In this document: positions 1 to 54,170 of the stretch, piece by piece
Numbering within the stretch: position 1 is the stretch's first letter
How the letters are laid out: every line of letters begins with the position of its first letter
Source: a virus
Length of the DNA: 54,170 nt
Reading direction: 5' to 3' (one strand)
Virus record (IMG/VR): IMGVR_UViG_3300030098_002069
Coordinates: 19,072-73,241 of that record
The notes under the pieces: generated by a model
What the model was told of the DNA's origin: nothing
Database searches by the model: none
The model's input: the letters and a program-made list of their open reading frames with translations, nothing else
Translations under genes and position numbers: made by a program

Positions 1-44
1 ACTAATAGTATAAAATGGTAAAAACAAGTAAATAATGTAAAATA

Positions 45-536
45 CTATAAAATAGCTTCTTTATACTGCTCTATATACTCTTCTTCTTTTGCTTTACCGT
101 GTGCAGAGTTGTAATACTTTTTGTAGTACGCTGCTTGACCTTCCAGATCAGAAGGTAATTTTTTAGGGACCCGATAATACTTGAGTCTGCAGTGCATGAT
201 TCCATAAGCAATATTGGCCTCTAACATATCACCCACTTCTTCATCTCGAATACCCTTGCTAACATATTGTACTGGGACTAAGGCAGCCGAAGCACATAGT
301 CTTGCCCTTGACTGCCTATACTTGAGATACGAATTAATATTGTCCTGAGCAGTCGCCACTTCAACCTGCCAGAAAGATTTGGCTATACCACTTCCAATCT
401 GTCTGATATAGCGATACCTGGATTCATATAACCCAGTACCGAGTATAAGATCTTCAGCCTCTTTAGAGTACATTCCCATTTTAGTAATGACTCTCTTTAT
501 TAACGATCTATACTGTTGAGTCTGCTCAGGAGTCAT
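45..536 (-). CDS. putative lysozyme/transglycosylase-like murein hydrolase
   Basis: 163 residues, last gene of the left-hand minus-strand cluster. Residues 32-60 contain a GTG..ES segment (E38 as candidate catalytic acid) followed by RQIGSGIAKSFWQVE, and the C-terminal half has YYKKYYNSAHGKA. Both resemble a family often seen in marine phages that has a lysozyme-like layout (Glu, then a G..FWQ strand). No signal peptide is visible. It sits downstream of small membrane proteins, as an endolysin would, and occupies the position held by an M15 peptidase in the right-hand copy of the module. The start ATG overlaps the stop of the preceding 39-aa ORF. The function is inferred from motif shape and position. 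Confidence 0.5.
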   Translation of the reverse strand: MTPEQTQQYRSLIKRVITKMGMYSKEAEDLILGTGLYESRYRYIRQIGSGIAKSFWQVEVATAQDNINSYLKYRQSRARLCASAALVPVQYVSKGIRDEEVGDMLEANIAYGIMHCRLKYYRVPKKLPSDLEGQAAYYKKYYNSAHGKAKEEEYIEQYKEAIL

Positions 537-655
537 TACATAACCTTTTCGGTTGGTTCTTTTTTGACTTTAGGAGCCTTCTTGACATCCATTCCGTCAC
601 ATACATAGTTTTTCTTCTTCTTAGAAGATTTCTTCATTGGTTTTCCATAGTGCAT
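536..655 (-). CDS. small lysine-rich protein
   Basis: 39 residues beginning MHYGKPMKKSSKKKK. It is too short for ordinary ORF calling, but its stop overlaps the start of the next gene and its own start lies directly behind the previous stop, so it is tightly packed in the operon. Strongly basic with no recognised domain. It could be a nucleic-acid-binding or virion-associated basic peptide; nothing in the sequence decides. Confidence 0.45.
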   Translation of the reverse strand: MHYGKPMKKSSKKKKNYVCDGMDVKKAPKVKKEPTEKVM

Positions 656-656
656 A

Positions 657-767
657 CTAATATCCCTTCTTTTTCTTCTTTCTATTTCTTTCTAAAGCAT
701 AGTAAAGGCCTTTACCCTTCTTCTTACCATACTTCTTTAAGATGGATTTAAACATCTTCTTTTTCAT
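657..767 (-). CDS. small basic protein
   Basis: 36 residues beginning MKKKMFKSILKKYGKKKGK. About half the residues are Lys or Arg. The start codon abuts the stop of the 109-aa gene and the stop lies 2 bases before the next start. This is the second of two consecutive very basic mini-proteins. Function unknown. Confidence 0.45.
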   Translation of the reverse strand: MKKKMFKSILKKYGKKKGKGLYYALERNRKKKKKGY

Positions 768-1096
768 TACTTATGTTTCTTACTATGCTTTTTTAAATTA
801 TCCATAAACTCTTTTTCGTCTTTAAAGTATTTACTTTTACCACCCATTCGTTTTAAATGTTTTTCCCATAGACTTAATTTCTTAGGTAGTTTTGCGATAG
901 CTCCCACTGGTTCACCAGTTTTTGGATCATAAAAGTGCATAATTCCTTTATCGCTTTTTTTACCTTCGGGAGTAAACTTTGCCTGTGGGTAAGTACGGTA
1001 ATCACCTTTCTTATAATTCTTTGGCAAAGGCTTACCAAAAATATCATAAGAACCGCCAGACCTGTCTAATGCCTTTGTTAAATTTCCTTTTGGCAT
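767..1096 (-). CDS. basic hypothetical protein
   Basis: 109 residues, rich in Lys and Gly, beginning MPKGNLTKALDRSGGSYD and ending with a KKHSKKHK tail. Not recognised. There is no membrane segment. Its start overlaps the stop of the upstream 77-aa membrane protein by one base. The right-hand copy of the module lacks it and has an M15 peptidase gene instead. Confidence 0.6.
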   Translation of the reverse strand: MPKGNLTKALDRSGGSYDIFGKPLPKNYKKGDYRTYPQAKFTPEGKKSDKGIMHFYDPKTGEPVGAIAKLPKKLSLWEKHLKRMGGKSKYFKDEKEFMDNLKKHSKKHK

Positions 1097-1329
1097 TAGA
1101 ATTTCCAGACCATCTTAACAACTGCCATCATTACATCCATACACTCTTTGGCAATAGCTTGTTGTTCTTCTTTGGTTATCTTCCCATCCTTAGAGGCTTC
1201 GTGATACTTCGCTGCCACTTCCTTGAGTTCTTTTACCACAATGCGATATTTAGTAGCAACCATCGTGCCTACTGCACCTAAGATAATTACCATTAAATAT
1301 GCAAAGTTTTCCCAGTTCATCCATTCCAT
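1096..1329 (-). CDS. small membrane protein, holin candidate (left copy)
   Basis: 77 residues. One predicted transmembrane helix near residues 8-27 (AYLMVIILGAVGTMVATKYR) is followed by a charged helical region with a DGKITKEEQ stretch and a conserved WKF end. It is clearly paralogous to the 77-aa protein at 49418-49651. In both modules it directly precedes the murein-hydrolase part of the operon, so a holin or lysis-accessory role is plausible. No family assignment is certain. Confidence 0.65.
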   Translation of the reverse strand: MEWMNWENFAYLMVIILGAVGTMVATKYRIVVKELKEVAAKYHEASKDGKITKEEQQAIAKECMDVMMAVVKMVWKF

Positions 1330-1550
1330 TATTGATTCTCCTTTTCTATTATCATTTCTTTTAAGTCAATTAATTCTGCGTGGATTATATCTAACTTTAA
1401 TTCTATTACTTCTTTGTCCACTTTTAATTCTAGTATGTCTTGTATATAATTAATCTCTGCCTTCATAAATCCAAAAGCAAGAGTCATGGAACCAATTAAT
1501 ACAATAATTGTCATTACATTCTCTAAAGATATGTTGGTATTAAGTTTCAT
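1329..1550 (-). CDS. membrane-anchored coiled-coil protein
   Basis: 73 residues. A hydrophobic helix at about residues 13-30 (MTIIVLIGSMTLAFGFM) is followed by a Glu/Lys/Leu/Ile-rich heptad-like helix to the C-terminus. Starts and stops abut those of the neighbours. It has the same architecture as the 106-, 88- and 118-aa neighbours but little sequence identity to them. Function unknown; lysis or membrane role inferred from company. Confidence 0.6.
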   Translation of the reverse strand: MKLNTNISLENVMTIIVLIGSMTLAFGFMKAEINYIQDILELKVDKEVIELKLDIIHAELIDLKEMIIEKENQ

Positions 1551-1870
1551 TAGTGTTTTCCATTTAATCTGCTTATAACACCTTTGATCTCTGATACTTG
1601 ATTATCAAGGTCATTAATTTCTTTGGTAATACTATCGAACTTTCTATCTAGCTTATCATCTGATTGATTCCATCTTCCTATTAGCTTAATGATCATTCCT
1701 TCCATATTCTCTAAGGTCTCTGACTGACCTCTGTTCTCAGTCTTTAATCCTTGTAATGACTGAGCTTGTTCATCGGCTCTTTGAGATTGTTTAAAATACC
1801 CGTAAAAGAAAGCAGCACATACCAGTCCCATAGCTCCATATTCAGCATATAATCCTATAAATTCTTCCAT
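1550..1870 (-). CDS. membrane-anchored coiled-coil protein (left copy)
   Basis: 106 residues. N-terminal hydrophobic segment (about 8-25) then a long coiled coil with an ENMEGMIIKLIGRWNQSDDK stretch and a DLDNQVSEIKG repeat region. It is the paralogue of 50062-50382, with the coiled-coil half nearly identical and the membrane half diverged. Not recognised beyond that; possibly a lysis regulator or spanin-like component. Confidence 0.65.
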   Translation of the reverse strand: MEEFIGLYAEYGAMGLVCAAFFYGYFKQSQRADEQAQSLQGLKTENRGQSETLENMEGMIIKLIGRWNQSDDKLDRKFDSITKEINDLDNQVSEIKGVISRLNGKH

Positions 1871-1933
1871 ATTAACTCGCTATTACTATTATCCACATTA
1901 TTAATAAAATAATATCTATGCAAAAAAGGTCCA
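1871..1933. other. short gap between small genes
   Basis: 63 bases with no ORF longer than eight codons. In the right copy of the module the matching space holds a 94-aa and a 48-aa membrane protein, so this looks like the site where material was gained or lost between the copies. Confidence 0.3.
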
Positions 1934-2059
1934 TTATTCAGTATGCTCATCACCTGGATCATGGTACTCTATAAAATCCTTTTCTTTTTTTTTACAATCA
2001 TCACATAATCCACTTATTTGCCTGATTGTTTTACCACACTCATAACATTTAAATGGCAT
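1934..2059 (-). CDS. mini zinc-ribbon protein
   Basis: 41 residues with two CxxC knuckles, CYECGK near residue 5 and CDDCKK near residue 19, followed by an acidic tail (DPGDEHTE). This is a classic four-Cys zinc-ribbon spacing. The start overlaps the stop of the 88-aa gene by one base. It has no counterpart in the right-hand module. A zinc-binding fold is well supported; the partner is unknown. Confidence 0.55.
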   Translation of the reverse strand: MPFKCYECGKTIRQISGLCDDCKKKEKDFIEYHDPGDEHTE

Positions 2060-2325
2060 TACTTTTTCCTCATTGTCATATCGATATAAACTTTTAGATC
2101 AGACTTAATCTCTGCGTTCCATTTCTTTATTTTACCAAGTTCATTCATAATGATGTCCATCCGATGTTGTAAGTTTTCATGCTTCTCATCAAATCTTTTT
2201 AAAGTGTCTTCTACTTTTTCTTTTAAGATAAACCTTACTACGCTATACAAAGCAAAAGCCAAACCAACGCTAAGAGCAACTGGAAATCCCAATTCTTGTA
2301 CTAATGTTATAACTTCAGATGTCAT
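2059..2325 (-). CDS. membrane-anchored coiled-coil protein (left copy)
   Basis: 88 residues. A transmembrane helix near residues 14-33 is followed by a strongly charged coiled coil. It differs at only about six positions from the 88-aa protein at 50382-50648, making this the best-conserved pair of the duplicated module. Strong conservation beside divergent neighbours suggests a fixed partner or recent exchange. Holin/antiholin or spanin-like roles are possible but unproved. Confidence 0.7.
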   Translation of the reverse strand: MTSEVITLVQELGFPVALSVGLAFALYSVVRFILKEKVEDTLKRFDEKHENLQHRMDIIMNELGKIKKWNAEIKSDLKVYIDMTMRKK

Positions 2326-2377
2326 TATATTTTCCCTACCATCTTCATTAATTTGACATAATTCTTTAAATCTTTAA

Positions 2378-2719
2378 TCATTTTCGATTCTTTCTTTTTT
2401 TCCCCCAACTTAGAGGGTTTAGATTTAATTCTTCCTCGTACCATTTTAATTGTTCCTGCATCTTTGCAATTTTAACTTCCTCATCTTCTATATGTTTGGA
2501 TATGAGATTTTCAATTTCTTCGTTAGCAAGGATAATTCCTCGCTCAAGATCTGTAATTCTTGTTTCAACTCTATAGTATCCATAAACAAGACTAGCGACA
2601 AGTACAAGCATCTGCCCAAGCCATTTAATATTAATGCTAACGACAGTATTGTCACCAACGACAGTTGCCCGATATGATCTTGCTGTCTTAGGTTTTTCAC
2701 TCACTTTTCTTTCGGACAT
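2378..2719 (-). CDS. inner-membrane spanin-like coiled-coil protein (left copy)
   Basis: 113 residues from the ATG at 2719; an in-frame ATG at 2734 adds five residues. The later start is preferred because its MSERKVSEKPKT aligns with the start of the right-hand paralogue (50645-50983). N-terminal cytoplasmic stretch, one transmembrane helix near residues 34-52, then a long Glu-rich coiled coil ending in a basic tail. The start overlaps the end of a lipoprotein gene, recalling the overlapping inner/outer spanin pairs of Gram-negative phages, although the gene order is reversed. Spanin role inferred. Confidence 0.55.
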   Translation of the reverse strand: MSERKVSEKPKTARSYRATVVGDNTVVSINIKWLGQMLVLVASLVYGYYRVETRITDLERGIILANEEIENLISKHIEDEEVKIAKMQEQLKWYEEELNLNPLSWGKKRKNRK

Positions 2720-2984
2720 CTTCCCAGATCTCATGTTTATGACAATAATTACTACCCACTACAATGCCACTATTAATCGTATTAGACAAATACCAATGCT
2801 GAGAACTATCTTGGTCTGTAATAATTAAATAGTCTATATGAATAGAATCAGAAGGAGTAATAGCTAAACTACCAACTGACCAACCACTATTACATCCAGT
2901 GGATAATGAAACCAATGCTAAAATAAATAACATTAGAATTAACCAAGCAGCTACGCCCATTATCTCCTGTTTTTTCATATTCAT
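2697..2984 (-). CDS. small lipoprotein, outer-spanin-like (left copy)
   Basis: 95 residues. Hydrophobic leader at about 12-29 ending STGC, a degenerate lipobox with candidate lipidated Cys; the right paralogue (50959-51234) has the cleaner LSSC. The mature part is short and includes DYLIITDQDSSQHWYL. It overlaps the following coiled-coil membrane protein. A lipoprotein beside a coiled-coil inner-membrane protein suggests a spanin complex for outer-membrane disruption. Annotation is by architecture only. Confidence 0.55.
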   Translation of the reverse strand: MNMKKQEIMGVAAWLILMLFILALVSLSTGCNSGWSVGSLAITPSDSIHIDYLIITDQDSSQHWYLSNTINSGIVVGSNYCHKHEIWEDVRKKSE

Positions 2985-3307
2985 TCAATCTCTGTAGTCC
3001 ATTCACTTTTAGCAAGTTCAGTCATAATCTGTGCATGAGAGTATTTAGTATAAGAGTCAAACACATCTGGATCATTGTCTGGATCATTATCACAAGCAAA
3101 CTTCAATAGTGCTTTAGAACTATCTCCATCATCTCCATTATTCTTTCTTAATGTAGAGATTCCAGATTGTATAGCATTATCTATTAATGAGTTTGTGCCA
3201 TCTTCTTGCTGTGCGTTATTAATATCTGCTACAGGCACTATCATATATGCCCTACCTGCCCAACGACCACTATAGTCATCAGACCATCTATTTGTTACTT
3301 CACTCAT
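2981..3307 (-). CDS. conserved hypothetical virion-associated protein (left copy)
   Basis: 108 residues, beginning with an aromatic, Arg-rich RWSDDYSGRWAGRAYMIVP segment, with a central DNAIQSG and an acidic NDPDNDPDVF stretch. It lies directly downstream of the LamG receptor-binding protein in both modules. The right paralogue (51751-52176) has about 30 extra residues forming a HeH/LEM-like insert. It could be a fibre chaperone or tip protein; not recognised. Confidence 0.6.
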   Translation of the reverse strand: MSEVTNRWSDDYSGRWAGRAYMIVPVADINNAQQEDGTNSLIDNAIQSGISTLRKNNGDDGDSSKALLKFACDNDPDNDPDVFDSYTKYSHAQIMTELAKSEWTTEIE

Positions 3308-3319
3308 ATTATTTTCCTT

Positions 3320-6300
3320 TTATTTAACATCTGTACTTCTATTGGTTTCACCCTTACTATAACCATTTGGATCAGCGTTTGGTGGTGATTTTAAGTCTCC
3401 TGCGTCTGCGTTTTGTGGAGAACCATGATTTGAATTACTTGACCTATCATATATAGTGCTTATTGAGTCAGATAATCCTGTTGACGCATCTAAAGCACCC
3501 ATTGCCCAATAACCAACTAAGTTATCTGAGTAGCTATCAAGTAAATTAGTGTGCCTACCTGCTGTTTTAATTGCAGAAATATCTAATTCTGAAAGTGCTT
3601 TATTCCAAATCCCAACATTTGCTATATAACCATCCCATTGATTTAACCCTGTATTATTATCATTTATTCCTATAGTAGGATTTGCATTTGCAGTTGGATT
3701 TGCTAATGTTCCTGTAACTGATAATGTTTGTGATACTCCATTAATGTATATTTTTGCATTAGTACCATCCCAAGTAGCCGATAAATGAATCCACTCATTT
3801 TCTGGACTTACCCATGAACCATCTGGTGTATCAGCATAATTACCATCTCCATTGACATGAAGTCTTACTTTTCCACTTGAATTATTATATACTCCAAACC
3901 AGATAGCTGTAGAATTAGATGCGTATATAGCACTATAATCAGTACCACTTGCATGAGTATCATATACCCAAGCACTAATCGTAAAACTACCCGATGGAGA
4001 GTTTCCTGTTAATTGAATATATTCATTACTACCATCCAAGTCTATGTAGTTATATGCAGAGTTTATCCCTATGAGAGAGGATTGGTCTGGCAGAACTGAT
4101 GAATAAGTTAAGTTATCTGTAGCCATCGAGGTCATTGTGCCGACATTGCCTTGTATTTCTTTGAGAGCAATATTTGTTATAGTGCCTCTAAAACCTGTAG
4201 AGCGAAATGTTAAGAGATTTGCACTACTTGATGAACTTGATAATAGGTATTGAGTATGTGAACCAACACTATCTGGTATTGAGCCACTAAAAGCTGAACT
4301 ACCACCACTATGTGCTAAACCACTTGCTGTTTGAGTGGCGATAGTATATGTTAATTTATATAGCGTACTTACAGAGAAACCACTAATATTAAAAAAACCA
4401 TACCCATTAACCGCAAAAGTTAAAATGTCATTTGTAAAACTATTCCCTGTTCCTGTAACGCTATTTAAACTTGTTAATTCTGCTCCTAAAGTGGGGTTAG
4501 CTACATCAATTAAAGCAGGGTAAGTGTCACTTAGGTCTGCTGATTGTAGGACTTGCTTAACTGACCAACTATCAATATATATTGCCTCTGATGCACTAAC
4601 TCCACTCATAGAAATATGGTTTGTAGTAGCACTTGAGGCAGTAAAATAATAAGTAAATGTTTGAAACGATGTATTAGTGACTATTTGAGTTTGAAGATGA
4701 TTTGATGCGTCATCTCTAACAATTAACCCAATAGAGTCACCACTATCTACTTTTGCACTAATTTCAACCTTATAAGTATTACCTACAACAATAGCAGTTG
4801 AACCAAAATCATAACTATCTAAAAAATAATTATATGCTCCTGTTGCTGTTGCTCCTGTAACCTTTAAAGCACCATTGTCATTAGTAAGTGTATTACTTCC
4901 TTGTTTTTTCCATCCGTATGTATCGGTATTTTCTTCAGAGCCACTACCAAGATAAGTACCACCTACTTTTAGTGTACTTGCATCAGCATCTACTAACTCT
5001 ACACCCAACTCTTCTGAGCTACTCTCAAATGAACCCATATCATAACCTGCGACCATTTGCTCTTGAATATCATCAGATGCACCATTTGTAATCGTACCAT
5101 CATTTGAGTTAGAACTTGAATCTGCTATGGTAGGATATGCTTTACTTGTGTCATCGCCCATTAACCATAACCCTACTAATCCTGTATCAGCACTTGGGTT
5201 ATGTGTAATACCTTTTTGGTATTGAGCGTAAATAAAATCAGCATCTTTAGCATCTGAATAAATTGCTACAGAACTTATAGAGCCTGTTAAATTACTCCAC
5301 CCACTTGCTCCACCGATTTGAAACACATTACTTGAATAGGTTATAGAATCAGTATAAGAATCTGTACCTTTAAGTTCTCCATCTAAATAAATCTTTATAT
5401 TGCTCTTATCGTAAGTACCTACTAAGTGATGCCACACCCCTGTAGAACTCATTGGTGTTTCAGCGTGATTAGAACCCCATGAATTAATCGCAAATATAAT
5501 ATTATCTGCATTATCCATAGCTAATCTCCACCCATTACTACCTGTATCTGTATTACCAACAACTAAATCATAATCTTCAAGAGATGTAAAGTTTACCCAA
5601 GCAGATACAGTAATTGCCTCGGTTGGAGATACAGCAGAGGATGTAGTCATAGCAATTACAGGATTTGTACCATCAAAATCCACTACAGAGAACATTGCTT
5701 GTCTTTGTGGCAAGAATCGACTCTTGCTTAGTTGTTTTATAGTTTGCGAATCGAGTGCCGTTTTGTAAATACCAACCGAACTTATATCCCCCTCATAATA
5801 AGTGCTATCTGTTGCATGTTTACCGATTAATAAATCTGCATCATCACCAGATATTGTAAAAGTAGCTGTGCCAGAGGCAACTCCATCTATGTAAAATATA
5901 CTGCCATCTGTAACTCCACTATCAATAGTAATCGCAATATGTTGCCATCTATCTTTTGTAAGTGAACCAGATGATGCAGTAGCAGTAGAGCCATCATAAA
6001 ATTTTAACTTTGGTGTAGAATCATCAGATAAATAAAATTGATAATTAGTACCACCTGCATCTCTTTTATATACAAGTGGTCTATGAGAGGTAGTGCCTGT
6101 AGGATTTATCCATCCTGTGATAGTCATGTCACCTGCTAATTGTAAAGAACTATCATTGCCACAATCCACATATTCTGAACCTGTACCATCAAATGCAGTA
6201 TAAAAGTCACTTCTGGCGATTGAGGTATCTTCTTCTGGGAGTACCTTATCCCCTGCTCTGAGCCATAGTTTAAGTGTAGAACTTCTATCTGCAACATAAG

Positions 6301-6868
6301 AAGATGCTTTGGATAGGTCTGATGGTTTAGAAGCCATTTTAGCAATAGTGGTTTCATCCAGTGCGTATGCCCAGACTGCTACTTCATCAATGAGTCCTGT
6401 AAATGGTAAATCTCCATCACCCTCTGAGCCAATTACTAATGATTGGTCTACATTAGCTAAATTTGCGGGAACTGATGATGTCGTAGTGCCTTGCAAACTT
6501 CCATCTACATATACTTTAACAGAAGTACCTGCATCATAAACACAAGCTATATGATGCCAATTATTATCACTTAAATCTGTATCGCCCTCCGCATTGATAC
6601 CACTTGAATTAACAGTAAATTTTAAATATCCTGTAGAACCGCTTACTTGTATATACCACCCAATAGAGCTACCCCACTTAGTGATAAACCGAGTTGATTT
6701 AGCACTAGTCTTAATCCAAGCTGTGACTGTCATATCTCCTGTAATTTGGAGAGGTGCAGTATTTTCACAACTTAAATAATCATTAGAACCATCGAAATTG
6801 AAAGAGTATTTGTTGGGGAACTTTTGTATTACCCCACCTTTTGTTAGTAGGTTGCCTAAGCCAAGCAT
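3320..6868 (-). CDS. receptor-binding/tail-fibre protein with four LamG domains
   Basis: 1182 residues. Four concanavalin-A-like LamG domains can be read at about 20-165, 220-370, 390-550 and 940-1090, each starting with an aromatic-DFDG or LDG motif and containing W[IVL]....TG and H[HIL].[AVG]T[YW]D elements. Between the third and fourth lie two beta-rich carbohydrate-binding-like segments (about 610-760 and 780-905). The family binds glycans, so cell-surface recognition is likely. The gene lies between capsid/adaptor genes and the small-membrane-protein ladder. The part from about residue 510 onward has a mosaic paralogue at 52189-54170, with near-identical linkers around unrelated binding cassettes. 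Confidence 0.8.
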   Translation of the reverse strand: MLGLGNLLTKGGVIQKFPNKYSFNFDGSNDYLSCENTAPLQITGDMTVTAWIKTSAKSTRFITKWGSSIGWYIQVSGSTGYLKFTVNSSGINAEGDTDLSDNNWHHIACVYDAGTSVKVYVDGSLQGTTTSSVPANLANVDQSLVIGSEGDGDLPFTGLIDEVAVWAYALDETTIAKMASKPSDLSKASSYVADRSSTLKLWLRAGDKVLPEEDTSIARSDFYTAFDGTGSEYVDCGNDSSLQLAGDMTITGWINPTGTTSHRPLVYKRDAGGTNYQFYLSDDSTPKLKFYDGSTATASSGSLTKDRWQHIAITIDSGVTDGSIFYIDGVASGTATFTISGDDADLLIGKHATDSTYYEGDISSVGIYKTALDSQTIKQLSKSRFLPQRQAMFSVVDFDGTNPVIAMTTSSAVSPTEAITVSAWVNFTSLEDYDLVVGNTDTGSNGWRLAMDNADNIIFAINSWGSNHAETPMSSTGVWHHLVGTYDKSNIKIYLDGELKGTDSYTDSITYSSNVFQIGGASGWSNLTGSISSVAIYSDAKDADFIYAQYQKGITHNPSADTGLVGLWLMGDDTSKAYPTIADSSSNSNDGTITNGASDDIQEQMVAGYDMGSFESSSEELGVELVDADASTLKVGGTYLGSGSEENTDTYGWKKQGSNTLTNDNGALKVTGATATGAYNYFLDSYDFGSTAIVVGNTYKVEISAKVDSGDSIGLIVRDDASNHLQTQIVTNTSFQTFTYYFTASSATTNHISMSGVSASEAIYIDSWSVKQVLQSADLSDTYPALIDVANPTLGAELTSLNSVTGTGNSFTNDILTFAVNGYGFFNISGFSVSTLYKLTYTIATQTASGLAHSGGSSAFSGSIPDSVGSHTQYLLSSSSSSANLLTFRSTGFRGTITNIALKEIQGNVGTMTSMATDNLTYSSVLPDQSSLIGINSAYNYIDLDGSNEYIQLTGNSPSGSFTISAWVYDTHASGTDYSAIYASNSTAIWFGVYNNSSGKVRLHVNGDGNYADTPDGSWVSPENEWIHLSATWDGTNAKIYINGVSQTLSVTGTLANPTANANPTIGINDNNTGLNQWDGYIANVGIWNKALSELDISAIKTAGRHTNLLDSYSDNLVGYWAMGALDASTGLSDSISTIYDRSSNSNHGSPQNADAGDLKSPPNADPNGYSKGETNRSTDVK

Positions 6869-6872
6869 TAAC

Positions 6873-7172
6873 TTAGCCTAAGTATGCTATTACTTTGCCA
6901 CTAGCTAAAGTAAAAGCAGACCATCTACCAAATATTGTAATACCTTGAGGGAATGTAATACTGTCAGAAGTATCTCCATTATTATTTGAATCACCGACAT
7001 ATAAGTTTGTTCCACTTTCAGGTGTTAGCGTTGTAAAAACAGTATCTTCTAAAAATGTTATTGCTGCTATTTTCTTACCTGTAATAACAGATGTTCCAGT
7101 TTCTAGTATAGATCCAGATTGTCCTAAAGCTATATTATTAGCTTCATTTACTTGATATTTATGCATTGTCAT
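6873..7172 (-). CDS. small beta-rich structural protein
   Basis: 99 residues, Thr/Ser/Gly-rich, predicted mostly beta, with a SITFPQGITIFGRW stretch near the C-terminus followed by LASGKVIAYLG. Similar short proteins are common beside fibre genes in marine phages. It sits immediately upstream of the LamG protein in transcription order. A fibre adaptor or decoration protein is likely; no firm family name. Confidence 0.55.
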   Translation of the reverse strand: MTMHKYQVNEANNIALGQSGSILETGTSVITGKKIAAITFLEDTVFTTLTPESGTNLYVGDSNNNGDTSDSITFPQGITIFGRWSAFTLASGKVIAYLG

Positions 7173-7227
7173 CTTGTTTCTCCTTGCTTATGACTTACCG
7201 AGCGTGACTGTCTCATGGTCATATTGG

Positions 7228-7878
7228 TTAAAAATCATAGCCTTGTATAAAGTATGGAGTTCCATCTTTATTTATATCGGCTTCTTTTTTTGCTTTGTTT
7301 AATTCTTGTTGCCAAAGATTTCTAAAATAAATAGCATTATTTATCATGTCTGGTCTTTTTTCATATCCTCTTGCTATAGCATAATGAGTTAATACTTCGT
7401 GAAATTCTTCTGGAATATTTGGAGATTCTGTTAATCCTATTTTTCCATAAGGTATTGTTAATCTTTCTATTGTTAAAGTTATTGCAGTACCATCACTTGT
7501 TGGATCTTTAAACCCAACTGTATCGCCTCTTTTATATCCCTGTCCAGATGTAGTTATTGTAAAAGTTGGATTACTTGAACCAATAGTATAAGAACATATT
7601 AAACCAGTTCCAGTTCCACTTGTAGTATAGGGTGCTACATCTGTTCTTTGGGCTTGAGTTGGGATCCCCCAATCACCTGGGGTAGCTTGAGCTAAAAAAC
7701 TAAAAACTCCATTATCTTCACCAAAATCTTCATCTCTTTTTATATAATGGTAGCGTACCGTATGTACTGCTGATGGAGATATGTAATCTGTTGCTGTATC
7801 ATTAGAACCTTTTGCAAGTCCTATCTTACCATCTTTAATCCACCACTTGTGGTTTTGTGCTGTTGTTTTAACTGACAT
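7228..7878 (-). CDS. putative head-tail connector/structural protein
   Basis: 216 residues. The first half resembles a beta-structured connector (WWIKDGKIGLAK..., YHYIKRDEDFGEDNG) and the C-terminal third is helical with EFHEVLTHYAIARGYEKRPD, a pattern typical of phage head-tail adaptor proteins. It overlaps the preceding gene by 11 bases and lies in the adaptor block after the capsid. Function inferred from position and fold pattern. Confidence 0.5.
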   Translation of the reverse strand: MSVKTTAQNHKWWIKDGKIGLAKGSNDTATDYISPSAVHTVRYHYIKRDEDFGEDNGVFSFLAQATPGDWGIPTQAQRTDVAPYTTSGTGTGLICSYTIGSSNPTFTITTSGQGYKRGDTVGFKDPTSDGTAITLTIERLTIPYGKIGLTESPNIPEEFHEVLTHYAIARGYEKRPDMINNAIYFRNLWQQELNKAKKEADINKDGTPYFIQGYDF

Positions 7879-8131
7879 CTGATTTCTCTGGTAATCCTAC
7901 TAGTCTATCTATTCTAAAATCATCTACATCTACTCTTGTAATTTCAAGTACTGTAGAATCAAGATCGTAATAACGCTGGTCTGCAACAGTAGAGAATGTT
8001 GTTGACCCTGATAATATTTTTGTTTCTCTACAAAATTCTTTTAAAGCTTTGTTTAAATACATTCTAGCTTCTGTTTCACCCATATCAGGATGGTGCATTT
8101 GTACAAGTTCTATCATTTGTTTTTGTGTCAT
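7868..8131 (-). CDS. putative head-tail adaptor, small
   Basis: 87 residues. An N-terminal helix (LVQMHHPDMGETEARMYLNKALKEF) is followed by a beta segment (YYDLDSTVLEITRVDVDDFRI). The run of YDL...VLEI.RV is characteristic of adaptor proteins binding the portal ring in podoviruses. Four-base overlap with the preceding gene. Annotation inferred from motif and context. Confidence 0.5.
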   Translation of the reverse strand: MTQKQMIELVQMHHPDMGETEARMYLNKALKEFCRETKILSGSTTFSTVADQRYYDLDSTVLEITRVDVDDFRIDRLVGLPEKSDVS

Positions 8132-8784
8132 ACTACAAATGCCTTTTCATAATTATCTTTTAATGTTACTAGAGTTGCCTGTAAAGATTGAACCAACTCT
8201 ATATCCTCATCATCAATAGTGTATGCTGATATTTTTGCTTCTATTGCTTTTATAGATGCATACATAACAACTAAATACACTTTGTCGTCTGCAAAAAAAC
8301 CTATATCACTATGACTATAAACTAAAGATTGCTCTGCTTTATCTACTGGAACATTATTTATGTAATAAATATTATATGAATTTTCACCCCCAGAAGATGG
8401 AACGGGATAAACATTTATTTTTCCATTCTCCGTAATTATAAAATTTGGGTTTTCATGAGTTGCAAGATGCAAACTATTAGTATCCACTATATCATATAAT
8501 TTATCAATTCCTACTTGTGTACAAGTTTTCCAATTATTGTTTTCGTTTGCTTCTTTTACTATAGAAACTACTTGTGCTCCATTAATGTCTTTTCCATTTG
8601 CAGTTTGTTCACCTGTAGCTCTAATAAAATCTTTAAAATCATTTGGATTTGTTTTTAAAGTTCTAGCAGTAACATCAAGTACACCATCTTTTAAGAATTG
8701 AGATAACTCATCTTCAGTAGGTGTACTGCTTCCTGTTATTGTTAATGAGGTTTGAGCCTCTACTTGTGCTTCAAATGTTGCCAT
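8128..8784 (-). CDS. putative head-tail adaptor/structural protein
   Basis: 218 residues: an N-terminal helical domain with SQFLKDGVLDVTARTL, a middle beta domain (NFIITENGKINVYPVPSSGG) and a helical end (YASIKAIEAKISAYTIDDED). The shape matches phage adaptor proteins that link the portal to the tail. It is followed by a second smaller adaptor in translational overlap. No enzyme motif seen. Confidence 0.55.
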   Translation of the reverse strand: MATFEAQVEAQTSLTITGSSTPTEDELSQFLKDGVLDVTARTLKTNPNDFKDFIRATGEQTANGKDINGAQVVSIVKEANENNNWKTCTQVGIDKLYDIVDTNSLHLATHENPNFIITENGKINVYPVPSSGGENSYNIYYINNVPVDKAEQSLVYSHSDIGFFADDKVYLVVMYASIKAIEAKISAYTIDDEDIELVQSLQATLVTLKDNYEKAFVV

Positions 8785-8790
8785 TAAATC

Positions 8791-8904
8791 TTAATAGGTT
8801 TTCTTAGAGCTTCTAGAACTGGATTTTTTTTTTACAGATTTCATCTTTTTCTTTTTTGGAGGTCTACCTCTTTTAGACCCGTAAGTACCTTTGCCTTTTG
8901 GCAT
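8791..8904 (-). CDS. small basic conserved protein
   Basis: 37 residues beginning MPKGKGTYGSKRGRPPKK and almost entirely Lys, Arg, Ser and Gly. Mini-proteins of this type (MPKGKGTYGS...RPPKK) recur in the structural region of many marine podoviruses. The GRPPKKK stretch resembles an AT-hook, so DNA or capsid-interior binding is plausible. A GGAAAT sequence lies a few bases upstream of the start. Confidence 0.6.
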   Translation of the reverse strand: MPKGKGTYGSKRGRPPKKKKMKSVKKKSSSRSSKKTY

Positions 8905-8960
8905 ATTTATTTCCTTTCACAAGAGGAGGGGCATAAAGCCCCTCACTCTTTTAGTTTGTA

Positions 8961-9371
8961 TTAACTGATTGTTATTCCAGCTGCAACTTTTCCAAGTCCA
9001 CCAACTATGTAGTAGTTAGTGCCATCAGAAACTATTTTTATCCAGTCACCAGCAACTGACGAACCACCAACAAAAGTAATAGTAGTATCACTACCATCAC
9101 TTGTATCAGCTACGTCATCTGCTGCACCAGCACTTACAGAACCAATTATTGCTCCAGATGGAGTAACTACAGTATAGTTAGCTCCTGATGGAGCTCCCTT
9201 TACTACAAAGGTTCCTTCCCAACCCTTATTACTAGGAGCTGGAAGTGTTGTTGCAAACTCTGTTGCATGATTTAGCATAAAAACCTTACCACTATCTGCC
9301 AACGATAAAGTTGACGCTTCAGTAAGCTCTTTTATACCTGCGTTTGAACCACCTAAATAAGGTCTAGCCAT
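8961..9371 (-). CDS. putative capsid decoration/stabilisation protein
   Basis: 136 residues, Gly/Ala/Thr/Ser-rich and predicted all-beta, beginning MARPYLGGSNAGIKELTEA and containing GDWIKIVSDGTNYYIVGG. It is encoded next to the major capsid gene, where head decoration or cement proteins normally lie. No catalytic residues. Structural role inferred from composition and position. Confidence 0.55.
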   Translation of the reverse strand: MARPYLGGSNAGIKELTEASTLSLADSGKVFMLNHATEFATTLPAPSNKGWEGTFVVKGAPSGANYTVVTPSGAIIGSVSAGAADDVADTSDGSDTTITFVGGSSVAGDWIKIVSDGTNYYIVGGLGKVAAGITIS

Positions 9372-9382
9372 AATATGCCTCC

Positions 9383-10741
9383 TTACGCTGTGATCTTAAA
9401 CAGAGCGTGACTCTCAATTAGCTGTATACCTAGTCCTTCATCAGACATATATTGGTCTTTAACACCATCAAAGGCATTATCGGTCTTTATATTAGCCTGA
9501 TACTGAGCTGGTCTATACTGTGCATGAAATAGATTTTCATCAGATACAACTACCATGTACTTATTGTAAGCACCACGTAATGCTGGAGTTGGAATCAACT
9601 GCAACATTCCATGTGGAGTTTCAAGTACTCTGTAGTTAAATCCTAATGAATCACGCTTCATGTCACCTAGATTAACAGTCCAACCTGAATTACCTGCTAT
9701 TCCAGAAGAACCAGCCATCTTAGAAAAATATCCAAGAGCACCAGCTCCAACAAAAGCACGTTTTACACCTGCTTCAGGAATATACTGGAATACTTTTTCC
9801 ATATCATCTACAAATTCTCCATAAGAGTAACTTGCTTCAGATATAGTAAAAATATTTTGTGCGTCATGAGTTGAGGTTGATTCACCGTATTTATCAATTC
9901 CTGATACAATGCCATAAGTTGTACGAATTAGATTTCCATCTGCATCTGTACGACCATCATCACCAAATGTTTCATCTGCATTAGTATCGTTATTACCAGC
10001 TCCATAAGATGCTTCCTGTAAACCAGTACCGCCAACTCTTTCACCAAATAAGAAAGCTTTCTCTTTCTGCATTTTGTGTTCTTGAGCTTTTTGCCTACGC
10101 AATCTTGCTAGTTCAGAAGATTCTCCACGAAGAACAGCAGCTTGAAGCGTACCTGTTACCTGTAGAGGAGTCTTAAAAATCTGACAAGAGTTATAGACAA
10201 CTTGTAGTTCATCAGACCATGCATCTGGTGCAGAACTACCTTCACCATGTGCATTACCGATTACCAAATACCAGTCATCATTAACTAAGTCATAATCACT
10301 ACCACTTACTGTTCTCAAGATTTTCACTTTTATTTCATCTGCATCTACTGCTGAAGAAATAATTGCTGTGGCTTTTTTATTTGCTTTTGCAGAATCCCAT
10401 ATTTCAACAATAAGACCTACCCAACTGCTATCAACAGAAGATGATAAGCCTTTTATATTATCAATATTAAGTGCTGCACTTTCAGTTCCATTTACTGCTA
10501 AAGTAACTGTTTCTGCAGCATTTTGAAACTGTTGCCCAACCCAAGGGTTCCTGTGTTCAAACATTTTGAAAATGGGGTCTGGTACCTGTCGCATTTCACG
10601 ATTACTAACCATTGTAGTAAACGGAGCAACGTCAGTCCAGAGTTCCTTAGTGACCTGAGGATCGACATAGAAATCTCGTCTATCCGTATACAAAACACTA
10701 GAAGCCCCACCATTATATAGCTGCTTTTCTGTAGCTGCCAT
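9383..10741 (-). CDS. major capsid protein candidate
   Basis: 452 residues, immediately downstream of a scaffold-like gene and of the portal, the usual capsid position. It has an N-terminal arm (PQVTKELWTDVAPFTTMVSNREM), a helical stretch with REDUNDANT R/Q-rich LARLRRQKAQEHKMQKEKAFLFGE like the HK97 spine helix, and a C-terminal beta/helical region. I do not see a cleavable prohead sequence. It is probably of the HK97 fold in the group covered by DUF5309/SU10-type capsids; the fold group is less certain than the role. Confidence 0.75.
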   Translation of the reverse strand: MAATEKQLYNGGASSVLYTDRRDFYVDPQVTKELWTDVAPFTTMVSNREMRQVPDPIFKMFEHRNPWVGQQFQNAAETVTLAVNGTESAALNIDNIKGLSSSVDSSWVGLIVEIWDSAKANKKATAIISSAVDADEIKVKILRTVSGSDYDLVNDDWYLVIGNAHGEGSSAPDAWSDELQVVYNSCQIFKTPLQVTGTLQAAVLRGESSELARLRRQKAQEHKMQKEKAFLFGERVGGTGLQEASYGAGNNDTNADETFGDDGRTDADGNLIRTTYGIVSGIDKYGESTSTHDAQNIFTISEASYSYGEFVDDMEKVFQYIPEAGVKRAFVGAGALGYFSKMAGSSGIAGNSGWTVNLGDMKRDSLGFNYRVLETPHGMLQLIPTPALRGAYNKYMVVVSDENLFHAQYRPAQYQANIKTDNAFDGVKDQYMSDEGLGIQLIESHALFKITA

Positions 10742-10765
10742 TTTTTACTCCTATTCTTACTTCAA

Positions 10766-11653
10766 TCAAATTTTCCCAAGTAGAGCATCACTAAAGAGTT
10801 GCTCATCAGAACGAGGTTGCTCTGCTTTTCCTGTCTGCACCGCTGCAGCTTTAGGAACGCTTAAACGCTCTGCCTGATTTTGCATCTCTTGTGTTTTTTG
10901 TTGCACTACTGGGTTTGTATTTGATCTCAATTCAAACAATTTAGCCAAGTTGTCCAGATTCAGGTTTTCAGGAGAACTAGCCCAATCTATGAACTCGTTA
11001 GCCTTACTGGCTTCCCATCCATAGTTATTCACAGCATGACTATGAGCTTGTTGTCTCATAGCATTTTGCTGTTGCATAGCCATCTGCTGTTGGTACTGTT
11101 GTTCCATTTGCATTGTTCTATTCCTGTCCACATTCTTGAGATAGTCTAAATACTGATCTCTGTACTGCTCTTTAGCCATTCGATGCTTAAATGACTCACT
11201 CTCTGGGTCATTAAAAGCATCAACTTCGTTATAATTGACTGGTCTTTCAGGTTCTATTGGCTCCTTCAATGAATTTTGCTGAACTCCTTGCTCAGCAGGT
11301 ACTCCATTGGAGAGTTTAGCTTCTAGACTATCAAGAACCTCTGGATTCTGCCTAAGCATATTCTCTACAGGTGTTAAACTATTCCTGTAGTAATCCAGTT
11401 CTTCTCTAAGTCCAGACAGCTCACCCTTGGCTTTATCTGCCTGTGACTGCCAGTACTCATACCGACTTTGGTCGTCTTTAGGGTCGACTCCATTTCCCTC
11501 AGTTTCTGTAATTGGTGCTGCTTCCTGTTCAGGTGTAGAAGGTGCATCCTGTGGGATTTCACCTGAAGGTATTTCGTTGGCTATTTCGCCTTGAAACATC
11601 TCTACATCTTGTGTAGGAGCACTACCAGCATCACGTACTTCCAATTTTTCCAT
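10766..11653 (-). CDS. putative scaffolding protein
   Basis: 295 residues: acidic Pro/Glu-rich N-terminal part, a coiled coil near residues 70-115, and a central Gln/Met-rich helix (MQMEQQYQQQMAMQQQ) before a short C-terminal domain. Composition, size and position between portal and capsid genes match P22-type scaffolding proteins. No protease motif seen. Confidence 0.65.
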   Translation of the reverse strand: MEKLEVRDAGSAPTQDVEMFQGEIANEIPSGEIPQDAPSTPEQEAAPITETEGNGVDPKDDQSRYEYWQSQADKAKGELSGLREELDYYRNSLTPVENMLRQNPEVLDSLEAKLSNGVPAEQGVQQNSLKEPIEPERPVNYNEVDAFNDPESESFKHRMAKEQYRDQYLDYLKNVDRNRTMQMEQQYQQQMAMQQQNAMRQQAHSHAVNNYGWEASKANEFIDWASSPENLNLDNLAKLFELRSNTNPVVQQKTQEMQNQAERLSVPKAAAVQTGKAEQPRSDEQLFSDALLGKI

Positions 11654-11706
11654 ATTACTATTTCCTTTGCGATTTGGTTAATTCCAGCAACCGCTTCCTC
11701 AATTTT

Positions 11707-12075
11707 TTACTCAAAATCTTCAGCCCCTATTGAGTTTTTTGTAATTCTTATAAACTCAGGACTTCTAAAAAGAGCGTCATCTGTATCTTGTTTAGGATTG
11801 GCACTTGAATATGCTGTTGATAAAATTATCTCAGCTTTATCTTCTGGACTTGAAAATAAAAATTTTTCAAATTCAGGAGTTGCACTAACCCTGTCAAATA
11901 CAGGTCTGTCTGTAAAATTTTTCCATATTTTCATATGGTCTTTAACTATTTGTGGATCGATACCATCATATTTAAACCAATAATTTTCATCCTTAACTGG
12001 TCTATGCCATCCTTTTTCGTTCTTTCTAGGAACTCTGCTTCTATGTTCCTTATTGTCTCCATACCAAATAGCCAT
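11707..12075 (-). CDS. hypothetical protein between portal and scaffold
   Basis: 122 residues, starting exactly at the end of the portal gene (one-base overlap). N-terminal part basic and aromatic, C-terminal part acidic. Not recognised. Translational coupling to the portal suggests a head-assembly role. Confidence 0.55.
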   Translation of the reverse strand: MAIWYGDNKEHRSRVPRKNEKGWHRPVKDENYWFKYDGIDPQIVKDHMKIWKNFTDRPVFDRVSATPEFEKFLFSSPEDKAEIILSTAYSSANPKQDTDDALFRSPEFIRITKNSIGAEDFE

Positions 12076-14285
12076 TAGTTTTCTTCCAGACTTAATATGC
12101 GTTCATTCATTTGACGTTGTGGATTATCTCCAACATCCATCTCATTCTTAGCATTTTTTAGCTCATCGCCTAATCGTGTCTGATATAGTTTAGCTGCCAT
12201 TTCTACTTTTGCTTCAGCCTTGGCAAGCTTCTTTTCAAATTCTTTGACCTCAACACGCTTTCTATCGTGTAATGATTCTCTCTGTGCAGTTTGGAGGTCA
12301 CCTTTAAGCTTCTTGATTTCTTCTTCTTGCTGTTGTACCTGTCCCTGTAATTGTTGCATTTGCCCTGCTCTTTCAAGGACTCCTTCCATATCTGCAACAT
12401 CAGTTTGTTTTAGTACTTCTATCTGGTCTATAAGACCACTTTGATATAACTGCATATAGTACTCAAATCTCCCCCAGCGATTACTTGGGAGTGTTGAACC
12501 TGATAAAACAATAATATCATACTTACCTACAGTAATATCATTCATCTTACCAACCACATTTCCTATATCATCATATAGAGGACTATTAACTACTATTTCT
12601 TTTGGTTTGTTATTAGGCTGCATCAATCTCATAACTTTTTGGTCTGTGTATACATATTGTATTAATCCCACAACAACACTACCTAATTGATTTAAACCTT
12701 CTTCAATATCATCTCTTTTAGACTTAATACGTCTTTGTCCATATTCATCTAATGCAACTGTTCCTTTAAATGTTTGTGGTGCAGCTCCCTGATCCCCTTG
12801 CATTAAAGCGTATATTCCCAATATTCGTTCTATGTCTGCTTTTGCATCAGCTTCATTTTTGTATAATTCGTTTGGCAAGGGTACTGGCGATGCTACAATA
12901 GGACTACCTAACTCTGGGTCAAACTCTATTACAGCAGTACCTGCTCTTCCCCAGTCCTGTTCTACTTGTGTTTTGTTAACTGCACCACGTGGTATTAAAA
13001 GTTTTACATTTGTACTACTAGATGCGTGAGCTACAATTAATGAACGTATCTTATTAATGTACTCTTGTAGTCCTTTTACCAGTCTAACATCACTAACTGG
13101 ATAAGGATTTCTATTGAATCCATTCATAAAGGGTACTATTGGATACTCTTCTACAGGAAGAATCGCTTCATACAGCATCTGATCCCCTATACAAACACAT
13201 TGTTTTATATTTGTTATCTCAATATTATTTGCTAAAATCTTTTTATCGTCTATTAAATGTCCCTTTGTAGCAATATCAATATGGGTAGTGCTATTAGGTA
13301 TACTACCTTCATGCTCTTCACCTCTCATTGGTATTGGCTGTCCTGTAATTGGGTCTGGCATCATATGAAAAGTATCACCAAACTGCTCATGCATTTGCAC
13401 ATATCCTGTTACAGTAGGTTTGTCTGTATAGATGTTTTGTCCATCTGGAGCTGTTATAATTACAATTGGCTCCTGCCTGTACTCTTCAAACTCCTGCATA
13501 TTGAGAACTTTCTCTTCATTTGCAAAGGGGTCATATATCTTCATATATGGAATACGTATCTTGGTATATCTGTCAAATAACTCTAGTTCACGGTCACCAG
13601 TTATTGTTTCTCCTGATAATCTAGACTTTACTGTTACATCTTGACTCTCACGACCATAGCGTGATTCAGATGGAGTATTAATATATTTAGTTTCTGTAGC
13701 TTGTCTAATTAATTCCTCATACTCTGGATAAGCATCAACAAGCTGGTTCTGGGTAAGAATCTTACCAACTATAATATGACCAGCATCTCTAGCAAATGGG
13801 TCTTTTGAACTAGGGTCAAAGTAAACTTCTAGTGGGTCTATTGATTTTAAACAAACTTCTCCACGACCAAAGTCTTTATCTGGGTCTGTATAAGCTAACA
13901 TTACCCCCATGCCTTTTACATAATAATCATCAATTGCCTGTTTTAATTCCACATTGCCGTTAGAGTGATCCCATATATAAGACATTAAATCAGAGAATAC
14001 TCTACCAACTTCCGTATCACTTGTTTCTCTACCTGTCGATTGGAATCTTGGTTTATTAGCAGTTAACATAGCTTTTGCTTGTTCAACTGCAGAATGGACT
14101 ACATTTACTACAATAGGTTCCTGAGCACGAGCACGAAGTATCTTCGCCTGTTCTTCAGTCCATTGTTTGCCATTACGGAACTCATTATCCTCTACCGCCT
14201 GTTTTGCCCAGTTCTCTCTAGAAGAACTGTAATCTTTTAAAAGATCATGAGTTAACTGTACTTCTTTGTGTTTCTTATGAGACAA
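12075..14285 (-). CDS. portal protein (P22-like)
   Basis: 736 residues, the usual length for P22-type portals. The N-terminal region has a W..N...EFRNGKQWTE motif typical of the family, followed by ARAQEPIVVNVVHSAVEQAKAML. The C-terminal 150 residues form a long Gln/Glu/Lys coiled coil (the barrel/crown region). It lies directly after the large terminase. The portal is the dodecameric DNA channel at the capsid vertex. Confidence 0.85.
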   Translation of the reverse strand: MSHKKHKEVQLTHDLLKDYSSSRENWAKQAVEDNEFRNGKQWTEEQAKILRARAQEPIVVNVVHSAVEQAKAMLTANKPRFQSTGRETSDTEVGRVFSDLMSYIWDHSNGNVELKQAIDDYYVKGMGVMLAYTDPDKDFGRGEVCLKSIDPLEVYFDPSSKDPFARDAGHIIVGKILTQNQLVDAYPEYEELIRQATETKYINTPSESRYGRESQDVTVKSRLSGETITGDRELELFDRYTKIRIPYMKIYDPFANEEKVLNMQEFEEYRQEPIVIITAPDGQNIYTDKPTVTGYVQMHEQFGDTFHMMPDPITGQPIPMRGEEHEGSIPNSTTHIDIATKGHLIDDKKILANNIEITNIKQCVCIGDQMLYEAILPVEEYPIVPFMNGFNRNPYPVSDVRLVKGLQEYINKIRSLIVAHASSSTNVKLLIPRGAVNKTQVEQDWGRAGTAVIEFDPELGSPIVASPVPLPNELYKNEADAKADIERILGIYALMQGDQGAAPQTFKGTVALDEYGQRRIKSKRDDIEEGLNQLGSVVVGLIQYVYTDQKVMRLMQPNNKPKEIVVNSPLYDDIGNVVGKMNDITVGKYDIIVLSGSTLPSNRWGRFEYYMQLYQSGLIDQIEVLKQTDVADMEGVLERAGQMQQLQGQVQQQEEEIKKLKGDLQTAQRESLHDRKRVEVKEFEKKLAKAEAKVEMAAKLYQTRLGDELKNAKNEMDVGDNPQRQMNERILSLEEN

Positions 14286-14356
14286 TTTGTACGTATATAC
14301 CAGTTTTATCGATAAACTACATACTTAAACTACTACATTAAGTGGAAAGTTCCAAA

Positions 14357-15832
14357 TTAAGCTATTTTCCAACTTATATCGTCTGATTTACGTGAATATT
14401 TTAGTTCTCCCTTGTCTTTTTTCTCTTTTTTGTGAAAAGGTGGATAGCATTTCTTCATTGCATAGTATAATCCATCTAATAAGTCATCATGCTTACCTCT
14501 AGGGTATAATAGTAATTCGTCTTTAAGGTCAAGCATAGATTTTTTCATATATACTTTACCCTGTGCAAAGAAGGGTTCCATTGTCTCTAGTCTGGATGAT
14601 TTGCTATTTCTAGGTGTTTCTTTTATTTCTAATCCTGAAATAAATAGATTCTCTTCTTCTGTACGCTGCCTTAGATATTCTCTAAGCATTTCTTGATAGC
14701 CTACAGATTCTATACGAACCTTTACTGGTCTGTATATCTTAAAGTATTCAAGTATACTTTCAGCTAATTTCATGGGAGTTGCTCTTTTGCGGTAATATTC
14801 TAGAATATACCTGTTGTTTTTATTATCAACTGCTACAGGCATTATAACCGAGTAGTCAGCTGTTTTGCGTATTGAGGATGCAGGATCAACTCCCATAAAT
14901 ACATTTACGGGGATTCTATTTTCCCCGTCATCTAAGAAGTGCTGGTGGTCACTATCCATATCTAAAGAATAGTTATGATACTTAATATAAGCTTCTTTAA
15001 ATAACTGGTCTTCATCACCAACTATCTGGCACAGGTATTCCCTGTAAAACACACTAACTCGTGCAATAGACTCCAGCTCTTCTTTCTTTTGTTGTAATTT
15101 TTTAATAGGTTGCCACTCTTCCCACAATGCAACGCCCCTATCCATGTCTGGGGCAAAGTGCATATTGTTCCAACCTTTCATTTCTTTTAATACCTCCACC
15201 AAGCAGCGTTGATGCTGTGGAGTTCCAATAACAATAATCTTTCCTGTTTGCGGGTCTAGTGATGGAACGGCAGACTGCAATAACCATCTAAGATTTTGTT
15301 CCATTGCTTCAGCAGTTTTAGTATTGTTCTCATCCTCTGGGTCATCAACAATAATTAAGGTAGGTCTTTGAGAACCCACTTTAATACCACGTAACTGCTG
15401 TCCTGTTCCTTTGCATATAATCATAGAGCCATCTTTTAGCTCTACCTCTGATTTAGCCCATTGCCTAGCAGAATGTTGTCCCCAGTATCCATACACAGAA
15501 CGAAACGTCTGGCTGTAATCCAGAGTATCCTTTATAGTACCCAATAACTTTATAGCATGATCCTGTGTTCTGGATACGAGGACAATCAATTTAGCACCCT
15601 CGTGATGCATGATGTGATATAGTGGATATACTCCACCTACTATGGAGGACTTTGCGTGACCACGAGGGGCTATTATGTTCACCTGACGGGAGGAATCGTC
15701 AAGGAGAACGTCTGCAATTTGATAATGAAAATCTGGAGAGGCTGCAGAGAACATACTAGGCATAGCTACCTTGCCGAACATAATCATATTGTTCTTTAAT
15801 TTATTTATTACCTTTTTTCTATCTTCTTCCAC
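14357..15832 (-). CDS. terL: terminase large subunit
   Basis: 491 residues. Walker A at 55-63 (APRGHAKSS), Walker B at 159-166 (LIIVDDPE) with the catalytic acid following, then an RNase-H-like nuclease with D315 (GVDPASS), E374 (RIES) and the DDLLDG motif near 448-453. This is the ATP-driven packaging motor and headful/cohesive-end nuclease. It lies between the small-terminase candidate and the portal. Confidence 0.92.
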   Translation of the reverse strand: MEEDRKKVINKLKNNMIMFGKVAMPSMFSAASPDFHYQIADVLLDDSSRQVNIIAPRGHAKSSIVGGVYPLYHIMHHEGAKLIVLVSRTQDHAIKLLGTIKDTLDYSQTFRSVYGYWGQHSARQWAKSEVELKDGSMIICKGTGQQLRGIKVGSQRPTLIIVDDPEDENNTKTAEAMEQNLRWLLQSAVPSLDPQTGKIIVIGTPQHQRCLVEVLKEMKGWNNMHFAPDMDRGVALWEEWQPIKKLQQKKEELESIARVSVFYREYLCQIVGDEDQLFKEAYIKYHNYSLDMDSDHQHFLDDGENRIPVNVFMGVDPASSIRKTADYSVIMPVAVDNKNNRYILEYYRKRATPMKLAESILEYFKIYRPVKVRIESVGYQEMLREYLRQRTEEENLFISGLEIKETPRNSKSSRLETMEPFFAQGKVYMKKSMLDLKDELLLYPRGKHDDLLDGLYYAMKKCYPPFHKKEKKDKGELKYSRKSDDISWKIA

Positions 15833-15977
15833 GCTTTTTCTTTGGTTTAGGGCATTGGGTTATGTTATGTATCTTTGTCATTTCATAATCGCCAGTTTTC
15901 AATCCACAATGTTTATGCTCACCACAATCAGTAGCATAGGCACATGTTCTTTCTATAAGAGGACAATAAGCAAACAA
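15819..15977 (-). CDS. small cysteine-rich protein, probable TTG start
   Basis: 52 residues if started at TTG 15977. No ATG is available upstream of the conserved part. It contains five Cys and several His (YCPLIERTCAY, DCGEHKHCG, TQCP) followed by a KPKKKRGRR basic tail, suggesting a zinc-stabilised nucleic-acid-binding peptide. It overlaps the terminase start by 14 bases and nearly abuts the upstream gene. The start codon is uncertain. Confidence 0.45.
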   Translation of the reverse strand: MFAYCPLIERTCAYATDCGEHKHCGLKTGDYEMTKIHNITQCPKPKKKRGRR

Positions 15978-15979
15978 TT

Positions 15980-16168
15980 TTATTCGTCATCATAATTATA
16001 TAGTATTCCATGCGTTTCCATTTCTTTTAATGCGTCTAAAGCTACTCCAGAAAGAAATTCTGGCTCTGCTGTAGGCATTACGGAAATAACATGCAATGCT
16101 CTTATGGCAATCTCTAATTGGTCAGATGTTATGTATTGATCGTTGTGTTCATAGTCATCATGTAGCAT
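15980..16168 (-). CDS. hypothetical protein
   Basis: 62 residues, acidic and His-rich at the start (MLHDDYEHNDQY), one amphipathic helix after. It overlaps the small-terminase candidate by 11 bases and lies in the packaging operon. Not recognised. Confidence 0.5.
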   Translation of the reverse strand: MLHDDYEHNDQYITSDQLEIAIRALHVISVMPTAEPEFLSGVALDALKEMETHGILYNYDDE

Positions 16169-16937
16169 CTTGTTCGTTTGTTTCCTCTTTTCTTTGTACT
16201 AATAGCTTCTTTTCCTCAGTTGCTATAGTATCTGCTATTTGCTTTGTCAAATCTATTTGAACTGTATCCGTTGTAATCTTTTTACTAGGCTTCATTTCTA
16301 ATAAATCCATTATTTGGTCATTTGCCTTTAAGAAATTGTTTACATCGCCTTTATTTTCTGCCATATGCAAGGCACGTAACAAGTTATCTACGGCAAATTC
16401 CTTATTTACGCTCTTTCCAGCTAGTAAATCTTTTAATTTTTCTTCTACCATGCGTTTTGCTACCTTTTGTTTTAAAAACCTACGTACTGTTGCTTCAGGT
16501 ATCTTTTGATCTGGGCGATATATGTTGCCTAGAGCAGAAAAATCCACCTTATCCCCTGATAATAGCATATTAGCGTAGGCATTTACTGTATTTTTGGCTC
16601 TGGTTGTACCAGCTTCCTGTTCTTCCCAGCCTTTTGCTGGATTTGTCTTAGAATACACATTATATGCGTGATTCGTTTCAAATTTTATAGAAGAAAATGA
16701 AGAACACCAGCCAACTCCACACGTTAATTTTACAAATGTACGTGTATTTCCGTTCCTATCTGTATAATCACTACGTGATATGCATTCTGACACATAGTCA
16801 TCGTCTGTTATGCCCCAATCACCCGTGTCACACTCTTTCCAATAAAGATATTTCAGCTTTTTCTTATCTGCTTCAGCTTTTGTATAGATAGGATACATTG
16901 CTGTTTTATTTTTTATTCTTCTTTTAATTTTTATCAT
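16158..16937 (-). CDS. small terminase subunit candidate
   Basis: 259 residues. Basic N-terminus (MIKIKRRIKNK), a central Cys-containing beta region (LTCGVGWCSSFSSI), then a long helical C-terminal half ending in a Gln/Glu/Lys tail. First substantial gene of the packaging operon, two genes upstream of the large terminase, which is where the DNA-recognition subunit is usually found. No unmistakable helix-turn-helix could be read, so the role rests on position. Confidence 0.4.
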   Translation of the reverse strand: MIKIKRRIKNKTAMYPIYTKAEADKKKLKYLYWKECDTGDWGITDDDYVSECISRSDYTDRNGNTRTFVKLTCGVGWCSSFSSIKFETNHAYNVYSKTNPAKGWEEQEAGTTRAKNTVNAYANMLLSGDKVDFSALGNIYRPDQKIPEATVRRFLKQKVAKRMVEEKLKDLLAGKSVNKEFAVDNLLRALHMAENKGDVNNFLKANDQIMDLLEMKPSKKITTDTVQIDLTKQIADTIATEEKKLLVQRKEETNEQDAT

Positions 16938-16945
16938 AGTACTAG

Positions 16946-16995
16946 AGTACTAGTTACCTATAGAAGTACTAGTTACCGATACTAGTACTAGTATA
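16946..16995. promoter_or_regulatory. direct repeats and palindrome, operator-like
   Basis: The 13-base sequence AGTACTAGTTACC occurs twice (16946-16958 and 16965-16977) and is followed by a perfect 16-base palindrome ATACTAGTACTAGTAT (16980-16995) and an alternating TA run. It lies in the gap upstream of the small-terminase candidate. This is an arrangement expected for a regulator-binding site controlling the late packaging operon. The binding protein is unknown. Confidence 0.5.
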
Positions 16996-17015
16996 TTATA
17001 TATATAACTAGTACT

Positions 17016-17288
17016 TTAATCCATACTCTCTTTAGGTGCTTCGTAAATACCCATTTTTTGGGATATTATTTTAGTAATGATCTTGTATTCTGCGTCTAAT
17101 ATGTCTGATTGAGAGTCCATGCTGCGTTGAATCTCTTGAAATTCCTCCTCTGTCATTTCTTTAGGCTCCCACTCACCTGTGAACATATTAAATATCTCGT
17201 AGATTCTTTTTGACTTCATGCATTGCTTTAAGTTAAAGGGTATAGGTACTATTATACAAACGATTAAATCAACAAGTTTGTTCCACAT
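17016..17288 (-). CDS. hypothetical protein, first of the minus-strand cluster
   Basis: 90 residues from ATG 17288, or 67 from the internal ATG at 17219. The N-terminal stretch (LVDLIVCIIVPIPF) is hydrophobic and could be a short membrane helix; the rest is acidic and helical. A weak AGAG lies upstream of the longer start. It is separated from the packaging operon by the repeat-bearing gap and may be regulated separately. Not recognised. Confidence 0.5.
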   Translation of the reverse strand: MWNKLVDLIVCIIVPIPFNLKQCMKSKRIYEIFNMFTGEWEPKEMTEEEFQEIQRSMDSQSDILDAEYKIITKIISQKMGIYEAPKESMD

Positions 17289-17570
17289 ACTCTTTTAGAA
17301 ATTAGTTGTAGAATGCGTGTGAGAGGTTTCTACGTTACCGTACCCCCTTGTTTCAAGGGTGCAAGGGGCAAACTACGTTGAGTTGAATGAACTCGTTGAG
17401 TTAAGTTAACTTAGTTGAGGCTTCGCAAGTTACTAAGTTAACTTAACCCAGTATCATTCACCCGCCCCTGTTGCAGAGGGACACCTGCCCCTGTGCTACG
17501 CACAGCCGTGTCCACTCGCAACATAACGTATCTATGAGACCTTCAGTCTCTATTAGCTTAGTTCCTAAGC
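17289..17570. other. structured divergent intergenic region (possible ncRNA or origin)
   Basis: About 280 bases between the divergent gene clusters with no convincing ORF. It holds nested inverted repeats. A 16-bp perfect stem joins 17400-17415 to 17432-17447, and TGAATGA at 17384-17390 pairs with TCATTCA at 17454-17460. Further hairpins are CCCTTG-TTT-CAAGGG near 17346 and CTGTGC-TAC-GCACAG near 17492. It is visibly richer in G and C than the surroundings. A structured RNA, a replication origin or both would fit; nothing distinguishes them. Confidence 0.45.
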
Positions 17571-17571
17571 T
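17536..17571 (+). terminator. double hairpin before early unit 1
   Basis: Two adjacent short hairpins, GAGAC/GTCTC (17536-17550) and AGCTTAG/CTAAGCT (17555-17571), run directly into the repeated TTCCTCTATCTCT motif. This matches the hairpin-plus-motif arrangement seen between later early units. Confidence 0.5.
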
Positions 17572-17595
17572 TCCTCTATCTCTAGTATATTGTAA
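17571..17595 (+). promoter_or_regulatory. repeated early motif, copy 1
   Basis: TTCCTCTATCTCTAGTATA, first of about twelve copies of a motif with consensus TTCCTYTATTTSTG followed by an AT-rich TATA-like stretch. It lies 50-70 bases before the 92-aa gene. Proposed promoter or combined terminator-promoter element. Confidence 0.5.
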
Positions 17596-17643
17596 TCCTT
17601 ACAGTATACGTTGAGTAGTTAACTAAATCACAGGAGTAATCTT

Positions 17644-17922
17644 ATGAAATCTTATTTAATAAATATACTTGAAAATGCTATCTATAACGCTTTGGTTAGA
17701 TACCAGACTCATTGTCTTGATAACATCGGAGAGGTCTTTGAAAAGACAACAGATGCAATGACTGATTGTTTACCTACCATTATGAAATCCGTTGAAGATA
17801 TGATTAACTCTTCTAGTTTATCAGAAGAGGATGTTCCAGAATGGACTATCCCATCAGATCCAGACGCAACGGAAGAGATTGTTAATCATAGTGAAGAGAA
17901 TGGTGTTCCATTACCTTTCTAG
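17644..17922 (+). CDS. early hypothetical protein
   Basis: 92 residues, helical and acidic, C-terminal part Glu/Asp/Pro-rich (EEDVPEWTIPSDPDATEE). AGGAG stands at the ideal distance before the ATG. First gene of the plus-strand early region, in its own unit between a motif copy and a strong hairpin. Not recognised; such first-expressed small proteins often target host functions. Confidence 0.65.
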   Translation: MKSYLINILENAIYNALVRYQTHCLDNIGEVFEKTTDAMTDCLPTIMKSVEDMINSSSLSEEDVPEWTIPSDPDATEEIVNHSEENGVPLPF

Positions 17923-17939
17923 CCCACCTAATTTATATA

Positions 17940-17976
17940 CCCCTAGTAGTCTCGCTACTAGGGGTTTTCCTTTATC
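17940..17976 (+). terminator. intrinsic terminator after unit 1
   Basis: Ten-base perfect stem CCCCTAGTAG/CTACTAGGGG with a five-base loop (17940-17964) followed by TTTTCCTTTAT. Confidence 0.75.
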
Positions 17977-17988
17977 TCTGATATAAAA
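17967..17988 (+). promoter_or_regulatory. repeated early motif, copy 2
   Basis: TTCCTTTATCTCTGATATA directly after the hairpin and 34 bases before the next start codon. Confidence 0.5.
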
Positions 17989-18000
17989 AGGAGTAATCAA

Positions 18001-18183
18001 ATGAGAGTATGTCCATTTACTGGAGAACTATACCAAGGAGAGATTGTTAAATCAACTTGTGATAGTTGTGATAATTCTACCACTTATGAGGAGTGTGCTT
18101 ACGGAACAGATGTGTTAGTATTATGCAAAGAGTGTTCTTCAGACTGTAGCTATACAGCAGAAGATATTGAATCATTAGTCTAA
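18001..18183 (+). CDS. early Cys-rich mini-protein (zinc-binding)
   Basis: 60 residues with seven cysteines arranged C-P-F-T-G, CDSCDN, C-A-Y-G and CKECSSDC. Two CxxC pairs make a treble-clef or zinc-ribbon fold likely. AAGGAG precedes the ATG. Alone in its unit. Function unknown; possibly binds a host protein or nucleic acid. Confidence 0.65.
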   Translation: MRVCPFTGELYQGEIVKSTCDSCDNSTTYEECAYGTDVLVLCKECSSDCSYTAEDIESLV

Positions 18184-18189
18184 TCATTT

Positions 18190-18223
18190 GGGTGTTGGGA
18201 GCTTTGCTCCTTGCACCCTTTTT
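18190..18223 (+). terminator. intrinsic terminator after unit 2
   Basis: GGGTG/CACCC stem (18190-18194 with 18214-18218), with GAG...CTC pairing inside and a five-T run after it. Confidence 0.7.
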
Positions 18224-18269
18224 ACAGGGGGGCTAGTCACTAACAACAACAACAATTAAAACAACTAGA

Positions 18270-18294
18270 GAACTACTCGCTACGCTCATAGTTC
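18270..18294 (+). terminator. weak hairpin before early unit 3
   Basis: GAACTA/TAGTTC stem (18270-18275 with 18289-18294) leading into a diverged motif copy. Confidence 0.4.
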
Positions 18295-18312
18295 CTCCTC
18301 TATGTATAATAA
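18292..18312 (+). promoter_or_regulatory. repeated early motif, diverged copy 3
   Basis: TTCCTCCTCTATGTATAATA; the CCTCTATGTATAATA part aligns with the consensus after a short insertion. The 72-aa gene starts shortly downstream. Confidence 0.35.
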
Positions 18313-18327
18313 ATAAAGGAGTACAAT

Positions 18328-18546
18328 ATGTATAGTTTTGAAGAGTTTGTAGATAAATATGGAGAAAAGATAGATATAGAGTTAAGTGAGAATGGTGCTG
18401 ATAGAGAGATGGATTTTGATAGAGAGAAAGAATATTTGGTAAGATATGATAGATATTTGATGAAAGATAAATGTTTTGATATATATGATTGGATTGATAA
18501 ATATGGAGAAGATTTGATAAATGATGTAAGTAGGATTAATAGTTGA
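18328..18546 (+). CDS. early hypothetical acidic protein
   Basis: 72 residues, very rich in Asp, Glu, Lys and Tyr, with FVDKYGEKID near the start echoed by WIDKYGEDLI near the end, which suggests an internal repeat. Strong AAAGGAG upstream. Sole gene of its unit. Not recognised. Confidence 0.6.
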   Translation: MYSFEEFVDKYGEKIDIELSENGADREMDFDREKEYLVRYDRYLMKDKCFDIYDWIDKYGEDLINDVSRINS

Positions 18547-18551
18547 AAAAT

Positions 18552-18598
18552 AGCACCTAGTAGCTGATGTATATCTAGCTACTAGGTGCTTCCTTTAT
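18552..18598 (+). terminator. intrinsic terminator after unit 3
   Basis: Perfect 14-bp stem AGCACCTAGTAGCT with AGCTACTAGGTGCT (18552-18590) and an 11-base loop, running straight into TTCCTTTATTT. Confidence 0.8.
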
Positions 18599-18610
18599 TT
18601 GTGTTATTAA
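18590..18610 (+). promoter_or_regulatory. repeated early motif, copy 4
   Basis: TTCCTTTATTTGTGTTATTAA immediately after the 14-bp hairpin and 20 bases before the AGGAG of the next gene. Confidence 0.5.
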
Positions 18611-18630
18611 TAACTAACATAGGAGTTCTT

Positions 18631-18819
18631 ATGAATAAGCATATTCAAAATACTGGATATTTTCTCGTAGGTAGTGCTGTTATTACAGCAATGGCTTGTA
18701 AAACTGTCTTCACGTATGCCAAAACAGGTGTTGAAACCTGTATAGAAGTTGGCAAACGTGCTAATTGCACAGAGCCATTGCATGAGCATCATGACGGATG
18801 TCCTGCTTGTGACGTGTAA
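18631..18819 (+). CDS. early membrane/exported mini-protein
   Basis: 62 residues from ATG 18631, chosen because AGGAG lies 6 bases upstream; an ATG at 18586 would lie inside the terminator. A hydrophobic stretch (FLVGSAVITAMACKTVFTYA) near residues 10-30 is followed by a region with four more Cys and HEHHDGCPAC. It could be membrane-anchored with a metal-binding tail. Function unknown. Confidence 0.6.
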   Translation: MNKHIQNTGYFLVGSAVITAMACKTVFTYAKTGVETCIEVGKRANCTEPLHEHHDGCPACDV

Positions 18820-18829
18820 TATGTTAATA

Positions 18830-18862
18830 GAGGCTAGTACTAGTACTAGCCTCTTCCTTTAT
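18830..18862 (+). terminator. intrinsic terminator after unit 4
   Basis: Perfect 24-base palindrome: GAGGCTAGTACT at 18830-18841 is followed directly by its reverse complement, ending at 18853. TTCCTTTATTT follows. Confidence 0.75.
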
Positions 18863-18873
18863 TTCTGATAATG
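18854..18873 (+). promoter_or_regulatory. repeated early motif, copy 5
   Basis: TTCCTTTATTTCTGATAATG, directly before a stretch that contains no ORF but a closed RNA-like structure. Confidence 0.5.
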
Positions 18874-19048
18874 TAAATATTGCCCTAAGATGGTTCATAA
18901 GTCTATCTGGTATACAAACCTTCTCGTGTAGTAATACATAGAGTTGTCCAGATTAGCGGAAGTGTATTACTGCATCACATCAGATTCAGAGTCAATCAGA
19001 TTCAGAGTCAGATGTTGGGATTAATCAACCCATTAGGGCATATATTTA
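18874..19048 (+). ncRNA. predicted structured non-coding RNA (unit 5)
   Basis: No ORF with a ribosome site lies between two hairpin/motif elements here. The ends pair: the TAAATAT-TGCCCTAA side (18874-18888) is complementary to TTAGGGCATATATTTA (19033-19048) apart from one base. Inside, AGTAATACA pairs with TGTATTACT, and CAGATTCAGAGTCA is repeated in tandem (18981-18994, 18997-19010). The stand-alone unit with a closing stem suggests a transcribed RNA rather than a spacer. Confidence 0.55.
18981..19010 (+). repeat. tandem repeat within unit 5 RNA
   Basis: Two identical 14-base copies of CAGATTCAGAGTCA separated by AT, period 16, in the middle of the putative RNA. Confidence 0.8.
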
Positions 19049-19051
19049 TTT

Positions 19052-19088
19052 AGAGGCTAGAGTTAAAACACTAGCCTCTTCCTTTATC
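19052..19088 (+). terminator. intrinsic terminator after unit 5
   Basis: AGAGGCTAG/CTAGCCTCT perfect 9-bp stem (19052-19060 with 19071-19079) followed by TTCCTTTAT. Confidence 0.75.
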
Positions 19089-19103
19089 TGTGATAATATT
19101 TAA
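19079..19103 (+). promoter_or_regulatory. repeated early motif, copy 6
   Basis: TTCCTTTATCTGTGATAATA, 17-20 bases before the GGAGG of the 50-aa gene. Confidence 0.5.
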
Positions 19104-19119
19104 CTAATATGGAGGACAT

Positions 19120-19272
19120 ATGTCTAAAGAAAAGAAAAATAATACTGTAACTAAAGTAATCTCTTCTAATGATAAAATGAAAATGGTTGTTGTTCAAACT
19201 ACTGTTCCTAATAAAAAGAACCGTAAAGGGCAACCTTTCAGAACATCTGTGACTAAACACATAAAAAAGTAA
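19120..19272 (+). CDS. early basic mini-protein
   Basis: 50 residues beginning MSKEKKNNTVTKVIS, with a Lys/Arg-rich tail. GGAGG lies 5 bases before the ATG. Bounded by a motif copy on one side and a strong hairpin on the other, so it is a complete one-gene unit. Not recognised. Confidence 0.6.
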   Translation: MSKEKKNNTVTKVISSNDKMKMVVVQTTVPNKKNRKGQPFRTSVTKHIKK

Positions 19273-19274
19273 CT

Positions 19275-19318
19275 AAAAGCTAGAGCTGGTGTATTCCAGC
19301 CCTAGCTTTTTCCTTTAT
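19275..19318 (+). terminator. intrinsic terminator after unit 6
   Basis: AAAAGCTAG pairs with CTAGCTTTT and GCTGG with CCAGC inside it (19275-19310), then TTCCTTTATTT. Confidence 0.75.
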
Positions 19319-19333
19319 TTCTGGTATATTTTG
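19310..19333 (+). promoter_or_regulatory. repeated early motif, copy 7
   Basis: TTCCTTTATTTCTGGTATA, the best match to the consensus, 33 bases before the AGGAG of the 46-aa gene. Confidence 0.55.
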
Positions 19334-19360
19334 TTAACTAGTTAACCATAGGAGTTTGAT

Positions 19361-19501
19361 ATGACTGTTCAGCTACATTCTGTAACAGATAGCTTCTGGA
19401 ACTTCGTTACGGAGTTTGGTTCTATTATATCTATTGATAGAATAGATTACCCTACCCAGATGCTAGCTCACGAAAGAGCACTTGAGAATATAAGAGATTG
19501 A
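19361..19501 (+). CDS. early mini-protein
   Basis: 46 residues (MTVQLHSVTDSFWNFVTEFG at the start), mixed charge, no Cys, no membrane helix. AGGAG precedes the ATG by 7 bases. One-gene unit followed by a structured stretch. Not recognised. Confidence 0.55.
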   Translation: MTVQLHSVTDSFWNFVTEFGSIISIDRIDYPTQMLAHERALENIRD

Positions 19502-19590
19502 GATTTCTCATTAATTGCCCCTCGCACACAGCGGGGGGTCGTTAAACATTTATAACAAGCTACGGAAAGTTGTTCTTTCCATAATCTCTT
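19492..19590 (+). ncRNA. structured 3' region of unit 7, possible RNA
   Basis: AAGAGATT at the end of the 46-aa ORF pairs with AATCTCTT at 19583-19590. Inside lie CCCC...GGGG, GTTA...TAAC and GGAAAG-TTGTT-CTTTCC hairpins. It may be a separate RNA or a structured 3' untranslated region. Confidence 0.35.
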
Positions 19591-19619
19591 CTTCGCAAGA
19601 TAAGAAGATACAAAACTGG

Positions 19620-19648
19620 AGGCAGTCTTAGGACTGCTTCCTTTATTT
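19620..19648 (+). terminator. intrinsic terminator after unit 7
   Basis: AGGCAGTC/GACTGCTT stem with a four-base loop (19620-19639), then the T-rich motif copy. Confidence 0.7.
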
Positions 19649-19657
19649 CTGGTATAG
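19638..19657 (+). promoter_or_regulatory. repeated early motif, copy 8
   Basis: TTCCTTTATTTCTGGTATAG, identical to copy 7 over the first 19 bases. The 108-aa gene starts 40 bases downstream. Confidence 0.55.
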
Positions 19658-19697
19658 CAACCACGCTATATCAAACCCTAACACAGGAGTTATAGTT

Positions 19698-20024
19698 ATG
19701 ACTATAAAACTAAAGAAAGCAATTGCTTCATATTTTGAGGGACTTACACCATCAAACATCTGGTTTGGTAGAAGTAAGAAAACTGAATCTGGAGACTGGA
19801 TCAATGAATCTATTAACGTAGAAGATATTAACACATCTGATGCAGATTGGATAGTTAATATGTTCGTTCGCACTTCCGAGTGTGACGTTGATGAGTTCAA
19901 TGAGACAGTTGAGGAGCTATCGGAGTTAAAGTGTCGTTTAGACGCTGATACGGCTCATGAGTGTAAAGACGATGTAGTTCGCTACATGGTTCGGAGACGC
20001 TTACCAGCCGTTTCTAATAGCTAG
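19698..20024 (+). CDS. early hypothetical protein
   Basis: 108 residues. Basic N-terminus (MTIKLKKAIASYFEG), acidic centre, and an Arg-rich end (YMVRRRLPAVSNS). Strong AGGAG upstream. Codon use near the end (GTTCGC, CGTTTAGAC) is less AT-rich than in neighbouring genes. Not recognised. Confidence 0.6.
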   Translation: MTIKLKKAIASYFEGLTPSNIWFGRSKKTESGDWINESINVEDINTSDADWIVNMFVRTSECDVDEFNETVEELSELKCRLDADTAHECKDDVVRYMVRRRLPAVSNS

Positions 20025-20086
20025 TTCAGACTAGTAATCTTGGGGGCATCATTTATGGTGTCCCCAGACTCATTAAAAGAATGTGA

Positions 20087-20101
20087 GTCCTTTGGACTCT
20101 C
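20087..20101 (+). terminator. perfect hairpin after the 108-aa gene
   Basis: GAGTCC-TTT-GGACTC perfect stem-loop, preceded by a second pairing (GGGG..CA with TG..CCCC near 20042-20066). No T run follows, so it may be an RNA element rather than a simple terminator. Confidence 0.4.
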
Positions 20102-20149
20102 GTTAATATAGTTAATTCAACACAACATAGTTTCCCCCTTTGCTACGGG

Positions 20150-20380
20150 AACTTAACAACAAGAAAGGATAATCTTTTCGAAGAAGAACTAAAACATCCA
20201 ACAAGTATAGAGGTACAACAAGTTATTGAGTGGATCAGTAAGTTAAAGGCTAAAGACGATTATGTAAGAGGATTTGAAGACGCTAGATCAGAGGCTGTTA
20301 GTATTCTTATTGGTGCAATACAAGAACTTGAATACCTTCAAGATGCTGTTTATGATAATGAATTTTTATACTATCTATAG
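20150..20380 (+). pseudogene. open frame without a usual start codon
   Basis: A frame running into the TAG at 20378 reads as a plausible helical protein (FEEELKHPTSIEVQQVIEWI... ending DNEFLYYL), with AAAGGA at about 20164 placed as a ribosome site. No in-frame ATG, GTG or TTG exists between the upstream stop and the protein-like part. Either translation starts at a rare codon (CTT/TTC region, about 20174-20179) or the start was lost. The next gene follows with a strong AGGAGG. Confidence 0.4.
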
Positions 20381-20389
20381 GAGGATATT

Positions 20390-20599
20390 ATGACTAAGTA
20401 TATTGTATTATTAATAGGTTGCATAGAGTGTGGTGTCCCATCATACCCTATTGCAGTAACAGAAACAAAAGAACAAGCAGAAATTATTGTGAATCAACAA
20501 GAAAGTACATGGGAATTGTACGGTGGAGATGGATATTATGACATCTGGGAGGTGAGTCACATACCAAAAGGAAATGAGTTATTAACTAATTCTAGTTAA
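20390..20599 (+). CDS. early hypothetical protein
   Basis: 69 residues beginning MTKYIVLLIGCIECGV, then TETKEQAEIIVNQQES and an aromatic YYDIWEVSHIP. The beta-alpha-beta pattern resembles small phage proteins that follow the same TETKEQAE style, but no named family is certain. AGGAGG lies 5 bases upstream. Confidence 0.6.
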   Translation: MTKYIVLLIGCIECGVPSYPIAVTETKEQAEIIVNQQESTWELYGGDGYYDIWEVSHIPKGNELLTNSS

Positions 20600-20604
20600 A
20601 CTTC

Positions 20605-20629
20605 TTCCTCTATTTTTGCATTAAATTTG
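20605..20629 (+). promoter_or_regulatory. repeated early motif, copy 9
   Basis: TTCCTCTATTTTTGCATTAA right after the 69-aa gene, with a short AACTA/TAGTT stem (20584-20597) before it. It precedes the 227-base structured stretch. Confidence 0.45.
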
Positions 20630-20853
20630 TATAGAGTCAATGTGAGTCTGAATAATGTCATAAGCTGGGCATAAAGACCACAATAACTAGACGGACTATG
20701 GTGTCTGTAACAAATCATTGATGCTCAAATGAGTAAGGTGTGCTAGTTAAGTTGTGAAGAATGGAATAAAAGCTAACAGGCTTAATACCATCATTCTTAT
20801 GCAGGTGGGTTGACGAACCCAATCGTTAGAGTCCTGTCATTAACTCTGTACAA
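20627..20853 (+). ncRNA. predicted branched non-coding RNA, about 227 nt
   Basis: The ends pair over 11 bases (TTGTATAGAGT with ACTCTGTACAA, one G-U). Inside, CACAATAACTAG (20679-20690) pairs with CTAGTTA-AG-TTGTG (20743-20756). AGAATGG pairs with CCATCATTCT with a bulge, and GGGTT-GACG-AACCC is a perfect hairpin (20807-20820). No ORF with a ribosome site occurs in the region. It follows a motif copy and precedes the 76-aa gene. No tRNA or known RNA family is recognisable. Confidence 0.55.
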
Positions 20854-20869
20854 CTAAAGGAACAATTAA

Positions 20870-21100
20870 ATGAAAGTAAATTACCAATCAAAATATATAG
20901 GTATTGATACAATACTTACCTATTTAAATAAAGAACTTAAAAGAGTTAGAGCTAAAATAGATGAAATATACGAATTATATCAAAATGACCCAGACACACA
21001 TGGAGTAGAAGTATATGAATGCGATGATTATATTGAATATTGCGGTATATCTCGTTATCTTCATAAACTCATAAAGAAAGTTGAAGAAGGATCTATATGA
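20870..21100 (+). CDS. early hypothetical protein
   Basis: 76 residues with an amphipathic Lys/Glu helix (LNKELKRVRAKIDEIYELYQ) and an acidic, Tyr-rich segment. AAAGGA lies upstream; the stop overlaps the next start (ATGA). Translationally coupled to the MazG-like gene. Not recognised. Confidence 0.6.
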   Translation: MKVNYQSKYIGIDTILTYLNKELKRVRAKIDEIYELYQNDPDTHGVEVYECDDYIEYCGISRYLHKLIKKVEEGSI

Positions 21101-21390
21101 CTTACAACAAACAAATCATCAAAAGAATCGAAGAAAGACTTGAGCATGGTAAAAAAGAATATCCTGACGATCTAAATGTTCATGATGGAAGAAACTGGCT
21201 CAAAGAAACAGTTGAAGAGCTACTTGATTCTCTAGTATATGTAACAGCATTTGCTATACAACTAGAAGAAACAACAAGAAGAAAAAACAATCCACATAGA
21301 TTTTCTTGTGTAAAATGCGGTAACGGATTTGCACAAGCTAAAGATTCTGAATTATGTATATATTGTTATAAAAAAATATACAATACATAG
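21097..21390 (+). CDS. MazG-like helical protein with C-terminal zinc ribbon
   Basis: 97 residues. Residues 8-55 (ERLEHGKKEYPDD, then KETVEELLDSLVYVTAF) carry the helical E..EELLD pattern of MazG/dUTPase-like all-alpha NTP pyrophosphohydrolases. The last 30 residues form a ribbon with CVKCG and CIYC. It is shorter than typical MazG proteins, and only part of the metal site (E-E-D) can be read. It may clean up nucleotides or bind RNA through the ribbon. Moderate support for the fold, weak for activity. Confidence 0.5.
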   Translation: MTYNKQIIKRIEERLEHGKKEYPDDLNVHDGRNWLKETVEELLDSLVYVTAFAIQLEETTRRKNNPHRFSCVKCGNGFAQAKDSELCIYCYKKIYNT

Positions 21391-21435
21391 GGTAGTTACG
21401 GCTAAAACCACCATTCGTAACCAGCGTGGTCTACC
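21391..21435 (+). ncRNA. RNA element E1 of structured array
   Basis: GGTAG pairs with CTACC at the ends. TTACG pairs with CGTAA inside, while ACCAC could pair with GTGGT in a pseudoknot. It carries the ACCAGCGTGG sequence that recurs in element E4. Confidence 0.4.
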
Positions 21436-21445
21436 TTATTATCTA

Positions 21446-21508
21446 TACACTAGCTTACATTAACAAGCAAAGCTCGAGCACGCCGACTAAGGGTTGTAAG
21501 TTAGTGTA
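21446..21508 (+). ncRNA. RNA element E2 of structured array
   Basis: A 14-bp end-closing stem with one G-U pair, TACACTAGCTTACA with TGTAAGTTAGTGTA, enclosing a 35-base loop. No ORF. Confidence 0.5.
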
Positions 21509-21511
21509 AAT

Positions 21512-21587
21512 TAGCTTATCATATCTCCTGCGACTCATCGATTGTATTCAACATGAGCGTATACAGTTAAGATTAAATGATAAGCTA
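21512..21587 (+). ncRNA. RNA element E3 of structured array
   Basis: An 11-bp perfect closing stem (TAGCTTATCAT with ATGATAAGCTA) encloses CTCAT/ATGAG. Total 76 bases, starting 3 bases after E2. Confidence 0.5.
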
Positions 21588-21592
21588 TATAA

Positions 21593-21667
21593 GTGCAGAT
21601 GTTTAGAACCACAAGTGTCACGTAAAAGCTGTTACAATACCAGCGTGGGGCAACAGCACATCTGCAC
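21593..21667 (+). ncRNA. RNA element E4 of structured array
   Basis: A 10-bp perfect closing stem (GTGCAGATGT with ACATCTGCAC) with GCTGTT/AACAGC stacked just inside, and a loop carrying ACCAGCGTGG. Total 75 bases. Confidence 0.5.
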
Positions 21668-21685
21668 AAATTGTTATAACAGACG

Positions 21686-21762
21686 CTGGGATGGACTATG
21701 AATAAGGTAGTTGAGAACCTTGAAACATGGATAACATAAGAGATTCGCCATGAACATCCCAG
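21686..21762 (+). ncRNA. RNA element E5 of structured array
   Basis: An 8-bp closing stem (CTGGGATG with CATCCCAG) with two internal hairpins, AAGGT-AGTTGAGA-ACCTT and CATGG...CCATG. Total 77 bases, followed 18 bases later by a T-rich run. Confidence 0.5.
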
Positions 21763-21810
21763 AAGATTTATTGATAGTTATTTTTTTTAGAGTTAAATTA
21801 GTATATAGGG

Positions 21811-21873
21811 GAAGTGGGTCTTTTTTCAATTATCAACTCCTTTGATATGGTTAAAACCTGCTTCCTCTATTTC
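21811..21873 (+). terminator. long-range hairpin before unit 10
   Basis: GAAGTGGGT pairs with ACCTGCTTC with two G-U pairs (21811-21864); the motif copy follows directly, as after other early hairpins. Confidence 0.4.
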
Positions 21874-21886
21874 TGCATTCTAACAA
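21862..21886 (+). promoter_or_regulatory. repeated early motif, copy 10
   Basis: TTCCTCTATTTCTGCATTC, seven bases before the GGAG of the next gene, so any transcript starting here has a very short leader. Confidence 0.45.
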
Positions 21887-21902
21887 AACTATGGAGTTGT
21901 AT

Positions 21903-22187
21903 ATGAAATGTTATTATCATCCCGATATAACTCTACAACACCAAGAAGTATCATATCGGGATTACACACAGCCTCAGGATGATGTACTGGGGGAATCAAG
22001 AAACAAAATTCAAGATGTTCTGTATTGCCCTGCGTGTTTTGAAGAACATGCAGATAAAGGTAAGCCAATGGAACAAAATTTGGTAGCAGACCATTTTGAA
22101 TATACTATTACACCTGATGAATTAAGACAGATTGAATCAGATATTGAAACAAATATTGAAAATCAGGTTAATGAAAGGATGACATGA
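21903..22187 (+). CDS. early hypothetical protein with Cys/His pairs
   Basis: 94 residues from ATG 21903, chosen because GGAG lies 6 bases upstream; the ATG at 21891 overlaps that site. It has CYYHPD near the N-terminus and CPACFEEH in the middle, a likely zinc site, then an acidic helical end. Four-base overlap with the next gene. Not recognised. Confidence 0.55.
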   Translation: MKCYYHPDITLQHQEVSYRDYTQPQDDVLGESRNKIQDVLYCPACFEEHADKGKPMEQNLVADHFEYTITPDELRQIESDIETNIENQVNERMT

Positions 22188-22492
22188 TGAATAAACTGTC
22201 ATTTGTAGGACAACTTAGTAAAACATTAGGTTATGTTGCTTTTGCATTAAACAATGTAATCCGTTTTGCAGGTAGTACTACACAACGTATTACAGATAGA
22301 ATAACAAGTATCGATAGATATAATATAGAAATACTTGTTAACGGAGCTACTATGGTAGAGCATAAGAATCAATCAGCTGCACAATTATCTAGATTGTTAA
22401 CAACAATGGATAACTTTGGTGTTACTGAGGTAATTATAACAAAAAAGATAAAGGCTGATGATGTTTCAAGTAATACAAAAGTCAAAGACTGA
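22184..22492 (+). CDS. early hypothetical protein
   Basis: 102 residues (101 from the second ATG at 22187). Contains two beta/alpha segments and a basic end (ITKKIKADDVSSNTKVKD). GAAAGG precedes the start. It overlaps the next gene by 35 bases. Not recognised. Confidence 0.55.
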   Translation: MMNKLSFVGQLSKTLGYVAFALNNVIRFAGSTTQRITDRITSIDRYNIEILVNGATMVEHKNQSAAQLSRLLTTMDNFGVTEVIITKKIKADDVSSNTKVKD

Positions 22493-22766
22493 TGCAAAAA
22501 CACGGATTTGGAAAAGTGACCTATATAAAAAAACATGGGAAGAAGTTTACGCTGATATTGATAAAAAAAACGACACAGGATACTATAAAGGTCAAAAAAT
22601 AACATACTATTCTAAAATACAAGACAAAAAAGAGCTAACAGAAGTGATCCCAAAATTCTATGAAAGAAATATGGGTACATTTAAAACACTAGATATAGCT
22701 AAGTCTGTAGTAGAAAAGTGTAATCTTGGGTTCCCTAGTATGGAACATGAGATAGTTGAAAAATAA
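22458..22766 (+). CDS. early hypothetical protein
   Basis: 102 residues, basic N-terminal half (QKSKTDAKTRIWKSDLYKKT) and several Tyr and Lys, no Cys pair. AAAGG lies close to the start. Coupled to the preceding gene by overlap. Not recognised. Confidence 0.55.
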   Translation: MMFQVIQKSKTDAKTRIWKSDLYKKTWEEVYADIDKKNDTGYYKGQKITYYSKIQDKKELTEVIPKFYERNMGTFKTLDIAKSVVEKCNLGFPSMEHEIVEK

Positions 22767-22772
22767 CTCAAC

Positions 22773-22827
22773 GGGGAAGACATTAGATTAAACAGTTAAG
22801 GAATTTTCTGTTTTCGACCTCTTCCCC
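22773..22827 (+). terminator. hairpin between early genes
   Basis: GGGGAAGA pairs perfectly with TCTTCCCC across a 39-base loop. No T run follows. It could be a weak terminator or a regulatory stem before the 58-aa gene. Confidence 0.45.
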
Positions 22828-22851
22828 TGCGAGTAAAACAAAGGAGTTAAC

Positions 22852-23028
22852 ATGAAAAATATATCTTCAACACGTGAACTATTTATTAAAATACAAAAAT
22901 TTTTAGATAGTTTAGGTTCAGGTAAACCATTTAGTGTAAAATACGCAAAAGAGCTAAGTAACGATATATCAGTACTTAGAGGAATGGTTGATGAAGAAGT
23001 AGCTAGTTATCAACAAGAACATGAGTAA
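22852..23028 (+). CDS. early mini-protein
   Basis: 58 residues beginning MKNISSTRELFIKIQKFLD, helical, neutral to acidic. AAAGGAG lies upstream. Overlaps the next gene by 8 bases. Not recognised. Confidence 0.6.
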   Translation: MKNISSTRELFIKIQKFLDSLGSGKPFSVKYAKELSNDISVLRGMVDEEVASYQQEHE

Positions 23029-23224
23029 GAAAATAAGAGCAATATCATTTGATAATGCTAGAGAAATAAATACATTGGTATCAGTATTAAAAAGAGCTTC
23101 TAGTGCAATAGAACAAAAATATTATACTGAAGACGAAAGAATACAGATCAAAAAACTATTATCTGTAACATTAGAAGTTCAACAAATGTTTTTCGAAGGA
23201 GAAAAAGATGCCATTAATAAGTAA
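23021..23224 (+). CDS. early hypothetical protein
   Basis: 67 residues, helical, with KKIRAISFDNAREINTLVSVLKR. No clear ribosome site, so translation is probably coupled to the preceding overlapping gene. Overlaps the next gene by 17 bases. Not recognised. Confidence 0.55.
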   Translation: MSKKIRAISFDNAREINTLVSVLKRASSAIEQKYYTEDERIQIKKLLSVTLEVQQMFFEGEKDAINK

Positions 23225-23453
23225 CTGTTGTGGTGCAGAAGATGTGTCCCCTTTTGGAGATGCATCTTATAGTGATATGAAAGTATGCCCAGATTGCAAA
23301 GAACATTGTGTCTTTGAATGCTATGAGCATAATCCAGTATATCAACAACCAGAACCAGAAAATAACGTACAAGAAGCATACTATTGCGATGAATGTGGTG
23401 AAGGACTACCACTTTTAGAGCAAGATATTATGCTTGAGGCAAAGGAGGAATAA
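23208..23453 (+). CDS. early zinc-ribbon protein
   Basis: 81 residues with CCGAED, CPDCKEHCVFEC and CDECGEG, four CxxC-like knuckles likely making two zinc sites. AAGGAG precedes the ATG. The stop overlaps the start of the DUF932 gene by one base, so the two are probably co-translated. Zinc-binding is well supported; role unknown. Confidence 0.65.
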   Translation: MPLISNCCGAEDVSPFGDASYSDMKVCPDCKEHCVFECYEHNPVYQQPEPENNVQEAYYCDECGEGLPLLEQDIMLEAKEE

Positions 23454-24478
23454 TGCCTGATTTTATTGACACAATGATGTATGTTGGTGAAACACCTTGG
23501 CACAAAGAGGGTGTCAAGTTAGAAAGACCACCAACAATCAACGAAGCACTTAACCACTCAGGATTGATGTGGGAAGTGCAAAAAAGACCTACATATTACA
23601 ATCTTAATCCAAGTATATATGGTTCTAATTCATCAAATAACGAATCAGAAGAAGGATTTGGGAATGTAAGTACTGGACATTTTGTAACAGTACGTACAGA
23701 TACACAACAAGTATTGGGACATGTATCTGGTAGGTATGAAGTATTACAGAATCGTGAAGCTTTTGAACCATTTGAACCGATGTTAGATATGGGATTTACC
23801 CTAGAAACAGCAGGTGCAGTACAAGATGGTAAAAAGATATGGGTACTTGCAAAAGCACCTGAATCTTCAATGGTTGGAAATGATGTAATAGACCAATATG
23901 TATTATTATATACATCTCACGATGGTTCAGCTGGTAGTACATTTAGACCTACAGCTGTAAGAGTTGTGTGTTATAATACACTTGAATTAGCACTTTCTAG
24001 AGAAAGTAAATGGAACTATAAATTAAAACATACTAGTAGTATTAGAGATAGAGTAAAGAATCTCACTAGTATTATAGAAAGATCCAATGGTGACTTTAGA
24101 ACTGCTATAGATGATATGAATAGGTTTCAAGATAGATATATTAACGAAGATGAGTTAAAATTATATCTAGAAACAGTCATACCATTTCTAAAGAATAGGC
24201 ACAAAGAAAGTATTCCAGAAATGGGTATCTTTGTTCGCAACACAGCAAAACCTGTGTACGATAAAATTGTAGATAACTTCTACAATGGAAGAGGAAACAA
24301 TGGTGAAACATTGTGGGATGCTTATAATGCTATTACTGAATATTATACTCATGATAAAGAATATAAAGACTGGGTAAAACAAACACAGTTTGGTAAACCA
24401 TATGATTATAAAGTAAAAGCATTTAAAGTTGCTAAAATGATTGCAAATGTTGATATGGAAGATATTACTATCAACTAA
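23453..24478 (+). CDS. DUF932 / phage-plasmid-like protein
   Basis: 341 residues. The N-terminal PWHKEGVKL and later TVRTDTQQVLGHVSGRYEVLQNREAF and CYNTLELALS are signatures of the DUF932 (TIGR03299) family found in phages and plasmids. Family members often lie beside single-strand annealing proteins, as here, which suggests a part in recombination or replication. No enzymatic activity is established. Strong AAAGGAGG upstream. Length is normal for the family. Confidence 0.8.
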   Translation: MPDFIDTMMYVGETPWHKEGVKLERPPTINEALNHSGLMWEVQKRPTYYNLNPSIYGSNSSNNESEEGFGNVSTGHFVTVRTDTQQVLGHVSGRYEVLQNREAFEPFEPMLDMGFTLETAGAVQDGKKIWVLAKAPESSMVGNDVIDQYVLLYTSHDGSAGSTFRPTAVRVVCYNTLELALSRESKWNYKLKHTSSIRDRVKNLTSIIERSNGDFRTAIDDMNRFQDRYINEDELKLYLETVIPFLKNRHKESIPEMGIFVRNTAKPVYDKIVDNFYNGRGNNGETLWDAYNAITEYYTHDKEYKDWVKQTQFGKPYDYKVKAFKVAKMIANVDMEDITIN

Positions 24479-24482
24479 CTGC

Positions 24483-24498
24483 ATCCTCTATTTATGGG
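24483..24498 (+). promoter_or_regulatory. repeated early motif, diverged copy 11
   Basis: ATCCTCTATTTATGGG after the DUF932 gene; it leads into a structured stretch and lacks the TATA-like part of other copies. Confidence 0.35.
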
Positions 24499-24594
24499 GG
24501 AAAACTTAATAATATCTTATAGTAATTATTGAGTGCCTCAGAGAAGTGGCTGGTGGTTGTCTGCAGCACAAACCTAACAAAACACTCCCCATAA
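24492..24594 (+). ncRNA. predicted structured RNA or leader, about 103 nt
   Basis: TTATGGGG pairs with CCCCATAA at the ends, and GTGC...CAG with CTG...GCAC inside. No ORF. It lies between DUF932 and the annealing-protein gene, so it may be an untranslated leader or a separate RNA. Confidence 0.4.
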
Positions 24595-24620
24595 TAACTT
24601 AAACAAAAAAAGGAACAAAT

Positions 24621-25292
24621 ATGAAAAATAAAGTATTTGAGACACTAAGTAAAATAAATGTTAATGATATGACAGAAAAGAAAGGTCGTTTTACGTACCT
24701 ATCTTGGTCAGACGCAGTTAACGCAGTTAAAAATGAGTTTCCAGATACTACATGGAAAAATCATGAGTTTGTTATAGAACATAAAGAAGGTAAATATACA
24801 ATACCTTATATGTTAGACCCTATAACAGGACATGGTTTTGTAAAATGTACAGTAACTATTGAAGGGCAAGAACATGAACACACACACCCTATACTTAATC
24901 ATTTAAACAAGCCTATTGCTAAACCTGATGCATTTGCTATTAATACAGCACAGCAGCGTTGTTTAGCTAAATGCCTTAGTTTACATGGTTTAGGGTTATA
25001 TATCTATCAAGGCGAAGATCTTCCAGTTCTTACTAAAGAAGAAGAAGACCAGCAAGAAATAGATAAGGTTTATGATAGACCAGAAACATTGTTAAATGGT
25101 AAAACACCTGTAGAAGGTGGCATTACAGTCGATCAAAATGTTAAACTAGACAGATTATCACGTGACCCTGCATTAAAAGGAACAGATACACAGTCAGTTA
25201 TTAAAACATATATCGACACAATGCCAACTAAAGAAAGTGCTGACAGAGCAATAACTAAATTACAAAACAAAATAAAGGAAGCTAAGAAATGA
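24621..25292 (+). CDS. single-strand annealing protein candidate (DUF1071-like)
   Basis: 223 residues. The N-terminal GRFTYLSWSDAVNAVKNEFPDT, then TVTIEGQEHEHTHPI and INTAQQRCLAKCLSLHGLGLYIYQGEDLP match the DUF1071 group of phage annealing proteins distantly related to Rad52/Erf. The C-terminal third is a charged linker and helix. It would anneal phage single strands during recombination-dependent replication. Followed by a four-base overlap with the putative SSB, the usual partner. Assignment by motif. Confidence 0.7.
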   Translation: MKNKVFETLSKINVNDMTEKKGRFTYLSWSDAVNAVKNEFPDTTWKNHEFVIEHKEGKYTIPYMLDPITGHGFVKCTVTIEGQEHEHTHPILNHLNKPIAKPDAFAINTAQQRCLAKCLSLHGLGLYIYQGEDLPVLTKEEEDQQEIDKVYDRPETLLNGKTPVEGGITVDQNVKLDRLSRDPALKGTDTQSVIKTYIDTMPTKESADRAITKLQNKIKEAKK

Positions 25293-25870
25293 GATTAGGA
25301 ACTACAAATAACAGTACCTCTAACACTTCGAGTGGTGGAGGTTACAGAACTGTAGAAAAAGTTAAACATGTTACTATAAGATACGATGAGAAACCAGCAA
25401 AGTACATGAAATATAATAGTGATGTATGCTTAGATGTAACATTCACTAGGACACGTAAAGATGGTGAACCTTACGATAAAACATTTACTATATCTGGTAA
25501 TTTTAATCGTGAAAAGAAAACTTGGGGTTCAGCATTTAAGGTACAGCGTTTCTTTGAAGTATGTGATGTAGACACTAAAGACATAAATGATGACTGGAGT
25601 ATACCAGACTCTTGGCTAGATATGGTAGTAGGTAAAGAATTTTCTTTTATCTCTTATCCATCTACTAGAAAGAAAGAAGATGGTAGTCCATATTGGAATG
25701 ATTATGATTTAGTAATGCATCCTAACAAAGGTTCAGACGCACACAAATCTGAATTTATGAAATCTGTTAATGACGGATGGGTAAAAGATTACTCAACTAA
25801 TAGTGCATTAGGAGATTTCGAAGCTGGTTCTGGTAAAGTAGACCTTAATTCTGAGGAACTTTCTTTATAG
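25289..25870 (+). CDS. putative single-stranded DNA-binding protein
   Basis: 193 residues, rich in aromatic and basic residues in an OB-like beta pattern (HVTIRYDEKPAKYMKYNSDVCLDVTF, FNREKKTWGSAF). It ends in a short acidic tail (DLNSEELSL), as SSBs do to recruit partners. It lies between the annealing protein and the primase-helicase. No close family is recognised; the call rests on neighbours, composition and tail. Confidence 0.5.
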   Translation: MRLGTTNNSTSNTSSGGGYRTVEKVKHVTIRYDEKPAKYMKYNSDVCLDVTFTRTRKDGEPYDKTFTISGNFNREKKTWGSAFKVQRFFEVCDVDTKDINDDWSIPDSWLDMVVGKEFSFISYPSTRKKEDGSPYWNDYDLVMHPNKGSDAHKSEFMKSVNDGWVKDYSTNSALGDFEAGSGKVDLNSEELSL

Positions 25871-26142
25871 TGTCAGTACCAACTATTAATCATATTCTGA
25901 AGAAATGGTTACGCAGAAGATTAGATCAGGGAAATTTCGTAGTCGCATCTCACGAAATTGAAACTGATTTACCTGCTTATGGTAGAGAATACTGGGGGAG
26001 ACAACATACCCCCAGTACCTACTCTAGAGCATGGCGTGATTTTAAATCAGGAGATGATATGATAGACATAGATGTAATAAGTATCGAACCAATAAAAAAT
26101 GAAAGCAAACAAACATCATGGATACTAAAGACTGGTATTTAG
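25870..26142 (+). CDS. small basic protein next to primase, GTG start
   Basis: 90 residues starting at GTG 25870, one base into the preceding stop. The N-terminal third is basic and helical (NHILKKWLRRRLDQG), and the middle GREYWGRQHTPSTYSRAWRDF has a winged-helix-like look. It overlaps the primase gene by 25 bases. It may load or regulate the primase-helicase; not recognised. Confidence 0.5.
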   Translation: MSVPTINHILKKWLRRRLDQGNFVVASHEIETDLPAYGREYWGRQHTPSTYSRAWRDFKSGDDMIDIDVISIEPIKNESKQTSWILKTGI

Positions 26143-27956
26143 AATACGCAGTTGGCAGCATATCTAACAGAATGAATATCTGTAGAGTTGACGAGTTTAG
26201 TGATATTGTTAAAAAGAATTTTGGTCAAGAGATATACAACAGTATGTTTCTATATAATCACGATATTATAGACCACGTTAACAAAACAGGTAGTGTTTCA
26301 GAGTTTAACGGTGAACAAGCAATAGATAAAATAGTTCTAGATATTGACCTAGTAGGAGAAAAGTCTGGAGACAAAACAAAAGATAAACTATTAGAATTAG
26401 TAGATGTTATGAATGGCAAAGGCATTGGTAACGAACTAATACAATTATGGTTTTCAGGTTCTGGATTTCACATCCACATACCAAATATCTATGGTTTTGA
26501 ACCATCAAATAACATAGCTAAGATAGTAAGAGCTACTTTACAAAGAGATTTTGGAAACTATATAGATATGATCTATGATAGTAGAAGATTAATACGCTCT
26601 GGGTATTCATGTAACAAAAAAACTAGTTGTTATAAGATACCCTTATCTCTGCAAGAAGTCGAGCTTTGGGACTATGATAGCATAAAGGACTTCGCTAAAA
26701 AGATCCGAAATGACTGGATACCCCCAAAGTTCGATGCAGATAAAGACTACAAGCTAAACGACTTTGAACCAATGGACATAAGTCGTAAAAACTCGAATGA
26801 ACATCGTAAGATATTCGAAAATCGTAGAGGAATTACAACCAGATGGATAACATGTGCACAACACATTTATAATGATGGTGAAGTTCCAAACATGAGACAC
26901 AAGAATCTACTAAGAGTAGTTAGTTTGTGGATAAGACATTATGGATTTGATAAAATAGCCTGTGATAACCTCGCAAGAGCATATATGTCAAAAATGAATA
27001 ATCCACTACCAGCTGACGAAGTTAGTAGACTTGTTGCTGACGCATATAAAATAGGTGGCTATAAATATGGATGCGATGATGAAATACTAAGCCAATATTG
27101 TGATAGTAAATGCACTTTATTTAGATTTAAGAATCTAGATGAAGAAAGCAAAGTACTAAACTCCGATGAAATGGTTGATATGTTAGTAAACTACTTAAAT
27201 ACAGATTTCTCTGATAAGTCATTTAATTTAAAGGATATATTCCCTTTTATGCAAAATGACTTCTTATTTAGAGGTGGTGAACTAGCAATGTTAATAGGAG
27301 ACACAAAACTTGGTAAAACTGCATTCTGGCAATACATAATAGCTAATCTACCAAAAGTAAGCACCTTATTCTTATCATTAGAAGTGGATAAAGAAAAGAT
27401 CACTAGAAGATTTATTCAACAAACACTTAAAATGAATAAAGAAGAAGTGGAAAAATTACTAAAAGAACGAGACTCATATGTAATTAACAAAGCTAAAGAA
27501 GTTATGAGCAATATAAGCCTCACAACTGCTGCAGAAGCACCTGATATAACACAGTATTCTGAACTCATTGAGAAAAGTAATGCTAAAATAGTCGTTGTAG
27601 ATACAATTGATAGAGTGAAAGCTAGGTACGCTAAGAATGACCTACTTCAAAAACAAAACTATATCATAAACGAACTAAAAGACCTAGCAATGAAAGAAGA
27701 AGTTATTATATTAGGAGTATCACATATATCAAAAGGAGCATCTTTTAGATTAAAAGAAGGCGAACGATTAGATATACATAGTGGTAAAGGCAGTAGTGAT
27801 ATGGAGCAAAAAGCTGATACAATAATTAGCTTTGAAGGTGATAGAAACATGAGCAGCAAACGTAGAGTAGAAGCGTTAGGTGCTCGTGATAATACACCAT
27901 TCGAATTACTAGTTAACTTCGATTGGAAGACTTTTACATTTAGTAAAAGAACATAA
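26118..27956 (+). CDS. AEP-type primase fused to RecA/DnaB-type helicase
   Basis: 612 residues. Primase part (about 1-215): catalytic D75-I-D77 (LDIDLVG), SGSGFHIH at 113-120 and RRLIRSGYSCNKKTS at 156-170, the three archaeo-eukaryotic primase motifs. A Cys cluster at about 319-332 (GCDDEILSQYCDSKC) is possibly a PriL-like metal site. Helicase part (about 370-612): Walker A GDTKLGKT at 394-401, Walker B IVVVD at 491-495 and a sensor-like LGVSHISKG. It would prime and unwind DNA at the phage fork; no phage DNA polymerase is present. Confidence 0.85.
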   Translation: MDTKDWYLEYAVGSISNRMNICRVDEFSDIVKKNFGQEIYNSMFLYNHDIIDHVNKTGSVSEFNGEQAIDKIVLDIDLVGEKSGDKTKDKLLELVDVMNGKGIGNELIQLWFSGSGFHIHIPNIYGFEPSNNIAKIVRATLQRDFGNYIDMIYDSRRLIRSGYSCNKKTSCYKIPLSLQEVELWDYDSIKDFAKKIRNDWIPPKFDADKDYKLNDFEPMDISRKNSNEHRKIFENRRGITTRWITCAQHIYNDGEVPNMRHKNLLRVVSLWIRHYGFDKIACDNLARAYMSKMNNPLPADEVSRLVADAYKIGGYKYGCDDEILSQYCDSKCTLFRFKNLDEESKVLNSDEMVDMLVNYLNTDFSDKSFNLKDIFPFMQNDFLFRGGELAMLIGDTKLGKTAFWQYIIANLPKVSTLFLSLEVDKEKITRRFIQQTLKMNKEEVEKLLKERDSYVINKAKEVMSNISLTTAAEAPDITQYSELIEKSNAKIVVVDTIDRVKARYAKNDLLQKQNYIINELKDLAMKEEVIILGVSHISKGASFRLKEGERLDIHSGKGSSDMEQKADTIISFEGDRNMSSKRRVEALGARDNTPFELLVNFDWKTFTFSKRT

Positions 27957-27961
27957 CAATG

Positions 27962-27992
27962 ATAGGGCACTTATTCCTTTATTTGTGCCCTA
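27962..27992 (+). terminator. hairpin after primase-helicase, motif in loop
   Basis: ATAGGGCAC (27962-27970) pairs perfectly with GTGCCCTAT (27984-27992). The loop holds TTCCTTTATTT, the repeated early motif. No T run follows the stem. Confidence 0.6.
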
Positions 27993-27996
27993 TTAC
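27974..27996 (+). promoter_or_regulatory. repeated early motif, copy 12
   Basis: TTCCTTTATTTGTGCCCTA, positioned inside the loop and right arm of the hairpin rather than after it. Confidence 0.4.
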
Positions 27997-28015
27997 ACAT
28001 ACTAAAGGACTTATT

Positions 28016-28213
28016 ATGGGTAAAATAATAATCAACATAAAAGAAGACAAACTGTATAGCGTAGAAGGCATAGACACCGAAGTTGAAATAAGAGATAACG
28101 AACAAACACATTACATGATATTTAGAAAGCAGGAAGAAATATATGAAAGAGGCAAAGCAGATAACTATTTTCGGGATACCGATCATCAAATTTCTATGGA
28201 GAAAAGATCCTGA
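28016..28213 (+). CDS. early hypothetical protein
   Basis: 65 residues from ATG 28016, preferred over the ATG at 27959 because AAAGGA lies 7 bases upstream and the longer frame would cross the hairpin. Beta-rich (IIINIKEDKLYSVEGIDTEVEI), charged. Overlaps the next frame by 71 bases, which is unusual. Not recognised. Confidence 0.5.
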   Translation: MGKIIINIKEDKLYSVEGIDTEVEIRDNEQTHYMIFRKQEEIYERGKADNYFRDTDHQISMEKRS

Positions 28214-28367
28214 ATACCACAGTTTTAAGATAATTTTAATAAGAACATTTTTAGTAGGATGTGGATATGCATTACACGAAGAAGCAGAGCATATACACAT
28301 AAGTATAGGTATAACAAGACTAGAGCTTTTCTGGAGTTTTAGTATAAAGAAAAGGTGGTTAATGTGA
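28143..28367 (+). CDS. early hypothetical protein
   Basis: 74 residues, basic, with KITIFGIPIIKFLWRKD, HHEEAEHIHISIGI-like His/Glu sequence and a KKRWLM end. Its first third overlaps the preceding ORF in another frame. Either both are translated or this one starts later. Not recognised. Confidence 0.45.
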   Translation: MKEAKQITIFGIPIIKFLWRKDPEYHSFKIILIRTFLVGCGYALHEEAEHIHISIGITRLELFWSFSIKKRWLM

Positions 28368-28624
28368 ATAAAGATGAAAAACTATTTGCAGAAGAATGTA
28401 TACAGCTACAGCAAAGAGTTGCTAATATATTAAATAGTTATGTAGATAAATCTAAAATACTTAATGAATCAGAAATGATGGGAGTAATTATAACAGTATT
28501 AGCAGATACTTTATGTAATACATTTACATTTAATAAAAGAAGTAAAAAAGAAGTTATGAAGTTCTTCGAGTCTAGACTTGACCATAATTACAATTATAAT
28601 GAAAAGGAAGTAGGAGAAGCATGA
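28364..28624 (+). CDS. early hypothetical protein, GTG start
   Basis: 86 residues from GTG 28364, chosen because AAAGG lies 8 bases upstream and it overlaps the previous TGA. An in-frame GTG at 28355 would overlap the ribosome site. Helical, with a Cys-poor Lys/Glu-rich end. Four-base overlap with the next gene. Not recognised. Confidence 0.5.
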   Translation: MNKDEKLFAEECIQLQQRVANILNSYVDKSKILNESEMMGVIITVLADTLCNTFTFNKRSKKEVMKFFESRLDHNYNYNEKEVGEA

Positions 28625-28872
28625 AGAACTTAACAGATAAATGGAATAAAATTGCAGCAGACCAGCTGCTTGGTAAACAAATAGTAAAAGTAGAATATAT
28701 GTCATCAAAAGAATGTGAATTACATGGCTGGTATAATAGACCAGTAATGTTTCAATTAGATGATGGCAATTGGATATATCCATCTCAAGATGATGAAGGT
28801 AATAATGGAGGAGCATTATTTACTAATGATAAGAAAGAATGGGTTTTACCCGTTCTTAGTATAGGAGATTAA
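28621..28872 (+). CDS. early hypothetical protein
   Basis: 83 residues with a conserved-looking GWYNRPVMFQLDDGNWIYPSQDDEG, a pattern seen in short phage proteins of unknown function that act like small beta-barrels. GTAGGAGA lies upstream. Not assignable to a named family. Confidence 0.6.
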   Translation: MKNLTDKWNKIAADQLLGKQIVKVEYMSSKECELHGWYNRPVMFQLDDGNWIYPSQDDEGNNGGALFTNDKKEWVLPVLSIGD

Positions 28873-28873
28873 T

Positions 28874-29080
28874 ATGGCTAAAAATGAATGGAATGTAGTA
28901 CTTAGAAAAGGCGGTAATGAAATGCACGTAGCAAATGGTTATCAATCTATATTTATAGGAGAAACTGATGAGTACGTACCTAAAGAATCTATGAAAAGAA
29001 CTAGGACTATATCTTATATTATAAAAGATGCTTTAAATAATAAAAATCCATATCCATATGAAAATGAGGATATAAAATGA
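28874..29080 (+). CDS. early hypothetical protein
   Basis: 68 residues, mixed charge, with AKNEWNVVLRKGGNEMHVANG at the start. ATAGGAG precedes the ATG. Four-base overlap with the resolvase gene. Not recognised. Confidence 0.55.
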   Translation: MAKNEWNVVLRKGGNEMHVANGYQSIFIGETDEYVPKESMKRTRTISYIIKDALNNKNPYPYENEDIK

Positions 29081-29409
29081 GTGGAAAAGCACCTAAACAA
29101 AAAGGTAACAGAATAGAACGTGAGTGTGTGAATCAAGCTAAAGAATTTGGCTTTAAATCTAAACGAGCGTGGGGTTCTGATGGCAGGTCACTCGGATGGC
29201 ACGAAGAAGTAGACATGACAATTACTATAGGAGATAGTCTAAAACACGACTTATTCAAGTTTCAAGTCAAAGGTCGTAAAAAGATTGGAGACCTATATAA
29301 ACCTTGTGACGAAGTATATGGACAAATAATCAAAGAAGATCGTAAAGACGCTTTAGTTACTATACGATACAAAGACTTGTTAACGCTCTTTAAGAGAATA
29401 ACAGGATAA
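29077..29409 (+). CDS. Holliday junction resolvase-like nuclease (Hjc type)
   Basis: 110 residues, basic. E14 in KGNRIERE, D46 in EEVDMTI and Q63-V-K65 in FQVKGR make the PD-(D/E)xK arrangement of Hjc-like archaeal/phage resolvases. The length and the basic N-terminal patch fit a dimeric junction cutter that would debranch replicating DNA before packaging. It fits the annealing-protein-led recombination set. GAGGA upstream. Confidence 0.75.
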   Translation: MSGKAPKQKGNRIERECVNQAKEFGFKSKRAWGSDGRSLGWHEEVDMTITIGDSLKHDLFKFQVKGRKKIGDLYKPCDEVYGQIIKEDRKDALVTIRYKDLLTLFKRITG

Positions 29410-29444
29410 CTTTAACTAATAAACTAACGAAAGGACTGTTTCGT

Positions 29445-29543
29445 ATGTGGTTTATAAAGTTAAGGCTGATAATAAAGGGGTGTTGGTTGGCGTTAGCACC
29501 CCTTTTAAACAAGGAGTTTAAATGGATAACAACACAAAACTAG
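29445..29543 (+). CDS. possible mini-peptide
   Basis: 32 residues (MWFIKLRLIIKGCWLALAPL at the start), hydrophobic, running through a terminator hairpin into the next gene. AAAGGA lies about 11 bases upstream. Weakly supported; included because nothing else explains the ATG and ribosome-site-like sequence. Confidence 0.2.
   Translation: MWFIKLRLIIKGCWLALAPLLNKEFKWITTQN
29474..29508 (+). terminator. intrinsic terminator
   Basis: Perfect 9-bp stem AAAGGGGTG with CACCCCTTT (29474-29505) followed by T residues, just before the 40-aa gene. Confidence 0.7.
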
Positions 29544-29644
29544 AAATTCAACGATTATTAGACGAACTAAAGAAAAATATAGAAAAACTAGAGGAAGTTA
29601 TAGATGAGTCGTATGATACAGGAGTTTTTGGAAAAGACTACTAA
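29522..29644 (+). CDS. early mini-protein, coiled coil
   Basis: 40 residues beginning MDNNTKLEIQRLLDELKKN, one long amphipathic helix with hydrophobic heptads. AAGGAG lies 6 bases upstream. It overlaps the next gene by 41 bases. Not recognised. Confidence 0.5.
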   Translation: MDNNTKLEIQRLLDELKKNIEKLEEVIDESYDTGVFGKDY

Positions 29645-29879
29645 TAAAGTAATACCTAAAAAACAAAATAAACAAAAAGCTGGTTTATCTAATAAAGCAG
29701 ATAGAACAATTAAATATTGTGAAAATTGCTCATATTGCTGGGAACCAGAATATAATGCAACTAGACAAAAGTCAAAATGTATAATATTATACTATGAAGA
29801 CTTTCCAAATTACAAAAAACCAAGAGGGGAGTGTCCTAAATGCGTAAACTTACGAAAGAGGAATACGAAGATAAGCTAA
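29604..29879 (+). CDS. early zinc-ribbon protein
   Basis: 91 residues with CENCSYC, KCIILYY and CPKCVN, consistent with one or two zinc knuckles, and a basic N-terminal half (KVIPKKQNKQK). No clear ribosome site; probably coupled to the preceding gene. Likely nucleic-acid-binding; not otherwise recognised. Confidence 0.55.
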   Translation: MSRMIQEFLEKTTNKVIPKKQNKQKAGLSNKADRTIKYCENCSYCWEPEYNATRQKSKCIILYYEDFPNYKKPRGECPKCVNLRKRNTKIS

Positions 29880-29992
29880 ATATTGCAATAAACGGATTTG
29901 ATGATATTATTACTATTCATAGTGATAGCGGTACTCTTAAAAAGATAGCTAAGCTAACATTAGAAAAAATAATAGAAAGGGAAATTAAATGA
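29840..29992 (+). CDS. early mini-protein
   Basis: 50 residues beginning MRKLTKEEYEDKLNIAING, helical, charged, ending EKIIEREIK. It overlaps the gene before by 40 bases and the gene after by 4 (ATGA). GAGGGGAG lies upstream. Not recognised. Confidence 0.5.
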   Translation: MRKLTKEEYEDKLNIAINGFDDIITIHSDSGTLKKIAKLTLEKIIEREIK

Positions 29993-30219
29993 TTAACATA
30001 GATAAAATAATAAAAGATATATTAGAAAGATATAGAGGCATAAATCTTAATTATGACGCTGTTATACAAAAGTTAACCTATGAACTATCTACTGCTGTAT
30101 TAGAAGAATATGGTAAAGAAATAAATAAACAAAGTGATAGAACACTTAAAATGTTAAAAGATACATTTGAAGAATCTAAATTTGCCATTCAGGCATCTGA
30201 TAATGAGGAGGAAGAATGA
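29989..30219 (+). CDS. early hypothetical protein
   Basis: 76 residues, helical, acidic at the end (ASDNEEEE). Coupled to neighbours on both sides by four-base overlaps. Not recognised. Confidence 0.55.
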   Translation: MINIDKIIKDILERYRGINLNYDAVIQKLTYELSTAVLEEYGKEINKQSDRTLKMLKDTFEESKFAIQASDNEEEE

Positions 30220-30452
30220 ACATAAAACATAAACTAATAAATCTAATAGATAAACTAGAAAAATCTATAGGAGAAAACAGTCGAAGCGTTTGGATGCATG
30301 ATTTAAGTGATACAGTCTATGCAAGTTTTTCAGAACCTACTGATTATCACTTAATTGATAGCGAAGGTAAAGTTGAAGTAGTTGAATACAAAGGCTGGTC
30401 AAAAGAATTTGACAACTTAAAAGAAACAATATATAACATGGAGGCACAATGA
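30216..30452 (+). CDS. early hypothetical protein
   Basis: 78 residues with SVWMHDLSDTVYASFSEPTDYHL in the middle and a basic helical start (MNIKHKLINLIDKLEKS). GAGGA lies upstream. Four-base overlap with the next gene. Not recognised. Confidence 0.55.
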   Translation: MNIKHKLINLIDKLEKSIGENSRSVWMHDLSDTVYASFSEPTDYHLIDSEGKVEVVEYKGWSKEFDNLKETIYNMEAQ

Positions 30453-30637
30453 ATAAAAAACAAATCAAAGAAGTCTTTAAAAACTATAAAGTGCAGCTAG
30501 GTGCTGGTGCTTTAGAAGTTCTTGAAGATGAATTAGCCCGTTATGTAAGAATAATGGCTGTTAACTGCAACAATGGAAACCTAAAAAGGCTTACCCCAGA
30601 CACTATGTGGGTAGCTTTAGGTAGACATGAATTATAA
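30449..30637 (+). CDS. early hypothetical protein
   Basis: 62 residues: basic start (MNKKQIKEVFKNYKVQLG), helical centre with LEDELARYVRIMAVNC. The VQLGAGALEVLEDEL style recalls small histone-fold or dimeric DNA-binding proteins, but this is not firm. One-base overlap with the next gene. Confidence 0.5.
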   Translation: MNKKQIKEVFKNYKVQLGAGALEVLEDELARYVRIMAVNCNNGNLKRLTPDTMWVALGRHEL

Positions 30638-30969
30638 TGGAATATTATGAACTTCAACCCGTTATTAAACATTCCAATGGAGAAATAGAACATGCTGCTA
30701 GAGTATGTTCTGTCTGCAATGCTGGAATGTTAAGTGGCTACGTATTATGGAATGGAGAAGAATATGCTTGTGATGACAAATGTCTTTGTAAACTAAAAGA
30801 TCACAAAGGTAATCTATGGACATTAGAATCATTTAGTGATTATTTTGAAAATTGCGAGCTTGAGCATGAATTTGATACAAGTGATTGCTATTGGACTGAT
30901 TGGTATGAATGTGATGAATACGAATGTCATATATGTGAAGCAATAATAGGAGAAAAAAACAACAAATAA
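30637..30969 (+). CDS. early Cys-rich protein
   Basis: 110 residues with CSVCNAG, CDDKCLC and CHIC, giving several likely zinc ligands, embedded in an acidic, aromatic chain (YWTDWYECDEYEC). Starts exactly at the end of the previous gene. Not recognised; zinc binding likely. Confidence 0.6.
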   Translation: MEYYELQPVIKHSNGEIEHAARVCSVCNAGMLSGYVLWNGEEYACDDKCLCKLKDHKGNLWTLESFSDYFENCELEHEFDTSDCYWTDWYECDEYECHICEAIIGEKNNK

Positions 30970-30979
30970 AGGAGGAAAC

Positions 30980-31321
30980 ATGGGAGCATGGGATAAATTA
31001 TACATAGAAGTAGGTAGATTTAAAGATGCATCAGAAGCATATGATCAACTTGTTGAAGAAGAAATATACGAACATGGACATGATGGTTATAATGGTACAA
31101 TATCTACATCAGAAGGATTCTTTATGAGAGAAGACCACCCTAGATACGGAACAAAGAAATGGGATGATTTCTATGAGAAAACATTAGATGGAACAAAGTT
31201 TTCTAATTGGAACTGTATCGAAATAAAAGGTTCTTTTCTAAAGAAACTTAAAGAAGACTATGGCTACAAAAACAAAAGAAATATAAAAGCTTTTGTATTT
31301 TGGGGATTAGCTGCAACATGA
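30980..31321 (+). CDS. early hypothetical protein
   Basis: 113 residues beginning MGAWDKLYIEVGRFKDASEAY. The pattern GAWDKLYIE...GYNGTISTSEGF is a recurring small phage protein of unknown function. AAAGGAGGA lies 6 bases before the ATG, one of the strongest ribosome sites here. Fold: mixed alpha/beta. Confidence 0.6.
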   Translation: MGAWDKLYIEVGRFKDASEAYDQLVEEEIYEHGHDGYNGTISTSEGFFMREDHPRYGTKKWDDFYEKTLDGTKFSNWNCIEIKGSFLKKLKEDYGYKNKRNIKAFVFWGLAAT

Positions 31322-31533
31322 AAAAGAATATCTATGCTCATAGTATACTTTCATTAATCCTAAATGACCTAGGACAGAAAATAAATTATGAGCATAAATA
31401 TGCAGACACAGACAAAGTATTATTTCATGATGGAGCACATCATGGATATATATGTGGCTTAGATGATGCTTGTGGTATTATACAAAAATATCAAAAAAGA
31501 ATACGAAATAAACCATTAACAAAGGAGGTATAA
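31318..31533 (+). CDS. early hypothetical protein
   Basis: 71 residues from ATG 31318, overlapping the previous TGA; the in-frame ATG at 31300 lies inside the preceding gene and is less likely. His-rich middle (HDGAHHGYICGLDDAC) could bind metal. One-base overlap with the next gene. Not recognised. Confidence 0.55.
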   Translation: MKKNIYAHSILSLILNDLGQKINYEHKYADTDKVLFHDGAHHGYICGLDDACGIIQKYQKRIRNKPLTKEV

Positions 31534-31880
31534 TGGGTTACAGGTCAGAAATAATAGCTGGAGTACCAGCTGAACGTAAAGAAGAAGCACTAGCGATAAT
31601 TAATGAGTGGGATGAAGTTTCTGAAACAGATGATACATTTTATATGCATGCATATGAATGGAAATGGTATGATGCTTATGATGATGTCGCCAAGTTTAAT
31701 AAGTTTATTAGTAAGCTAGAAGACGAATACCAAGGAACAGAACATAAACCATTTTTAATAGGATTAGGTGAAGATGGAGCTTGTCATACTAGACTAGGTG
31801 AACCATATGAACATGATATATATGAAACTTCATATATAGAATCACCTATTAAATGGAAATCATGGATAATTGATAAATAA
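31533..31880 (+). CDS. conserved hypothetical phage protein (MGYRSEI family)
   Basis: 115 residues. The start MGYRSEIIAGVP, the WKWYDAYDDVAKFNKF centre and the GEDGACHTRLGEP end are typical of a short conserved protein found in phages of many hosts, function unestablished. Strong AAAGGAGG upstream. Predicted ferredoxin-like alpha/beta. Confidence 0.65.
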   Translation: MGYRSEIIAGVPAERKEEALAIINEWDEVSETDDTFYMHAYEWKWYDAYDDVAKFNKFISKLEDEYQGTEHKPFLIGLGEDGACHTRLGEPYEHDIYETSYIESPIKWKSWIIDK

Positions 31881-31882
31881 TC

Positions 31883-32062
31883 ATGATAATTATAACATTG
31901 TGGGAATGGGTATTAAACTTATTTATCTTTAGTATAAGCTTAGTATTAACACTACTAAGCGTAGCAGGATTTATACTATTAATATACATTCTTAAACAAC
32001 CCAAAGGAAATAGTAATGGAATTACAAAAAGCAAACACAGTATACAAAACAAACGATTATGA
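31883..32062 (+). CDS. early small membrane protein
   Basis: 59 residues: one long hydrophobic segment at about 12-36 (FIFSISLVLTLLSVAGFILLI) with a basic C-terminal tail. It starts 2 bases after the previous stop and overlaps the ParB-like gene by 47 bases. A clear single-pass membrane protein; role unknown, perhaps superinfection exclusion. Confidence 0.5.
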   Translation: MIIITLWEWVLNLFIFSISLVLTLLSVAGFILLIYILKQPKGNSNGITKSKHSIQNKRL

Positions 32063-32771
32063 AATGTTCAAAAAAATGAAACATAATCGCTATGTTAGGG
32101 ATCAACATGTTCAAAAGTTAAAGAAAAGTATGAAAGAAAGGTACTATCACATACCTTTAGTAGTAACTAAGGATTTTGAAATAGCTGATGGGCAGAATCG
32201 TTTTGAAGCTATAAAAAGCCTTGGTCTACCTGTCTACTTTATAGTCTTAGAAAACATTACAGTAAAAGACGTAAAGAAGATGAATATGAATCAAGAAGGA
32301 TGGTCTAGAAAAGAGTGGGCTGAAAGCTATAAGTCTGAAGGACTTAACAACTATGTATATTACTTAAATATTCGTAAAGAATTTAAAGTAAGCCATACTG
32401 TAGCATTAGCACTACTAGCTAACCATACTGATGACATCATAATGCTTAGAGATTTATTTGTTCAAGGTTCAATGTTTGTAGAAGACTATGAACTTGCACG
32501 TAGAACAGCAATGAAATTAAGAGCATGTCGCAAAACCTTCAAGGGATGGAGAAAGGCTAACTTTATTTATCCTATGATATATCTCTTGAAGCAACCCTCT
32601 AAAGTATATGACCATGAGAGGTTCCTATCTAAGTTAAAGGTAGCTCCAACGCTACTAATAAATGAACTTAGTTTAACAAATAGGAAAACCGATATTATAA
32701 ATGCAATTGAAAAGATTTATAATCATAGGGTCAGTACTGGAGCTAAGGTAAGACTACCAGTTGATTGGTAG
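32016..32771 (+). CDS. ParB/sulfiredoxin-like protein
   Basis: 251 residues. ParB N-terminal-like domain at 1-110 with DGQNR at 58-62 and a preceding YHIPLVV strand, the nucleotide-binding core of ParB/Srx folds (CTPase or nuclease-like). The rest is helical, Lys-rich and could bind DNA. AAAGGAAA lies upstream. It closes the early region. No partner ParA is present, so partition is unlikely; regulation or DNA processing is more plausible. Confidence 0.7.
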   Translation: MELQKANTVYKTNDYEMFKKMKHNRYVRDQHVQKLKKSMKERYYHIPLVVTKDFEIADGQNRFEAIKSLGLPVYFIVLENITVKDVKKMNMNQEGWSRKEWAESYKSEGLNNYVYYLNIRKEFKVSHTVALALLANHTDDIIMLRDLFVQGSMFVEDYELARRTAMKLRACRKTFKGWRKANFIYPMIYLLKQPSKVYDHERFLSKLKVAPTLLINELSLTNRKTDIINAIEKIYNHRVSTGAKVRLPVDW

Positions 32772-32780
32772 TATCTATAA

Positions 32781-32819
32781 TATAGGGGAGGTGCTATGCA
32801 CTTCCCTTATATTTTTTTT
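32781..32819. terminator. convergent intrinsic terminator
   Basis: TATAGGGGAGGTGC pairs with GCACTTCCCTTATA with two G-U pairs (32781-32811), followed by an eight-T run. It lies between the convergent ParB-like gene and the minus-strand protease-like gene. It stops plus-strand transcripts; the minus-strand T run is weaker. Confidence 0.75.
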
Positions 32820-33717
32820 ACTGATCTCCGAAAAATATATCTCCTAAGTTTGGATCCCAATCTCCAAACCAATTACCTTGTTTATATATATTGTCAGGTA
32901 ACCAACCTTCCCCTCTTTTAATCCAAGGTACGTTGTTTTGCAACCATCCACGAACACCCCTAACAGCTTTACGACCAGCTTCTCCACCAGTTGGTTTTGA
33001 TGGCATATTATCATACTTCATTGGAAAATCGTGGTCTACTAATTGACCCCTCATACCTAGTGGCATATTTTCTAACCAAGGCTTACCAATGTTTCTTTCA
33101 AATTCAACATCTGTTGTCATTGGGTGATAAGGATGATCTTTATTGTAAATTTGTTTTAAAAATGTTTCAGCATCATCACCATATTTTTTATGAGCTTGTT
33201 TTTCAGTTGGATAAGCACCCGCTGGTAACCAACCACGTGCTGCTTTATCAGCTTTATCATAAGAAGTTAATTCTGGAACCCTACCTTTATCACCTAATGT
33301 ATGACCCATAACTTCATGCCAAAATTCATGAGGTACAACATCTGAATCTCTACCAGCATATCTAGGATTAATTAATATTCTTGCTGTATCAGTAGGAGCT
33401 GTTCTTGGCGTATAATAACCACCAGTTGTTTTTGATAAATCACTTCCATGATAATGACCACCTCTTGTATTACCATAAGCATTATATGCATCATGATGCA
33501 TGTTTGCATACATTTTTAATCTACCAGCATCAAATTCTTTTCTAATATCTGTAACCTTACTATCTAATCCTAAGTCATCTAAATATTTTTGACCAGCATC
33601 TTCTGGTAAGGTATTTAAAAAAGCATCAACCCAAAGAGGAGAAACTTCACTTTTTTTTAAGTATTCTGGATATGGATAATCTTTACCCTGTTTCATTTTA
33701 TATGCACCATTAGCCAT
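32818..33717 (-). CDS. zincin-like metallopeptidase domain protein
   Basis: 299 residues. H130-E-F-W-H134 makes an HExxH zinc-protease site, with GH at 138-139 and a YAGRDSDVVP strand before it. The N-terminal third has an ALEY-like helical region and LNTLPEDAG, and the C-terminus is aromatic (WFGDWDPNLGDIFFGD). It starts at the stop of the 3028-aa gene and is last in the late operon. Metallopeptidase domains occur in phage polyvalent proteins, so it may be ejected or process a partner. Activity inferred. Confidence 0.6.
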   Translation of the reverse strand: MANGAYKMKQGKDYPYPEYLKKSEVSPLWVDAFLNTLPEDAGQKYLDDLGLDSKVTDIRKEFDAGRLKMYANMHHDAYNAYGNTRGGHYHGSDLSKTTGGYYTPRTAPTDTARILINPRYAGRDSDVVPHEFWHEVMGHTLGDKGRVPELTSYDKADKAARGWLPAGAYPTEKQAHKKYGDDAETFLKQIYNKDHPYHPMTTDVEFERNIGKPWLENMPLGMRGQLVDHDFPMKYDNMPSKPTGGEAGRKAVRGVRGWLQNNVPWIKRGEGWLPDNIYKQGNWFGDWDPNLGDIFFGDQ

Positions 33718-36700
33718 TATGATTCTCCTAACATTTCTTCTATTTGTTCTTGCTGCAAACCTCTACGTTCAGCTCTTCTAAGTCTACTTCTAGCTGCATT
33801 AACTGGAAGCCTAAGTGTTATTTCACCTACACGCTCTGGACTTTCAACAAGTTGTTTAATTTGTCGTATACCTCTACCAAAAGGAAACATAGTATATGCT
33901 GTATAACTACTAAACTTTTCCCAATCACCAGTCAACAATTCCCATGCTGCATCTGGTATTCTAGCAATTGGTGGCTTTAACAAGTTTAAAGCCCCTAGTT
34001 TAGAGCCAAAGAAAGCCATGTCACGTTCTCTTTTGTCTCCATATAACGAATCTGCAATAGATTGTATTGTATCTAATGGAGGTGCTAGTGCAGTATCAAA
34101 AATACTAAACATAAATGCACTACCCATTGCAAACATAAACATATCTATTGTATATATATCCTTAAATCTTTCGTATTCAGGTGTACCTTTCCTGAAACCA
34201 TATAACTTAGCTTGTCTGTAAAACTCTTTACGTACTCTTATAGAGTTCCAAACAAAAAGCTTGAATCTTGATAAAACTTTACCCATAGCAGTACGCATAA
34301 AAGCAGGTCTTGCTGAGTTCTGATATAAAAATTGAGTATTCTCTATGCCACGCATAGCCATATCAAAAACAAAGTCATCTTTTATAGATAGTTCTCTACC
34401 TTCTACACCATATCTATTAATAGTTTGTATAGCATGTGCGGTAAAAGCATTTAAACGATTGACTTTTTCTGAGTGCTGCATAAAAAATGAACCATATTTT
34501 ATCATAAGGTCTTTTACACCATACCTATCAATTACCTCTAATACAGTTTCTTCACCCTTACCTCTACCACTTTTCATAGCTTTAGTAATATCACGCTGTA
34601 TATCTTTGATATTTACACCAGCTTTCTTTAAACCAGATGTTAAATCTGTGTTTACCTCAAATTCATTCTGTATAAAGTTGTCTATAACACCACGTTCTTC
34701 AAGATACTGAAGTAATTCTTTTTTAGTCTTAGCATATTTGCCATTGTTTAATTTAATTACTGGCTTACCATCTGCATCAGATAACAGTCTTTTATATATC
34801 TGTTTATCACTAAATGATCTAAAAAAGTTACGCACCCCTGCACTACCAGCAGTCATAGCGTTACCACTAAATATATTAGTAGCCCACGTGCCTGTATTCG
34901 CCAGTAAACTCATTAACTGATACTGAGCCTCCATTCTACCAAATTCGTGGATTTTACGGCTAAAATACTCGATTCTAGCCTCCTTATCAACAGGAGCGTT
35001 CTTTATAAAAGGTGGTTTCCATCCTTTTCTCTCATATAAGTACTCATATCCTCTCACCATACTCTCATCAGAAGTTAAATAGAACAGGTTTTTCCTGTCT
35101 CTAAGCTTTAAAGGGTCTATCCCTTCTGTCATTCTAGTATTAAAATAAGATTGATGTCCTAAAATACTTTGCATATAAAGTCTAATGTAATCAGCCCAAA
35201 CTTCTGGGTAGCTTTTGTAAACACTACCATGTAATTTTAATTTTTCAGCTTTACTTACTTTATAACTTTTACTCATACCATGTAACATGTTATCAATTTC
35301 ATATTGACCTTTTATTGCAGTAGCATTCTTATAATAGCCTCTAATTATTTTATCCATATAATCAGTAAGTAAAACAGGTCGTTTATCGTAACCAACCATA
35401 TTAAATGCTCTGTCACGTAGTGGTGCTGGCATAGAACCCTGTTCATCAACAGTAACTTCTAGATCTTTTTCTGTAATTTTAGAAAAGTCAGCTAATAAAA
35501 TATCTTTTAAAGACAGGGAATCTCCCTGTTCCATAGCTTTATTCTCCATTTTATATTGCCATTTTTGTGCATTTTCAATTGCAACTTCTTCTTTTACACC
35601 ATTAGCAACGTCTTCAGCTATTCTTCTTTCTGTTTCAGTCTGTATCCATTCTTTAATTTCTCTACGTGCACCTTTATTGTATCCAAAATTCATATGGGGC
35701 ATGTATTCACTATATTCAAACTTGCCTATACTTTGATAATTCTTACGATTCTTTAAACGAAAATCTTTTAAATCTTTTATATTTTTTTTACCTTGAATTA
35801 GCTTTTCTAATTTGTATTCAAATTGATAACGCTTAAATCCTTCTGTACCAATTAAATTAATAATTTCAGGAGACTCAAGATTCTTTTCTATAACATTTAA
35901 TCTAAAATGTTTATGGTCAAACTGACCATCCTTATTCCATCTCATGTATTTATTTAATACACCACCTGTTTTTTTATACCAGCCATCAAAATCAGAATCT
36001 AATTCCCATTTACCTTGATTATCTGATACTTTATTTTGATACCTATCTTTAGTATAAATAAACTTATCTCCAACATGCTCAAAAAACTTAGTGACATGCT
36101 TGTCTAGTCCTTCTAGTTTTTTTAATTCCTTAACATCTGTAGGTCTATATCCCTCTTCTCTGTATCTAAATAGTTCTTTAAATAATCTATGTTGCTCTTT
36201 AGCACTAAAATTATTTAAGTAATTAGTAACAGGATCTAAGAATTTTTGACTAAAGTTTTTATCTTTAGTAATATGCATTTCTGCTCTTTGCCAATATTTA
36301 CCTATTGAACCAATAGGAGAAGTAAAATGATAAACAGGTTGCCATTCTAACCCCTTACTAGTCTTAACTAAACCATGATAAGCATAGTATGGTTTAAACA
36401 TACCCTTACTAGAAAGCTTTTCATCAACAAAACGTGGGTCTAGGTGCCAGTATTTGAGCTTAAACTTCAATCCATAGGGGTCTCTTATACCTTCTATGTA
36501 TTTATTTATAGCCATAACATCATCAAATGTTATAGTATCTGCTGACCTAGGCACACCCCCACCAGATAAAATACTAGTAAAATATTTAAACCATTCATTA
36601 AAGTTTTCAGAAAGTACCCTATGGTCTTCCATGTTTTTTCTAAACTCTTTTACTCCTTTAACCATATGGTCATTTAATGCCAGTAGGTTTAAGGCATCAG

Positions 36701-39700
36701 AATCTATAACCTCATTAATTGTCTCAAGCACAGGTTCATTCCTACGCTTTTCAACATCTAATTTAATCTTGACTCGATCTTCTGGTTTAGATTCTTTCAT
36801 AGATGTTCTTCTAAAAGTAAGATTTATTCTAGGCTTTCTGCCCTCTGTAGCCTTTGGTACAGAATGCAGGAATTGCTCTTGAGTCTCCCCTTGCATTATT
36901 AATAAATCATTTTCTTTTAAATTAATTCTATAGTCCCTACCACCTTTTTTAATACTGTGTAGATTAAATGGTACTTCAGCACCAAAACTAACAGATGCTA
37001 TAATAGGATTAGTACCTAACTCAGGTTCATTATCTGCATGTCTACCGATACTATCTTTTTCGTTCCTGTATTTATTGACAAGCACCGAATTGAATTTTAC
37101 TCCAGTAATATCTTCTATCTGTCTTTTTATTGCAAGTATCTCTGGTATCCAAGGCTTAGGAGGAATTGGTTCTTTACCAGAATATGAATAATCTGTACCC
37201 TTGTCTCCATAGTATGCAGTTAACCTAGGTTCTTTCCTACCACCTATTTCACCCTGTTCCCATTCAATAGCAGCATCAAGTTTCTTCATGTCTACATTTT
37301 TAATCTTATTAATAAGATGAAGAATCTTTTTATTCTCATATTCAACAATTTTCGATTCAGGGTTTCTTCTTTCAGATATTTTAATAGGATCAACTTTTAG
37401 TTGAATGTCTTTTGTTAAGGCTCTATCATACATCTCTTCCATCTTTTGATAGTACTCACGCTTTGCTTCAAAAGGTATATTGCTAGAACCATGAATTGTT
37501 TTATTGTGATTTACCTCAGGTAAGTCTGCTTTTACATTCTTTTGTCTATACCCTGTTATAGGACTAAGTAATAAAGCATGAAAATAATCTAACAATGGCT
37601 TAGGACTTATCCCATTTTTTACTGCAAGGTCACTAAGGTCTTTGTTAGCTCTTTCTATCTTAGCCTCAAGCTCTACTATTCTTCCATCAGCTTCTTCTTT
37701 GCTTTCAGGTCTATTACGCATGAAAGCTTTTATTTTATTCTGTCTCTCTACTACCTCTGGTATTAATTTAGAAGTTATATCACCTTTAATATTTTTATCA
37801 GCTAATTCTTTATGGATTCTAATAAAATGCTTATGTAGTAATTCTATTGTACCTAATTGTCCATAGGTCTTTCCTATGCTATCTAATACTCTATTAAAAT
37901 TATTTACTGCTGCAAGATTACTTATGTATCCTTGACTATTAATTAACATATTATCAATAAGGATTCCTAAATGCTTTTCAACAAATTGAGAAATTTCTTT
38001 TTCAGAATAGCTTTTTAATGCACCTGTTCTAGATATTTCTATAGGCAATCTTTCTTTTATTGTCTTATGCGATTCAATTATATCAGGAAATCTTAGGTTA
38101 TTAAGATTTATTCCCATATCATACATCTTATTAACTAAGCTGGGGATAACAGTTTTTAATGCTTTATCACCATGAATTTTACTTTTAACCCAATTAATAG
38201 TATGAGCCATGTCATGTAAACTCATAGAATCTTTTACATATAAATCTGATATTCTATATACAGCATTTTCTTTAGAGTTTCTATCTCTAGTAACTCTATA
38301 TCTAACATCGTTAATACTAGTATTAGCAGTTTCTCCAATTTCTAATCCAATAGAGTCTATAAAATCTAACGGAACAAAGAATTTGTTTTTTAAAGTCTTC
38401 TTACCAAACGTATCTGTTTTATAAATAAAGTCTTTTATTTTTTTTATACTTAAACTTTTAGGAGTAGAAAGAGGCTTTGCTACATTAATAGCATCTCTTA
38501 TTGCAGCTAAATGAGACTTGTTTCCCCATTCATTTATTTCTTTATATCCAAAATATCTATCACCATCTAGGTTAGAACCCATAACCTTTTCACCAGTAGT
38601 CTTACTATATACTTCTGTTTTAAAAGCAGAATCAAATAACATCCTTCTAAAATTAGGATAATCAATAACTGTTGGGTCATTACTTGCATCAGCAGATTTA
38701 TTAACAATAAGTGTACCTAAGTCTCTAAAGTATTGATCCCTTGTTTGTCCATTAACAAGACCATCTTTTAAACTAACTGTGGCTTCATATTCTTTACCAT
38801 TTACTCCTTTAAATGAAAAGGAATAATTACCACCATTTAATTTGACATAATCAATCCAGTTCTGCATTACTATCTTTGCAGAAAGACCATAGCCTAAACC
38901 ACCCTTGCCTTTATTTGAACCCTCTGCTACTTTATGTCTATAAGCTGGGGAAAATAAAAAGCTTCTAAAATATATATCATTACCTTCTTTATAACCTTTA
39001 TCTCCCTCTTGTAACTTATATCCCTTGTATCTCTGTATTTCATTTTCTGAAATATTAGGATCAGTAAATTCTTTTTCTAACCTATCTCTATACTCACCCT
39101 TTAAATGTGCTCTTTCACTAGCAACATCTTTAAATTTTTTAGTTAACTTATTAGAGAATCCTTGGAATATCTTAATACTGTCTGAGTCTTTATCTGCTCC
39201 ACCAAGATATACGTTGTCTTTGTGGTGGGTAAAGGATCCAGCACCTCTCTGCCCCGTAAAACCCCTAAAACGTAAGACACGTGTACCAGACATGCTGTCA
39301 GCAGGAGTACGAATAGCCAAGAGATTAAATGTCGTATTCCACTTTGCCACGTCAGGTTTTGACATCCCCTTATTATGGGATTTGCGATACTGCACCCAAG
39401 CTTCGCCCAACGTGACTGGCTCGTTCCTAATATCCAAATTAGTCTGTTTAACATCTATTCCTTTTTCAAATAATATATTTATTAAATCTTTTTCTGGTAT
39501 ATATCTATTATTAATAGGCATATTTCTAAAAGCCTCATCAAGATATACTTCTCCTTCACGGAGATTTCTTGTTTTTTTCTTAGGGTCTATATCTACATAC
39601 ATCATTTGGTCAGGTGTAAATGCCTTCAACCAAGATTTACCACCATGTTCTATATATGGATTAGAGAACCTACGAACAAGATACTTTTTGTATGCATTAT

Positions 39701-42700
39701 GCCAATTGTCTTTAAATAAAACATTACGAACAAGATATGTATCACGCATAGCCTCTGATAATAATTTATTTGTAGCATGGAACTGTTTATAATCTGCATT
39801 TGCATCAAACTCAAAGTCCATATCAAAGAAACCTTCCTTATCTAGCTTGTTTAGTTTATCCATAAACAAACGAGTTATCTTTGGTTCCTTGTTTTTTAAA
39901 ACATAATCACGAACAAACTCAAAAGGTATTTCCATTACCCCAAGGTCATGCTCATTCATTAACTTTATAAAACCCTTTACATCTTTTCCCTCTGTCTTTT
40001 CAAAAGCCCTAACAAGCTCCCTACCCCTAGCTGAACCAGCTAATGATGGTTCTATTACTTCTTTAAAATATTCTTTTGCAAATTCAGGAGCTTGTATTTC
40101 ATTTGACTGACCATATAACTGTATAGGTATTTCCTCACCTTTAATAGCCTTTACTACATTTTCAAACGTACCTGTACTTAATTGTAAATTATCTATAGGA
40201 AATTCATATATCTTTAATGGGTCTCTATTAAATAATTCTATTTGAGGTTTTTTAGTACCCCCTGTAGTCTCATACCAACCTTTTTTATACCCTATATCAC
40301 TTGTTTGATGTTCACCCCTTAGCTTTGCAGAACTATCAAAAACAAGAAAGTCTACATTATTGGCTTCCATAAACTTATCCCAAACCTCATTAGCACGCTG
40401 TCCATTTGATTTAGTAGCAAATGTTCCAAGATTAGTAGCACCAACTAATACTGGCTTGTAATGACCAGATTTAGGATCAAGTCCTATTGCATGTGCCCCC
40501 GCATCATAAAAAGCTTTTCTTATTATAATACCACCATCTGTATCACTAGATTCTTTTTCTTGATGTTTTGGTGCTGTGGTATTTATATCTTTTATAATTA
40601 CTACACGCATTAATCCATCAGGATTTGTTTTCTTAAAACTTAAAGGTGACAATGGAGTCATTCTATTAGAAAGTAACTGCATACGCTTATTAAAATCAGC
40701 AACGCTTTTACCATATCCCTTACCTAGTAATCTATGTAATTGATTTAAGTTAGGTGCATTAGGGTCTACTAATTTATTATTAGCAGCATGATGCATTACG
40801 TTAGAAATCCACTTACGCTCATGGTTACTATTCTCACCAAAAACACTTTTCTCAACTCTCTCTGAATGCTCATAAGATTTACGTATTGCCAATAATTTTA
40901 CATTATCTCCCTGTGATAAAGCTTCAAATATCATTTCTTTTGTAAGCTGTATATTGCCTAAGCTATCTGCATAGTTAGCAGTCATTAAGAAGTCTTTATC
41001 TTTAACACCACTATATATGTACTTGCCAGATTCATTTAATGCGTTCTGTACTAGCTTTAATCTGGCTGGACTTAGTTCAAATTTTACATTAGAACCATCA
41101 ATTCTATTTTTTAATATTTTAAATGGCTTACCATTTTCATCAATTCCATGAGTAAGAAATCTAAATCCCTTACCATAACCAATATATTCTAATGGTAGCT
41201 TATGGTATCTTTCCCCTATAGATACAGCACCTACTTGTTGATTATCTGCTGTTTCTACAGTAGCATATGTCTTACCATTACGCTTAGATAGTTTAATATA
41301 ATGTACTTTTTGTAAGGGCTCGACATCACTATGCCAATGTTGTCTTAGTTTTCTTTCATGTTTTTTAAATACTTTATCACCAAGAATGTTTTTCATTCTT
41401 TCTATAAAAACTTCTACTTGTGGATCTTGACCCTTTTTACCTAAACTTGCACTACGTGCCCCTTCCACAGCATCAGTAAAAGACTTTATATTTGTAAAAA
41501 TATCTTTTTCTATATCGTTATACATACGTTCAGATAATTGATTAACACGATTCCTCTTTAATACAACATCATCTGTAAAGTCAGATTGCTGACTATTATA
41601 TAACGCTTCTGAATTACTTATAGCATCCTGTATTCTCTCTATTAATCTAGTATCTATAGTATCCCTTGCTTTCTTTCTGTAATAAGAATGAATATCTTGT
41701 TCTTTAAAACTTTTTTCAGTCTTATTATAGTAATCTACAGCACGGTCTCTCCATTTGTATTCAGGAAAATGATGCTCTAAATAACCTAATGCTGAACCAG
41801 TAGAGCCTTTTAAACCCTCTGAGTTCTTAAAAGAAGGCATAGGGTGTTCTTCTATTATATATTTTCTAGTTTTTTTACTTAAATATTTAAAGTCTCTAGC
41901 AAGTTCTGGGTCTACTATATCTCGTATATCCCTAGAAAATCTTCCCTCTCCTTGCTTTTCTCCCAGCAGCCACTTACCAGCAGCAGCTTCATGTGCAGGT
42001 CTAGTATTATATCCAAAGAAACCACCTAGTAAATATTCATATATCTGCATTTCCGTAGGGTCACCACGTAATGTAGATGGGATTCCCATAAACATTGATG
42101 CAACACCAGCTCTAAGTCTTTTGTTAGCAGTATCTATTTGAGCAGGAGTACCCTTATATAGTTTACCTACTGATACAAAATTACCTATACCACCGAATGC
42201 ACCACCTGCTATAGCACCACCAACAAATGCATCAGCCATTATATCCTTACCCTTCCATACAGAACTAACAGCACTAGCAACACCAAGACCTAATGCTTCT
42301 TCAGTAATAGCTCTTGTCTTTGCACCTTTACGTAAAAAATCTAATGTTTCTAGTTTAGATTTATTTAAACTAACATCCATTAATTTTTTAGTACCCCTAG
42401 ATGCAATCATTGGAACTGCCATAGCATCTAAAGTATCTATACCAGATTGTATGGCTTTATAGAATCCTGTATTGCCAAATGGTTTTCTAAGAAGAGACAA
42501 TGGAGCTTTCATAATAGCTGGAGCAAACCCAGCAAGATGCCCCAATTGTCTAAAGATTGCTTCTCCAGTATTGCGTGGTTCTTTAGGGATGAGATCAAAT
42601 GTAGTTAATCCCTCAATAAACCCAGCTTGAGCCTGTTGCAATCCTCTTCTTAAACTAAAATCAGATTGCATTCTTTTGAATCTTATCTGATTAATTTCAG

Positions 42701-42803
42701 CAAGGTATTCTAGTTCATCTAACTGATCGTCAGAGAACATATCAGGGTTAGCCCTGTATGTGTTGATTAGGCTTTTTACTTTATAGCCTTCGTAACTAGC
42801 CAA
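33717..42803 (-). CDS. giant virion/ejection protein with RNA-polymerase-like and AlkB domains
   Basis: 3028 residues. Visible regions: N-terminal domain (1-110) shared with the 271-aa neighbour; Gly-rich hydrophobic helices (110-260); a first barrel-like region with DGGIII at 756-761 and FDSSAKLRG around K827; RTP at 1165-1167 and the acidic triad D1204-K-D1206-S-D1208, as in the second double-psi beta-barrel of single-chain RNA polymerases. An AlkB dioxygenase domain (about 1850-2005) has H1922-x-D1924, H1980, R1992 and R1998. The helical end (2550-3028) has a hydrophobic stretch at 2888-2904. It lies among ejection-protein genes, so it is probably packaged and injected. The AlkB call is firm; the polymerase call is a motif-level inference. 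Confidence 0.75.
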   Translation of the reverse strand: MASYEGYKVKSLINTYRANPDMFSDDQLDELEYLAEINQIRFKRMQSDFSLRRGLQQAQAGFIEGLTTFDLIPKEPRNTGEAIFRQLGHLAGFAPAIMKAPLSLLRKPFGNTGFYKAIQSGIDTLDAMAVPMIASRGTKKLMDVSLNKSKLETLDFLRKGAKTRAITEEALGLGVASAVSSVWKGKDIMADAFVGGAIAGGAFGGIGNFVSVGKLYKGTPAQIDTANKRLRAGVASMFMGIPSTLRGDPTEMQIYEYLLGGFFGYNTRPAHEAAAGKWLLGEKQGEGRFSRDIRDIVDPELARDFKYLSKKTRKYIIEEHPMPSFKNSEGLKGSTGSALGYLEHHFPEYKWRDRAVDYYNKTEKSFKEQDIHSYYRKKARDTIDTRLIERIQDAISNSEALYNSQQSDFTDDVVLKRNRVNQLSERMYNDIEKDIFTNIKSFTDAVEGARSASLGKKGQDPQVEVFIERMKNILGDKVFKKHERKLRQHWHSDVEPLQKVHYIKLSKRNGKTYATVETADNQQVGAVSIGERYHKLPLEYIGYGKGFRFLTHGIDENGKPFKILKNRIDGSNVKFELSPARLKLVQNALNESGKYIYSGVKDKDFLMTANYADSLGNIQLTKEMIFEALSQGDNVKLLAIRKSYEHSERVEKSVFGENSNHERKWISNVMHHAANNKLVDPNAPNLNQLHRLLGKGYGKSVADFNKRMQLLSNRMTPLSPLSFKKTNPDGLMRVVIIKDINTTAPKHQEKESSDTDGGIIIRKAFYDAGAHAIGLDPKSGHYKPVLVGATNLGTFATKSNGQRANEVWDKFMEANNVDFLVFDSSAKLRGEHQTSDIGYKKGWYETTGGTKKPQIELFNRDPLKIYEFPIDNLQLSTGTFENVVKAIKGEEIPIQLYGQSNEIQAPEFAKEYFKEVIEPSLAGSARGRELVRAFEKTEGKDVKGFIKLMNEHDLGVMEIPFEFVRDYVLKNKEPKITRLFMDKLNKLDKEGFFDMDFEFDANADYKQFHATNKLLSEAMRDTYLVRNVLFKDNWHNAYKKYLVRRFSNPYIEHGGKSWLKAFTPDQMMYVDIDPKKKTRNLREGEVYLDEAFRNMPINNRYIPEKDLINILFEKGIDVKQTNLDIRNEPVTLGEAWVQYRKSHNKGMSKPDVAKWNTTFNLLAIRTPADSMSGTRVLRFRGFTGQRGAGSFTHHKDNVYLGGADKDSDSIKIFQGFSNKLTKKFKDVASERAHLKGEYRDRLEKEFTDPNISENEIQRYKGYKLQEGDKGYKEGNDIYFRSFLFSPAYRHKVAEGSNKGKGGLGYGLSAKIVMQNWIDYVKLNGGNYSFSFKGVNGKEYEATVSLKDGLVNGQTRDQYFRDLGTLIVNKSADASNDPTVIDYPNFRRMLFDSAFKTEVYSKTTGEKVMGSNLDGDRYFGYKEINEWGNKSHLAAIRDAINVAKPLSTPKSLSIKKIKDFIYKTDTFGKKTLKNKFFVPLDFIDSIGLEIGETANTSINDVRYRVTRDRNSKENAVYRISDLYVKDSMSLHDMAHTINWVKSKIHGDKALKTVIPSLVNKMYDMGINLNNLRFPDIIESHKTIKERLPIEISRTGALKSYSEKEISQFVEKHLGILIDNMLINSQGYISNLAAVNNFNRVLDSIGKTYGQLGTIELLHKHFIRIHKELADKNIKGDITSKLIPEVVERQNKIKAFMRNRPESKEEADGRIVELEAKIERANKDLSDLAVKNGISPKPLLDYFHALLLSPITGYRQKNVKADLPEVNHNKTIHGSSNIPFEAKREYYQKMEEMYDRALTKDIQLKVDPIKISERRNPESKIVEYENKKILHLINKIKNVDMKKLDAAIEWEQGEIGGRKEPRLTAYYGDKGTDYSYSGKEPIPPKPWIPEILAIKRQIEDITGVKFNSVLVNKYRNEKDSIGRHADNEPELGTNPIIASVSFGAEVPFNLHSIKKGGRDYRINLKENDLLIMQGETQEQFLHSVPKATEGRKPRINLTFRRTSMKESKPEDRVKIKLDVEKRRNEPVLETINEVIDSDALNLLALNDHMVKGVKEFRKNMEDHRVLSENFNEWFKYFTSILSGGGVPRSADTITFDDVMAINKYIEGIRDPYGLKFKLKYWHLDPRFVDEKLSSKGMFKPYYAYHGLVKTSKGLEWQPVYHFTSPIGSIGKYWQRAEMHITKDKNFSQKFLDPVTNYLNNFSAKEQHRLFKELFRYREEGYRPTDVKELKKLEGLDKHVTKFFEHVGDKFIYTKDRYQNKVSDNQGKWELDSDFDGWYKKTGGVLNKYMRWNKDGQFDHKHFRLNVIEKNLESPEIINLIGTEGFKRYQFEYKLEKLIQGKKNIKDLKDFRLKNRKNYQSIGKFEYSEYMPHMNFGYNKGARREIKEWIQTETERRIAEDVANGVKEEVAIENAQKWQYKMENKAMEQGDSLSLKDILLADFSKITEKDLEVTVDEQGSMPAPLRDRAFNMVGYDKRPVLLTDYMDKIIRGYYKNATAIKGQYEIDNMLHGMSKSYKVSKAEKLKLHGSVYKSYPEVWADYIRLYMQSILGHQSYFNTRMTEGIDPLKLRDRKNLFYLTSDESMVRGYEYLYERKGWKPPFIKNAPVDKEARIEYFSRKIHEFGRMEAQYQLMSLLANTGTWATNIFSGNAMTAGSAGVRNFFRSFSDKQIYKRLLSDADGKPVIKLNNGKYAKTKKELLQYLEERGVIDNFIQNEFEVNTDLTSGLKKAGVNIKDIQRDITKAMKSGRGKGEETVLEVIDRYGVKDLMIKYGSFFMQHSEKVNRLNAFTAHAIQTINRYGVEGRELSIKDDFVFDMAMRGIENTQFLYQNSARPAFMRTAMGKVLSRFKLFVWNSIRVRKEFYRQAKLYGFRKGTPEYERFKDIYTIDMFMFAMGSAFMFSIFDTALAPPLDTIQSIADSLYGDKRERDMAFFGSKLGALNLLKPPIARIPDAAWELLTGDWEKFSSYTAYTMFPFGRGIRQIKQLVESPERVGEITLRLPVNAARSRLRRAERRGLQQEQIEEMLGES

Positions 42804-42805
42804 TT

Positions 42806-43621
42806 CTAGTCGCCGAATCCACCCATCATATAATCAGCTCCACCTATTGCTGTAGCACCACCAGCACCAGCTAATAACATTTGTGCTTGTTCTAAGCCAA
42901 TGTTTAGTCTAGCAGCTAATTGAGCAGCAGCATCTGAAGCAGCCCTAGTTCCACCACGTACTAATTCTGGAGCCAGTCTTCTTGCACCTGCAACACCTCT
43001 AACACCAAGGTCTCTAGCACCTCTGGCACCTCTAATTGCTAAATCTCTAGCACCTCTAACACCCCTAGCACCTTCATATCTTGCTCTATGATATAATGGA
43101 CTTCCAGCTAGTCTATCTCTAGCACGACCTATAGCTTGTCTAGGATTCTGCATACCATATCTAAGATTATGATAGGCAGGACTTTTAGCTAATATGTCTG
43201 CACCTTTACCACCAATATTTCTACCTTGTTGGCTCATTTTTTGAGCTATCTGTCTTATTCTATCTTTTGGATTAACACTAGTACCCATATTCCAAACACC
43301 TCTAGCACCTTTTGCAGCTAGTCCTAAACTACCACCAAATCCAGCTATAGTTCCTAGTCCACTTGCAAATTGGTCTAAACCAGTTTCACCATAGACAGAC
43401 TCACCTCTTGATTGTGGCTCCCATTGGTCAGGCATTAGCAATCCTAATGTCATCATATCAAGAGCACTATAAGCACCCTTTGCTAAAGGTCTTGACTCTT
43501 TTCTAAAGTGCTGACCCATTTGTTTTGCCATCATTGCAATAGCTTCTGCCTCATTATCGTTATAACGATTAGGGTTTCTATTGTAATCTATTAACAATGA
43601 CCTCATTTGATCTCTGTTCAT
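42806..43621 (-). CDS. ejection protein sharing N-terminal domain with the giant protein
   Basis: 271 residues. Residues 1-100 (DYNRNPNRY, ALDMMTLGLLMP, RGESVYGETG, GLGTIAGFGG) align with the start of the 3028-aa protein. Residues 160-225 are a run of GARGVRGARDL-like Ala/Arg/Gly repeats. The end is Ala/Gly-rich and could insert into membranes. It precedes the giant gene by 2 bases. Its features fit an internal virion protein ejected with DNA. Confidence 0.6.
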   Translation of the reverse strand: MNRDQMRSLLIDYNRNPNRYNDNEAEAIAMMAKQMGQHFRKESRPLAKGAYSALDMMTLGLLMPDQWEPQSRGESVYGETGLDQFASGLGTIAGFGGSLGLAAKGARGVWNMGTSVNPKDRIRQIAQKMSQQGRNIGGKGADILAKSPAYHNLRYGMQNPRQAIGRARDRLAGSPLYHRARYEGARGVRGARDLAIRGARGARDLGVRGVAGARRLAPELVRGGTRAASDAAAQLAARLNIGLEQAQMLLAGAGGATAIGGADYMMGGFGD

Positions 43622-43643
43622 TTTATTCTCCTGTTATTCTAAA

Positions 43644-44165
43644 TTACCAATTTATATCTGTTGCTTCTAATAAATTCATTGGAGTAGCAGCAGGATATTG
43701 AGTATTTATTATATTAGTTAATTCTGGATACCATTTAGTTATATGATCTGTGGCTCTTGGTTCATCTGGAATAAGGTGTCTACCAGCTTCTCTTGACCCA
43801 CGTTCTGCTGCAGACTCAGTAAGAGGATTAGCATCAACCATCCATTGCATAAACCTATACCAAGGTGTTGCTCCATCAAGGTTTTCAGCCTGATTTCTCC
43901 TTCTCATAAAATCTACTTCATCTTCTTTCTTTTTTTGCTTTGCTTCAATAAAGCTACCTAATTCATCAAACATCTTATTTCTTTTATCCCAGTCTGTTTG
44001 CATCCTGCCTTCTCTAGCTTGATTTATAGCTAAATTACCTTCATTTACAGCAGCCTGTCTTTCATTTACACTAGCTTTTCTAGCTCCAAGAACAGCATCT
44101 AATAAACTTCTACTTCCTTCAGAACTATAACCTGTCCAGCGTTGTTGCATTTGTGGTACTATCAT
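43644..44165 (-). CDS. putative internal virion/ejection protein
   Basis: 173 residues, largely helical: a QMQQRWTGYSSEGSRSLLD start, an Ala/Gln/Arg coiled coil (AVNEGNLAINQAREGRMQTDW), a basic KKKEDEVDFMRRRNQ and a C-terminal region with Pro and Trp. No enzymatic motif. Position in the block between tail protein and giant protein suggests an ejection protein. Confidence 0.55.
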   Translation of the reverse strand: MIVPQMQQRWTGYSSEGSRSLLDAVLGARKASVNERQAAVNEGNLAINQAREGRMQTDWDKRNKMFDELGSFIEAKQKKKEDEVDFMRRRNQAENLDGATPWYRFMQWMVDANPLTESAAERGSREAGRHLIPDEPRATDHITKWYPELTNIINTQYPAATPMNLLEATDINW

Positions 44166-44174
44166 ATTATTCTC

Positions 44175-45014
44175 CTAAGTTGTTTTGTTCATTCCTAAGA
44201 ATGACCCACCTAAATTAAACAAGTTATTACTCATATTGTTTCTCCAAGATGATTGTGCATTTTGATTCTGAACTTGTTGATTGTATTGTGCTTGTTTTAA
44301 ATACTGATTATAAGTATTCTGATTTTGTGTATTAAATTGCTGATTAGCTAAAGCTCTTTGGTCTATTCCACTAGCAAATTGTCCACCTTGACCATAAGCT
44401 TGTGTAGCCATTTGACCAAACTGACCAGCCATACCAAGAGAAGTATTCATAATACCTTGCATACCCTGAGCATATTGATCTCCTGCTTGTCTATTAGTTA
44501 CAGCATCATATACATTACCCATTCCCATAACACCTCTAGCTGCCATTGCTGCATTCATATTGCCAATAGTTTGCTGTCTCATGTCTCCTACATTCTGTCT
44601 AAGGTTCTGAAACATTCTTTGATTATAAGAACCACTTGGATTTATCATATCTTGATAAGTATTTCTAAAATCTTTTCCTAGTCCAAAACTATTCTTTATA
44701 CTTTGAGTTAAAAGTGGATTAGTTTGATAATCACTCTTTGATAAATCAAAACTAAAGTCCTGATTTATATTCTCAGGCTTATTCATAGCCCCTGTTAACA
44801 AACCCATTCCAGCTGACGCTATTCCTAGATACGGACTTGCTGCTGTTAAAAAACTACTCATATTAAAATTACTCCCTGTTGGTTGATTAGCTACTACATT
44901 TCCAGAAAAACCTGCCATAAGAGGAGAATTGTATGTACCTCTTATTAAATTTGGTTGCTGACCTGTTGGATCTGGAACACTTAATTGAGATCCTTGATTT
45001 ACATAATTAGGCAT
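44175..45014 (-). CDS. Gln/Asn-rich ejection protein candidate
   Basis: 279 residues. Exceptionally rich in Asn, Gln, Met and Gly, with an AAMAARGVMGMGNVYDAVTNRQAG helical region and a C-terminal QNQNTYNQYLKQAQYNQQ run. Composition and position are like P22 gp7/gp20-type internal proteins. The N-terminal part contains Gly-rich hydrophobic helix LGIASAGMGLLTGAM. Structural role inferred. Confidence 0.6.
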   Translation of the reverse strand: MPNYVNQGSQLSVPDPTGQQPNLIRGTYNSPLMAGFSGNVVANQPTGSNFNMSSFLTAASPYLGIASAGMGLLTGAMNKPENINQDFSFDLSKSDYQTNPLLTQSIKNSFGLGKDFRNTYQDMINPSGSYNQRMFQNLRQNVGDMRQQTIGNMNAAMAARGVMGMGNVYDAVTNRQAGDQYAQGMQGIMNTSLGMAGQFGQMATQAYGQGGQFASGIDQRALANQQFNTQNQNTYNQYLKQAQYNQQVQNQNAQSSWRNNMSNNLFNLGGSFLGMNKTT

Positions 45015-45017
45015 ACT

Positions 45018-45269
45018 CTAATCCTTATTTAATGTTAATGACGTCTTAGCCCAGCCTTCGCTAGTTCGACCTTGTATTTCATAAGATGTGCCACTATTAG
45101 ACCTAACTATCCTAATGTCACCTTCTTTACCTGATGACTCTTCTTTATCAATAATAGTTTCTCTATTATTTACTGCACTAATAAGCTCGTTTAAATCATC
45201 ATAAATCTTATCTACGACTCTTTGTAGATTATTATCATTTATTTTTTGTGAACGCTTTTTACTTATCAT
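45018..45269 (-). CDS. small coiled-coil structural protein
   Basis: 83 residues: N-terminal helix (RVVDKIYDDLNELISAVN) then GKEGDIRIVRSNSGTSYEIQGRTSEGWAKTSLTL, a short beta tail that recurs at the ends of trimeric tail or spike proteins in marine phages. Four-base overlap with the 1004-aa gene. It may cap or trimerise the tail tip. Confidence 0.55.
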   Translation of the reverse strand: MISKKRSQKINDNNLQRVVDKIYDDLNELISAVNNRETIIDKEESSGKEGDIRIVRSNSGTSYEIQGRTSEGWAKTSLTLNKD

Positions 45270-48200
45270 GACATACTCTTTGTTTTTTTAAGTTTTCTAT
45301 AAACAATTCTTAATGCATCAATAATTGAAGTTGAATCATTTACATCTACTTTTATTTGAAGATGTCTAGCTTTTGTAGGGGTACTTAAAGCAGCATAAGA
45401 AGAACTATTTTCTGCTGTATTTACTGTAATGGTAGGAGTAGAATCTTCAGAAAGAGCCTCTACTTTAAAAAACTTTTTATCTACTGTTGAGTCACCCATT
45501 GTAAATTTTTTACTATACCACTTAAAATTAGATTTTCTTGTATCATTTTTAGGGTCAAATGGTTGTATTAATCCGTGTTCTGTATCTGAGATTAAAACTT
45601 GATTATTTTTACCCACTATAGAACTATAAACTCCATAAATTCCATAGCCACCGCTTAATCCATTCTCTCTAGTCCATACATCCCATCTATTTTTTGGAAC
45701 AGTATATACTAAAGTATGAGGAAAATATTGACTACTATTTTTTCGAGTGTAAAAAAAATAAAAAGACTTTCTAAATCCATCATATGCAACAAGAATATTA
45801 TCGTAATAAGAAGAATCGCTAAAAGAAGTTAAATACTCCATAGAACTATATCTTGATTCAAGATCATCGTGTTGTTCTGAATATTTTATTTGTTGAGCAA
45901 TATCATTTATTGATTTTCCATCATAATAATAAATACTACTATAATCCATCCAACACATGCCAATATCAGACACAACTACAGAATTTTGATTTCTACATCC
46001 TATACCTTCTAAAGTATCTTCTATATACATACCATCAGGATTTATTACATATATACTATTTTCTGAAAAAGCATATAGCCTACCATTAAAAGATTCTAAT
46101 GCTACTGGTTTACTTGGTAGTAATAAAAAATCTTTAGCCCAATTAAATTGGTCAAAATTAAATGGTCTTGATTTAAATATATAATTTGTAGCATTATCTA
46201 TATCTTCATGAGAACAGTCTGAGATATATAGATAATTATTTATTTTAGCACTTAATCCATATTTAGGTAAGGTATTAATTACAGCTTCTGATATACCAGT
46301 TCTTGATTCATAAGAAGCGTAAGATGCTCCATGATCAATTATGGTTTTTGTATAATAATTACCCCAATCTGGATTACTAGTATTAGTATCTGTTACTTGC
46401 CACCCGTTTTTTAATGAAACACTTTTTACTAATCTAAAAAAAGATGATGGCTGTTCAGCATCATTTACTCCCGTATCAGACCTGTAAATATTAATATGTG
46501 TTACTCTTTTACTTAATCCCGATGGATATATATCTATTTTTATATTTAAAGAATCTTCCCCAATACTAGTGTGGTCTAAAAACTCCCAAGATGATAATGG
46601 AGATTCTTGATAACCATCATATAGAAAAGATGTTGCATAAAAATAATCTTTACCAGTATCTATACTTCCAGCTACAGATGAGTTATCTGTAATTGTGAAA
46701 TCAACCTCACCTGATAACTTTATAGAGATTGCTCCACCTGTAGATGTCCCCCACCTTGCTTGACCAGCACTAGAAAATATATTATACGTACCAGATGTTT
46801 CATCACCAATAGCAGCTTCAATGTCTTGATTTGAAGCTGATACAGTTCTACCTAAAACTGCTGTATTTACTCCAGTAACTGAAGGTTTAGAAACTCTTTG
46901 AAGATCTGAATTAGTACTTGCAGAACCTTTTGATATAAAATTTAAATAAGTGCTATTAGAAGTACTTTTAGTTAAATACGTTTCATTGTAAGCACTATCA
47001 AAATCAGCGTGATACGCAAAAACAGTTCCAGCTCCACTATTACTTGTTAATTTATCACCTGAAGAGTTATCAAATTTAACAAGCATTAAAAAATACATTA
47101 TATTCCCATATGATGTTCCACCACCACCAGAATAATATCCTAAATAATTTCCAGCACTACTACCATAATGCCATCTTACATTTGCAGCACTATCTGCTTT
47201 AACTACATGTGCGGTTAGACCTATATAATTAGTACTCCCAGAAGGAATCATTAAAGGTAACTTTGTAGTTCTAAATTTTACTTCACATTCTATTCCAGTT
47301 TCACTAGCGTGATCTGTAGTTATAAGTGCCCAATCTCCTGTTGTTGGAGTACCACCTGAAGCACCAGCCCAAGGAGTTCTATCTTCTACAGCTTGAGATG
47401 ATGAACTTGTTGTTAGATTAGCAGTAGCTACATTCCACAAAACTGAAACAGCAGCATTATTATGTCCTTTTGCTAACCATAAATAATCCCCTTGTTCTGC
47501 GATGTCAGTAACACTAGTATCTCCCGTAAAGTTAGACAATGGTCTAGTAGATAATATATCCATATTATCTGGGTCAATTTTTAATATCGTCAAATCATTA
47601 GATATTTCATCCGCTACCCATAAATTTCCATCACTAGCTAAACACATTGCTTTTGTTTTTGTAAAAAAATAATCAGATCTCTTTACTAATTTTCCAGTAG
47701 AAACATCAAATTTGTAAACATATGTTCCGTTTTCTTTTATAGTGTAACAAAAGTTATTACTAGAATCATTTACTACAGTATGCATATTAGAAAATGGACT
47801 AGGTGCTCTTAATTCTGCATTATCTACTTGTAACCCACTAGGAGTGCTTCCTCCAAATTGTTTGTGTGGTATAATACCAACCCATTTAGGGTCTCTTGTT
47901 TTTCCAAGACCCATATGTACTTCTTTGTTATTCACTTGTTGAGCTGCAATACTAGTATCGGTACCAAAAGTACCAGATTCTAAAGTTGTTACACTAGAAG
48001 GAGTGCCGTAGACATCATCTATTTTTTTTATATCAAAATCAGACCTATCCACATAAACTAGTCTATATGTTCCATCATCATTTATCATTGACATTCTTCT
48101 AGTATCTACTCCTGCTTTTATAGCAGTAGCATCTTCTTGTATTGCTTGTAAAGAACCAGCTTGTCCATAAGGGTCTATATTCTCACTATATACTGCTGCA

Positions 48201-48280
48201 TCATCTGGAATGTCTCTATCATCTGGATTATAAACATTACCAGATTCAAATCTATTTATTTCAAATAATTCTTTAGGCAC
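45266..48280 (-). CDS. tail nozzle/stabilisation protein
   Basis: 1004 residues, nearly all beta. The N-terminal FESGNVYNPDDRDIPDDAAVYSENIDPYGQAGSL is typical of podovirus tail-hub/stabilisation proteins, and many Asp/Ser/Gly strand repeats (LASDGNLWVADEISNDLTIL, DSSYYDNILVAY) suggest a propeller or stacked beta domains. It sits between small structural genes and the metallophosphoesterase. It probably forms the short tail tube through which DNA and the ejection proteins pass. Confidence 0.65.
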   Translation of the reverse strand: MPKELFEINRFESGNVYNPDDRDIPDDAAVYSENIDPYGQAGSLQAIQEDATAIKAGVDTRRMSMINDDGTYRLVYVDRSDFDIKKIDDVYGTPSSVTTLESGTFGTDTSIAAQQVNNKEVHMGLGKTRDPKWVGIIPHKQFGGSTPSGLQVDNAELRAPSPFSNMHTVVNDSSNNFCYTIKENGTYVYKFDVSTGKLVKRSDYFFTKTKAMCLASDGNLWVADEISNDLTILKIDPDNMDILSTRPLSNFTGDTSVTDIAEQGDYLWLAKGHNNAAVSVLWNVATANLTTSSSSQAVEDRTPWAGASGGTPTTGDWALITTDHASETGIECEVKFRTTKLPLMIPSGSTNYIGLTAHVVKADSAANVRWHYGSSAGNYLGYYSGGGGTSYGNIMYFLMLVKFDNSSGDKLTSNSGAGTVFAYHADFDSAYNETYLTKSTSNSTYLNFISKGSASTNSDLQRVSKPSVTGVNTAVLGRTVSASNQDIEAAIGDETSGTYNIFSSAGQARWGTSTGGAISIKLSGEVDFTITDNSSVAGSIDTGKDYFYATSFLYDGYQESPLSSWEFLDHTSIGEDSLNIKIDIYPSGLSKRVTHINIYRSDTGVNDAEQPSSFFRLVKSVSLKNGWQVTDTNTSNPDWGNYYTKTIIDHGASYASYESRTGISEAVINTLPKYGLSAKINNYLYISDCSHEDIDNATNYIFKSRPFNFDQFNWAKDFLLLPSKPVALESFNGRLYAFSENSIYVINPDGMYIEDTLEGIGCRNQNSVVVSDIGMCWMDYSSIYYYDGKSINDIAQQIKYSEQHDDLESRYSSMEYLTSFSDSSYYDNILVAYDGFRKSFYFFYTRKNSSQYFPHTLVYTVPKNRWDVWTRENGLSGGYGIYGVYSSIVGKNNQVLISDTEHGLIQPFDPKNDTRKSNFKWYSKKFTMGDSTVDKKFFKVEALSEDSTPTITVNTAENSSSYAALSTPTKARHLQIKVDVNDSTSIIDALRIVYRKLKKTKSMS

Positions 48281-49034
48281 TAATTAATTTCCCGTTATAT
48301 GTTGTATAGCCATTACTTATTGTATGTACCATAAGATTAAAATTTCCATTAGTCATAATGTCTACTACTCCCACATTATGACTCCAATTAGTAGGTCTAC
48401 CTTTTAAATAACTCTTTGTCATATCAGTTAAACATCCCATTGAATGTGCCATGTGTGCTCCATCAATGTGTTGGATGGTTGCTTTTTGGCAGTCATGAGT
48501 GTGCCCGTAGATAACGTTGCATCCCAATTGTAAGGCATGAGTTCTTGCGTGGGAGACACCCATGTAATGCCCCCCGTGATATGCGTAGAGTTTGCTTCCA
48601 AGTACTCTAAATACTTCTCCATATTTATGCCATTCATATCCTCTCTCATCAAACTTAAATGCTTTTCTTGAACCATATTGTGTTAAGTACGGATTTTCTT
48701 CGACAAAGTTGTCAAACCAGAGTTCGTGATTTCCTTGTGCAAAAATCTTCTTCTTGCATTGTATTCTACGTAAAACTTCATCAATCTCATCAAGTCCTTT
48801 ATTTCCCGCCTCAATTTCTTTTTTTATTGCTGGTAATTGGTACTCAAGAGGTGGTCTTTTTTTCTTAGACCATTGCCAATGTGATACCGATTCACCATCA
48901 ATAGTGTCTCCTAATAGCAGAAACGCTGTAGGTTTTACTTCTTCTAGTACATTTAATGCACATGCAAATGCCTTCTTATCATGATTTGGGAAGTGAATGT
49001 CTGGAAAGACAACCACTCTTTCTTTTATAGTCAT
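48273..49034 (-). CDS. metallophosphoesterase (calcineurin-like)
   Basis: 253 residues. D12-x-H14 (PDIH), GDTID at 42-46, GNHE at 101-104, HGGH at 153-156 and GHTH at 177-180 are the full set of two-metal phosphoesterase motifs. Length is normal. It lies between the M15 peptidase and the tail gene, overlapping the latter by 8 bases. Substrate unknown; phage members are proposed to act on nucleic-acid ends or cyclic nucleotides. Confidence 0.85.
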   Translation of the reverse strand: MTIKERVVVFPDIHFPNHDKKAFACALNVLEEVKPTAFLLLGDTIDGESVSHWQWSKKKRPPLEYQLPAIKKEIEAGNKGLDEIDEVLRRIQCKKKIFAQGNHELWFDNFVEENPYLTQYGSRKAFKFDERGYEWHKYGEVFRVLGSKLYAYHGGHYMGVSHARTHALQLGCNVIYGHTHDCQKATIQHIDGAHMAHSMGCLTDMTKSYLKGRPTNWSHNVGVVDIMTNGNFNLMVHTISNGYTTYNGKLISA

Positions 49035-49037
49035 TCA

Positions 49038-49418
49038 TCATCCTCTAATTTCTACATGAACTAAGTCATCAAAAGAGTTATCTTTTATTTCGCCGTCACT
49101 ATCCCAGTCGCCTCCCCAGCGAATATTGACTCCCATTTGTTTTCCTATGCCTCTAACCATTCCACCCATATAGTGAAACCGTTCTCTATCTTCCCAATCA
49201 ATTGGGTAGGGAGCTAAGTCAACTGCTTTTCCTTCTAAGTGTTTACTGTACTTTGTCTTTGACTTTCCTTGAGCTACCAGTTCTATTTGTCTAGCCTCTG
49301 TTCTCAAGCCCTCAATAATAGTAACATCCATTATCTTTATCAGCTCATTCAGAACATTTACGAGTTCTGGCTTAACTCCCTTTAATCTTTCTTTAGATCT
49401 TTTTCCAAATCTAGGCAT
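49038..49418 (-). CDS. M15-type murein peptidase (endolysin)
   Basis: 126 residues from ATG 49418, which overlaps the previous stop (TAATG); an upstream ATG at 49430 lies inside the preceding gene. S59-K-H60-L-E-G-K-A-V-D67 is the SxHxxGxAxD zinc motif of the VanY/L-Ala-D-Glu endopeptidase family, with the third ligand H121 in LVHVEI. It cuts cell-wall peptides at lysis. No signal peptide, so it needs the adjacent small membrane proteins for release. Confidence 0.85.
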   Translation of the reverse strand: MPRFGKRSKERLKGVKPELVNVLNELIKIMDVTIIEGLRTEARQIELVAQGKSKTKYSKHLEGKAVDLAPYPIDWEDRERFHYMGGMVRGIGKQMGVNIRWGGDWDSDGEIKDNSFDDLVHVEIRG

Positions 49419-49651
49419 TAGAATTTCCAAACAAGTTTAACTGCAGCAGATAGTACATCCATACATTCTTTTGCAATAGCTTGTTGTTCTGCTTTACTTA
49501 TCTTACCATCTTTAGATGCTTCATGGTATTTCTCAGCTACTTCCTTAATCTCTTTCAAGATTATTCTATACTTAGTAGCTACCATAGTAGCCATACCACC
49601 AAGTATTATTGCAAGTAAGTATGCTGCGTTTTCTAAGTTTAACCAGTCCAT
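49418..49651 (-). CDS. small membrane protein, holin candidate (right copy)
   Basis: 77 residues: one transmembrane helix (AYLLAIILGGMATMVATKYR), then the DGKISKAEQQAIAKECMDV helix and WKF end, clearly homologous to 1096-1329. Directly upstream of the M15 endolysin with a stop/start overlap, the classic place for a holin. Confidence 0.65.
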   Translation of the reverse strand: MDWLNLENAAYLLAIILGGMATMVATKYRIILKEIKEVAEKYHEASKDGKISKAEQQAIAKECMDVLSAAVKLVWKF

Positions 49652-49798
49652 TTAAGACTCCTTTATCTTTTTTGTTTTTAAATATAAATAATAAATTTGT
49701 ATTGCAAACATAATACACATTAGGATACCTGATATAATATCTGTCCAGTAAACCACACCTAAGCTCGTGCTTATTCCAGTAACTTTTATACTATCCAT
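49652..49798 (-). CDS. small membrane protein
   Basis: 48 residues with a hydrophobic stretch DIISGILMCIMFAIQIYYLYL and a Lys-rich tail. Not present in the left module. Its start overlaps the stop of the 94-aa gene by 8 bases. Lysis-related by position; not recognised. Confidence 0.5.
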   Translation of the reverse strand: MDSIKVTGISTSLGVVYWTDIISGILMCIMFAIQIYYLYLKTKKIKES

Positions 49799-50075
49799 TA
49801 TTTCTTAATCTTTCTACTTCTCTTTCAAGGTATTCAAGTCTTTGATTTTGTTTTATATCAGCAGGTATTTCTGCATCTTGATTAGCTTCCGCATCTTCTT
49901 CTATATCTATAATATGTTCTTCATTCATAGCTACTTGATATTCTAAAAACGATATACGAGCATTTAATTGACTGTATCCCCACACTAACATAACTACAAA
50001 TGTAACTGCTTGTATTATCATAGGTAGGCTAATTGTCATAGAACTATTATCTGATATAGCTTTATTGTTTTCCAT
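49791..50075 (-). CDS. membrane-anchored coiled-coil protein
   Basis: 94 residues: transmembrane segment at about 18-38 (LPMIIQAVTFVVMLVWGY), then an acidic coiled coil ending LEREVERLRNNG. Architecture like the neighbouring proteins and the left-hand 73-aa protein, sequence different. Overlaps the 106-aa gene by 14 bases. Confidence 0.6.
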   Translation of the reverse strand: MENNKAISDNSSMTISLPMIIQAVTFVVMLVWGYSQLNARISFLEYQVAMNEEHIIDIEEDAEANQDAEIPADIKQNQRLEYLEREVERLRNNG

Positions 50076-50382
50076 TTACTCTTGATAAACTTCCTTTTAT
50101 TTCTGATACTTGGTTATCTAGATCATTTATTTCTTTATTTAATGCGTCAAACTTTCTATCAAGCTTATCATCTGAATGATTCCATCTATTTATAAGCTTA
50201 ATAACCATACCTTCCATATTTTCTAAGGTTTCAGATTGTCCTTTATTTTCTATTTCTAAATCTTTTAATGCAGATGCTTGCTCATTACCTCTCTTATTCA
50301 TGGAGTACACCATAAAAACAAACATAGCACCAACCACTCCTATCATACCTGCTTCTGAGTATATTGCTAAAAAATCAACCAT
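50062..50382 (-). CDS. membrane-anchored coiled-coil protein (right copy)
   Basis: 106 residues, paralogue of 1550-1870: the coiled-coil half (ENKGQSETLENMEGMVIKL, RWNHSDDKLDRKFD, NDLDNQVSEIKG) is almost identical, while the membrane half (about 10-28) differs. One-base overlap with the 88-aa gene. Confidence 0.65.
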   Translation of the reverse strand: MVDFLAIYSEAGMIGVVGAMFVFMVYSMNKRGNEQASALKDLEIENKGQSETLENMEGMVIKLINRWNHSDDKLDRKFDALNKEINDLDNQVSEIKGSLSRVNGKQ

Positions 50383-50648
50383 TATTTACTTTTCATTGTT
50401 AAGTCAATATAAACTTTCAAATCAGACTTAATTTCTGCGTTCCACTTTTTTATCTTACCAAGTTCATTCATAATAATATCCATACGGTGCTGCAAGTTTT
50501 CGTGTTTTTCATCAAATCTTTTTAAGGTATCTTCTACCTTTTCTTTTAAGATAAATCTTACTACGCTATATAATGCAAAAGCTAAACCAACACTAAGAGA
50601 AATTGGAAATCCTAATTCTTGTATTAATGTTATAACCTCAGAAGTCAT
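50382..50648 (-). CDS. membrane-anchored coiled-coil protein (right copy)
   Basis: 88 residues, paralogue of 2059-2325 with about six substitutions. Transmembrane helix near 14-33 and an unchanged coiled coil. Four-base overlap with the 112-aa gene. Confidence 0.7.
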   Translation of the reverse strand: MTSEVITLIQELGFPISLSVGLAFALYSVVRFILKEKVEDTLKRFDEKHENLQHRMDIIMNELGKIKKWNAEIKSDLKVYIDLTMKSK

Positions 50649-50983
50649 TTCTTTTTTCTTTTCCAGCTAAATGGATTTAGATTTAATTCTTTTTCAAAGA
50701 ACGATATACGCTCTTCCATAGCTTCTCTTTCTTTTTGTTCTTCTTTCATGTGCTTATCGACAAGCTCTGTAATTCTGGTATCAGCAAGTTCCATTCCTCG
50801 CTCAAGTTCTGCAAGTCTATTTTCAATTCGTAAGTAGCCCAGCACAATAAAAGCAACTGCCACGATAATTTGCCCAAGCCACTTAATATTAAGACTAATA
50901 CGAAAGTTATCATCAATCTTTGCCATTCCATATGACCTGTATGTCTTAGGCTTTTCACTCACTTCTTCTTTACTTTTTCCCAA
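50645..50983 (-). CDS. inner-membrane spanin-like coiled-coil protein (right copy)
   Basis: 112 residues, paralogue of 2378-2719 (shared EVSEKPKT.RSY, NIKWLGQ, ELNLNP.SW). Transmembrane helix at about 36-54, then coiled coil and basic tail. The start overlaps the lipoprotein gene by 25 bases. A spanin-like pair is suggested as in the left module. Confidence 0.6.
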   Translation of the reverse strand: MGKSKEEVSEKPKTYRSYGMAKIDDNFRISLNIKWLGQIIVAVAFIVLGYLRIENRLAELERGMELADTRITELVDKHMKEEQKEREAMEERISFFEKELNLNPFSWKRKKK

Positions 50984-51234
50984 CGCTCATGCCTATGACA
51001 CCAATTATCACCAACTAATATTCCCCCTTGAATAGTCGTTCTTATATACCAATGCTTTGTACTGTCTTGATCTGTTATAATCATAAAGTCTGTCTTAATA
51101 GAATCTGTTGGAGAAATATCTACTCCAGCTATTGCCCACCCCCCATTACAACTAGATAAAGTCATTACAATGAGAAGAATACTAATAAGCATTAGTAACC
51201 AACCACCTAGTAATATTTTTTCATTCTTTTTCAA
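50959..51234 (-). CDS. small lipoprotein, outer-spanin-like (right copy)
   Basis: 91 residues with a hydrophobic leader ending TLSSC, a good lipobox with Cys near residue 29, and a mature part including DFMIITDQDSTKHWYI shared with the left copy. Signal-peptidase-II processing and outer-membrane anchoring are likely. Four-base overlap with the pilin-like gene. Confidence 0.65.
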   Translation of the reverse strand: MKKNEKILLGGWLLMLISILLIVMTLSSCNGGWAIAGVDISPTDSIKTDFMIITDQDSTKHWYIRTTIQGGILVGDNWCHRHERWEKVKKK

Positions 51235-51776
51235 GGCTTATAATATTTATAAAAATCTTCAGGGTTTTCTTTATCTATCACTACAAAGATTGGAGATACA
51301 ATACTATTCCCAGTCCCAGAACCGCCAATAATGGCATATTGATAACCACCATCTTGGTAAGGAGATTTGATGGTATCATTGTCAAACAAGTGTAAAAAAC
51401 TCGTGTCATCAAATACTGGTACAAATTCTGCATCTGCTAATTCTTCTATTTCGATTCTTCTGTTGTTATTGTCATCTACTAAAACTCCAATACTGCTTGT
51501 TCTATGTACCTGACTGGGAAACCTTCCCATACCATTTACTTCAACTTGTTGGTTGTACCACATGGAAGATGCTTTAGTAATCTTTTCAAGATTGGCTCTT
51601 GTTTGTTTTGCTTTAGCACCTTCACCGATACGACTAAAAGCAGGAGCTGCGGTAGTAGCCAAAGTAGCCATGATAGCCATTGTAACAGCAAATTCTGCAA
51701 GACTATTACCCTTGTTATTGCAAATACAAAAAAAGATACAGGCACATTTTTTATTCAATTTCTGTAGTCCACTCAC
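51231..51776 (-). CDS. type IV pilin-like protein
   Basis: 181 residues. The N-terminus reads a basic leader, then G23 followed by N24-S-L-A-E28-F-A-V and a hydrophobic helix (MAIMATLATTAAPAF). This is the prepilin-peptidase cleavage pattern with Glu at +5. The rest is a short globular domain with Asp/Asn-rich stretches. Absent from the left module. Overlaps the 141-aa gene by 26 bases. It may mimic or block host pili, or be a co-opted structural protein. The pilin motif is clear; the role is open. Confidence 0.7.
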   Translation of the reverse strand: MSGLQKLNKKCACIFFCICNNKGNSLAEFAVTMAIMATLATTAAPAFSRIGEGAKAKQTRANLEKITKASSMWYNQQVEVNGMGRFPSQVHRTSSIGVLVDDNNNRRIEIEELADAEFVPVFDDTSFLHLFDNDTIKSPYQDGGYQYAIIGGSGTGNSIVSPIFVVIDKENPEDFYKYYKP

Positions 51777-52176
51777 TTTTAGCTAATTCAGTCATAATCT
51801 GTGCATGAGAGTATTTAGTATAAGAACTAAATACATCTGGATCATTATCTGGATCGTTATCACAAGCAAACTTCAATAGTGCTTTAGAACTATCTCCATC
51901 ATCTCCATTGTTCTTACGCAATGTTTCTTTACCAGATTGTATCGCATTATCTATTAACGCATTCGATACAGGAATAGCTTCTAATAGCTCTGATTTGCTC
52001 ATAGAGCCTGTATAATCATAACCATAACTATCCATCCATGTTTTTATCTGTGCGACTGTATTTGAGTCTGTTGGAGCATCTGCTGAATCAATATCTGCTA
52101 CAGGCACAATTAAGTATGCCCTACCTGCCCAACGACCACTATAGTCATCAGACCATCTATTTGTTTCTTCACTCAT
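51751..52176 (-). CDS. conserved hypothetical with HeH/LEM-like insert (right copy)
   Basis: 141 residues, paralogue of 2981-3307. Residues 38-68 (NTVAQIKTWMDSYGYDYTG, SMSKSELLEAI) have the helix-extended-loop-helix pattern of phage HeH/LEM domains, which bind DNA or partners. The rest is almost identical to the left copy. It follows the LamG gene as in the left module. Confidence 0.65.
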   Translation of the reverse strand: MSEETNRWSDDYSGRWAGRAYLIVPVADIDSADAPTDSNTVAQIKTWMDSYGYDYTGSMSKSELLEAIPVSNALIDNAIQSGKETLRKNNGDDGDSSKALLKFACDNDPDNDPDVFSSYTKYSHAQIMTELAKSEWTTEIE

Positions 52177-52188
52177 ATTATTTTCCTT

Positions 52189-54170
52189 TTATTTAACATC
52201 TGTACTTCTATTGGTATCACCTTTGCTATAGCCACTACTTGGATTAGCGTTTGGTGGTGATTTTAAGTCTCCTGTGGCACTACCAGAAGTTGTACCATGT
52301 ACGCTATTACCACTTCTATCGTATATAGTGCTATCTGTGTCTGCAAGACCTGTAATAGCATCCAATGCTCCAAAAGCGTAGTAATTTTTTAAATTGTCAC
52401 CATAGCTATCTAATAGATTAGAATGTCTATTTGCGTTGTATATTGCAGATATTTCTGATGCAATTAATTCCTTATTATGTATAGCAAAATTAGAAAAACT
52501 GGCATCGATCCAATAACTACCAGAGAAATATGTTCCTATCTGATTATATGTCCAAGTTTGGTCATAAGCACCTGCTGAAGATTTATCCTCTGTATCTGTT
52601 AAAGAGCCATTGACATAACATTTAAATATTTTTGCGTTTCTTGTAATTGCAAAATGAAACCACTCACTATGTGGTGGGTTAGAATTTGAAAATTCAATAG
52701 CAGTTAGACCTTGAAAGTCGATTGCCAAATCTTTTGTAGTTTGAGTTATAAATAAGTAATTTAATTTAGTACCAGAATTAGAATCACCAAAAAATACTTT
52801 TAAATCTTCATCTGCTCTATTCATCCACCCACTTATAGTAAAATCTCCTGTTAAAGATTGTTGACTTGATAAAGTTACTTTTGCATCTACTCCATCCAAA
52901 TCTAAAAAGTTATACGGACTTGAGTTCCCGACCAAAAAGGATTGGTCTGGCAGAACTGATGAATAAGTTAAGTTATCTGTAGCCATCGAGGTCATTGTGC
53001 CGACATTGCCTTTTACTTCCTTGAAAGATATATCATCAAGGTATTGGGTTACTCCATTTGTTCCTTGTTGGAAATAAATATTAGAAGATGCACCTCCACC
53101 TAAAATAAGGACATACCTTATAATATTTACCCATTTACCCGATGCTATAGTTATAGTTTCATCCATATTCCACCCAGAACCACCACCCCGTATTATTTTA
53201 ACTCTTATATCTGTATCAGATGGAGAATAAACCATAAAATTTAATTTATATAGCTTACTAATTGTTGTATTAAAGGTACTTGAACCGACAATATATCCAT
53301 CTGTACTTGTAGTTGTAAATTTTCTTGATGTAGTTCCACTAAAGGCATAATCAGTAGATTCTGAAGTTGTTGCATTTACTCCTGTCCAAGAAGTAGGAGC
53401 TAATTCTGCTCCTAAAGTGGGGTTAGCTACATCAATTATGGCAGGGTAAGTGTCACTTACTTCTGATTGGAGGACTGGTTTAATAGTAAAATTACTTATA
53501 TTGCCTACAAAACTTGATGATTGAATATAAAAATAGGCATTGCCAGATTGTGTTTTATAAAATGTGTAGCTCCCTGTAGTTGACATAGAAGCTGTATTCC
53601 CAGTATTTCCCACTAAGAAATTAAATGAACCAGAAACAGCAACTACATCTAAAGTTATTTTATATAATTGACCAGAACTTAGAGAACTTTGATATGTGTA
53701 AATAGTTCCAGTTGTATCAAATTCTAACCTATTTAATGATGTATTAATTTCAACACCAGTACCTAAAGACCAATCACCACCTGAACTAAAATCTGTATTA
53801 GAAAGTGGAGTACCACCCAACTCTTCTGTACTATTCTCAAATGCACCCATGTCATAACCTGCAACCATTTGCTGTACTATGTCATCTACTGCACCATTTG
53901 TGATCGTACCATCATTTGAGTTAGAACTTGAATCTGCTATGGTAGGATAAACTGCACTTGTGTCATCGCCCATTAACCATAACCCTACTAATCCTGTATC
54001 AGCACTTGGGTTGTGTGTAATACCTTTTTGGTATTGAGCGTAAATAAAATCAGCATCTTTAGCATCTGAATAAATTGCTACAGAACTTATAGAGCCTGTT
54101 AAGTTACTCCACCCACTTGCTCCACCGATTTGAAACACATTACTTGAATAGGTTATAGAATCAGTATAAG
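52189..54170 (-). CDS. second LamG receptor-binding protein, 5' truncated by window edge
   Basis: The frame is open to the end of the window; an apparent start near 54138 is only the GTG codon of a conserved valine. It matches the 1182-aa LamG protein from about residue 500 to the end. Shared blocks (DTGLVGLWLMGDD, DTYPA.IDVANPTLGAEL, GNVGTMTSMATDNLTYSS, the GDLKSPPNA tail) flank different binding cassettes, including a new LamG domain (about 52430-52910). It probably recognises a different or altered receptor. Confidence 0.75.
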   Translation of the reverse strand, partial: YTDSITYSSNVFQIGGASGWSNLTGSISSVAIYSDAKDADFIYAQYQKGITHNPSADTGLVGLWLMGDDTSAVYPTIADSSSNSNDGTITNGAVDDIVQQMVAGYDMGAFENSTEELGGTPLSNTDFSSGGDWSLGTGVEINTSLNRLEFDTTGTIYTYQSSLSSGQLYKITLDVVAVSGSFNFLVGNTGNTASMSTTGSYTFYKTQSGNAYFYIQSSSFVGNISNFTIKPVLQSEVSDTYPAIIDVANPTLGAELAPTSWTGVNATTSESTDYAFSGTTSRKFTTTSTDGYIVGSSTFNTTISKLYKLNFMVYSPSDTDIRVKIIRGGGSGWNMDETITIASGKWVNIIRYVLILGGGASSNIYFQQGTNGVTQYLDDISFKEVKGNVGTMTSMATDNLTYSSVLPDQSFLVGNSSPYNFLDLDGVDAKVTLSSQQSLTGDFTISGWMNRADEDLKVFFGDSNSGTKLNYLFITQTTKDLAIDFQGLTAIEFSNSNPPHSEWFHFAITRNAKIFKCYVNGSLTDTEDKSSAGAYDQTWTYNQIGTYFSGSYWIDASFSNFAIHNKELIASEISAIYNANRHSNLLDSYGDNLKNYYAFGALDAITGLADTDSTIYDRSGNSVHGTTSGSATGDLKSPPNANPSSGYSKGDTNRSTDVK

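Follow-up and report, generated by a model that had tools for sequence, protein, structure and literature searches.

An array of small, stem-closed, non-tRNA RNA elements shuffled among phages

Phage genomes are mostly read for proteins, and roles have been established for very few phage RNAs other than tRNAs. Phage tRNA clusters are rows of stem-closed RNAs of 60–80 nt that are rapidly gained and lost and are traded between phages. The array described here has the same features, but none of its elements is a tRNA. The dimerization initiation site of HIV-1 is a purine-flanked six-base loop palindrome, and its lineage alleles stay self-complementary. Element 2 of the array likewise carries a purine-flanked six-base palindrome with self-complementary lineage alleles, although it is not homologous to the HIV-1 site, and its palindrome forms part of the 5' strand of an asymmetric internal loop, next to a GCC/GGU hairpin.

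GOLLD, ROOL, and OLE are single large conserved RNAs, and many GOLLD RNAs exceed 800 nt (PMC12286853). In OLE and GOLLD, symmetric kissing contacts have a published signature, the switching of palindromes, and the loops concerned touch in cryo-EM structures (PMC12286853). The array shares with these RNAs elaborate non-coding folds and predicted kissing-loop palindromes that switch letters but stay palindromic (PMC12286853). In contrast to them, it consists of many small, separately closed elements in shuffled order, has six palindrome alleles, and has no Rfam match.

The pseudo-ToxI of phage PhiTE is an RNA mimic of a host antitoxin, and ToxI arrays repeat a single 36-nt unit in tandem (PMC3475682). 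Like pseudo-ToxI, the array is a row of small phage-encoded pseudoknot RNAs that can be expanded or recombined (PMC3475682); unlike in ToxI, no two elements are alike, and the majority are not pseudoknots of the ToxI type. RNA anti-CRISPRs (Racrs) are short phage RNAs, single CRISPR repeats, that occupy host defense proteins by mimicry (PMC10651486). Such occupation, shown for Racrs (PMC10651486), is only proposed for the array, whose folds differ and whose elements exceed a CRISPR repeat in both length and branching. Among the papers searched, none was found to describe a set of structured RNAs other than tRNAs that is heterogeneous, shuffled, and single-copy. What is new here is the arrangement and the RNA families, which have no match in Rfam 15, not a proven function.

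The array and its setting

The window, the stretch of 54,170 nucleotides that was analyzed, comes from an IMG/VR record of 73 kb; this phage and the relatives described below are uncultured viruses from IMG/VR samples. The array of five stem-closed elements occupies positions 21391–21762 on the + strand and is intergenic. Elements 1–5 are those of a preliminary description of the sequence, in order.

21097–21390, + strand: upstream ORF of 97 residues with a CxxC...CxxC end; its stop codon abuts element 1
21391–21435, + strand: element 1, stem GGTAG/CTACC around CCAC (21408–21411) / GTGG (21426–21429)
21446–21508, + strand: element 2, the conserved motif TTAACAAGC-W-AAG-palindrome-CACGCC within a closing stem of 14 bp
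21472–21479, + strand: self-complementary 8-base loop G-CTCGAG-C of element 2, six variable bases at 21473–21478
21512–21587, + strand: element 3, 11-bp closing stem, core TCTCCTGCGACTCA (21524–21537) / TGAGCGTATACAGTTAAGA (21554–21572), exchangeable tip
21593–21667, + strand: element 4, 10-bp closing stem enclosing a pseudoknot
21672–21681, + strand: linker palindrome TGTTATAACA, within the 18-base linker 5' of element 5
21686–21762, + strand: element 5, three-way junction, closing stem CTGGGATG/CATCCCAG, arms AAGG/CCTT and CATGG/CCATG
21805–21879, + strand: array end marker, a long hairpin closed by ATAGGGGAAGTGGGT/ACCTGCTTCCTCTAT, then TTCTGCATT
21891–22187, + strand: downstream ORF of 98 residues, a conserved neighbor used as a query for finding relatives

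The preliminary description had placed closing stems of 14, 11, 10, and 8 bp on four of the elements, and all four were recovered: 21446–21459/21495–21508 (with one G·U), 21512–21522/21577–21587 and 21593–21602/21658–21667 (both perfect), and 21686–21693/21755–21762. The gaps of 3, 5, and 18 bases between elements were likewise correct. The string reported to recur in the first and fourth elements is ACCAGCGTGG, at 21420–21429 and 21639–21648. Relatives retain chiefly its AGCGTGG part, which carries the 3' strand of the CCAC/GTGG helix in both elements. The MFE of the array is -99.3 kcal/mol, compared with -81.6 ± 4.8 for dinucleotide shuffles (z = -3.67, 0 of 100). The raw folding energy is unexceptional, other regions of the window folding equally well or better, and folding energy was therefore not used as evidence.

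Searches with neighboring proteins gave the close relatives L002, L003, and L004 and the more distant L005 and L007–L010; the motifs of elements 2 and 3 and of a sixth family gave L011, L014–L018, L020, and L034–L041. Portal and terminase identity of relatives to the window phage ranges from 99% down to about 31%. L016–L018, L034, L036, and L039, some of them short stretches, have no match to any of 29 query proteins. For host assignment, the best relatives of portal, helicase, and terminase are too distant (22–26% identity).

ARAGORN found no tRNA in the window, nor any in the arrays at related loci; a tRNA-Tyr in L007 is situated outside such arrays. Rfam 15, including GOLLD, ROOL, OLE, riboswitches, and ribozymes, gave no match at the gathering cut-off in the window and 18 loci, and a search at relaxed thresholds gave chance-level matches only. 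It is scarcely credible that the array is a degenerate or divergent tRNA array: its size and spacing resemble those of a phage tRNA cluster, but neither ARAGORN nor Rfam detects one, an anticodon and a T arm are absent, and the cores and pseudoknots are of other kinds. The original description as an RNA array that is not made of tRNAs is thus strongly supported, since covariation is also present, as described below. Likeness to integron attC sites (TTAACAA...GTTG) was judged by inspection only, and the element flanks and palindromes do not fit. No tandem repeat unit builds 21391–21762, where the only repeat is a 20-base, period-10 chance repeat at 21495–21514.

No ORF is situated underneath the array elements. 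Arrays are always intergenic and share the orientation of their main flanking genes; the few small opposite-strand ORFs near arrays are probably spurious. The upstream 97-residue ORF is retained in L003, L004, and L041 and truncated by a deletion in L002. An ORF of 76 residues adjoining the array (window 20870–21100) is also found in L004 and L041 (58%) and is missing from L002 and L003; it is a protein-coding accessory gene at the same variable spot. The array-flanking ORFs have no Pfam match and no convincing PADLOC match, and no known defense or anti-defense gene was recognized beside the array. No toxin gene was recognized there either, which excludes only a full toxin-antitoxin locus, since phage mimics lack the toxin too. 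In L005, the array is immediately followed by a 259-residue opposite-strand ORF (9066–9845) with a weak helix-turn-helix match, which separates element 2 from the terminator-like hairpin.

The end-marker hairpin is one copy of a repeated element, a hairpin followed by TTCCTYTATYTNTG, which also follows the array in L002, L003, and L004. There are ten copies of this unit in the early region (window 17571–27974), most of them with the hairpin, and TTCCTYTATYTNTG is often followed by TATA-like letters. Each copy resembles a terminator joined to the beginning of the following unit. At 18872–19070 of the window, a multi-branched RNA with closing stem TATTGCCCTAA/TTAGGGCATA (z = -6.84, 0 of 200 shuffles) is inserted between two terminator-like repeat copies. 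It is absent there from L002, L003, and L004 and therefore probably represents the gain of a further RNA cassette. Another non-coding stretch with multiple branches, at 20618–20868 and closed by TTGTATAGAGT/ACTCTGTACAA (z = -3.39), is kept in L002 and L003. Elsewhere in the window, a single ORF of 3028 residues on the - strand (33717–42803) is very large for a 73-kb phage record.

Covariation and predicted folds of the elements

Relatives of element 2 were found with the exact pattern TTAACAAGC-N-AAG-NNNNNN-CACGCC, in which a palindrome was not demanded, and the element is present in the window phage and 10 other contigs. Exact-pattern scans favor conserved copies, so that the conservation of the motif letters is in part produced by the search itself; neither the stems nor the palindrome belonged to the patterns. 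In the 12 pairs of the closing helix next to the core, 98.6% of cells hold standard pairs. Ten of these 12 pairs are changed on both sides, a result matched by none of 500 shuffles, and slid versions of the helix collapse. Among four lineages, the 5' and 3' strands of the same lineage pair at 48 of 48 positions, compared with 68 of 144 when lineages are crossed. The stem contains G·U nine times and A·C never, which indicates that the + strand RNA is selected rather than folded DNA.

The six variable bases are self-complementary in the window and in all 10 contigs found with the pattern. Six palindromes occur (CTCGAG, TTCGAA, TATATA, TACGTA, TCATGA, and CCTAGG), and they differ between lineages, so that the letters change and self-complementarity stays, as for a symmetric kissing loop. 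All three pairs of the hexamer are changed on both sides, with 18 of 18 cells paired against 59% in shuffles. The chance that a random hexamer is a palindrome is 1/64, and as a control, none of 13 other matches to the same or a looser motif in unrelated sequence (L021–L033) was palindromic. Together with the constant G and C, the contact would be an 8-bp duplex of -6 to -15 kcal/mol. Because the middle two bases of the palindrome are adjacent, pairing within one chain is impossible, and two copies must pair. Element 2 is thus most likely a symmetric kissing dimer of two identical RNAs, as judged from these alleles.

Within the array, the hexamer has no conserved second site. Pairing of the palindrome elsewhere in the same array was also considered, and no hexamer recurs except CTCGAG in family 7 (L014 and L020); self-pairing is preferred over pairing with another array site. 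A search for the exact element 2 motif across genomes from 84,980 species of bacteria and archaea gave only two chance, non-palindromic matches, so no host RNA was seen that element 2 copies. Element 2 was also absent from 198 sampled genomes of a single phylum, a result of little weight.

Element 3 occurs in the window phage and 11 other contigs. Its core is constant and its tip variable, with two compensated pairs, a weaker covariation than in element 2. The stem foot has a few mismatches, and in L041 one base is inserted on each side. The tip is AGTCTAGACT in most phages and AATCTAGATT in L035, which may be a weaker parallel to the palindrome switching of element 2. Element 3 of L005 and that of L035 are ~98% identical. 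A 259-residue protein (window 16158–16937) is 87% identical in L005 and only 28% in L035, where no other query protein has a match. Such near-identity despite distant proteins means horizontal transfer, so that elements move between phages. In annotated phages and plasmids, there was no match to the array region or to element 3 beyond chance.

Element 1 is probably a pseudoknot, in which GTTACG (21395–21400) would pair with CGTAAC (21416–21421). In L003 the GTTAC/GTAAC pairing becomes GTTGC/GCAAT, by eye, and additional hairpin sequence is found at the tip in L003 and L015. In element 4, CCAC (21609–21612) / GTGG (21645–21648) is crossed by GCTGTT (21628–21633) / AACAGC (21652–21657). One compensated pair is present in each pseudoknot helix (L015); with three sequences only, the score was reached by 63 of 500 shuffles. 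This is moderate evidence for a covarying pseudoknot in element 4. The linker palindrome has a core, GTTATAAC, that is invariant in relatives, so its pairing is only putative.

The arms of element 5 show compensatory changes in four pairs between two alleles. A pseudoknot changing from GAAT/ATTC to GGCG/CGTC, seen by eye and with a one-base shift between alleles, is a guess. A hammerhead was considered for element 5, which has a GAAA and three helices in its junction, but CUGAUGA and a UH cleavage site are lacking and Rfam gave no ribozyme match; the hammerhead was rejected.

Shuffling of elements among phages

Eighteen stretches were cross-compared and their sequences read. They draw on a common repertoire of at least 10 element families in shuffled order, and the flanking genes vary among phages while the elements stay the same. 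The array orders are as follows, with two dots for an unnumbered part and the nested family in parentheses.

Window: 1-2-3-4-5
L002: 1-2-4-5
L015: 1-2-4
L014: 2-6-7
L041: 6-3-7-5
L004: 6-5-2
L005: 6-3(8)-2
L034: 11-3-9
L036: 11-3-..-12
L038: 9-3-11-..-12-10
L037 and L040: ..-3-10

The families beyond the five of the window are these.

Family 6: TGGGTGCTGAAGCG...CGCCCA, in L004, L014, and L041
Family 7: CCAGACTCT...AGAGTCTGG, L041 7575–7639
Family 8: the element nested in L005
Family 9: GGAGCTGACCGAAGTATGAAG...AGTAGGAGGCTCC
Family 10: ATGGGATGAG...CTCATCCC, three compensated pairs
Family 11: H-type pseudoknot with three compensated pairs, in L034, L036, and L038
Family 12: CAAGGUCUGCUCUGUACCUUGACACCAAAACAGAGC, L038 2156–2191, laid out by eye as a ToxI-like H-type pseudoknot

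Family 7 contains a palindrome, AACTCGAGTT (L014, reverse strand, 1303–1312; L020; L041 7589–7598), with the same hexamer as element 2 in L014 and L020. Cross-kissing between family 7 and element 2 is a possible consequence of these matching letters in the two phages. A different candidate three-way-junction element, GGGATGGAAGT...CATCCC, is found at the corresponding place before the hairpin in L009 (~8490–8567) and L010 (~888–962) and is possibly another family.

Whole elements are inserted or deleted between phages whose proteins are mostly 96–100% identical. In L002 and L015, element 2 leads directly to element 4 over a 2-base linker, and the whole of element 3 is absent. In L003, elements 2 and 3 are separated by an extra element with its own closing stem, TTTGTCAAAT...GTTTGACAA. 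Two insertions are nested: in L005 another stem-closed element is situated within the 3' side of element 3, and in L004 an element-1-like hairpin within element 2. Covariance models of elements 2 and 3 found at most one convincing copy per record; with the modeled families single-copy in each record, the arrays are lists of different RNAs and not repeats. The strong evidence for the array is the covariation, the element-wise gain and loss, and the spread to other phages, and from these comparisons the elements are not chance hairpins.

One long multi-domain RNA was a possibility raised in the preliminary description, and the shuffled order and the gain or loss of single elements make it unlikely. 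In this form, the array would be an oligomer or cage like ROOL or GOLLD, with the element 2 palindrome as the inter-chain contact. It is a densely folded few hundred bases, its palindrome switches as in OLE and GOLLD, and ROOL and GOLLD also occur in phages. Unlike in a fixed architecture, however, order and content vary and single elements drop out cleanly. Most element 3 records show no element 2 in the sequence examined, and there is no Rfam match.

Insertion and deletion by element, the nested insertions and the extra element of L003, and the spread between phages would also suit DNA-level elements, either mobile hairpins or recombination or packaging sites used as folded single-stranded DNA, and palindromes are classic DNA dyads too. 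This explanation is improbable. The element 2 stem holds G·U and A·C at 9 to 0, the orientation is that of the main neighboring genes, no transposase was recognized beside the window array, and the modeled families are not multi-copy per genome.

The constant intergenic position, the strand shared with the main neighbors, and the terminator-like hairpin that follows in this phage group would be expected of cis-acting mRNA elements, which block exonucleases or set cleavage sites and so tune the neighboring small genes. Compact pseudoknots can resist nucleases. We nevertheless regard such a role as doubtful, because the flanking genes differ among phages while the elements are unchanged, a mere barrier needs no conserved family-specific cores, and it is not obvious what a conserved dimer loop would do in cis. 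Cis-acting elements and a ROOL- or GOLLD-like assembly, given equal probability, are the main rivals of the reading proposed below.

An H-type pseudoknot is found in family 11, in other phages; element 4 of the window is a pseudoknot inside a closing stem, and elements 2, 3, and 5 are of other folds. Family 11, which covaries, and the ToxI-like layout of family 12 speak for a phage set of type III antitoxins (pseudoknots like ToxI, CptI, or TenpI) directed against ToxN-like nucleases only, for which PhiTE is a precedent (PMC3475682). The folds of elements 2, 3, and 5, together with the lack of a tandem repeat unit, of a recognized adjacent toxin gene, and of an Rfam match at relaxed thresholds, make so narrow a role very improbable.

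Proposed role of the array

We propose that the array encodes trans-acting small RNAs, exchanged as cassettes, that most likely serve as decoys for host RNA-binding proteins or inhibit them in the manner of antitoxins, and we put the probability of this at about one half. This reading is favored because compact pseudoknotted RNAs suit protein binding and because phage RNAs provide precedents. Fast turnover, spread, and at most one copy per record are the pattern of accessory genes under host-dependent selection. Among the three possibilities of the preliminary description (a processed array, decoys, or one long RNA), decoys fit the array best.

In the proposed mechanism, the five small RNAs would be carried on a single early-region transcript, and the long closing stem of each would let it fold independently of its neighbors. 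We infer that the array is transcribed and that its short linkers are probably cut to release single elements. Two copies of element 2 would dimerize through the palindromic loop; element 4 (and probably element 1) would be a pseudoknot, element 5 a three-way junction, and element 3 a bulged rod. The released RNAs would act in trans as separate molecules, gained, lost, and traded as accessory units. Their protein targets would be host RNA-binding proteins, above all RNA-dependent defense or toxin proteins, which the elements would occupy in an anti-defense role, and each phage would hold a set suited to the hosts it meets.

More tentatively, the at least 10 small RNA families may be interchangeable cassettes among distant phages, each inhibiting in trans a different host system, and one of them a homodimeric RNA with a diverging dimer code. 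If so, these pooled RNA cassettes would be the RNA counterpart of anti-defense gene islands. The palindrome code of element 2 offers a sharp test of RNA dimerization, and the covariance models of elements 2 and 3 are ready for metagenome searches. In this array, whole families of compact RNAs behave as accessory genes that phages exchange, accumulate, and lose. Should the elements act in trans, they would form a layer of phage-host conflict that is invisible to protein-based searches.

Follow-up and report, generated by a model that had tools for sequence, protein, structure and literature searches.

It is well established that some phages use type IV pili and that some block them. Aqs1, Tip and PfsE, encoded by Pseudomonas phages, act on the host type IV pilus, as described in PMC8764522. 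Pilin genes of the phages' own are, as far as we found, known from annotation only. Synechococcus phage ACG-2014f, a marine tailed phage, carries a prepilin-like gene annotated as 'pilin' (PHROG 3433), and the 8 kb of it that we read contain no annotated pilus machinery. Prepilin-like ORFs without a name occur in two Vibrio phages; phage pilins are therefore a kind already known by annotation. Putative Marinimicrobia viruses are mentioned in PMC9948707, and none of the papers listed in our search of open-licence PubMed Central dealt with phage-encoded pilins of such viruses. The locus described here lies in a 54,170-base stretch of DNA (the window), which corresponds to bases 19072–73241 of a 73,241-base virus record.

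A prepilin-like ORF in the window

A sequence-only reading of the window had proposed a phage pilin, with a leader ending in Gly, the residues N-S-L-A-E-F and a hydrophobic helix. All three elements were confirmed in the ORF at 51231–51776, whose translation reads VSGLQKLNKKCACIFFCICNNKG/NSLAEFAVTMAIMATLATTAAPAFSRIGEGAK..., the mature chain starting with NSLAEFAVTMAIMATLATTAAPAFSRIGEGAK. Its features are as follows.

51231–51776, minus strand: phage prepilin ORF, 181 codons, GTG start, alternative TTG at codon 7
51708–51776, minus strand: class III leader, 23 residues, ending ...NNKG, including a Cys-rich insert, KKCACIFFCICN
51234–51707, minus strand: mature pilin, 158 aa, with E5 and P22 kept, a helix at 2–58 and C-terminal strands
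51441–51476, minus strand (positions derived from those of the ORF): EF-hand-like loop D-x-N-x-N-R-R-I-E-x-x-E, mature residues 78–89

We scanned six frames of the window for a start codon followed by Gly or Ala, the pattern x-small-hydrophobic-x-Glu-hydrophobic and 14 hydrophobic residues. This ORF was the sole match, and the chance rate of the signature was 0.008 per proteome (residue-shuffled window proteins; 74 proteins, 500 shuffles). There are two candidate starts, GTG at −23 and TTG at −17; most relatives allow leaders of 5–13 residues, within a range of 5 to more than 20. Some relatives have a Cys-rich leader insert like that at 51717–51752 (minus strand) and most lack one; MCSCIYNCIC occurs in others.

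The Pfam N_methyl model scored 14.8 bits against the window pilin (E 0.021), below its gathering score of 21.2, and NCBIfam and PHROG matches were weak. The GNSLAEF pilins of the cellular pilus locus L084, described below, were likewise without a Pfam match at 0.05, which indicates that N_methyl misses this branch. N_methyl is a detection model and not a defining trait, and superfamily membership rests on other tests. We built a profile from 56 relatives, both phage and host, and compared it with PDB sequences; all five matches at E≤1 were type IV pilins, the best being M. xanthus PilA (E 0.0026). The AlphaFold2 model built from this 56-row alignment (pLDDT 81.4, pTM 0.69) has a predicted helix at residues 2–58 and three C-terminal strands, a pilin-like helix with a beta C-terminus; the earlier reading had proposed to look for the helix-plus-globular fold of pilins. 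A shallow alignment of 14 similar rows gave a pLDDT of 37.

Foldseek matched the model to no structure in PDB or BFVD at E≤0.001. In the VIA comparison, where all Z values were below 8, pilins or pseudopilins made up five of the best six rows: XcpV (Z 6.0, the highest, over 80 residues), Thermus PilA4 (5.6), GspI (5.5), M. xanthus PilA (3.7) and FimA (3.6), with an unrelated Hia fragment (3.9) in fourth place. The best full-length row was PilA4 (101 residues, 2.7 Å). E5 and P22 are features of assembly-competent pilins and serve assembly, and both were invariant in the 56-row alignment. The tip cap GspK has no E5, so that the retention of this residue here makes a GspK-like tip cap less likely. 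The signature and the predicted fold support the earlier reading of the ORF as a prepilin-like gene of the type IV class, lying among the late genes of a phage.

Neighbourhood and accessory slot

The placement of the gene in the late operon, made by the same reading, is supported by the tail (LamG), small membrane and endolysin genes that share its minus-strand operon. The pilin ORF shares 26 bases with the 141-aa ORF upstream of it and 4 with the lipoprotein-like ORF that follows. The neighbours are listed in the direction of the operon.

52189–54168, minus strand: LamG-repeat tail protein, 3′ part (the contig ends within the gene; whole in relative L002)
51751–52176, minus strand: 141-aa ORF directly upstream, overlapping the pilin start; PHROG 12526, function unknown, 1.5e-7
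50959–51234, minus strand: lipoprotein-like ORF directly downstream, with a lipobox-like ...LSSC
50645–50983, minus strand: 112-aa single-TM protein, the most constant neighbour
49038–49430, minus strand: endolysin of the lysis cassette; phrog_465, 6.7e-45

The LamG assignment comes from scoring the left copy of the tail gene (3320–6868). A 106-aa ORF near the pilin gave a weak match to an Rz-like spanin. The 3028-aa protein at 33717–42803 (minus strand) has an AlkB-like alkylated-DNA-repair domain in its C-terminal half (phrog_21963, 9e-23).

Eighty loci with the 112-aa TM neighbour were compared. The pilin was present in 47 and absent from 18, and 15 were too short; absence was scored only with more than 1.5 kb upstream, so that 65 loci were informative. 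Since 18 of the 65 do without it, the pilin is not essential. Ten of these 18 have a 96–97-aa integral membrane protein before the lipoprotein and TM genes (e.g. L128:5463–5756, plus strand). The pilin site, with tail genes on one side and lysis genes on the other, is an accessory slot of a kind in which morons usually reside. An ORF similar to the 96–97-aa protein was also seen in L192 (4492–4785), one of the larger phages described below, and in another of these, L190, a homologue of the 112-aa protein adjoins the pilin too.

Two phages in one record

The record carries two terminase/portal/capsid sets and two LamG-to-lysis modules. What reads, from the translations, as the second terminase, portal and capsid lies in its first 19 kb. 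The corresponding comparison site in the window is:

2697–3307, minus strand: left module, largely another phage's, where no pilin separates the 108-aa protein from the lipoprotein

That the pilin occurs in the right module only, as the sequence-only reading had stated, is literally true of the sequence but misleading, because the left module comes from another phage fused into the record. Relatives of the left lysozyme (L268–L273) place the left lysis module, and the methylase genes with it, in a different type of phage. In L002, an 18-kb contig, the capsid, LamG, 108-aa, pilin, lipoprotein and endolysin genes stand in one line; L003 and L004 match this gene order, and L049 matches it from LamG on. 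The left module is accordingly assigned to another phage at least from about window position 2980 downwards. Because the left 108-aa gene shares 96% identity with its counterpart in L002, the crossover point is placed only approximately. We considered a real duplication within one genome and rejected it, as L268–L273 and L002 assign the two modules to different phages. The simplest account is an assembly fusion that joined two phages within or close to the LamG genes; the record may instead be a natural recombinant of the two.

Conservation of the phage pilin

A protein scan of IMG/VR found at least 88 relatives of the window pilin, of which 80 were kept for reading; one of them, L001, is 99% identical to it. 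The motif G-x-S-L/M-x-E-F was present in all 80, and none was without G(−1) or E(+5), the residues at which the earlier reading had suggested comparing relatives. The mature length was 158 in 78 of the 80, that is in all complete copies, the other two ending at a contig end. Among 62 distinct full-length sequences, 81 of 158 columns were invariant, the lowest pairwise identity was 67%, and positions 1, 5, 6, 7 and 12 of the EF-hand-like loop were identical in every one.

The median dN/dS of these small-phage pilins was 0.13 (highest pair 0.40; 1565 usable pairs), with 0.09 for the first 54 codons versus 0.15 for the remainder; the values are rough because dS is high. They indicate that the phage pilin is under purifying selection, its head domain included.

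Cellular source and age of the capture

We scanned 84,980 bacterial and archaeal species genomes and found eight cellular loci that match the pilin, labelled Ca. Marinimicrobia, Neomarinimicrobiota, unclassified marine MAGs and, in one case, Euryarchaeota. This search for the closest bacterial pilin, which had been suggested as a guide to the host, points to Ca. Marinimicrobia. Identity to the window pilin was 32–41% over full length in seven loci, and L089 matched in two pieces. In L084, the one locus whose pilB-pilC-pilD cluster was annotated, the GNSLAEF pilins adjoin a Peptidase_A24 prepilin peptidase (4e-34), a PilB/GspE T2SSE ATPase (9e-128) and a PilC/GspF T2SSF protein (4e-57), and the cluster also contains a run of FTLIEL-type pilins. 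At the end of this operon stands an 829-aa protein with a LamG domain (L084:17574–20063, plus strand), a domain type shared with the phage tail protein beside the pilin; this may be coincidence.

Of 245 Marinimicrobia genomes, 33 contained a match at E≤1e-3, and in 17 of these the match reached E≤2.5e-13. As a control we took the phylum of G008, the genome labelled Euryarchaeota; one of its 243 genomes matched, namely G008 itself, whose contig may therefore be misbinned. The G008 locus (L090) has a Marinimicrobia-like array of GNSLAEF pilins, as would be seen in what is probably a misbinned contig.

Over mature residues 1–36 the window pilin was identical to four host pilins at 28–30 of 36 positions, and over the remainder at 34–41%. 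We built a tree of 14 phage and 28 host pilins, with host ORFs lacking SLAEF/SLMEF/TLAELVVTT or shorter than 130 aa left out; the small-phage rows, here and in a second tree described below, were 14 representatives of the 62 distinct sequences. The phage copies formed one clade (100/100), the stem of which measured 2.3 changes per site in this tree and 1.8–2.3 across the two. A single clade on so long a stem argues for an old capture, and the suggestion of a recently captured host gene did not hold: the 14 copies are diverse, and their median dN/dS speaks of sustained purifying selection. On this evidence, the small-phage pilin is judged to have been captured long ago from a host pilin of the Ca. 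Marinimicrobia type.

Relatives of the phage portal were present in three of the 245 Marinimicrobia genomes (19–31% identity by piece) and relatives of Gp23 in six. Two contigs in these assemblies, L289 (G147:C27) and L291 (G174:C49), carry related phage genes, among them those for the 112-aa TM protein (53–57%) and for a Gp23 that shares 65% identity with its counterpart in one of the large phages with a pilin. As a host link these phage genes are suggestive only, co-binning being possible. The putative assignment of the host to Marinimicrobia thus draws on homology and on phage-like, possibly co-binned contigs in its assemblies.

Multi-pilin cassettes in larger phages

Scanning IMG/VR with the host pilins gave 172 relatives, of which we kept 80 (L188–L267). 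These are phages other than the small-phage group, on contigs of up to 132 kb. In 74 of the 80 loci, two to four ORFs with the prepilin signature stand in a row (two in 38, three in 10, four in 26); at the six single-pilin loci the stored DNA stops within about 100 bases after the pilin or inside it. The extra pilins of L192 scored above the Pfam N_methyl cut-off, and the FTLIEL pilins of these phages matched PHROG 3433 (2.6e-8). When four of the phages were compared with L084, their second pilins were 57–63% identical to its host pilins over about 134–147 aligned residues. Baseplate wedge, SbcC-like and head protease genes adjoin some of the pilins. Gp23 was found in 5 and terminase in 7 of the 38 records tested out of the 80, many records being fragments.

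In a 66-sequence tree, with 25 large-phage rows chosen by similarity <0.85 and L107 left out for its long branch, the large-phage pilins fell in at least two places among the host pilins (three label changes, with long-branch warnings). This scatter suggests that phages took pilins more than once, and a repeated capture appears probable as far as the tree can tell. Carriage of two to four pilins by the large phages fits a rebuilding of the pilus at least as well as its spoiling.

Two further proteins were seen at these loci. A conserved, apparently secreted protein of about 130–200 aa and unknown function lies near the pilins in 61 of the 80. Directly upstream of the pilins stands a 211-aa protein (L192:6755–7390, plus strand, and 16 similar ORFs), which weakly resembled the N-terminus of host PilB in blastp (38.6% over 44 residues, E 0.028), with TM-like and coiled-coil-like parts following; Pfam did not list MshEN for it. 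It is possible that this protein acts as a motor decoy.

Pilus machinery and lysogeny

We searched 33 phage records, the window's own included, for the assembly ATPase (PF00437, T2SSE) and the prepilin peptidase (PF01478, Peptidase_A24), and none had either above cut-off. Sub-threshold ATPase matches in 10 phage records resembled ordinary P-loop proteins. Any use of the pilin must therefore run via the host machinery. A tyrosine integrase was found in four of the 33 records, all among the 11 small relatives tested and L001 being one of them. Lysogeny and exclusion are thus possible, and some of the small pilin phages may be temperate.

Discussion

We propose, as an account that we hold at a little below an even chance, that the window gene is a true prepilin, captured long ago from a Marinimicrobia-type source and retained across a large group of small marine phages, whose product is processed by the host and built into the host pilus, where it changes a receptor. 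The pilin would be transcribed late, with the tail and lysis genes. Host PilD would then cleave and insert the phage prepilin, as the kept G/N site, which matches that of the host pilins, suggests. Host PilB and PilC would build it into the host type IV pilus; the retention of E5 and P22 and the lack of motors of the phage's own point to this step. The resulting filament would bear a surface chosen by the phage, made of a 158-aa subunit with a shortened head and an EF-hand-like loop. In the last and least certain step, the pilus would be changed or masked as a receptor, so that other phages could not adsorb to the infected or lysogenic cell. Our data suggest that viruses sharing this pilin may reshape the surface fibres of their host during infection. 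A wider version, in which at least two unrelated groups of Marinimicrobia phages repeatedly took host pilins, the larger phages whole cassettes of two to four, and in which a virus-specified pilus driven by the host's motors gates infection or attachment, is conceivable but rather doubtful.

The pilin might instead be a dominant-negative poison that enters the membrane pool and the platform and stalls or caps growth, the loss of pili bringing about superinfection exclusion. Known phage proteins do block pili, via PilB (Aqs1, Tip) or PilC (PfsE), according to PMC8764522, and in the 10 pilin-less loci noted above another small membrane protein occupies the pilin slot. A poison, however, would hardly explain invariant E5 and P22, purifying selection that extends to the head domain, or several pilins per large phage, more than a poison needs; we consider this reading unlikely. 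We think it quite unlikely, too, that the phage pilins serve upkeep, replacing or boosting the host pilus like an auxiliary gene so that the cell stays suspended, attached or ungrazed until lysis. The large phages do carry a near-set of host-like pilins, as their second pilins illustrate, PHROG classes the pilin as moron/auxiliary, and pili protect marine picocyanobacteria from sinking and grazing (PMC7994388). The small-phage subunit, in contrast, stands far from that of the host, on its long stem and with a shorter head, and is therefore no plain substitute for a host pilin.

Its position beside the lipoprotein, the TM and coiled-coil ORFs (among them the weakly Rz-like 106-aa ORF) and the endolysin would also suit a pseudopilus or envelope role in lysis or release, exercised with these small membrane proteins. 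This is distinctly improbable, given that the 18 informative relatives without a pilin keep the neighbouring small membrane genes and that the neighbours of the large-phage cassettes are mostly different. A pilin packed in the tail or fibre as an aid to adsorption would fit a gene that comes after the LamG tail gene of the late operon, but the prepilin leader directs the protein to the inner membrane, and we know of no phage assembly path for such a prepilin; a virion part is very improbable. That the record is itself a fusion of two phages could raise the suspicion of host DNA or an assembly artefact, a bacterial pilin gene fused into a viral contig. This is scarcely credible: the phage copies form a clade of their own, and the same phage gene order with the pilin in independent contigs (e.g. 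L002, L003, L004 and L049) refutes it.

The trait is common and conserved, has more than one origin by the tree, and is tied to a major uncultured ocean phylum (Marinimicrobia, SAR406). Should the pilins indeed enter host pili, they would offer a direct and testable example of a filament on the host surface being rebuilt by a virus. As a marker, the GNSLAEF signature could serve to link marine viral contigs to Marinimicrobia hosts.

Comparison with known systems

The GNSLAEF pilins of Marinimicrobia, also called Fidelibacterota (e.g. in L084, L083 and L089), come closest: they have the same G/N cleavage site and nearly the same first 36 mature residues, and have in common with the phage copies a C-terminal motif, SPYQDG..Y..V..G.GSG...P...V.D.ENP....K...P. 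The host leaders are mostly 15–25 residues long and basic, and the host mature chain is about 40–85 residues longer than that of the phage; the EF-hand-like loop and the separate long-stem clade stand on the phage side. T2SS pseudopilins (XcpV/GspI) gave the best VIA row but differ in that the nearest sequence relatives of the phage pilin are those of the Marinimicrobia pilus operon.

Cyanophage ACG-2014f likewise has a prepilin-like gene in a marine tailed phage. Its pilin, a match retrieved with a large phage's second pilin as the query, differs in being of the FTLIEL type, single and near photosynthesis genes. PHROG 3433 was not listed for the window pilin at E≤0.1, and in tblastn neither the window pilin nor a GNSLAEF pilin from a large phage matched any of 50,697 phage records. 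Aqs1, Tip and PfsE bind PilB or PilC and are not pilins, whereas a phage pilin would act by substitution. What is new beside these systems, as far as we found, is the Marinimicrobia-type pilin family, together with how old and how constant it is, and the cassettes of several pilins.
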